Shown here: piece after piece, positions 1 to 30,153 of the stretch
Numbering within the stretch: position 1 is the first letter of the stretch
Layout of the letters: the number at the start of each line of letters is the position of its first letter
IMG/VR virus record: IMGVR_UViG_3300042882_000020
Span: 1 to 30,153 of that record
DNA length: 30,153 bases
Reading direction: 5' to 3' (one strand)
From: a virus
The notes under the pieces: model-generated
What the model was told of the DNA's origin: nothing
Database searches by the model: none
What the model saw: the letters and a program-made list of their open reading frames with translations, nothing else
Translations under genes and position numbers: made by a program

Positions 1-2
1 CT

Positions 3-926
3 TCTGTTAATAGTTATGCATCTATACTGTCAGCAAACATCGCTGCTGGTGCAAACAACTATGCAGGAACTCTTGCTAATTCGTCGAATGGTTGGGCCAA
101 TACAGTAGGTACAGCAGGTAATAACTATGCAACTATAACATATGCTACACAATCCTCACAAGCAACAGGATTTGCATCTATTAATAGTTTTGCAACTTAT
201 GTTGGTACTTCGACAAATAACTATACATCTGCTACATATGCTACACTAGGTTCAGTAGCATCTAACTGGGCAGTAACTAATGCTGCATACACATCTGCTA
301 ATGGTGGTATACTTGCATTTGGTTCCGCTAATTCTCTATGGTCAGTTACCAATGCTGCATATTTGGTTGCTAATACTGCTAGAGATTCATTAGCATCTAA
401 CTGGGCAGTCTCTAATCTAACAGCCAGTATTGCTAATGCGGCATATGCAGCAACCAATTCAGAATTTTCCATACAGAATACTGTATCTGCTTCAATAAAT
501 AGTAATTGGACAGTCACCAACGCTTCTTATACAAAGGCAAACAGTGCTTTACCAAACGTATCTGGTGTCACATTTGTTGGTGACGTATATGTAATAAACA
601 ATATCGGAATCGGAAACTCAAGCGTCAATTCGATTTCATTGGTAACATCTTCGGCTACAGATCAGATTCTAGATTCGTTTTCAACATCATCATGGCGTTC
701 TGCCAACTATGTTATTACGATGACATCAGGAACAAGTTATCATACTACACAAGTGACTCTTATTCATGATGGTACAGACGCTTATGTTACAGAGTATGGT
801 ACGATTTACACTACTGACAATCTCGGTATCTTTAGTGCTGTTATTGTTGCTGGCTCTGTTAGACTAAACGTGACACCAACTTATGCAATTACCACTATCA
901 ATATGGTGAGAACGACGAATAAATAA
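3..926 (+). CDS. Tail fibre-like structural protein, 3' part only
   Basis: The frame is open from the left edge to TAA at 924-926, so the start lies outside the window and the first in-frame ATG (363) is not the true start. The visible part is about 307 residues. Its N-terminal two thirds is Ala/Asn/Ser/Thr-rich with loose repeats such as 'SNWAVTNAAYTSAN' and 'GANNYA', the same style as the next fibre gene, which suggests a fibrous trimeric shaft. The last ~120 residues form a different, beta-rich domain with 'SWRSANYVITMT', 'LIHDGTDAYVTEYGTIYT' and 'RLNVTPTYA'. From memory this C-terminal domain is common on structural and fibre proteins of marine T4-like phages. The role is probably virion surface attachment. 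The exact fibre (proximal, distal or whisker) cannot be told. Confidence 0.75.
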   Translation, partial: SVNSYASILSANIAAGANNYAGTLANSSNGWANTVGTAGNNYATITYATQSSQATGFASINSFATYVGTSTNNYTSATYATLGSVASNWAVTNAAYTSANGGILAFGSANSLWSVTNAAYLVANTARDSLASNWAVSNLTASIANAAYAATNSEFSIQNTVSASINSNWTVTNASYTKANSALPNVSGVTFVGDVYVINNIGIGNSSVNSISLVTSSATDQILDSFSTSSWRSANYVITMTSGTSYHTTQVTLIHDGTDAYVTEYGTIYTTDNLGIFSAVIVAGSVRLNVTPTYAITTINMVRTTNK

Positions 927-929
927 ATA
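922..929 (+). promoter_or_regulatory. Putative T4-type late promoter (AATAAATA)
   Basis: AATAAATA, preceded by an overlapping copy at 919-925, covers the TAA stop of the upstream fibre gene and lies 31 bases before the GTG start of the next. It matches the T4 late consensus TATAAATA at 7 of 8 positions. The same motif recurs at most other non-overlapping junctions here. Confidence 0.5.
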
Positions 930-960
930 GGAATATACAAACTGGGGGAAAGGGAACCTA

Positions 961-3900
961 GTGTCTAATAAAGAGTTTACGGCCCGTCACGGTCTTATTG
1001 TCAATAACAACATATTGATTGTTGGTGGTACTAACGTTATCGCTGCTATCGTTGCATCACAAGCAAATGATGTATCGCTATCTGCTAACGTCAATACTCT
1101 AGCAGCGGCTTTTGTATCTAATAGTCAGTCACTATCCTCTAATGTTAACACTCTTGCTGGTTCTTTCGTAGCCAACAGTCAGACATTATCCGATAATGTT
1201 AACACCTTGGCAACCACCTTTGCTGCTGCTAATGCTAACAATGTCTCGCTATCAACTAACGTAAATGTATTGGTTGCATCATTTGTATCCAACAGTCAGT
1301 CATTATCCACTAATGTTAATACCTTGGCAACCACCTTTGCTGCTGCTAATGCTAATACGGTATCGCTGTCTGCTAACGTCAATACCTTGGCAGCCGCTGT
1401 CGTTGCTAATGACGCTTCCCAAGGAGCAAATATTGCTGTCTTGGCTGCTGCTTTCGTATCAAATAGTCAGTCATTATCCGCTAATGTTAACACCTTGGCT
1501 GCTTCTTATGTAACATTCACTAATATTTTTTCACAAGCAAATGCCAACGCTATATCGCTATCCACTAACGTTAACACTCTGGCTGCTACATTCGCTTTAG
1601 CCAATGCCAACAACGTTTCATTGTCTTCCAATGTTAACACCTTGGCTGCTAACGTGAATACTTTAGCAGGTGCAGCATATCCTAAGACTGGTGGTACGAT
1701 CTCTGGCGACGTTTCAATTACAGGCAATCTTACGATTTCTGGTAATCAGTCTTATATCAATACACAAACTCTGCTAATAGGTGATAGTCTACTAACTCTT
1801 AATGCTGATCTTCCAGGAAATATAACACCAACAGAAAATGCTGGTATTGAAGTTAACCGTGGTAGTGCATTATCAAACTCTGCCTTTATATGGAATGAAA
1901 CCGCTGAGGCATGGCAGTTCACATCAAACACAACATTAGGATCATACTCAACTGTAGCGTCTCTAACAGATGTTAACGATGCAGCAGCAGGTGCAAACAA
2001 TTATGCCGCTGCGACATATGGAACACTTGATTCTCTGAACGCTAACTGGTCTTTGACAAATTCTACATTTTCTTCATTAGGATTAACATTCGCTTCTCTA
2101 TCATCTAATTGGCAAGTTACTAATACGACATATACCCAGGCAAATTCTGGAGTTACCATTGGTACCAATGCTTATGCAGGAGTAAACTCAGCATTTACTG
2201 TTCTCAATGCCGCTTATTCTGTTGCTAATGCATCGAATGGATATGCTGCTACTGTAGGACTTGCAGCAAACAATTTTGCTATATCAACATATGCTACTAT
2301 CTCAAATAGTCAGTCACTATCCGCTAACGTTAATGTATTGGCTGCTACCTTTGCTGCCGCTAATGCTAATAACGTATCCCTATCCGCTAATGTTAATACC
2401 CTGGCTGCATCATTCGTATCTAATAGTCAGTCACTATCCGCTAACGTCAATACTTTGGCTGGTACCTTTTCTTCTGCTAATGCCAATAACATATCATTGG
2501 CTGCCAACTTATCATCGGCAGTAAGTTATAGACTCGCAAATACTAGCGGTGTTTCTTTTAATGGTGATTTAAACTTCCCAACTGGTAATGTAGGTATTGG
2601 AACAAGTTCTGCATCTTATACATTAGACGTTGTTGGCAATACAAGTTTATCCGGTTATTTGCAGATACCAGACACAACAGTCGTCTCAACACACGGTATC
2701 GATCCAGCAGATTCAACGAATAGAGTTTTTGCTGTAAGAGCATATCCAACACTTAGTTATAATCCCAATTCGATGTTGAATGGTGACAGTGTTACGGCCG
2801 CACAATTTTCTGGAGTATGGGCACCAACAGCAAATACCACTAACACATATTATGGATATGGTTTCTTTGGTAGTATTGCATCAGATTCCAATATCACAGA
2901 TGGTTATGCAACTGGAGACCTCAGAGGTATATACGGTAACGTTTATCATTATAGCCCATCATATTTGTTGAGAATGGTTGGCATAGCGGGTAGAACATAT
3001 AATAGAAGCAATTCGATTGTAGGATCTGCTTATTCTGTTTGGGCTAGAAACTCTACAACTACAGGTGGTGGTTTTATCACAGCATCATATGGCTTGTATA
3101 TTGATGCTATTACCGGTGGTAATACTAACTACTCGATTTATTCTGCTGGTGGACAAAACTACTTTGCAGGAAATATTGGTATCGGTGTTACTACACCAGC
3201 AGCATCACTACATGTCAACGGTAATGCTAACATCGCTTTACCAAATCTAGTTGTCGGCGGTACAAACGTTATTGCTGCTATCGTAGCATCTAACGCTAAT
3301 GCTGTTACGCTTTCATCTAACGTTAACACATTGGCTGCTGCCTTTGTATCCAATAGTCAGTCATTATCTGCCAATGTCAATACCCTAGCAGGTGCCTTTG
3401 TCTCTAATAGTCAGTCATTGTCCGCTAATGTTAATATCTTGGCGGCCGCAGTTATATCCAATAATGCTACACAAGGTGCCAACATCGCTGCTTTGGCTGC
3501 CAATGTTAATACTATTGCCGGTGCAATCACCAATCTAACTCTAGAAAATGTACCGACCGCTTTCGTTAAGAGGTCAGTAACAGCAGCCACAACTGCTAAC
3601 ATTGCTCTATACGGAACACAAACGATTGATGGTGTTGCTGTTTCCGCAGGCAATAGAGTTCTAGTCAAAGACCAAACACTCGCAAATCAAAATGGACTTT
3701 ATGTAGTTTCCGCAACAGCATGGACAAGATCCGCTGATGCCGATGTTATTGGTGATATTGCTTCAGCGTTGGTTGCTGTTGACGCTGGTACAACTAATGG
3801 TGGCAAACTCTATGACAATGATATCAAGATAACTGACACCTTAAACACAACAAGCATTACCTGGTATAGAATTATCGATGACGGTGCTATCTATACGTAT

Positions 3901-6684
3901 GCTGCTCCTATTACTGCCTATGGTGCATTAAACGTTGCTTACTTGGCTGCTAATACTAATGCTCAAACACTGTCAGCAAACGTCAACACTTTGGCAGCCA
4001 CCTTTGTTGCTGCTAATGCTAACAACATTTCTTTGTCTGCTAACGTTAATACCTTGGCTGCTACATTTGTTTTGGCTAACGCTAACTCCGTATCACTATC
4101 AACCAATGTTAATACTTTAGCAGCAAATGTTAACACTTTGGCTGGTGCAGCATATAATAAATCTGGCGGTACCATTTCTGGTGACGTTGCTATTACTGGT
4201 AGTTTGACTGTTAGTGGATCCCAATCATATGTCAATACACAGACACTATTGATTGGTGATAACCTAGTAGTTCTTAATGCTGATCTACCAGGCAATATAA
4301 CACCAACTGAAAATGCTGGCATAGAAGTCAATCGTGGTAGTGCTGCTGCTAATGCTGCTCTAATATGGGTAGAAGCAGCCGATGCTTGGGCATTTACCAG
4401 TAATGCTAATGCCGCTATTACGACATACATTGCATCTAATACTGATATTGCAACTCTAACATCAAATACAGTTTCATTATCAACCAATGTTAACGTATTG
4501 GCTGCTGCTGTAGTGAGTAACAATGCTACTCAGGGTGCTAACATAGCAGTATTAGCAGCATGTACCGCTGGTAAACTAGCCAACACATCTGGCACTTCAT
4601 ATAATGGTGATATATTTGTTCCCGCTGGCAATCTAAGTGTTGGTACTAACAATACAATGCCATCATTTAGGATGCAAGTTTATGATGCTTCAAATGCCGG
4701 TCTAGTATTCAGAAACCCATCAAACTACACAGTATTAGCCCAAAGTGGTAGTGATTACTATGTGGACCTCAATAGAGGTGGAACTGCTGGTAACTTAATT
4801 TTCAGAAACAGTTCAACACTGACCGAAAGACTAAGACTGGATAATGACGGTTTCTTAGGACTTAGTGTAATACCAAGCCCATGGGTATCAACAGCAAGAG
4901 CAATCGATATTGGTGCTTATACATCAATTTCAACAACATCTAATGGTGTTGGATTCTTAGGATTCAATTTATACGAATCATCTGCTGGTGTATTTAATTA
5001 CAAAGCATCTGCTGTTGCCTCTGCTTATATGATGAACTCGGGCGCTCATAGATGGTACTTGGCACCATCAGGAACGGCCGGTGCAGTTGCTACACTCAAC
5101 AATGCATTGACTCTTAACACCGATGGAAATCTTGGTGTTGGTACAGCAGCACCTGTTGGTGTCATCGATTTAGGATCAGGAACTGCTGGTCGTGGTATTG
5201 TTTGGGGTGGTGGTGGAGGACATTATGCTTCTATCTGGACCCCATATAGTTCATCCGGTCTTGTTCTAGGTACCGGTATGAAGGGTAATACCTTTACAGA
5301 TGCATATGATTCTTCATATGGTAGTTCTTCGATATATCGCTCTGCTATTAGAATGAACATGTCAACTGGTGGTATTCAGTTCTTTGCTAATGGTTCACAG
5401 ACAATTGCAGCAAATACGCAGTTTACACCACAAGAAGTAATGAGAATTACTGAAACCGGTAACGTTGGAATTGGTATCACTAGTCCAACATCTAGACTAC
5501 ATGTCAATGCTGCTCCTGCAACGGCTGCCGTAGTTGGTATTCAATCTGCATACTCTAACACAAGTGCATATCTACAATTCTTGAACAGTTCTGGTTCTGA
5601 GATGGGATATGTTGGTTATGGTAGTCCAATATCTGGTCAAATGTATGTTTGGCAAACGCAATCAGAACCTATGGTTTTTGGTACCAATAATACAGTCAGA
5701 ATGTCTATCGGTAACAATGGTAACGTTGGTATTGGCCAGGGTGCAAGTGCTACTTATCGCCTAGGTGTCACATCAGGAGCAGCAGGTATTGGTGTAACAA
5801 CAACATCTTCATCATCTGGTCTTCCAGGACTAGCACTGTTCGAAGGTGCTATGAGTGCTGTATTTACACCATCCACATCTGCTAACACAGTCTATTTTGG
5901 ATCTTATTCATCTAATACAGTATCATTCATCACTGGCAATAGCACAAAGATGACACTTGGTGCTGATGGTAACGTTGGTATCGGTACCGCAACACCCGGA
6001 TATAAACTAGAAGTCAATGGTCCTATCTACACACCAAATGTGGTGAGTAACATACATCAGATGCGTCGTATTGCTTCTGCATCAACTGGTATTAACTGGT
6101 ATTCTCCAACATATACAGCATGGCAAGACTACATGGCACCCGCTGGTGCTGGACAAGGTTGGACAGCAACGGTCACCGCTCCAACAGGTACGTATGTCAC
6201 ATCTTGGGCTAGAAGATCATTTGTTGAAAATACTGCTGGTTATGGTTGGACATGGGAAGCAGGTGGTGGCACATCCACCACACCAACCATTGTAGCGGAA
6301 CTTTCATCTGCAACTGGTAACTTTAGAATTACCGGTGGTCTATATGCTGTAACTAAGTCGTTCGAAATTAAGCACCCAACTAAGCCTGGTATGAAACTAC
6401 GTTATGGATCGCTAGAAGGTCCAGAAAACGGTGTCTATGTTCGTGGTAAACTAGATGGTGAGAAAGTTATTAATCTGCCAGATTACTGGGAAGGTCTAGT
6501 TGATCTAGATACCATCACAGTCAATCTAACTGCTATCGGTCATAGTCAGAATCTATATGTTTCTGATATTGATGGCTTGAAGATTCATATTGATACGGAA
6601 AACCATACACAGCCTTATTGCTTCTATCATGTATATGCAGAACGTAAGGACGTTGATAAACTAGTTGTGGAGTATGAGGAATAA
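961..6684 (+). CDS. Giant tail fibre protein (1907 aa) with stalk repeats
   Basis: GTG start, with a purine-rich site (AAAGGG, 949-954) six bases upstream. Residues 1-~30 ('EFTARHGLIVNNN') resemble the N-termini of phage fibres. Blocks of 18- and 21-residue repeats (SANVNTLAA..., NANNISL) follow, alternating with globular insertions. One is a 'GGTISGDVSITGNL' module present twice. Another is a domain with 'GTQTIDGVAVSAGNRVLVKDQ' near residues 860-980, also found in the second fibre gene. Many 'GNVGIGT..P...L.V' beta repeats fill residues ~540-1690. The C-terminal ~110 residues ('EIKHPTKPGMKLRYGSLEGP') form a conserved end domain seen in marine T4-like fibres; it is not the S74 chaperone. Likely a homotrimeric long fibre. 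The stop overlaps the next ATG by one base. Assignment to T4 gp34 or gp37 is not possible by eye. Confidence 0.85.
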   Translation: MSNKEFTARHGLIVNNNILIVGGTNVIAAIVASQANDVSLSANVNTLAAAFVSNSQSLSSNVNTLAGSFVANSQTLSDNVNTLATTFAAANANNVSLSTNVNVLVASFVSNSQSLSTNVNTLATTFAAANANTVSLSANVNTLAAAVVANDASQGANIAVLAAAFVSNSQSLSANVNTLAASYVTFTNIFSQANANAISLSTNVNTLAATFALANANNVSLSSNVNTLAANVNTLAGAAYPKTGGTISGDVSITGNLTISGNQSYINTQTLLIGDSLLTLNADLPGNITPTENAGIEVNRGSALSNSAFIWNETAEAWQFTSNTTLGSYSTVASLTDVNDAAAGANNYAAATYGTLDSLNANWSLTNSTFSSLGLTFASLSSNWQVTNTTYTQANSGVTIGTNAYAGVNSAFTVLNAAYSVANASNGYAATVGLAANNFAISTYATISNSQSLSANVNVLAATFAAANANNVSLSANVNTLAASFVSNSQSLSANVNTLAGTFSSANANNISLAANLSSAVSYRLANTSGVSFNGDLNFPTGNVGIGTSSASYTLDVVGNTSLSGYLQIPDTTVVSTHGIDPADSTNRVFAVRAYPTLSYNPNSMLNGDSVTAAQFSGVWAPTANTTNTYYGYGFFGSIASDSNITDGYATGDLRGIYGNVYHYSPSYLLRMVGIAGRTYNRSNSIVGSAYSVWARNSTTTGGGFITASYGLYIDAITGGNTNYSIYSAGGQNYFAGNIGIGVTTPAASLHVNGNANIALPNLVVGGTNVIAAIVASNANAVTLSSNVNTLAAAFVSNSQSLSANVNTLAGAFVSNSQSLSANVNILAAAVISNNATQGANIAALAANVNTIAGAITNLTLENVPTAFVKRSVTAATTANIALYGTQTIDGVAVSAGNRVLVKDQTLANQNGLYVVSATAWTRSADADVIGDIASALVAVDAGTTNGGKLYDNDIKITDTLNTTSITWYRIIDDGAIYTYAAPITAYGALNVAYLAANTNAQTLSANVNTLAATFVAANANNISLSANVNTLAATFVLANANSVSLSTNVNTLAANVNTLAGAAYNKSGGTISGDVAITGSLTVSGSQSYVNTQTLLIGDNLVVLNADLPGNITPTENAGIEVNRGSAAANAALIWVEAADAWAFTSNANAAITTYIASNTDIATLTSNTVSLSTNVNVLAAAVVSNNATQGANIAVLAACTAGKLANTSGTSYNGDIFVPAGNLSVGTNNTMPSFRMQVYDASNAGLVFRNPSNYTVLAQSGSDYYVDLNRGGTAGNLIFRNSSTLTERLRLDNDGFLGLSVIPSPWVSTARAIDIGAYTSISTTSNGVGFLGFNLYESSAGVFNYKASAVASAYMMNSGAHRWYLAPSGTAGAVATLNNALTLNTDGNLGVGTAAPVGVIDLGSGTAGRGIVWGGGGGHYASIWTPYSSSGLVLGTGMKGNTFTDAYDSSYGSSSIYRSAIRMNMSTGGIQFFANGSQTIAANTQFTPQEVMRITETGNVGIGITSPTSRLHVNAAPATAAVVGIQSAYSNTSAYLQFLNSSGSEMGYVGYGSPISGQMYVWQTQSEPMVFGTNNTVRMSIGNNGNVGIGQGASATYRLGVTSGAAGIGVTTTSSSSGLPGLALFEGAMSAVFTPSTSANTVYFGSYSSNTVSFITGNSTKMTLGADGNVGIGTATPGYKLEVNGPIYTPNVVSNIHQMRRIASASTGINWYSPTYTAWQDYMAPAGAGQGWTATVTAPTGTYVTSWARRSFVENTAGYGWTWEAGGGTSTTPTIVAELSSATGNFRITGGLYAVTKSFEIKHPTKPGMKLRYGSLEGPENGVYVRGKLDGEKVINLPDYWEGLVDLDTITVNLTAIGHSQNLYVSDIDGLKIHIDTENHTQPYCFYHVYAERKDVDKLVVEYEE
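1053..1680 (+). repeat. Fibre stalk repeat block 1
   Basis: Imperfect tandem 54- and 63-base units encode SANVNTLAA-type modules of 18 and 21 residues (e.g. 'SNSQSLSANVNTLA', 'AAANANNVSLS'). The block runs from the end of the N-terminal segment to the first 'GGTISGD' module. Confidence 0.85.
1630..1929 (+). repeat. Intragenic duplication, copy 1
   Basis: This 300-base stretch encodes 'NVNTLAGAAY' through 'NADLPGNITPTENAGIEVN' to 'FTSN'. It aligns without gaps to 4105-4404 of the same gene. The two copies are strongly similar in protein but diverged at many third positions. Confidence 0.85.
2300..2520 (+). repeat. Fibre stalk repeat block 2
   Basis: Four more SANVN(T/V)LAA units, of both the 'SNSQSL' (18-residue) and 'AAANANN' (21-residue) types. 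They lie between a shaft segment and the first GNVGIGT beta repeat. Confidence 0.8.
3283..3534 (+). repeat. Fibre stalk repeat block 3
   Basis: Repeat units follow a 'VGGTNVIAAIVASNANAVTL' cap, a segment that also occurs near the N-terminus of this protein and in the fibre at 8736. The block leads directly into the duplicated globular cassette. Confidence 0.8.
3535..3960 (+). repeat. Globular cassette shared with the second fibre gene, copy 1
   Basis: This 426-base segment encodes 'LTLENVPTAFVKRSVTAATT' through 'GNRVLVKDQTLANQNGLYVV' to 'IIDDGAIYTYAAP'. It is gap-free collinear with 9510-9935 in the downstream fibre gene and nearly identical in protein, which implies duplication or recombination between the two genes. 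Confidence 0.9.
3940..4155 (+). repeat. Fibre stalk repeat block 4
   Basis: SANVNTLAATF units (21-residue type) end in 'NVNTLAANVNTLAGAAY', the same exit sequence as block 1. Confidence 0.8.
4105..4404 (+). repeat. Intragenic duplication, copy 2
   Basis: Second copy of the 'GGTISGDVAITGSL ... NADLPGNITPTENAGIEVN' module, collinear with 1630-1929. Confidence 0.85.
4465..4560 (+). repeat. Fibre stalk repeat block 5 (short)
   Basis: Two degenerate units ('SLSTNVNVLAAAVVSNNATQ' and 'GANIAVLAA') form the last stalk block of the first fibre before the long run of GIGT-type beta repeats. Confidence 0.65.
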
Positions 6685-7352
6685 TGGCAGTAACCTATGG
6701 ACCATCTAAAATACTAGCACAGGGGTTACTTGTAGACCTAGACGCCTATACAACTACCAGTTATCCCGGTAGTGGATCAACCTGGTATGATTTATCTGGT
6801 AATGGTAACAACGCTACACTGTCTAATGCACCAACATACAGTAGTGGTGCATTGACTTTTAACGGAACTAATCAATATGGTGACATAGCCAGTATAGCAG
6901 GCACCACCGGTATGACTGCTTTTACTACGAGCACCTTTGCCAAAATCACTGGTAGTAATGCAGGTGCAACAACAACTCTATTCTCTCTTGATTATATCAT
7001 CACAGGCACTAAATTTTTTGATAATTCTGTATTTGGTCAAGCGAGTTTGGTAACAATAGGAAATATCGCAACCGAAACAGCGTTCACTGCAACTTATGGT
7101 AACTGGTATCACTTTGTCGTATCCTGGTCATCTGGATCGACTCTTAAACTATATGTTAATGGAACTTTATGGGATGCCTCTACCTCTACATATACAGGCA
7201 CATTGAACAATCCATCGGGTGCTACGATAGCAAATTATTCAGGCTATTATGCTCCATGCACCTTATCAAAAATTGGTTTATGGAATGTTGAACTAACACC
7301 ATCACAAATCTCCGCATATTACAATGCATACAAGGGGAGATATGGTTTATAA
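6684..7352 (+). CDS. LamG / concanavalin A-like domain virion protein (222 aa)
   Basis: ATG overlaps the stop of the giant fibre by one base (TAATG), with GAGGA at 6676-6680. The protein is essentially one LamG-type (ConA-like jelly-roll) domain. An N-terminal 'GLLVDLDAYTTTSYPGSGST' leads into 'WYDLSGNGNNATLSNAPTY' and 'FNGTNQY'; the central 'WYHFVVSWSSGSTLKLYVNG' is the hallmark LamG strand pair; the C-terminal 'SKIGLWNVELTPSQISAYYN' closes the fold. Such proteins in T4-like phages are thought to be adhesins that bind surface glycans, which fits its place in a fibre cluster. No catalytic residues are evident. The ligand and whether it sits on a fibre tip are unknown. Confidence 0.8.
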   Translation: MAVTYGPSKILAQGLLVDLDAYTTTSYPGSGSTWYDLSGNGNNATLSNAPTYSSGALTFNGTNQYGDIASIAGTTGMTAFTTSTFAKITGSNAGATTTLFSLDYIITGTKFFDNSVFGQASLVTIGNIATETAFTATYGNWYHFVVSWSSGSTLKLYVNGTLWDASTSTYTGTLNNPSGATIANYSGYYAPCTLSKIGLWNVELTPSQISAYYNAYKGRYGL

Positions 7353-8710
7353 TGGCACTAGGACATTCACCATCTATAGTCACTAATGGACTAGTAAGTT
7401 ACTGGGACGCTGCTAATACTAATAGATCAGCAAGAGGATATAAGAACCTTCTTGATCTTAGCGACTGGACGTTAGGGACAGGTGGCACCACTACATTCTC
7501 ATACAATGGTTCTGTATCAGAAAATCAAAGAATACTAGACACAGGTCCTTTTGGTGTTACTACGCTTGTCTGGGATTCTCCATCTAATGACGCTACGAGT
7601 GACGCTGATGGTGGATTCAGCAGTCCTTACGTGTCAATTGATTCTTCTCAACTATACAGATTTTCAGTATGGCTACGCAGAAAGAATATTGGTGATGGTA
7701 GTTACTATATGGGCCTATATGGAATCAATGCTGGGCTTGGTAATGACGGTGTTCTATTAAGAGCAAACACAGCATCAGTAAGCACTAACCCCTATTTTTC
7801 AGCGGGCGGTTGGCCAGCGAGTATTGCAAACAACGAATGGATGCTAGTTGTCGGCCATGTTTTTCCTGCCAATAGTGGAACAGGAAGCGTTCACACAGAC
7901 AGTGGCTTATGGAACACATCAGGAACTAAGTTCCAAGGTTCGCCTAACCAAGGTGACTGGGTGTGGAAGCCAACAAATACAAAAACAATTCATAGAGCAT
8001 ATCTATTCTACTCTACTATTACTACAACCAATCAGCAGTTCTATCAACCAAGAATTGATTTGTGTGATGGTTCTCAACCAACTATTGCTGATCTAATTGC
8101 AGGAGTTGGTTCAGAATGGTATGATATGATAGGATCTAATCATGGATCTGTATTGAACAGTGTTGATCCACACAATTCCGCTGGTTATATGACATTTGAC
8201 GGAAATCTTGGTGCTAATAGTTGTGTTGTTACTACCAATACAGTGTCATTTGGCAACAATGCTACATGGGAAGCATGGGTAAATTGCTCTCAGAACCTGA
8301 ACACCTTTAATATGTTCATGGGAAGATTTCTACCATATTTCAGTTTCTATAATGGCAATTCTTTATTTTTCTCAATCGCTATTGGTGGTACACAAAAAAC
8401 ATTATCATCCGGTGGATTGACAACTAACACCTGGTATCATACAGCATTTACAACGTCATATGATGGTGTCAATACCACCATGAAAATATATATAAATGGT
8501 AATGAAACTGGATCAGTATCTTATGCAGGTTCAGTCACAGACTACCCATACAAGTTCATGATCGGTGATGGCAATAGTGGTAACAATGGTACAGCGCCTT
8601 GGTATCCGTTTAAAGGTAGTGTATCTAATGTTAAGATATACAATCGCACATTGTCAGCATCTGAGATCGAACAAAATTTTATTGCACTTCGTGGCAGATA
8701 CAATATATAA
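7352..8710 (+). CDS. LamG-domain virion protein (452 aa)
   Basis: ATG overlaps the previous stop by one base; AGGGGAGA lies at 7333-7340. The start ('PSIVTNGLVSYWDAANTNRS') parallels the preceding LamG protein. Residues ~30-240 form an inserted beta-rich region ('SIDSSQLYRFSVWLRRKNI'), probably a carbohydrate-binding-like jelly roll. The C-terminal half is a LamG domain: 'WYDMIGSNHGSVLNS', 'FGNNATWEAWVN', 'NTWYHTAFTTSYDG', 'MKIYINGNETGS', 'VSNVKIYNRTLSASEIEQNF'. Both LamG proteins end in a '(K/R)GRY' motif. It is likely a paralogue of its neighbour enlarged by a domain insertion, with a putative role in host-surface binding. It is followed by a canonical late-promoter motif. Confidence 0.8.
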   Translation: MALGHSPSIVTNGLVSYWDAANTNRSARGYKNLLDLSDWTLGTGGTTTFSYNGSVSENQRILDTGPFGVTTLVWDSPSNDATSDADGGFSSPYVSIDSSQLYRFSVWLRRKNIGDGSYYMGLYGINAGLGNDGVLLRANTASVSTNPYFSAGGWPASIANNEWMLVVGHVFPANSGTGSVHTDSGLWNTSGTKFQGSPNQGDWVWKPTNTKTIHRAYLFYSTITTTNQQFYQPRIDLCDGSQPTIADLIAGVGSEWYDMIGSNHGSVLNSVDPHNSAGYMTFDGNLGANSCVVTTNTVSFGNNATWEAWVNCSQNLNTFNMFMGRFLPYFSFYNGNSLFFSIAIGGTQKTLSSGGLTTNTWYHTAFTTSYDGVNTTMKIYINGNETGSVSYAGSVTDYPYKFMIGDGNSGNNGTAPWYPFKGSVSNVKIYNRTLSASEIEQNFIALRGRYNI

Positions 8711-8713
8711 ATA
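8706..8713 (+). promoter_or_regulatory. Putative late promoter, exact TATAAATA
   Basis: Perfect match to the T4 late consensus TATAAATA. It includes the TAA stop of the LamG gene and lies 22 bases before the ATG of the S74 fibre gene. It is the best promoter candidate in the window. Confidence 0.65.
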
Positions 8714-8735
8714 GTCAGAACAGAGATAGGATCAA

Positions 8736-11204
8736 ATGGCTAATACTTATAAGAACATAGTTATCACACCAAACACAGGATCAACAACCGGTGATCCAAC
8801 AATCGTGTTTTCTGGTGGAGATTCAACGAATAACACTGACATCGAATTAGTTGTATATCCAACAGCAAATGGTACACTGTCATTTGAAGGTACTGCTGGT
8901 CAGTTGTTCTCAATCACAAATGATCTATCAAACACTATCTTTTCAGTTAACGATGTATCTGGACTACCGCTAATCGAGGTCAATGTTGCTTCACAACGGA
9001 TTACACTCGGCCAGTATTATGGTAACGTTGGCATTGGTACCGCAGCAGGTAACTCAAGTAATTATAAGTTAGATGTCGCTGGTGGTGCTAATATCTCTCT
9101 ACCCAATCTTACTGTTGGTGGTACAAACGTTATTGCTGCAATCGTCGCTAGTAATGCAAATGCGGTCACACTATCTGCTAACGTTAACGTATTGGCTGCC
9201 ACATTTGCTGCTGCTAATGCTAATAATATCTCTTTGTCTGCTAACGTTAACGTATTGGCTGCCACATTTGCTGCTGCTAATGCCAATAACATTTCTTTGT
9301 CTGCTAACGTCAATACCTTGGCTGCATCTTTTGTATCTAATAGCCAGACATTATCTGCTAACGTCAATACCTTGGCTGCATCTTTTGTATCTAATAGCCA
9401 GACATTATCTGCTAACGTCAATACCTTGGCCGCCACCTTTGCTGCTGCTAATGCCAATAACATTTCTTTGTCTGCTAACGTAAACTTGATAGCAGGATTA
9501 ATTACAAATCTAACTCTAGAAAACTTGCCAAGTGCGTTCGTTAAGAGATCCGTAACTGCGGCAACAACCGCTAATATTGCATTATATGGAACACAAACGA
9601 TTGACGGTGTTGCTGTCTCAGCAGGCAATAGAGTTCTAGTAAAAGATCAAACATTAGCAAACCAGAATGGTCTTTATGTAGTTTCAGCAACAGCATGGGC
9701 AAGATCCGCTGACGCTGATGTTATTGGTGATATTGCTTCCGCAATGGTTGCTGTTGATGCTGGTACAACTAATGGTGGTAAACTATACGACACCAATATC
9801 AAGATCACTGATACCCTAAACACAACAAGTATTGTATGGAACAGAATCATTGATGATGGTGCTATCTATACATATGCTGCTCCCGTAACCGCATATGGTG
9901 CCCTTAACGTTGCTTATATAGCAGCAAATACAAATGCTATATCTTTGTCTGCAAACGTCAATACCTTGGCTGCCACATTTGCTGCTGCTAATGCTAATAA
10001 TATCTCTTTGTCTGCTAACGTTAACGTATTGGCCGCCACATTTGCTGCTGCTAATGCTAATAATATCTCTTTGTCTGCTAACGTTAACGTATTGGCCGCC
10101 ACATTTGCTGCTGCTAATGCTAATAATATCTCTTTGTCTGCTAACGTCAATACCTTGGCTGCATCTTTTGTATCAAATAGCCAGACATTATCTGCTAACG
10201 TTAACGTATTGGCCGGCAATAAATTATCAAACGTGTCAGGCACATCATTCAACGGCAATTTCTTTGTACCTGCTGGTAACGTTGGTATTGGTACTGCATC
10301 ACCAATATTCAGACTACAGATTTTAAAAACAGGGCCAGCATCGGCGACCGCCGATATTGGAACCGGTGACGGAAATAAGTTTTTATATCTGAATAGTAAT
10401 ACGTCACCAGGATCATACAATGGAATGGTCCAGGCCAATGACGTATCTATAATTTATGGTGTAACAAATGGTGCAGATGTCAGTCCGAGTGGAATGGTAA
10501 TTGCCCCTTGGTCAGGATCTAATCGTGGTATTCGTATAGATAACGGTGGTAATGTTGGTATAGGCAAACCAATACCAACCGCACCATTACATGTAGCACA
10601 TGCAACCACAAATCCCCTAGCGGTCTTAGAATCTACAGGAACACAAGATATCGCTCTGTGGTTTACTAGATCAGGTACAGCAAAATGGTATGTATATAAT
10701 GACAATGCCTCAAATGGTCTAAATTTTGGTATTAACGGCGGCCTTAACCCAGCACTAAAAATCACTTCAGCCGGTGTTGCGATGTTTAGTGCCGCAGCAA
10801 ACACTACATCACTTGGTGTTGGTACTGCTGCATCTGGTGTCACTGGTGAAATTAGAGCAACCAACAACATTACTGCTTACTATTCTTCTGACAAATCTCT
10901 AAAAGAGAATATCAAACGTATTGAAAATGCTATTAAAAAGATCATGTCGATCAGTGGTGTTGAGTTCGATTGGACTCAAGAGTTCATTGATGCTCATGGT
11001 GGTGAGGATGGTTACTTTGTTCGTAAACATGATGTCGGTGTTATTGCACAGGACATTGAAAAGGTGTTACCAGAAGTAGTTGCAACCAAACAAGATGGTA
11101 CCAAAGCAGTTAAGTATGATCGAATTGTTGCTCTACTAATTGAAGCAATCAAAGATCAACAAGAACAGATTGATGAACTGAAACGTTTGAAATCTAATAA
11201 CTAA
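8736..11204 (+). CDS. Tail fibre protein with C-terminal S74 intramolecular chaperone
   Basis: ATG with AGGA four bases upstream; 822 residues. The N-terminal ~100 residues ('NTYKNIVITPNTGSTTGDPT') are a beta domain. Stalk repeats (SANVNVLAATFAAANANNIS) follow in two blocks around a globular cassette shared with the gene at 961. GIGT-type beta repeats come next ('GNVGIGTASPIFRLQI', 'GNVGIGKPIPTAPLHV'). The C-terminus from about residue 718 is a peptidase S74 / endosialidase-type chaperone: 'SSDKSLKENIKRIENAI', 'VGVIAQDIEKVLPEVV', then a terminal helix 'LLIEAIKDQQEQIDELKRL'. In this family the domain folds the trimer and then cuts itself off before a Ser of an SD pair; Ser718-Asp719 and Lys723 fit. 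Likely a receptor-binding fibre or side fibre. Confidence 0.88.
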   Translation: MANTYKNIVITPNTGSTTGDPTIVFSGGDSTNNTDIELVVYPTANGTLSFEGTAGQLFSITNDLSNTIFSVNDVSGLPLIEVNVASQRITLGQYYGNVGIGTAAGNSSNYKLDVAGGANISLPNLTVGGTNVIAAIVASNANAVTLSANVNVLAATFAAANANNISLSANVNVLAATFAAANANNISLSANVNTLAASFVSNSQTLSANVNTLAASFVSNSQTLSANVNTLAATFAAANANNISLSANVNLIAGLITNLTLENLPSAFVKRSVTAATTANIALYGTQTIDGVAVSAGNRVLVKDQTLANQNGLYVVSATAWARSADADVIGDIASAMVAVDAGTTNGGKLYDTNIKITDTLNTTSIVWNRIIDDGAIYTYAAPVTAYGALNVAYIAANTNAISLSANVNTLAATFAAANANNISLSANVNVLAATFAAANANNISLSANVNVLAATFAAANANNISLSANVNTLAASFVSNSQTLSANVNVLAGNKLSNVSGTSFNGNFFVPAGNVGIGTASPIFRLQILKTGPASATADIGTGDGNKFLYLNSNTSPGSYNGMVQANDVSIIYGVTNGADVSPSGMVIAPWSGSNRGIRIDNGGNVGIGKPIPTAPLHVAHATTNPLAVLESTGTQDIALWFTRSGTAKWYVYNDNASNGLNFGINGGLNPALKITSAGVAMFSAAANTTSLGVGTAASGVTGEIRATNNITAYYSSDKSLKENIKRIENAIKKIMSISGVEFDWTQEFIDAHGGEDGYFVRKHDVGVIAQDIEKVLPEVVATKQDGTKAVKYDRIVALLIEAIKDQQEQIDELKRLKSNN
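9139..9498 (+). repeat. Fibre stalk repeat block 6, with exact 54-base tandem copies
   Basis: 63-base units (21 residues) and 54-base units (18 residues) alternate. The 54-base units at 9300-9353 and 9354-9407 are identical base for base, which indicates recent duplication or gene conversion. Confidence 0.9.
9510..9935 (+). repeat. Globular cassette shared with the giant fibre, copy 2
   Basis: Gap-free counterpart of 3535-3960, encoding 'AFVKRSVTAATTANIALYGT' to 'IIDDGAIYTYAAP'. Protein differences are few (e.g. NVPTAF versus NLPSAF) while many synonymous bases differ. Confidence 0.9.
9948..10215 (+). repeat. Fibre stalk repeat block 7, with exact 63-base tandem copies
   Basis: Three consecutive 63-base units at 9948-10010, 10011-10073 and 10074-10136 encode 21-residue modules; the last two are identical in DNA. 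An 18-residue unit and a truncated unit ('SANVNVLAGN') follow. Confidence 0.9.
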
Positions 11205-11207
11205 ATA
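11200..11207 (+). promoter_or_regulatory. Putative late promoter (ACTAAATA)
   Basis: ACTAAATA spans the TAA stop (11202-11204) of the S74 fibre gene, 18-21 bases before the start of the next gene. It could begin the transcript for the small protein and the gp13-gp17 run. Confidence 0.45.
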
Positions 11208-11225
11208 TAACTAACAAAGAGGATC

Positions 11226-11585
11226 ATGATGTCAGTCATCTACACTTGGAAAATTTTAGGTCTAAGAACAACAACTACCGAAGATAGAAATAATATTATC
11301 GTTGGTGTTGATTGGGAGAAAACTGGCACCGAAAACGGATTCAAAGGTTCATATACAGACTTTTCATCATTTCCTATATCAGCAGTCAACACTGATTCAT
11401 TTGTACCATTCGAAGAACTAACCGAAGATGAAGTTCTTATATGGGTCAGAAATACTATTAGTGGTGAGTTTGAGACTGTAGTTGATATGCAAATTAAATC
11501 TCAGATAGATTCACAAGCAAATCAAACTGTAGCAGTAGAATTGCCTTGGGCAGCACCTGTTGCAAACACAGAAGGCACATATTAA
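11226..11585 (+). CDS. Small conserved T4-like phage protein (118-119 aa), function unknown
   Basis: Two adjacent ATGs lie at 11226 and 11229. The AGAGGA site at 11218-11223 is two bases from the first and five from the second, so 11229 is the better start. The protein opens with a short beta-rich stretch ('VIYTWKILGLRT'), continues with 'VDWEKTGTENGFKGSYTDFS', and has an acidic helix 'FVPFEELTEDEVLIWVRNTI', then 'MQIKSQIDSQANQTVAVELPWA'. The 'PFEELTE' and 'Q..IDS...LPW' pattern recurs, as I recall, in small proteins beside neck or fibre genes of cyanophage-like T4 phages. No enzymatic motif is visible. Its stop overlaps the gp13 ATG by one base, so it is probably co-transcribed with the neck genes. 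Confidence 0.75.
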   Translation: MMSVIYTWKILGLRTTTTEDRNNIIVGVDWEKTGTENGFKGSYTDFSSFPISAVNTDSFVPFEELTEDEVLIWVRNTISGEFETVVDMQIKSQIDSQANQTVAVELPWAAPVANTEGTY

Positions 11586-12334
11586 TGTCTCAGAGTCAAC
11601 CAGCAAATAAAGAAGAACTTAAAGAGTTTTGTCTAAGACAGTTAGGTTATCCTGTTGTCCAGATCAACGTTGATGATGTTCAGGTTGACGATTCTGTTGA
11701 ATTGGCGTTTGAATACTGGAACGAGTTTCACTTTAATGGTACAGAAAGAACATATGTCAAGCATCAGTTGACCGAACAGGACATTACTAACAAGTATGTT
11801 ACTGTTAGTGATGGTTTGATTGGTGCCACTAGAGTTCTTAAAGTTGGTGGTAACAAGATGGCTATGAATATGTTCGACCTTAGATATCAGTTGCGTCTAA
11901 ACGATCTTTGGGATCTTTCATCCACATCATATGTTAACTATTCATTGACTATGCAGCATCTTGCCACTCTTGATCTAATCTTTACTGGTGAGACACCTAT
12001 TCGTTTCAATCGTCTTACAAACAAACTCTATATCGATATGGATTGGGGTGCTGACATTCAAGCCGGTGAGTATATTATTATCGAAGGCTTTGTAGTAACC
12101 GATCCTTCTGCATACACAAGAGTATGGAATGACCGTCTACTAAAGAAACTTGCAACTGCTTATGTTAAGAAACAATGGGGTGTTAACATGAAGAAGTATG
12201 CAGGTATGCAACTACCAGGTGGCATTACCATGAACGGCCAGCAAATCTTTGACGAAGCAGTTAAAGAGATTGCGGAAGTCGAACAGAATATTAGAGATAC
12301 ATACGAAGCACCCCCAGCGTTCTTGGTAGGCTAA
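11585..12334 (+). CDS. gp13: Neck protein gp13 (head completion)
   Basis: Start taken at ATG 11585, which overlaps the upstream TAA by one base. A longer reading from 11546 would add 13 unlikely residues translated from the overlapping gene. The 249-residue product has the gp13 pattern: 'KEELKEFCLRQLGYPVVQIN' at the N-terminus, 'VDDSVELAFEYWNEFHFNGT', and a helical C-terminal half 'RLLKKLATAYVKKQWGVNMK'. In T4, gp13 (309 aa) joins gp14 at the portal after packaging to close the head and receive the tail. It is somewhat shorter than T4 gp13. Position directly before gp14 and gp15 supports the call. Confidence 0.87.
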   Translation: MSQSQPANKEELKEFCLRQLGYPVVQINVDDVQVDDSVELAFEYWNEFHFNGTERTYVKHQLTEQDITNKYVTVSDGLIGATRVLKVGGNKMAMNMFDLRYQLRLNDLWDLSSTSYVNYSLTMQHLATLDLIFTGETPIRFNRLTNKLYIDMDWGADIQAGEYIIIEGFVVTDPSAYTRVWNDRLLKKLATAYVKKQWGVNMKKYAGMQLPGGITMNGQQIFDEAVKEIAEVEQNIRDTYEAPPAFLVG

Positions 12335-13221
12335 TGGCAGTTAATAGATATTTCAACCAATTCCCAAGTCAGACAAGATTGAACAATGAGCATATGCTCA
12401 TGGAAGATATCATTGTCGAATCAATTCAGATTATGGGTCATAATGTCTATTACATTCCCAGAGAATCATTTGATAACGGTGACGCTATATTCGGTGAGTA
12501 TAGCAAATCAAAATTCAATAGAGCATATCAGGTTGAAGCATATCTAGCCAACGTTGAAGGCTTTGAAGGTCAGTCAGATTTCTTCTCTAAGTTTGGATTA
12601 GAGATTAGAGATACATCTAACTTTATCATTTCACGCAGAGCATTTGCTAAGTTCATTCCTTCAGGTATGAGATTTAGACCACAAGAAGGTGATCTGATTT
12701 ACATTCCTGTATTGCATAAGATGTTTGAGATTAAGTTCGTTGAACAAGAACTTATGTTCCACTCACTCGGCAAGAGATTGCCTTATGTATATGAAATGCG
12801 TTGCGAAGCATTCCGTTACTCAGAAGAAGAAATCGATACGGGTGTTGAGGAGATTGATGATGTCGCTGCTGATAATGCTTACACAATCAAACTATCACTC
12901 AATACAAATGGCACTGGACTATTTGAGGACAAGGACATTGTGTTCCAAAGTCCAGATCGTACATATGCAAACTCTACAGCACACGCTACAGTTAAGGATT
13001 GGTTCAGAGCAAACGGATCACTATTCATTTATGATATTACTGGAAACTTTACTGCAAACTCAAATGTGTATGCCAAGTCATCTAATGCTGTCTATAGACT
13101 ATCATCAACAGACGACAAGACAGATTATGTTGTGTATGATGTTTACGACAATAAGGATCTGGATACAGGCTCAGACTTGATTCTTGATCTAACAGAACTT
13201 AACCCATTTGGAACACCATAA
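12334..13221 (+). CDS. gp14: Neck protein gp14 with extra C-terminal domain
   Basis: One-base overlap (TAATG) with gp13. The first ~170 residues match gp14: 'MEDIIVESIQIMGHNVYYIP', 'FGLEIRDTSNFIISRRAF', 'RPQEGDLIYIPVLHKMFEI' and 'YVYEMRCEAFRYSEEEIDTG'. In T4, gp14 (256 aa) forms the head-tail connector with gp13. This copy has 295 residues. Residues ~194-258 form a beta-rich module ('GLFEDKDIVFQ', 'NVYAKSSNAVYRLSS') related to the one at the end of gp15, presumably an accessory surface domain on the neck. Confidence 0.9.
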   Translation: MAVNRYFNQFPSQTRLNNEHMLMEDIIVESIQIMGHNVYYIPRESFDNGDAIFGEYSKSKFNRAYQVEAYLANVEGFEGQSDFFSKFGLEIRDTSNFIISRRAFAKFIPSGMRFRPQEGDLIYIPVLHKMFEIKFVEQELMFHSLGKRLPYVYEMRCEAFRYSEEEIDTGVEEIDDVAADNAYTIKLSLNTNGTGLFEDKDIVFQSPDRTYANSTAHATVKDWFRANGSLFIYDITGNFTANSNVYAKSSNAVYRLSSTDDKTDYVVYDVYDNKDLDTGSDLILDLTELNPFGTP

Positions 13222-14228
13222 TGCTGCATAATCCACACTTCTATCACCAACTAACGAGAAAAGCAGTTGTTCTATTTGGTAGACTTTTCGATGATATCAG
13301 TATCATTAGAAAGAATGATCAGACAGGTGCAGAGGTTAGTCGCTTTCGTGTACCTATCATCTATGCTCCTAAGGAGAAGATGGTTACTCGTATTCTATCT
13401 GATCCTGATTTGCTAAAGCAACTTGGTGCCATTCTACCTAGAATGAGTTTTGAGATCACAGGTATCTCATATGATTCACAGAGAAAGCAAAACTCTCTAC
13501 TAAAAGCAGCAAAGTCTAATACGACAAGTCATGTAACCTCATCATATATGGGTGTACCTTATGACATTTCATTTTCTTTGAACGTATATGCACGTAACAT
13601 TGATGATGGTACACATATCATTGAGCAGATTCTTCCGTTCTTCAATCCAGACTTTACTGTAACAACTAACATGATTCCTGATCTAGGAATGCTCAAAGAC
13701 GTTCCTATCATCTTAAACAATGTAAGCAATGAGATTGAATATGAAGGTGACTATGATTCTGTAAGATATGTTTACTGGACCTTAAACTTCACAATGAAAA
13801 CTTATTACTATGGTCCTATTTCATATCCCAAGATCATTCGTACCGTATATGCTAACATCTATAATGATCCTAGCCTACAGGCAGGATATATAACAAGACT
13901 AAACCTATCTAATGCTTCTGGCACATTCAAAGCAGATGATATGGTTTATCAAGGTTCGTCATATAATACAGCAACAGCATATGGTGTTGTCATCAACTAC
14001 AACTCAGATTTGGATAAACTAGTTCTAGGTGCAACACAAGGTCAGTTTAGTCTAAGTGGTAATGTTCATGCAGTATCCACAAATGCTACTGCTACAATCG
14101 AATCGTTTGATGTTAATCCTATCAAACTAGCAGAGATTAAAATTACACCAGATCCTGTGACTGCACAGCCAGATGATGATTATGGTTATACAGTAGATGT
14201 TACAGAGTGGCCTGAAACGGAGTTATAA
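13221..14228 (+). CDS. gp15: Tail completion / sheath stabiliser protein gp15
   Basis: One-base overlap with gp14. The N-terminal ~215 residues are typical gp15: 'HFYHQLTRKAVVLFGRLFDD', 'VPIIYAPKEKMVTRILSDPD', 'ILPRMSFEITGISYDSQRKQ', 'QILPFFNPDFTVTTNMIPDL' and 'DYDSVRYVYWTLNFTMKTYY'. In T4, a gp15 hexamer caps the finished tail and docks it to the neck. At 335 residues it exceeds the T4 protein (272). The surplus is a beta module at ~234-296 ('GTFKADDMVYQGSSYNTATA', 'GQFSLSGNVHAVSTNATA') resembling the gp14 extension, then a short acidic tail. Confidence 0.93.
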   Translation: MLHNPHFYHQLTRKAVVLFGRLFDDISIIRKNDQTGAEVSRFRVPIIYAPKEKMVTRILSDPDLLKQLGAILPRMSFEITGISYDSQRKQNSLLKAAKSNTTSHVTSSYMGVPYDISFSLNVYARNIDDGTHIIEQILPFFNPDFTVTTNMIPDLGMLKDVPIILNNVSNEIEYEGDYDSVRYVYWTLNFTMKTYYYGPISYPKIIRTVYANIYNDPSLQAGYITRLNLSNASGTFKADDMVYQGSSYNTATAYGVVINYNSDLDKLVLGATQGQFSLSGNVHAVSTNATATIESFDVNPIKLAEIKITPDPVTAQPDDDYGYTVDVTEWPETEL

Positions 14229-14229
14229 T

Positions 14230-14700
14230 ATGGGCGTTGAGAAAAATTTGTCTGATGCATTAGGTATCGAACATGAGACTATCGAAGTAAAAAAGGACGA
14301 GATAGTCCCTTATGAGCCTGAACCTAAGCAGGAACTGACAGACGAAGATGAAGATTATATTCTAGTAAGAAAGACCCTCCGCAATCTAATAGAAAAGGGT
14401 AACGATGCAATCGAAGAAATCGCAGTCATCGCTAGACAAAACGAAAGTGCAAGGGGTTTTGAGGTTGTTTCTAATCTCATCAAAACTGTTGGTGAAACGT
14501 CAAAAGACCTCTATGCGTTACAGAAAACTAAGAAAGACCTAAAGATACCTGATCCGGATTCTGATCCTAGAAAGAAGAATGCCGATGGACATATTAACGT
14601 GGAACAAGCAGTATTTGTAGGCTCAGCGGCTGAATTGTTGTCTGCTATTAAGAGTAAGAAAGAAGAAGATGGCAAGGACACCTTACAGTTACCAGAATAA
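14230..14700 (+). CDS. gp16: Small terminase subunit gp16
   Basis: Start placed at ATG 14230, one base after the gp15 stop. The in-frame upstream start at 14197 lies inside gp15 and is unlikely. The product has 156 residues (T4 gp16: 164). It has an acidic N-terminus ('VPYEPEPKQELTDEDEDYIL'), a helical oligomerisation core ('LRNLIEKGNDAIEEIAVIAR', 'RGFEVVSNLIKTVGETSKDL') and a 'VFVGSAAELLSAI' C-terminal segment conserved in T4-like small terminases. It should form a ring that recognises viral DNA and stimulates the gp17 motor. The 3' end overlaps gp17 by 32 bases. Confidence 0.9.
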   Translation: MGVEKNLSDALGIEHETIEVKKDEIVPYEPEPKQELTDEDEDYILVRKTLRNLIEKGNDAIEEIAVIARQNESARGFEVVSNLIKTVGETSKDLYALQKTKKDLKIPDPDSDPRKKNADGHINVEQAVFVGSAAELLSAIKSKKEEDGKDTLQLPE

Positions 14701-16345
14701 CCCAAACTTACCAAACGAACAATATCGTCACGCTTTTACTCAAAAAGAACTTGATGAATATATCAAGTGTGCTGAGGATCCCGTTTACTTTGCCAAGAAG
14801 TATATCAGAATCATTAACGTTGACCGTGGTTTGATTCCGTTTGATATGTGGGACTTCCAAGAGAAGATGCTACAAACATTCCATGACAATCGTTTCTCTA
14901 TATGCAAACTACCACGACAGGTTGGTAAGTCAACGACTAGTGTGGCTTACATTCTGCATCAAGTATTGTTTAATGAAAACTTTGTTACTGCCATTCTTGC
15001 TAACCGTGCTCCTACTGCCCGTGAGTTGTTACAGAAACTAAAACTAGCATTTGAATACTTGCCTATGTTTTTAAAGCAAGGCATCAAAGAATGGAACAAA
15101 GGTTCTATCTATCTTGCTAATGGTTCAAGAGTTCTAGCAGACTCTACCTCAGGTTCATCTGTTCGTGGTTTCTCGTTCAACCTAATCTTTCTGGACGAGT
15201 TTGCGTTCGTTCCCAATAACATTGCTGAGGAGTTCTTTAACTCTACATATCCTACCATTTCATCTGGTAAAACTTCTAAGGTTGTTATCGTTTCTACTCC
15301 TAACGGTATGAACCTATTCTATAAGATGTGGACAAAAGCAGTCGAAAAGACTAGCACATATCAACCGATTGAGATTCACTGGTCAATGGTGCCGGGTAGA
15401 GATTCGGCATGGGCAGAAGAAACTATCAGAAACACTAGCCAAAGACAGTTCGACCAAGAGTTTGGTTGTGAGTTCTTGGGATCATCCAACACACTCATTT
15501 CTGGTTCTAAACTAGCAGCATTGCATTGGAAAGATCCTATTGCTCGTAATGAATGTATGGATATCTTTGAGCAACCAATACCAAAACACACCTATGTATT
15601 GTGTGCTGACGTATCGGAAGGACAAGGATTAGACTATTCAACGTTCTCTATCTTTGACGTTACTGAAATACCTTATAGACAAGTCGCTAAATATAGAAAC
15701 AACGAAATCAGTCCTATGCTATTGCCAGCAGTTATCTACTCTGCTGCAATGAAATACAACGAAGCCTTTGTTCTCATTGAAATCAACTCTATTGGTTTGC
15801 AGGTATCCGACATTCTACATTACGAACTAAACTATGAGAATCTATTGAAGTTTCAGATAAAAGGCAAACAAGGTATGCAAGCCTCCGGTGGGTTTGCTGC
15901 TGGTAAGAACAAGTTAGCATTTGGTTTGAAAATTACCGCACAGTCTAAGATGATTGGTTGTGCTAACTTAAAGACCCTAGTTGAAAGTGATAAACTCATA
16001 TTACAAGATGAGGATACTATCACAGAGTTATTCTCCTTTGCTGCTGATAAGAAAACCTTTAAGGCAGAAGAAGGATCAAATGACGACCTTGCAATGACGT
16101 TAGTTCACTTCGGATGGCTAACTGCACAAAAGTTATTTAAAGAAACAGTTTCAAATGATATTAGATATGTTCTACAAAAAGAGTTACAATACTTAGAAGA
16201 TGTGGAGAATGTGCCTTTTGGTTTCATTGACAACGGTTTGGATGATGTAGTGGAAAAAGATGGGAATGGTGATATATGGAGAAGTGAGAGAGAACAACTC
16301 TACCCATTTGATGATTTCAATTATCAGTGGGACTCTCGTTTATAG
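14669..16345 (+). CDS. gp17: Large terminase subunit gp17 (packaging ATPase and nuclease)
   Basis: ATG 14669 lies inside gp16, after a purine-rich stretch. The product has 558 residues. The ATPase half shows a Walker A-like 'LPRQVGKSTTS' (residues 81-91), Walker B 'LIFLDEFAF' (172-180) with the catalytic Glu, and coupling motif 'VIVSTPNG' (206-213). The nuclease half shows Asp314 in 'LCADVSEGQGLDYS', Glu371 in 'VLIEINSIG' and Asp472/473 in 'GSNDDLAMTLVHF'. The first two keep the 57-residue spacing of T4 Asp401 and Glu458, which supports an intact nuclease. It acts at the prohead portal, hydrolysing ATP to translocate DNA and cutting concatemers. The only plausible late-promoter octamer inside (15687-15693) is probably chance. 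Confidence 0.96.
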   Translation: MARTPYSYQNNPNLPNEQYRHAFTQKELDEYIKCAEDPVYFAKKYIRIINVDRGLIPFDMWDFQEKMLQTFHDNRFSICKLPRQVGKSTTSVAYILHQVLFNENFVTAILANRAPTARELLQKLKLAFEYLPMFLKQGIKEWNKGSIYLANGSRVLADSTSGSSVRGFSFNLIFLDEFAFVPNNIAEEFFNSTYPTISSGKTSKVVIVSTPNGMNLFYKMWTKAVEKTSTYQPIEIHWSMVPGRDSAWAEETIRNTSQRQFDQEFGCEFLGSSNTLISGSKLAALHWKDPIARNECMDIFEQPIPKHTYVLCADVSEGQGLDYSTFSIFDVTEIPYRQVAKYRNNEISPMLLPAVIYSAAMKYNEAFVLIEINSIGLQVSDILHYELNYENLLKFQIKGKQGMQASGGFAAGKNKLAFGLKITAQSKMIGCANLKTLVESDKLILQDEDTITELFSFAADKKTFKAEEGSNDDLAMTLVHFGWLTAQKLFKETVSNDIRYVLQKELQYLEDVENVPFGFIDNGLDDVVEKDGNGDIWRSEREQLYPFDDFNYQWDSRL

Positions 16346-16364
16346 TTCTCAAAACATCGAAAAT

Positions 16365-16372
16365 GATAAATA
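16365..16372 (+). promoter_or_regulatory. Putative late promoter (GATAAATA) for gp18
   Basis: GATAAATA lies in the 75-base gap between gp17 and gp18, 48 bases before the gp18 ATG. A 6-bp inverted repeat (TGGAAT/ATTCCA, 16381-16400) and a strong AAGGAG (16409-16414) follow. A strong separate promoter would fit the high demand for sheath protein. Confidence 0.55.
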
Positions 16373-16420
16373 AGGTGAGATGGAATTTTACACCATTCCA
16401 ACCTTAAAAAGGAGTAAAAG

Positions 16421-18166
16421 ATGGCATATGCTTTATCACCAGGAGTAACATGGTCAGAGATCGATCTTACGACCATTGTTCCTTCCGTTTCTACTACAGA
16501 AGGTGCATTTGTCGGCGATTTTGCTTGGGGTCCAATCAATGAAGTAACTTCAATTGGTAACGAACTTGAACTAGTTCGTTGGTTCCACAAGCCAACCGCA
16601 GATAACTTCACCTCATGGTTTACAGCAGCAAACTTTCTAAGTTATGCAGAGTCACTAAAACTTGTCCGTGCTGCTAATACCATTTCCGCACTAAACGCTA
16701 CATCAGGTAATACAGGTCTACTAATTCAGAATCAGAATCAGTATGAACTAGACTATCTTGATCTATCATCACAAGGTTATTACGGCACTTTCGCTGCACG
16801 TTACGCAGGCGATCTAGGTAACTCACTTAAAGTTTCTATGTATACCGGTTCTAATAAGCCACTAGACTATGCTGCATGGGAATATGCTGACGAGTTTTCT
16901 ACAGTACCAGGTACCTCAGCATACGTTTCAACACGTGGTGGTGCTAATGACGAAATGCATATTATCGTTGTTGATACTCTAGGTAAGTTCTCTGGAACTG
17001 CAAATACAATTCTAGAAAAGTTTGCTTACGTATCTAAGGCATCTGATGCTAAGACTGATGACGGTTCTTCAAACTATTGGGTAAATGTTCTCAATGGTCG
17101 TTCTGAGTTTATCTATGGTATCAATCCAGCAGTTAATACTGCAAATCATGTTGTAGATACTGCAACTTGGGGCTCTGCTGCAAGTGGTGTTAACTTTGTT
17201 CAAGGTAATACATACTATACAGCAACTCTAACAAATGGTACACTAGGTACTGGTTCAGTTGCAACTGACGCTCAGTTGACAACTGCTTACGATCTATTCA
17301 AAGACTCAGAGACTTGGGACGTGTCACTAATCATGACTGGTGCTCATTCTCAGACTGTTTCAGAATATGTTGTAGATAATATTGCTGGTGGTACATCAAG
17401 TTCACCAGACACTGGTCGTCGTGACTGTGTTGTATTCATTTCACCAGATCAGGCAGATGTCGTTGACAATGCTGGTCAGGAAGCAACTGATATTGTTGCT
17501 AAGAGAAATGAATATAATTCATCATCATTCGCAGTAATGGATTCTAACTGGAAGAAGCAGTTCGATAAGTATAACAATACATATCGTTGGGTTCCTCTAA
17601 ATGGTGACATTGCTGGTCTATGTGCCCGCACCGACTTTGAGCGTGATCCATGGTGGTCACCAGCAGGTTTCAACCGTGGTCATATTAAGAACGTTACCCG
17701 TCTTGCTTGGAATCCAGGTAAGGATGATCGTGACACTCTTTATAAGAACGGTGTTAACCCTGTGCTACAGTTCAAGGGTGAAGGTGTTGTTCTGTATGGT
17801 GATAAGACCATGCTTTCAAAGCCAAGTGCTTTCGACCGTATCAACGTTCGTCGCTTGTTCATTGTCCTTGAAAAGGCAATCTCAAAGGCTGCAAAGTATT
17901 CACTATTCGAGTTCAACGACGAGTTCACCAGAGCCCAGTTCGTTGCACTAGTTGAGCCATACCTAAGAGACATTAAGGGCCGTAGAGGTGTCTACGACTT
18001 CCGTGTTGTTTGTGATACCACCAACAATACACCAGAGGTTATTGATAGAAATGAATTTGTCGGAGACATTTATATCAAGCCTGCAAGAAGCATTAACTTC
18101 ATCCATCTTAACTTCGTAGCAGTTAGAACGGGTGTTGCTTTCTCCGAAGTTATCGGTAAATTCTAA
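16421..18166 (+). CDS. gp18: Contractile tail sheath protein gp18
   Basis: ATG with AAGGAG six bases upstream; 581 residues (T4 gp18: 659). The N-terminus 'SPGVTWSEIDLTTIVPSVST' followed by 'GAFVGDFAWGPINEVT' is the sheath signature. The middle is a variable protruding region. The C-terminal part has the conserved sheath core: 'SSSFAVMDSNWKKQFDKYN', 'WWSPAGFNRGHIKNVTRLAW', 'NPVLQFKGEGVVLYGDKTML', 'FDRINVRRLFIVLEKAI', 'FEFNDEFTRAQFVALVEPYL' and 'DIYIKPARSINFIHLNFVAV'. It polymerises around the gp19 tube and contracts at infection. The 3' part is rich in C-ending codons, as in gp23, consistent with high expression. Confidence 0.96.
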   Translation: MAYALSPGVTWSEIDLTTIVPSVSTTEGAFVGDFAWGPINEVTSIGNELELVRWFHKPTADNFTSWFTAANFLSYAESLKLVRAANTISALNATSGNTGLLIQNQNQYELDYLDLSSQGYYGTFAARYAGDLGNSLKVSMYTGSNKPLDYAAWEYADEFSTVPGTSAYVSTRGGANDEMHIIVVDTLGKFSGTANTILEKFAYVSKASDAKTDDGSSNYWVNVLNGRSEFIYGINPAVNTANHVVDTATWGSAASGVNFVQGNTYYTATLTNGTLGTGSVATDAQLTTAYDLFKDSETWDVSLIMTGAHSQTVSEYVVDNIAGGTSSSPDTGRRDCVVFISPDQADVVDNAGQEATDIVAKRNEYNSSSFAVMDSNWKKQFDKYNNTYRWVPLNGDIAGLCARTDFERDPWWSPAGFNRGHIKNVTRLAWNPGKDDRDTLYKNGVNPVLQFKGEGVVLYGDKTMLSKPSAFDRINVRRLFIVLEKAISKAAKYSLFEFNDEFTRAQFVALVEPYLRDIKGRRGVYDFRVVCDTTNNTPEVIDRNEFVGDIYIKPARSINFIHLNFVAVRTGVAFSEVIGKF

Positions 18167-18172
18167 TAAATA
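18165..18172 (+). promoter_or_regulatory. Putative late promoter (AATAAATA) for gp19
   Basis: AATAAATA overlaps the gp18 stop (TAA 18164-18166). AAGGAG at 18179-18184 and the gp19 ATG at 18195 follow. If used, the transcript would have a very short leader. Confidence 0.45.
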
Positions 18173-18194
18173 ATAGCAAAGGAGAAAACTAAAA

Positions 18195-18797
18195 ATGCCT
18201 TTTAATGTTCAAGAATTTAGAGCATCACTAGTAACAGACGGCGCTCGTGCGTCCCTGTTCGACGTTATGCTAACATTCCCGCTAGTAGCAGCAACCGGAG
18301 GTAATGCACCTGGTGTATTCGGTTCTGCTGCACAGCAGGTTACCTTTAGAGCAAGATCAACATCACTACCCGGTGATTCAATCTCCTCTATCGGTCTCAA
18401 CTACTTCGGTCGTGAAATCAAAATCGCTGGTAACAGAACATTTCCAGATTGGTCATTCACTGTTATCAACGATGAAGATTTCACTATCAGAAACTCTTTC
18501 GAACGTTGGATGTCTGGCATTAATTCACATGTCAGCAACCTACGTATGCCAGCATTGATTTCTGGTGATGGTGGCTATCAGCAAGATGCCATCGTTACAC
18601 AGTATAGTAAGATCGGTGAGCCAATTAAGCAGTATAGAATTGTTGGTGCTTTTCCAACTGACGTTTCTGCTATTGACCTTGATTGGGGTGCAGACAATGT
18701 TGAAGAATTTGCTGTTACGTTTGCCTACCAGTGGTGGGAAACAATAGAGACAACAGACGCCTCCGGCTCATCTGGATCTCTAATGCAGGCTTTCTAA
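18195..18797 (+). CDS. gp19: Tail tube protein gp19
   Basis: ATG preceded by AAGGAG with a 10-base spacer; 200 residues (T4 gp19: 163). It shows the tube-protein pattern: 'NVQEFRASLVTDGARASLFD' at the N-terminus, 'FRARSTSLPGDSISSIGLNY' followed by 'FGREIKIAGNRTFPDWSFTV', then 'FTIRNSFERWMSGINSH' and 'EEFAVTFAYQWWE'. Hexamers stack to form the inner tail tube through which DNA passes. It lies directly after the sheath gene, as in T4. A hairpin follows 12 bases after the stop. Confidence 0.94.
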   Translation: MPFNVQEFRASLVTDGARASLFDVMLTFPLVAATGGNAPGVFGSAAQQVTFRARSTSLPGDSISSIGLNYFGREIKIAGNRTFPDWSFTVINDEDFTIRNSFERWMSGINSHVSNLRMPALISGDGGYQQDAIVTQYSKIGEPIKQYRIVGAFPTDVSAIDLDWGADNVEEFAVTFAYQWWETIETTDASGSSGSLMQAF

Positions 18798-18800
18798 ATA
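18793..18800 (+). promoter_or_regulatory. Putative late promoter (TCTAAATA) before gp20
   Basis: TCTAAATA includes the gp19 stop (TAA 18795-18797). With T4-like spacing, transcription would start near 18806, just before the hairpin at 18810-18830. Confidence 0.4.
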
Positions 18801-18809
18801 CTACTAACT

Positions 18810-18830
18810 GGCCGGGGTTAATCCCCGGCC
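18810..18830 (+). terminator. GC-rich hairpin terminator after gp19
   Basis: Perfect 8-bp stem GGCCGGGG (18810-18817) / CCCCGGCC (18823-18830) with loop TTAAT. Only a weak T-rich tail (TTCTAT) follows, so termination may be partial. The inner stem GCCGGGG/CCCCGGC is the same as in the terminator after gp23. Confidence 0.75.
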
Positions 18831-18855
18831 TTCTATCACAGAAAAGGATAGTGAT

Positions 18856-20733
18856 TTGCGTTTATTTGGATTTGAGATAGGTTCGCCCGAAAAGGATAAA
18901 ACGGACCTAAATTTAAACGGACCCAAGACAAAGACATTCGCACTACCTCAAAATGAGGATGGTGCTGTCACTGTTGCTGGTGCCGGTTATTATGGTACAT
19001 ATGTAGACCTTGATGGTACATTCAGAAATGAAACGCAACTTATCACTAAGTATCGTGAACTTGCCATTCAACCGGAAACAGAAAGTGCTTTGGACGAAAT
19101 CGTCAATGAAGCAATTGTTCATGAAGATGGTGGTAAGTCAGTAGAGATTAATCTAGATGATGTTAAAGCACCCGCTAAAGTAAAGAAGATCATTGAAGAA
19201 GAATTTGATCTACTCTTAAAGATGCTTAACTTTAGTAATATGGGGCATGAAATCTTCCGTCGTTGGTACATTGATGGTAGACTATTCTACCACTTAGTAT
19301 TAGATGATGCAATGTTAGAAGCCGGTATTCAAGAAATCAGATATATCGATCCCCGCCGTATCCGTAAGATACGTGAAATTCAAAAGATGCGTGACCCTCA
19401 GACAGGCATCGAACTAATCAAAAAACAGATTGAGTATTACCTTTATAACGAAAAGGGTATGATTGGTGCAGGCACTAATCTAGGCTCAAAGATTGCTATA
19501 GATTCTGTAGTCAACGTTAACTCGGGTCTAATGGATCCTAAACAGACTATGGTTCTTTCTTATCTACACAAGGCAATCAAACCATTCAACAACCTACGCA
19601 TGGTTGAGGACGCAACTGTTATCTATCGTCTAAGTCGTGCTCCTGAGCGTAGAGTGTTCTATATCGACGTTGGTAATATGCCAACAGTTAAAGCCGAGCA
19701 GTATGTCCGTGATATCATGGTTAAGTATCGTAACAAGTTAGTTTACGATTCTAATACTGGTGAAATCAAAGACGACCGCAAACATCTATCAATGCTGGAA
19801 GACTTCTGGTTACCACGTAGAGAAGGTTCTAAAGGAACCGAAATCTCTACACTAGAAGGTGCACGTAACCTTGGTGAACTAGAAGATGTTAAGTATTTCC
19901 AGACCAAACTATACAAGTCGCTTGGTGTTCCAATCTCAAGACTAGAACAGAATCAAGGGTTCTCACTAGGTCGCACCACAGAAATCACAAGAGACGAAAT
20001 CAAATTTATGAAGTTTGTTCAAAGACTTCGTAACAAGTTTGCTACTCTATTTGATGATCTTCTTCGTGTTCAACTTGTTCTAAAGAAAGTTTGCACAGAA
20101 GATGAATGGAAAGAAATCAAAGAAGATATCTGGTATGATTTTAAGAAGGACAACAACTTCGATGAAATCAAAGAAGCAGAACTTCTAAACATTCGTCTTG
20201 ATACACTCATTAAAGTCGATCCATTTGTTGGTAAGTATTATTCTGCGTTGTGGGTTCGTAAGAACATTCTACATCAATCTGATGATGACATTGAAGAAAT
20301 CAATGCACAGATGGAAGAAGATAATGCTATCCTTGCTCAACAGCAGCAACAGATGGCAATTGATCAGCAGGCTCAACAGCAACAGGATATGCAGAATCAG
20401 ATTGAGTTTGGTGCTGCACAGCAGATTGCACAAGCACAAACACAAAAAGAAGTTGACAAGATTACTGGTCCTGATCAAGGCCCATCTAAGTCGGAAGCAC
20501 AAGGACGTGATCACGAATCCAAGATGATGGATAAGAAGATCGAACTAGAAAAGATCAAGTCTAAGAAGTCTGCTGCTCCCGCTAAGAAACCAGCAGCCAA
20601 GAAGAAAACAGTTGCGGAAGAAGCAAGAGATTTAGGTCTATTGTATATGGGTAATAACCAATATGCCACTGGTGATGGTAAGATTACACATATCAATGAA
20701 AACGGTATACTCAAAGTAATAATTAAGGAATAA
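18856..20733 (+). CDS. gp20: Portal vertex protein gp20 with extended C-terminus
   Basis: Starts at TTG 18856, with AAAGGA (18843-18848) seven bases upstream and no better in-frame start. The product has 625 residues; T4 gp20 has 524. Portal signatures include 'NETQLITKYRELAIQPETES', 'IFRRWYIDGRLFYHLVLDD', 'IDPRRIRKIREI', 'RVFYIDVGNMPTVKAEQYVR', 'DFWLPRREGSKGTEISTLEG' and 'LYKSLGVPISRLEQNQGFSL'. The portal dodecamer nucleates the prohead and is the packaging channel. From about residue 485 the protein has a Gln-rich stretch, then a Lys/Ala-rich linker ('SAAPAKKPAAKKK'), and ends in a small domain 'RDLGLLYMGNNQYATGDGKI'. This extension is beyond the T4 protein and probably faces the head interior or the core. 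Confidence 0.95.
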   Translation: MRLFGFEIGSPEKDKTDLNLNGPKTKTFALPQNEDGAVTVAGAGYYGTYVDLDGTFRNETQLITKYRELAIQPETESALDEIVNEAIVHEDGGKSVEINLDDVKAPAKVKKIIEEEFDLLLKMLNFSNMGHEIFRRWYIDGRLFYHLVLDDAMLEAGIQEIRYIDPRRIRKIREIQKMRDPQTGIELIKKQIEYYLYNEKGMIGAGTNLGSKIAIDSVVNVNSGLMDPKQTMVLSYLHKAIKPFNNLRMVEDATVIYRLSRAPERRVFYIDVGNMPTVKAEQYVRDIMVKYRNKLVYDSNTGEIKDDRKHLSMLEDFWLPRREGSKGTEISTLEGARNLGELEDVKYFQTKLYKSLGVPISRLEQNQGFSLGRTTEITRDEIKFMKFVQRLRNKFATLFDDLLRVQLVLKKVCTEDEWKEIKEDIWYDFKKDNNFDEIKEAELLNIRLDTLIKVDPFVGKYYSALWVRKNILHQSDDDIEEINAQMEEDNAILAQQQQQMAIDQQAQQQQDMQNQIEFGAAQQIAQAQTQKEVDKITGPDQGPSKSEAQGRDHESKMMDKKIELEKIKSKKSAAPAKKPAAKKKTVAEEARDLGLLYMGNNQYATGDGKITHINENGILKVIIKE

Positions 20734-20734
20734 C

Positions 20735-23533
20735 ATGTCTGTTAAATCTATCGACGTTCGAACACCAGGATACGCTGCAATCGCTAAGAAATGGAATCTT
20801 TCCATGTCAAAGGTGATTGAACTTGTTAACAAAGGTGCGAAGGTAGAACAAGAGCATACAAAAAGTTTAGAGAAGGCGAAACAGATTGCCAGAGATCATA
20901 TTGCTGAGAGACCAGATTACTATAAAAAACTGCATAAGATGGAAAAATCTCCAATAGAAATGAACGAAGAAAACGTAACAGGTGCTGTTCGTGGTCTAGG
21001 ATATGTTACTGGTGATCCTGGTGTTGATCCTGTATCACAGTATACCACAAATAATGCTATGTCCTATAGTGACATAAACGGTAGCATACTAAAACTAATT
21101 AAAGATAAACACAATAAGCATTTGAAGGCTATGGGATTTTCATCTTATGATCCAACTGCAACCAACACTAACAAAGTTGTTGCTGAAGATGTTTTAAATG
21201 AACTCGGTAGCATGATGCAAGATGGTATGCCTGGTACTGTAGGAATTACTGATCCTCCACCAAAACTAAGAAAGAATGATTCGGTAGATGAAGGCAAGAA
21301 GTTAGAGAAAGCAAAGAAGGCTGTCATGGCCGGTATTACCGCTGCTAACATATATACTTTAGGTGATGTTGCTGGTAAAGCAACAGAAGGTCGTGGTTCT
21401 CCTAAGAGAGATATTGTTGCTGCCGCTACTACATTACCTGGCGCCGCTGGTTGGGGTGCTACAGGCGTTCATTATGCTAAGAAAGCATACGACTACGTTA
21501 AGAGGAAGAAAATGAACGAAGAAAAGAACGATCTTAAAGGTGCTTGCTGGAAAGGTTATACTGCCAAAGGTCTAAAGAAAAAAGGTGGTAAGATGGTTCC
21601 TAACTGTGTTCCTGTTGAGGAAGGTTGGGCATTAATCGGGCGTCCATTTACTAAATTGGGTGACCGTAATCCTAATGCACAGTTTTATGGTGGTAAGCCT
21701 AAACAAACCACTACTAAGAATGATGAGAAAGATAATACCTATAAGAACTCAAAGCAGGGTGGTACTAACGTAAATAAGGTTAAACCTGTTAAGGAAGATG
21801 CTGTTACAGTAGCAGCAACCCAGCATATGGACACAGCACAGTCTGGTTATCAACAGTCTGCTAAGCCATCAAGAAGCCGTGTAAATCTAAGAGGCACAAC
21901 CGCACATGTCAAAGGTGCCGAGTATAGATCAGGAACAGGTTCAGCAAGAGCCTCACTAGGTGCTGGCGGACAGATGAAGCCAACTAGCACTAATGTTCCC
22001 ACCAGATTTATGCGTAGTGTTAAGAACGCTCCATCAACACAGGGAGCAGGTGGTCAGCTAAAGCCTTCTAGCACATCTGGTTCATCATCATTTACACCTA
22101 ACTCCCAGAGCCGTTCAATGAATGTCGGTAAGGGAATGGCAGCATCAAAGCAGACAAGTCCGGTTGTTAAGGGTATGTCAGCCGCAGGTCAGGAAGCATC
22201 TAAGAAGATTGTTCCTAAGGCCGCCAGTGTAATGGCTACAGTAGGTAAAGCCGCAAGAGCATTGAGTGGACCAGAAGGCGCAGCAGTTACCGCAGCAGCC
22301 GAACCGCTAGCCAAAAAGATGGCATCATCATATAAGGCAGGTCATCAGAGTTTTGCTTCACACGGTTCAGAAGGTGAAAAGACTTCAACCGTATTTGCTA
22401 GAATGAAACAACCTTCACAAGGCCGTTCAGTTAGCCAGTATGAAAAAGACGTTCTAACACCTAAGGCATCAGAAGCACCTAAGGCTCCAGAAAATCCAAA
22501 GGTAGATGCTCCAACACCTCCATCAAGACCAGATTACTTTACTCATGGTCAAGCATTTGGTGCTGCTCGTAAAGAAGCAGGCGGTGGAGAAGGTAAGTTC
22601 TCTTATCAAAGTAGTTCTGATACTGCACCAAAAACATATCAGACAAACGTATCTGGTGAAAAATATAAACCAGAAGCACAGTTGAAACCGACCAGTGTTA
22701 AGGAAGATTGGCAGTCAGTCAATCGTAAAGACAAAACCGATGGACTATCACAGAAGGCAGTTAATGCATATAAGCGTGAGAACCCAGGTTCTAAACTACA
22801 GACTGCTGTTACAGAAAAGAATCCATCTGGTAAAAGAGCAGCACGTAGAAAGTCATTCTGTTCACGTATGAGTGGAATGAAAGCCCGTTTAACTTCTGCT
22901 AAGACTGCAAGAGATCCAGATTCAAACATCAACAAGGCACTACGCCGTTGGAACTGTGAGGAACAAGTTCAAAACGATGAGTTGAAAAAAGCAACTCTCG
23001 CTTCTTACATCAAGAAGGCTTCTGATAGCCGTGCAAAGCATCAGGGTGATGCTGAGTTTTATCAGAAAAAAGGTGTTACTAATAAAAACTATAAAAAGTA
23101 TGGTAAGGCATTGAACAAGGTATCTAATCGTAGAAATGGTATTCACCTAGCCGCTGATAAACTCGCAAGAGAAGAAGTAGAGATTAACGAGTTAGAAGCA
23201 GAAACACTTGGTTCATACACAAAGAAAGCAGCCAAGTCACGCAAGAAGTCCTTACACGGTCCTAAGCCAGATTTGAAGACCTGGTCCAAGAGACAACAGG
23301 GTATTCAAAGAGCCATATCAAGATTGACATCAGTGGAAGAAAATCATAACAGTTCATTACACGAGGAAACTAAAATGGATAACAAAGTAATAGTTAACGA
23401 AGCAATCGAAAACATCTTAGATGGTAACCTAAATGAGATGAAAGAAAACTTGCTTGTTGCACTACAAGAAAAGACTCAAGAGAAACTAGAAGAACGCAAG
23501 AAAATCATTGCTTCTCAGTATTTCGGACAGTAA
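20735..23533 (+). CDS. Mosaic head/core protein (932 aa) ending in a gp67-like segment
   Basis: ATG one base after the gp20 stop, AAGGA at 20725-20729. It occupies the place of T4 genes 67/68 but is far larger. Visible modules: residues ~25-75, 'HTKSLEKAKQIARDHIAERP', a phage domain resembling DUF5661; ~185-260, small hydrophobic Gly/Ala helices ('AAATTLPGAAGWGATGVHY'); ~268-298, a Cys motif 'GACWKGYTAKGLKKKGGK...PNCVP'; ~400-660, low complexity with three 'QxKP(T/S)S' repeats; ~669-743, a basic 'ARRKSFCSRMSGM...ALRRWNC' domain resembling DUF6321; ~750-880, two related basic segments ('LASYIKKASDSR', 'LGSYTKKAAKSR'); 881-932, a gp67-like acidic helix. The net basic character suggests an internal, DNA-contacting head protein. 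Function is inferred from position and composition only. Confidence 0.8.
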   Translation: MSVKSIDVRTPGYAAIAKKWNLSMSKVIELVNKGAKVEQEHTKSLEKAKQIARDHIAERPDYYKKLHKMEKSPIEMNEENVTGAVRGLGYVTGDPGVDPVSQYTTNNAMSYSDINGSILKLIKDKHNKHLKAMGFSSYDPTATNTNKVVAEDVLNELGSMMQDGMPGTVGITDPPPKLRKNDSVDEGKKLEKAKKAVMAGITAANIYTLGDVAGKATEGRGSPKRDIVAAATTLPGAAGWGATGVHYAKKAYDYVKRKKMNEEKNDLKGACWKGYTAKGLKKKGGKMVPNCVPVEEGWALIGRPFTKLGDRNPNAQFYGGKPKQTTTKNDEKDNTYKNSKQGGTNVNKVKPVKEDAVTVAATQHMDTAQSGYQQSAKPSRSRVNLRGTTAHVKGAEYRSGTGSARASLGAGGQMKPTSTNVPTRFMRSVKNAPSTQGAGGQLKPSSTSGSSSFTPNSQSRSMNVGKGMAASKQTSPVVKGMSAAGQEASKKIVPKAASVMATVGKAARALSGPEGAAVTAAAEPLAKKMASSYKAGHQSFASHGSEGEKTSTVFARMKQPSQGRSVSQYEKDVLTPKASEAPKAPENPKVDAPTPPSRPDYFTHGQAFGAARKEAGGGEGKFSYQSSSDTAPKTYQTNVSGEKYKPEAQLKPTSVKEDWQSVNRKDKTDGLSQKAVNAYKRENPGSKLQTAVTEKNPSGKRAARRKSFCSRMSGMKARLTSAKTARDPDSNINKALRRWNCEEQVQNDELKKATLASYIKKASDSRAKHQGDAEFYQKKGVTNKNYKKYGKALNKVSNRRNGIHLAADKLAREEVEINELEAETLGSYTKKAAKSRKKSLHGPKPDLKTWSKRQQGIQRAISRLTSVEENHNSSLHEETKMDNKVIVNEAIENILDGNLNEMKENLLVALQEKTQEKLEERKKIIASQYFGQ
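23364..23377 (+). promoter_or_regulatory. Internal ribosome binding site and ATG within the 932-aa gene
   Basis: AGGAAACTAAAATG is identical over 14 bases to the ribosome-binding/start region of gp23 (27775-27788) and close to that of gp19. The ATG at 23375 is in frame with the large gene and has a 7-base spacer from GAGGA (23363-23367). It could start a separate 52-residue core protein. Confidence 0.55.
23375..23533 (+). CDS. Possible nested gp67-like prohead core protein (52 aa)
   Basis: This in-frame reading of the last 52 codons of the 932-residue gene has its own strong ribosome binding site. The product ('VNEAIENILDGNLNEMKENL', 'EKTQEKLEERKKIIASQYFG') is an acidic/basic amphipathic helix. 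It resembles small T4 gp67-type prohead core proteins and the N-terminus of the protein at 24839 ('LVESILTGDNVEASKLFES'). Two readings are possible: an ancestral separate gene 67 that lost the upstream stop and is now fused, or a fusion product only. The start-site sequence favours at least some independent translation. T4 gp67 is somewhat longer (about 80 aa). Confidence 0.45.
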   Translation: MDNKVIVNEAIENILDGNLNEMKENLLVALQEKTQEKLEERKKIIASQYFGQ

Positions 23534-23544
23534 AGGATTACAAT

Positions 23545-24345
23545 ATGAAAACCTTAAAGCAGATTCGTGAAGAATACAATGATAAATTTTTGGCAAAGGT
23601 AGACGAAAATCTTCCTGATGAACTTATGCTTGAGGGTTTTGAGAAGCAGAAATCAAAGAAGATATCAAAAGCATCACCAATTCCTTCTAGTAAGGAAATG
23701 CCTGTTATGCTTATCTTCCGTAGAGTCCAGTATAGAGTGTTCCCTAATAATCAGGTCGTTGCACTCTACTACTCTAATATGGTCAATAAGTATCTTTCTA
23801 TCCCATTTGGGTCAGATGGTAATCTAAATCTAAGTGAGTCATCTATATTGGATGAAGATCAATTGGATGAGAATCCTGCTGCGGCTGCTGCTGCGGTTGA
23901 TGCTGGCATGGAAGTCGCTAAGGCAGTTGGTAAGTTTGTTCTTAAACCACTAGGTGACAATCCCCATAAACTAGGTCAAGAAAAAGCAGCCGGCTCTGGT
24001 ATCAGCAAGAGATCATCATGGGATAAGGCTAAGCCAAAATATGGTGCTACTACACAGTCTAAACTAGGACAAGCAGACCTTGCCCAGGCTAGAAACATCA
24101 CATCACAACAGAAACAAGTGCAAGAAAACAAAATGTCAGACCTGAGAAAGATGGTCAATGAAGGTGTTGAAGTTAAAACACTTACAATCAATGAAAGACA
24201 GGTTGACATAAATATAGGTATGGCAAAAAGAATCCTTGAAGTTTACGATTCGGTCAATGCTAAGAACAAGAAGATTGTTGAAAGTATGTTAAACGAGGAC
24301 CTTGAATCCTTCAAGAAACTATTAAACTTCTCAATTAGGAAATAA
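23545..24345 (+). CDS. Putative prohead core protein, gp68-like (266 aa)
   Basis: ATG with AAGGA (23533-23537) seven bases upstream. The N-terminus 'KTLKQIREEYNDKFLAKVDE' is a charged helix like the capsid-targeting sequences of T4 core proteins. Residues ~50-85 ('MPVMLIFRRVQYRVFPNNQV', then 'ALYYSNMVNKYLSIPFG') match a beta segment I associate with gp68-like proteins of T4 relatives. A low-complexity middle contains an Ala run. The C-terminal ~60 residues ('TINERQVDINIGMAKRILEV', 'VESMLNEDLESFKKLLNFSI') form a helical domain recurrent in T4-like head proteins. The location between portal and protease supports a core role. Identity with T4 gp68 is tentative. Confidence 0.65.
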   Translation: MKTLKQIREEYNDKFLAKVDENLPDELMLEGFEKQKSKKISKASPIPSSKEMPVMLIFRRVQYRVFPNNQVVALYYSNMVNKYLSIPFGSDGNLNLSESSILDEDQLDENPAAAAAAVDAGMEVAKAVGKFVLKPLGDNPHKLGQEKAAGSGISKRSSWDKAKPKYGATTQSKLGQADLAQARNITSQQKQVQENKMSDLRKMVNEGVEVKTLTINERQVDINIGMAKRILEVYDSVNAKNKKIVESMLNEDLESFKKLLNFSIRK

Positions 24346-24347
24346 CA

Positions 24348-24842
24348 ATGGCAACAACATTAACTCGACAAACATTAGTAGATACCAATAGACACTCAGT
24401 TATCAAGGTTGTTGGTTCTGGTGGCACAGATGCAAACGTTTCGTTAGTAGTTGCTGCCAATCTAGCATATGCTATCAACGCTACTGGTGTTGTTAGCACA
24501 TCAAACCCAAAGCGTCTCAATAGAGTTGCTATTAAACGTGTTTGGGGTCAGGGACAACTATCAACTGGTTCTGTTACATTGAAGTGGGGTGGCAATTCTA
24601 ATAATGCCATCGTTACATTTGGTAACGGTCCATTCGATTATAACTTTGATGCTGGTAGTACCGCTGGTACAATCGAGATCCCAGACACAGCAAACTGCAC
24701 TGGTGATATTCTATTCTCTAGCACAGCAGGTGCAACTGATACTTGGACACTATTCATTGATCTCAAGAAAGACGGTCGTGATTATGATCAGGGTCAAGCA
24801 AGAGATCCAGCAGCCTTCAACTCAGGGAGATTTGGCGGATGA
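24348..24842 (+). CDS. Conserved beta-rich virion protein (164 aa), function unknown
   Basis: ATG two bases after the previous stop, AGGA at 24337-24340. Residues: 'TLTRQTLVDTNRHSVIKVVG', 'KRLNRVAIKRVWGQGQLSTG', 'VTLKWGGNSNNAIVTFGNGP', 'FSSTAGATDTWTLFIDLKKD', and the end 'GQARDPAAFNSGRFGG'. The alternating hydrophobic pattern without helices suggests a compact beta sandwich. I recall similar proteins in cyanophage-type T4 relatives in the head gene cluster. A capsid decoration or head-internal role is possible but unproven. The stop overlaps the next ATG by four bases (ATGA), indicating translational coupling. Confidence 0.75.
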   Translation: MATTLTRQTLVDTNRHSVIKVVGSGGTDANVSLVVAANLAYAINATGVVSTSNPKRLNRVAIKRVWGQGQLSTGSVTLKWGGNSNNAIVTFGNGPFDYNFDAGSTAGTIEIPDTANCTGDILFSSTAGATDTWTLFIDLKKDGRDYDQGQARDPAAFNSGRFGG

Positions 24843-25714
24843 GAGACTTAGTTGAATCCATTCTAACTGGTGATAATGTTGAGGCTTCTAAGTTATTTGA
24901 ATCTCATATGGATACTATCCTTGAGAAGAAACTGTATGAGATAAAGCGTTCTATTGAGATTTCTGAGGTCGTTACTCCTGTTAAGGGTAAGCCCGGACAG
25001 TTCAAAGGTCAGAATACTAAAGCCGATTGGGCAAAGTATAGAAAAGAACATCCAGCATTTGGTATGCATGATGTACCAACTAAGACTGGTAAGCCTAAGA
25101 AGCAAAAGGCACCAGAGCATGAGAAAACATCATCAGGTGGGTTGACTAAGGCTGGTATTGAGGCTCGTAGAAAAAAAGGATATCTTCAAGCACATCCAGC
25201 ATTAAAGTCATTAGAGTTTATTAAAAAGGTAACACACTATCATAAAACAGGTGAAGTTACTGAAAGTAAAAATAATGATTTAAGTGCTTTAAGTGGAACA
25301 CCTATTGGTCGTGCTACACAAGCAGCGGCCGGTGCTGAACGACAGGCAGCCGACGGTGGAGAGCCACCAAGAAAACCAGAGTCCATGAGAGTTTCTGCAA
25401 AGAAACCTGAAAAGGGTGGAGAAACAACATCTGGTATGAAACAAGTTGTCAGACAGATGTATAGAAAGAAAAAAGATACTACAAAAGGACTTATTGGTCA
25501 AGGACTAAAAACTGTTTTGACAGGAAGAACAAGTTCTGGTCGTAAATCTAGCCGTGTTACTGCGGCACAAAGAGTTGGTGCTCTTGTTGGACATAAATTA
25601 AAACAAGCAGCAAAGACTGATACAGGCAGAGTTGCAACTGGTGTTGGCAAGGCCGCTGCTCACGCATGGAGTCAGTCATTGTCAAAAGGCATGACTGGAC
25701 CACTAGAGGAATAA
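24839..25714 (+). CDS. Basic prohead core / internal head protein with gp67-like N-terminus (291 aa)
   Basis: ATG overlaps the previous stop (ATGA). The first ~43 residues ('LVESILTGDNVEASKLFES', 'ILEKKLYEIKRSIEISE') are a gp67-type helix and parallel the tail of the 932-residue protein. After this the protein is strongly basic and low in complexity: 'KPGQFKGQNTKADWAKYRKE', 'GGLTKAGIEARRKKGYLQA', 'KQVVRQMYRKKKDTTKG' and a Gly/Ala helix 'VTAAQRVGALVGHKLKQAAK'. This suggests an N-terminal capsid-targeting piece, removable by gp21, fused to a DNA-binding payload packed inside the head, as known for T4 internal proteins. The payload function is not recognisable. Confidence 0.65.
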   Translation: MRDLVESILTGDNVEASKLFESHMDTILEKKLYEIKRSIEISEVVTPVKGKPGQFKGQNTKADWAKYRKEHPAFGMHDVPTKTGKPKKQKAPEHEKTSSGGLTKAGIEARRKKGYLQAHPALKSLEFIKKVTHYHKTGEVTESKNNDLSALSGTPIGRATQAAAGAERQAADGGEPPRKPESMRVSAKKPEKGGETTSGMKQVVRQMYRKKKDTTKGLIGQGLKTVLTGRTSSGRKSSRVTAAQRVGALVGHKLKQAAKTDTGRVATGVGKAAAHAWSQSLSKGMTGPLEE

Positions 25715-25719
25715 AAAGG

Positions 25720-25727
25720 GATAAATA
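25720..25727 (+). promoter_or_regulatory. Putative late promoter (GATAAATA) before gp21
   Basis: GATAAATA lies only six bases before the gp21 ATG (25733), between an AAGGG ribosome site (25716-25720) and the start codon. T4-like spacing would place +1 at about the ATG itself. Confidence 0.35.
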
Positions 25728-25732
25728 GTAAT

Positions 25733-26380
25733 ATGAAACTTATTACAGAAGAAATTACAGACATTCAGTATCTTGTTGAAGAAGATGGTAAAGGGGGCAA
25801 GAACCACTTTATCACCGGTATCTTCATGCAGGCTGAAAAGCGGAACCGTAATGATCGTGTATATCCAATGAATGTCCTCGCTAAAGAGGCAGACAGATAT
25901 AACCGTGAATACGTTTCTAAGAACAGAGCATTTGGTGAACTAGGTCACCCAGAGAACCCACAGATCAACCTAGATCGTGTATCCCATCTTATTACTTCAC
26001 TACATCCAGATGGGACAAATTTTATTGGTAAAGCAAAAATTTTGGATACTCCTAGCGGTAAAATTGTTAAGAGTTTATTAGATGGTGGTGGAAATCTTGC
26101 TGTGTCAACAAGAGGCGTAGGGTCTCTAAGGGCACACAATGGTTATCAACAAGTTCAAGACGACTATAAGTTGGCTACAGCGGCAGACATTGTAGCAGAT
26201 CCATCATGCGAAGCAGCATTTGTTCAAGGTATTATGGAAGGTAAAGAATGGGTTTTTGAAAATGGTCGTTGGAAAGAACAAGAGTATTATGCTGCTAAGA
26301 AACTTATTAAAGAAGCGTCTAAAAACGAAATTGAGAATGTAGCCTTGGAAATTTTCAAGAATTACATGTCAAAACTTTGA
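25733..26380 (+). CDS. gp21: Prohead core protease gp21
   Basis: 215 residues, close to T4 gp21 (212). The fold family (peptidase U9 / herpes assemblin-like) is shown by 'KNHFITGIFMQAEKRNRNDR', 'RAFGELGHPENPQINLDRVS' with probable catalytic His72, 'LLDGGGNLAVSTRGVGSL' with probable nucleophile Ser125, and 'ATAADIVADPSCEAAFVQGI'. The His-Ser spacing of about 53 agrees with the T4 enzyme. It resides in the prohead core, activates itself, then cuts scaffold, core proteins and gp23 after (L/I)xE. The only upstream purine tract is 12 bases from the ATG, an unusually long spacer. Confidence 0.95.
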   Translation: MKLITEEITDIQYLVEEDGKGGKNHFITGIFMQAEKRNRNDRVYPMNVLAKEADRYNREYVSKNRAFGELGHPENPQINLDRVSHLITSLHPDGTNFIGKAKILDTPSGKIVKSLLDGGGNLAVSTRGVGSLRAHNGYQQVQDDYKLATAADIVADPSCEAAFVQGIMEGKEWVFENGRWKEQEYYAAKKLIKEASKNEIENVALEIFKNYMSKL

Positions 26381-26384
26381 AAAT

Positions 26385-26392
26385 ACTAAATA
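26385..26392 (+). promoter_or_regulatory. Putative late promoter (ACTAAATA) before gp22
   Basis: ACTAAATA lies five bases after the gp21 stop and 23 bases before the gp22 ATG; AGGAG at 26401-26405 follows. Confidence 0.5.
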
Positions 26393-26415
26393 AGAGGAAA
26401 AGGAGTATCTTACTT

Positions 26416-27756
26416 ATGTCTAACAAGTCACTTACAGAAGCAGCCAAGGCTGTTCTAGAAGGAAAGACTTTGGAAGAAGGTTATGGTATCAATTATCCAT
26501 CCGTGGGTAATGGTTCTGTTTCAAACCCAAATCCAGTCGACCCTTCTACTGCATCAACAGGTAACGCAAAGACCTTGCGTCCTGGCACAAAGTATAAAGA
26601 AGATAAGAAGCGTTCACAGAACGGTGCTGGTTCAACTGATAATTCTGATGTTGAAGGCAAGGAGCACGATCTTGGTGGTCAGACACCTACATCACTACCA
26701 TCTGGCAACCTTGGTGCTGCCGCTGCTGCTGATGTTGGTAAAGACGCATCACGTGCCGGCAAGCCATCTGTAGCCGCAGAAAAGATTAAGAAACTAAAGT
26801 CACAGCCTCAGTCAGTTCAGGAAGACGAAGAAGTTGATGGTGAAGTCATGGAAGAAGAAATCGAACTTTCAGACGAACTAGAAGATTTCATTGCCGAAGC
26901 CATTGAAGCCGGTCTTGACGAAGAAGAAATTCTTGCTGCAATCGAAGAAAACTTTGAATTTGTTTCAGAAGAGGGCGAAGTTCTTGACGAAGAAACAACC
27001 GAAGAATCAGCAGTTGCAGACTACCAGATAGATATGTCAGAGCATGTGGATGCCCTTCTTGCAGGTGAAAACCTATCAGAAGAATTTCATGCTAAGGCAA
27101 CCACAATCTTCGAAGCAGCCGTTAAGGCAAAGTTAGAAGAAGAAGTTGCTCTACTTGAACAGGCTTATGCAGAAACTCTAGAGGAACGTGTTGCAGAAAT
27201 TGCAGAACAACTTTCCTCAGACGTTGATAATTATCTAAACTATGTTGTCGAACAGTGGATCGAGGAAAATGAAGTCGCTGTTGAGTCCGCTCTACGTAGC
27301 GAACTAACAGAAGAATTTATTTCTGGCCTCAAGTCACTATTCGCTGAACACTACATCGACATTCCAGAGGAATCAGTTAATGTGGTTGAAGAACTATCCT
27401 CAACTGTAGAGGAACTAGAATCAAAACTTAATGAAGAAATTGAGCGCAATGTTCAACTAACATCTGCTCTTAACGAATCAGTTAAGAATGAAATAGTATC
27501 TCTTGTAAGTGAAGGCCTAACAACAACTCAGGCAGAGAAACTAAAAAGTCTCGCTGAGAACATTGCTTATACTTCAGACGAGGAGTTCGCAGAAAAGATT
27601 TCAACACTAAGGGAGAATTACTTCCCAACAACCGTTAAGACTGATGAAGTTCTTGATCGTGTTGAGTCCCAGGATCCAAAGATGATTGCTGAGTCAACTC
27701 TTGAAGGTCCAATGGCAAACTATGTCAAGGCTCTTGGCAGAAGTCTTCCAAACTAA
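26416..27756 (+). CDS. gp22: Prohead scaffold protein gp22
   Basis: Start placed at ATG 26416, with AGGAG (26401-26405) ten bases upstream. An in-frame TTG at 26377 overlapping gp21 would add 13 unlikely residues. The 446-residue product is much longer than T4 gp22 (269) and very acidic from ~residue 135 ('EEEIELSDELEDFIAEAIEA', 'GEVLDEETTEE'). Long helical stretches follow ('LEEEVALLEQAYAETLEERV', 'EELSSTVEELESKLNEEIER'), typical of a scaffold. The C-terminus 'STLEGPMANYVKALGRSLPN' resembles the gp22 end that contacts gp23. Candidate gp21 sites include 'LEE|G' near residue 21. It lies between protease and capsid genes, as in T4. Confidence 0.9.
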   Translation: MSNKSLTEAAKAVLEGKTLEEGYGINYPSVGNGSVSNPNPVDPSTASTGNAKTLRPGTKYKEDKKRSQNGAGSTDNSDVEGKEHDLGGQTPTSLPSGNLGAAAAADVGKDASRAGKPSVAAEKIKKLKSQPQSVQEDEEVDGEVMEEEIELSDELEDFIAEAIEAGLDEEEILAAIEENFEFVSEEGEVLDEETTEESAVADYQIDMSEHVDALLAGENLSEEFHAKATTIFEAAVKAKLEEEVALLEQAYAETLEERVAEIAEQLSSDVDNYLNYVVEQWIEENEVAVESALRSELTEEFISGLKSLFAEHYIDIPEESVNVVEELSSTVEELESKLNEEIERNVQLTSALNESVKNEIVSLVSEGLTTTQAEKLKSLAENIAYTSDEEFAEKISTLRENYFPTTVKTDEVLDRVESQDPKMIAESTLEGPMANYVKALGRSLPN

Positions 27757-27785
27757 TTTAGTTAAACAGAAAGAAGGAAACTAAA

Positions 27786-29126
27786 ATGTATCTTACAGAA
27801 AATCTAGAGTCAAAGTGGTCCCCAGTTCTGGACCATTCTGGTCTCAATCCTATTAAGGACACTTATCGTCGTGCTGTTACTGCCGTTATTCTTGAGAATC
27901 AGGAAAAGGCAATGGCCGAGGAAAGCCGCACACTAAACGAAGCAGCACCAACTAACTCTGGTGGTGGTCTCGGTGCAGGTACTAACATTGGTTCATACGA
28001 CCCAATTCTTATCTCACTAGTTCGTCGTGCCCTTCCAAATCTAATCGCTTATGACGTTTGCGGCGTTCAGCCAATGACCGGTCCAACCGGCCTAATCTTC
28101 GCTATGCGTTCTAAGTATAAGACAATGGGTGGTACAGAAGCCCTATTCAACGAAGCAAATACAGCCTTCTCAGCAGAGAACAATGCATTTGGTCTTGGAA
28201 ATGGTATTCATCCATCAGGAAACAACAACCCATTTGCTGACACCACACTTGCTGGTAACTCATTCCCAACTGGTACCGGCATGACTACAGCACAGGCAGA
28301 AGCACTTGGTGACGCTGCCAGCAACATGTTCAATGAAATGGCATTCAGCATTGACAAGGTTACCGTTACTGCAAAGTCACGTGCCCTCAAGGCAGAATAC
28401 ACCACTGAACTTGCTCAGGATCTTAAAGCCATTCACGGCCTAGATGCTGAAACAGAACTAGCAAACATCCTATCAACTGAAATCCTAGCAGAAATCAATC
28501 GTGAAGTTATCCGCACGATCTATCGTTCTGCAACCCTAGGTGCTCAGTATGGTGTTACAACTGCTGGTACTTTCGATCTTGACACCGACTCAAACGGTCG
28601 TTGGTCAGTTGAAAAGTTCAAGGGTCTAATTTTCCACATTGAACGTGAAGCCAACGCTATTGCTAAGGCAACCCGTCGTGGTAAGGGTAACGTTCTGATC
28701 GTTTCATCAGACGTTGCATCTGCCATGGCTATGGCTGGTGTTCTTTCTTACACCCCACAGTTGTCAGCAGACCTAACAGTTGACGATACTGGTAATACCT
28801 TCGTTGGTATGCTACACGGCCGCATTAAGGTTTATATCGATCCTTACTTCGGTGGTTCAGCAAACGGCGACGAACTAGTAACCGTCGGCTATCGTGGTGC
28901 ATCACCATTCGACGCTGGTCTATTCTACTGCCCATACGTTCCACTACAGATGGTTCGTGCTATCGGTCAGGATACCTTCCAGCCAAAGATTGGCTTCAAG
29001 ACTCGTTACGGCATGGTTGCAAACCCATTTGCTACCACCGCTGGTGACGGTGTTGTTGGAACCCGTGATGTCGCTGGTCAGACCAACATCTACTATCGCA
29101 TTTTCAGAGTAAGAAATTTGACCTGA
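27786..29126 (+). CDS. gp23: Major capsid protein gp23
   Basis: ATG with AAGGA seven bases upstream; 446 residues (T4 gp23: 521). Conserved capsid stretches: 'SDYDPILISL'-type 'GSYDPILISLVRRALPNLIA', 'DVCGVQPMTGPTGLIFAMRS', 'SRALKAEYTTELAQDLKAIH', 'LANILSTEILAEINREVIRT', 'GKGNVLIVSSDVASAMAMAG' and 'YFGGSANGDELVTVGYRG'. The N-terminal ~52 residues form the propeptide; 'TLNE|AAP' (cut after Glu52) fits the gp21 consensus. The codons are enriched in C-ending forms and GC is visibly higher than in neighbours, as expected for the most abundant protein. A double hairpin follows the stop. Confidence 0.97.
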   Translation: MYLTENLESKWSPVLDHSGLNPIKDTYRRAVTAVILENQEKAMAEESRTLNEAAPTNSGGGLGAGTNIGSYDPILISLVRRALPNLIAYDVCGVQPMTGPTGLIFAMRSKYKTMGGTEALFNEANTAFSAENNAFGLGNGIHPSGNNNPFADTTLAGNSFPTGTGMTTAQAEALGDAASNMFNEMAFSIDKVTVTAKSRALKAEYTTELAQDLKAIHGLDAETELANILSTEILAEINREVIRTIYRSATLGAQYGVTTAGTFDLDTDSNGRWSVEKFKGLIFHIEREANAIAKATRRGKGNVLIVSSDVASAMAMAGVLSYTPQLSADLTVDDTGNTFVGMLHGRIKVYIDPYFGGSANGDELVTVGYRGASPFDAGLFYCPYVPLQMVRAIGQDTFQPKIGFKTRYGMVANPFATTAGDGVVGTRDVAGQTNIYYRIFRVRNLT

Positions 29127-29137
29127 TTTATCAAATA

Positions 29138-29163
29138 CTTATACACACTTATAAGTGTATAAG
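29138..29163 (+). repeat. Inverted repeat upstream of the gp23 terminator
   Basis: CTTATACAC (29138-29146) and GTGTATAAG (29155-29163) form a 9-bp stem with an 8-base loop; an inner palindrome ACACTTATAAGTGT allows an alternative pairing. It sits between the gp23 stop and the GC-rich terminator. It might slow 3' exonucleases or be a protein-binding site. Confidence 0.6.
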
Positions 29164-29170
29164 CAAAACT

Positions 29171-29197
29171 GCCGGGGAGTCAATCCCCGGCTTTTTT
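29171..29197 (+). terminator. Strong intrinsic terminator after gp23
   Basis: Stem GCCGGGG (29171-29177) / CCCCGGC (29185-29191), loop AGTCAAT, followed by six T (29192-29197). It ends the capsid transcript and blocks reading into the opposite-strand HNH gene. On the minus strand the same stem is followed by AGTTTTG, which may allow weaker termination of the HNH transcript. Confidence 0.92.
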
Positions 29198-29683
29198 GTG
29201 TCTCCATCTATAGTGTTGTTCTACATTACTCACTGAGATTTCTTTTTGACATATTACACAGGAACATATTCTCTGTCGCCTACCCTTCTTGGCAACAGAC
29301 ATTTTATTTAATGATTCACAACTATAAGTTCTTCCTTTATTCGCTTTACCATAATCATTACCTTTCATCTTTTTAGAAAGTTTTTCTTTTTGACCTTTTC
29401 TTTGCCATCTTTCTTTTGCAGATTCAGACATTTTTTCTTTTTGTTCTATAGGTTTCGAAACACCTTTTAGAGCAACCTTCACCGCTTCTATTCTTGCTTC
29501 TTCTCCAGTGATTAGACCTGACAAGCATCTCCAAGCAATGTGGTCGTATTCACTACCGTGTTCTTCCCACAATGCTTTATGTGCTAAAGCGTGTTCTTCT
29601 ATTGTTAATTCTATGAGATTAGAGGGATCGTCAGTGCCTCCCATATGTCGAGGTACGATGTGGTGAGTATGATAAATAGTCAT
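29180..29683 (-). CDS. HNH homing endonuclease with NUMOD3-like and zinc-finger regions
   Basis: Start set at ATG 29683, with AAGGAG (minus strand, 29698-29693) nine bases upstream. The longer reading from 29740 would add 19 residues ahead of this site. The 167-residue protein has an HNH nuclease motif near the N-terminus: 'YHTHHIVPRHMGG' (His7-His8), Asn22 in 'SNLIELT', His31/His35 in 'EEHALAH'. The middle is basic with NUMOD3-like DNA-binding repeats ('SESAKERWQRKGQKEKLSKK', 'KGRTYSCESLNKMSVAKKG'). The end carries a CxxC...HxxxxH finger (Cys142, Cys145, His157, His162). It is the only minus-strand gene in the window and appears to be a free-standing homing gene inserted after gp23. Its stop lies in the terminator loop. 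Confidence 0.87.
   Translation of the reverse strand: MTIYHTHHIVPRHMGGTDDPSNLIELTIEEHALAHKALWEEHGSEYDHIAWRCLSGLITGEEARIEAVKVALKGVSKPIEQKEKMSESAKERWQRKGQKEKLSKKMKGNDYGKANKGRTYSCESLNKMSVAKKGRRQRICSCVICQKEISVSNVEQHYRWRHKKAGD
29671..29678 (+). promoter_or_regulatory. Putative plus-strand late promoter (GATAAATA) inside the HNH gene
   Basis: GATAAATA on the plus strand, 88 bases before the ATG at 29767, lies within the 5' end of the oppositely directed HNH gene. It would supply transcription to the tail gene beyond the gp23 terminator. Confidence 0.4.
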
Positions 29684-29743
29684 AGGCTGGTGCTCCTTTA
29701 CAGCATTAGAGTGGGTGAGGACTGCAATCCTGTGACCCACATC

Positions 29744-29751
29744 TATTTAGT
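29744..29751 (-). promoter_or_regulatory. Putative minus-strand late promoter (ACTAAATA) for the HNH gene
   Basis: Read on the minus strand the sequence is ACTAAATA, 60 bases upstream of the HNH ATG. It is the only candidate placing this gene under the same late control as the structural genes. Confidence 0.45.
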
Positions 29752-29766
29752 AAAACGGATATCTCC

Positions 29767-30153
29767 ATGACTATTGAAGCACTAACAACTAATACACCAG
29801 AAAATACTTCTATACTTCAACTTACGAAGTTTACGTTTATCATCCCCGATAAACCGTTCTTAAAGTATTTCTGTCAGACAGTCCAGATACCTTCAGTCTC
29901 TACTTCAGAGATTGAGATACCTACACCATTTAGTGCTACATATAGACACGGTGAGAAACTAAGATTTGATCCACTAACCATTACTGCTTTGATGGATGAG
30001 GACCTACGTGTATGGGAAGAAACATATAGTTGGCTCAAGTCTCTGACACGTCCAACATCGTTTGAAGAATATCCTAGAAAGACTAGAAAAGATATCTCTA
30101 CACCTCTTTACTTTGATGGATATCTTACAGTCAATACTAATGCTAACAACCCT
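29767..30153 (+). CDS. Tail-tube-fold protein (gp19/gp54-like), 5' part
   Basis: ATG at 29767; the frame is open to the window edge (129 codons, no stop). The sequence 'LTKFTFIIPDKPFLKYFCQT', 'VQIPSVSTSEIEIPTPFSAT', 'RFDPLTITALMDEDLRVWEE' and 'TYSWLKSLTRP' has the pattern of the T4 tube-like family: a beta strand, 'IPS' loop, then 'DEDL..W...Y.WL'. Related proteins are tube gp19 and the tube initiators gp54/gp48. A proper gp19 is already present at 18195, so this is likely a second tube-fold protein such as a baseplate or tube-junction component. No clear ribosome site is visible (only weak 'GGATATCTCC' upstream). Which T4 gene it corresponds to is uncertain. Confidence 0.65.
   Translation, partial: MTIEALTTNTPENTSILQLTKFTFIIPDKPFLKYFCQTVQIPSVSTSEIEIPTPFSATYRHGEKLRFDPLTITALMDEDLRVWEETYSWLKSLTRPTSFEEYPRKTRKDISTPLYFDGYLTVNTNANNP

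Follow-up and report, generated by a model that had tools for sequence, protein, structure and literature searches.

A gp67-like prohead core gene nested in frame in a large head gene of a T4-like phage, and its probable expression as two products

The head cluster and its long gene

The stretch of DNA analysed here, referred to as the window, is a virus record of 30,153 bases that contains the tail and head cluster of a T4-like phage. The order of genes is gp19, gp20, an open reading frame (ORF) of 932 amino acids, genes for proteins of 266, 164 and 291 amino acids, gp21, gp22 and gp23. The portal gene gp20 (18856..20733, plus strand) lies directly upstream of the long ORF (20735..23533, plus strand); in T4 and in L178, a sister lineage, it is gp67 that is found directly after gp20. 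The genes that follow on the same strand encode the 266-residue protein (23545..24345), which is a homologue of the 233-residue product of the gene after the standalone gp67 in L178, the 164-residue protein (24348..24842), which is a homologue of the L178 161-residue protein, the 291-residue protein (24839..25714) and the gp21 prohead protease (25733..26380).

The long ORF begins with a DUF5661 domain (residues 16-71), which is followed by a variable basic middle, a DUF6321 domain (residues 665-739), two 'SYxKKA' stretches and finally a gp67-like module. No direct repeats were found within the gene. Elsewhere in the window, the gene at 8736-11204 encodes an 822-residue protein with a C-terminal Peptidase_S74 chaperone domain (residues 718-782), which is likely to be a fibre with a self-cleaving chaperone. 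A short minus-strand ORF immediately following gp23 (29180-29740) gives a weak match to HNH endonucleases (E 4.9e-4, just below the Pfam cut-off) and is possibly a mobile endonuclease.

The internal start and its conservation

The sequence AGGAAACTAAAATG is found at 23364-23377, in frame and 52 codons ahead of the stop of the 932-codon ORF. It belongs to a candidate internal translation start (23363..23377, plus strand) that consists of GAGGA at 23363-23367, a spacer and an ATG at 23375. The 52 codons from this ATG (23375..23533, plus strand) have their frame and stop in common with the long ORF and encode MDNKVIVNEAIENILDGNLNEMKENLLVALQEKTQEKLEERKKIIASQYFGQ. The only other copy of AGGAAACTAAAATG in the window is in the initiation region before gp23 (27775-27788, plus strand), which confirms the preliminary description of 14 in-frame bases identical to the gp23 start. 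These are still the only two sites when two mismatches are allowed, against 0.5 expected. The gp23 starts of relatives read GAAAGAAGGAAACTAAAATG in nine of ten distinct sequences and the likeness to the nested start is therefore not an isolated chance; the gp19 start of the window is also similar (AGGAGAAAACTAAAAATG). The identity with gp23 is best read as the clade's apparent preference for one strong initiation sequence for abundant structural proteins, and recombination between the nested start and gp23 start sites is possible.

RAGGA precedes five of the 157 internal in-frame ATGs in the genes of the window, and the one at 23375 is the sole case in which it ends 7 bases before the ATG. The predicted folding of this start region is -3.3 kcal/mol, compared with a mean of -4.1 at real starts, and the region is predicted to be more open than 91% of internal ATGs. 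Predicted pairing of the Shine-Dalgarno (SD) sequence to the anti-SD sequence is moderate at -5.9 kcal/mol and equal to that of gp23 (-5.7), and pairing as good as this occurs at 14% of internal ATGs. The exact late promoter TATAAATA is absent just upstream of the nested start; its only exact plus-strand copy in the window is at 8706. The long ORF contains a second SD-like internal ATG at 21512 (GAGGAAGAAAATG, KRKKMNEEKND) that is common to the relative L002 at the protein level, and in a comparison by eye this context was not seen in the other relatives printed.

Relatives were obtained from scans of IMG/VR by protein, by alignment and by DNA pattern, which gave 52 distinct module DNAs, or 51 after a truncated duplicate was dropped. 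The internal ATG is kept in all of them, 51-54 codons ahead of the stop except in L002. GAGGA, AAGGA or GAGGT is present 4-7 nt upstream of the ATG in 45 of 46 sequences, and GAGGA or AAGGA is present at exactly 7 bases in 42 of 46. Weaker SD elements are found in L039 (GAGAAAACAACAATG only), L093 (GAGGTAACTAAAATG) and L064 (GAGGACACTAAAATG), while in L038 and L041 the spacer is one codon shorter and the SD is kept. Identity at individual bases is 100% at -11 and -10 (AG) and 98% at -9 to -6, compared with 62-64% at -13, -15 and -16. The ATG and SD are thus kept at the nucleotide level even where amino acids, spacing or flanking domains change. The preliminary description had named as contrary evidence a set of relatives with no conserved ATG or ribosome site at this point; alignment to the relatives revealed both to be conserved. 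In L002 (2838-3203) a domain of about 70 amino acids is inserted between the conserved internal start, which retains GAGGAAACTAAAATG, and the gp67 module, giving a predicted internal product of 122 amino acids.

All sequences have G as the third base of the SD codon, which is GAG (Glu) in 43 and AAG (Lys) in 7. The share of GAG among Glu codons upstream is 17%. On a tree of 50 sequences built from a codon alignment this third base changed 0 times, compared with 2-10 times at each of 13 Glu/Lys codons within the module (mean 7.2), while the first base, which switches the residue between Glu and Lys, changed 4-5 times. As the relatives share ancestry and are not independent, which tree counts address but do not remove, the difference between 0 and a mean of about 7 changes is a descriptive contrast and not an exact probability. 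A third base that stays fixed while the residue switches between Glu and Lys points to selection on the RNA and not on the protein, and as judged from these aligned codons the constancy is a mark of selection for the internal start.

The gp67 module, its fusion and its separate counterparts

The last 52 codons of the 932-residue gene were initially described as gp67-like, and this identification holds for the family of modules. By itself the window module matches PHROG 1064 'prohead' only weakly (E 0.0025), while 35 of the 46 aligned family members match it at E<=0.01, the best at 3.3e-6. When the nested modules are combined in a profile, its alignment with T4 gp67 extends over 39-42 residues, which is most of the helical hairpin, and its alignment with the product of the standalone 50-residue gene of L178 over 46-47 residues. 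The predicted structure of the module is a helical hairpin with helices at residues 3-15 and 19-51 (mean pLDDT 94). Searches for related solved structures returned only weak helical matches, and the best match in the fold search was an uncharacterised phage protein of 63 residues (E 0.02, TM 0.96), the helical hairpin being an undiscriminating shape. The window module ends in SQYFGQ with no acidic C-terminal tail; this tail is also absent from the standalone L178 (50 residues) and Cr30 (55 residues) genes and hence was not treated as defining. Most module members contain (I/V)NEA at module residues 7-10, which is a candidate gp21 site. Assignment of the 52 codons to the T4 gp67 family is weak on the single sequence and firm for the family, and a function in the prohead core would be expected from this homology.

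The two parts of the gene are fused in frame, with no stop between them, in 51 of 51 distinct relatives. The fused ORFs have between 177 and 1163 codons, with 242 and 273 in the shortest that lie wholly within their contigs, and the in-frame upstream part ranges from 125 to 1112 codons, with at least 190 where the contig is uncut. These upstream parts are strongly mosaic and vary greatly in length and domain content. Fused relatives reach down to 58% module DNA identity and the unfused state is found only in the more distant L178, Cr30 and T4, a distribution from which we judge that the fusion is old. Searches of bacterial and archaeal genomes found no relatives, and none of 50,697 phage records was an isolated phage with either the module or the 266-residue neighbour. 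A search of seven long records (92-174 kb) found no strong full-length match to gp67 other than the nested module; the remaining matches were weaker, nearby and in other frames. This fits the nested gene being the gp67 of the clade.

In L178 the gene order is gp20, a 50-residue gp67, genes for 233, 161 and 298 residues, and gp21. The short gene is separate, the order is otherwise that of the window, homologues of the 266-, 164- and 291-residue genes precede gp21, and gp21 itself is 61% identical to that of the window. The order in T4 is gp20-67-68-21, and Caulobacter phage Cr30 has gp20, a 55-residue gene, a 342-residue gene and gp21; the Cr30 55-residue gene is unmatched by the nested-module profile and is placed by position only. 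Judged by these three neighbourhoods, the short piece of the window has the position of a gp67 gene that stands alone in other lineages: it occupies the slot of T4 and L178 gp67, after gp20 and before the gp68/gp21 genes, but is fused to an inserted upstream gene. A homologue of the upstream part without the gp67 module is also known, as a separate 665-residue protein of cyanophage DSL-LC02 that likewise contains DUF5661 and DUF6321, ends just after DUF6321 and is encoded near the terminase genes. The suggestion that the parts might be separate genes in relatives is thus correct for L178 and T4 (gp67) and for DSL-LC02 (the upstream part), but not within the window's own clade.

Two products from one gene

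Taken together, the comparisons make it highly probable that one gene yields two proteins in the same frame, a free gp67 and a long internal head protein that bears the gp67 module. The long product appears to be under selection, since no relative breaks the frame, and so does the short product, since all of them retain the internal start. The preliminary description had proposed, as one of two possibilities, that a long fused protein and a short free one are both translated, and this comparison, with the fusion open and the ATG and SD kept in 51 relatives, strongly supports that proposal. We infer that both proteins are made, and that core function, targeting and cleavage take the following form. 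Ribosomes starting at 20735 would produce the long internal head protein that ends in the gp67 module, while those starting at the strong internal site (GAGGAAACTAAAATG, start 23375) would produce free gp67 as an ordinary component of the prohead core. The C-terminal module would allow the long protein to co-assemble into the core and so to be packaged in the head, and gp21 would cut near (I/V)NE-A at module residues 7-10 and release it. One stretch of DNA would in this way probably serve two products, including a free protein of only 52 residues.

If only the long protein were made, the EETKM stretch could be kept as a feature of the protein, for example as a site of gp21 cleavage or as a linker, with its likeness to a ribosome site a by-product. 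Many junctions contain Glu-Glu-Thr, and cleavage by gp21 takes place after (L/I)-X-E (PMC9026906), a sequence that some junctions provide as IHE, IKE or LHE. However, [LI]xE fits only 17 of 52 junctions, on which count a strict (L/I)xE protease site was rejected, and the residue of the SD codon switches between E and K. A protein feature also cannot account for the constant third-base G in twofold-degenerate codons (0 changes) and leaves the conserved Met in a variable linker unexplained, and we consider it quite unlikely that the long protein is the sole product. Conversely, the short gp67 could be the only functionally important product, the in-frame link being fortuitous or of use only in sparing a stop codon; in T4 the prohead core contains free gp67, which is present in about 340 copies and is cut by gp21 (PMC9026906, PMC9958956). 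A fusion under no selection should acquire stops or frameshifts, yet all 51 relatives keep the frame free of stops although the length immediately upstream has changed many times, which makes a dispensable link highly improbable.

The junction could also be a recombination anchor for swapping variable upstream domains, with translation there being incidental. The strong mosaicism of the upstream parts (ORFs of 242-1163 codons with different domains) next to conserved junction DNA is consistent with this, as is the occurrence of the same 14 bases before gp23. The changes observed in the SD codon (GAG to AAG), in the spacer and at neighbouring bases nevertheless leave both the purine core of the SD and the ATG intact in every case, a pattern that fits the needs of a ribosome site and not those of a homology anchor. 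Incidental translation is in our view very unlikely, though a recombination anchor and an internal start could both be true at once. The other origin considered in the preliminary description was that two genes had recently lost the stop that separated them, which would leave the old ribosome site as a relic. Standalone gp67 genes in L178 and T4 and the standalone upstream homologue in DSL-LC02 show that both parts occur as separate genes in other phages, but the relatives that carry the module are all fused, even at 58% DNA identity, and a relic would have decayed, whereas comparable codons changed 2-10 times and the SD third base 0 times. With a fusion that is old and uniform in the clade, recent stop loss was rejected as hardly credible.

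The arrangement is closest to that of C and nu3 in lambda, where C (4418-5737) and nu3 (5132-5737) are annotated in the same frame. In both cases the 3′ end of a larger head gene contains a scaffold or core gene in the same frame and with the same stop, and the features of the lambda type (a same-frame internal start, the same stop and a ribosome site under selection) are all found in the window's clade. The proteins themselves differ. The lambda host gene encodes the prohead protease and its nested gene the scaffold, whereas in the window the host gene encodes a variable DUF5661/DUF6321 protein, the nested product is a T4-type gp67, and the protease (gp21) and the scaffold (gp22) are separate. 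The window is thus a new case of in-frame nested head genes with a different protein pair, and an independent one within the T4 lineage of a head-core gene nested in another head gene, in which the separate parts of the pair are still visible in other lineages. A search of the open literature found no description of a nested or fused gp67 arrangement, and no paper on DUF6321. A gp67 gene would be overlooked if this clade were annotated in the ordinary way.

Within T4 itself there are three points of comparison. The T4 gene 67 (PIP, prohead core) resembles the nested gene in its family by profile, its place directly after gp20 and its helical region, but is a separate gene of 80 residues with a long acidic tail, while the window module has 52 residues, lacks the tail and is fused to a protein of 880 residues. 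T4 gene 21 also has an in-frame internal start in a head gene that gives a shorter essential product, gp21s (annotation; PMC9026906); there the short product is a shortened protease, while that of the window is a different functional unit which is a separate gene elsewhere. The capsid targeting sequence of T4 internal proteins is a short peptide through which a variety of proteins enter the prohead core, and gp21 removes it (PMC9026906, PMC9958956); the core-targeting role proposed here for the gp67 module is similar. The T4 sequence is N-terminal and has 10-19 residues, while the proposed module is C-terminal, has about 50 residues and is itself a core protein.

A broader reading, which we put forward tentatively and hold to be somewhat less than an even chance, is that the clade makes swappable large internal head proteins with gp67 as a C-terminal packaging tag, plus free gp67, from one gene. 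The upstream domains would then be head-bound cargo, possibly injected into the host, and the junction would be both start site and module boundary. This would provide a simple route by which a core protein becomes a C-terminal packaging tag for varied cargo while its free form is retained.

The 266-residue protein encoded at 23545-24345 starts with MKTLKQIREE in several relatives and has conserved ends and a hypervariable middle, and it may carry an N-terminal core-targeting peptide. The N-terminal 39 residues of the 291-residue protein encoded at 24839-25714 form a second gp67-like module (PHROG 1064, E 1.4e-4, over the first 46 residues) and the remainder is basic and rich in Lys and Arg, so that a gp67-like module may be used twice in the cluster, at opposite ends of two proteins.
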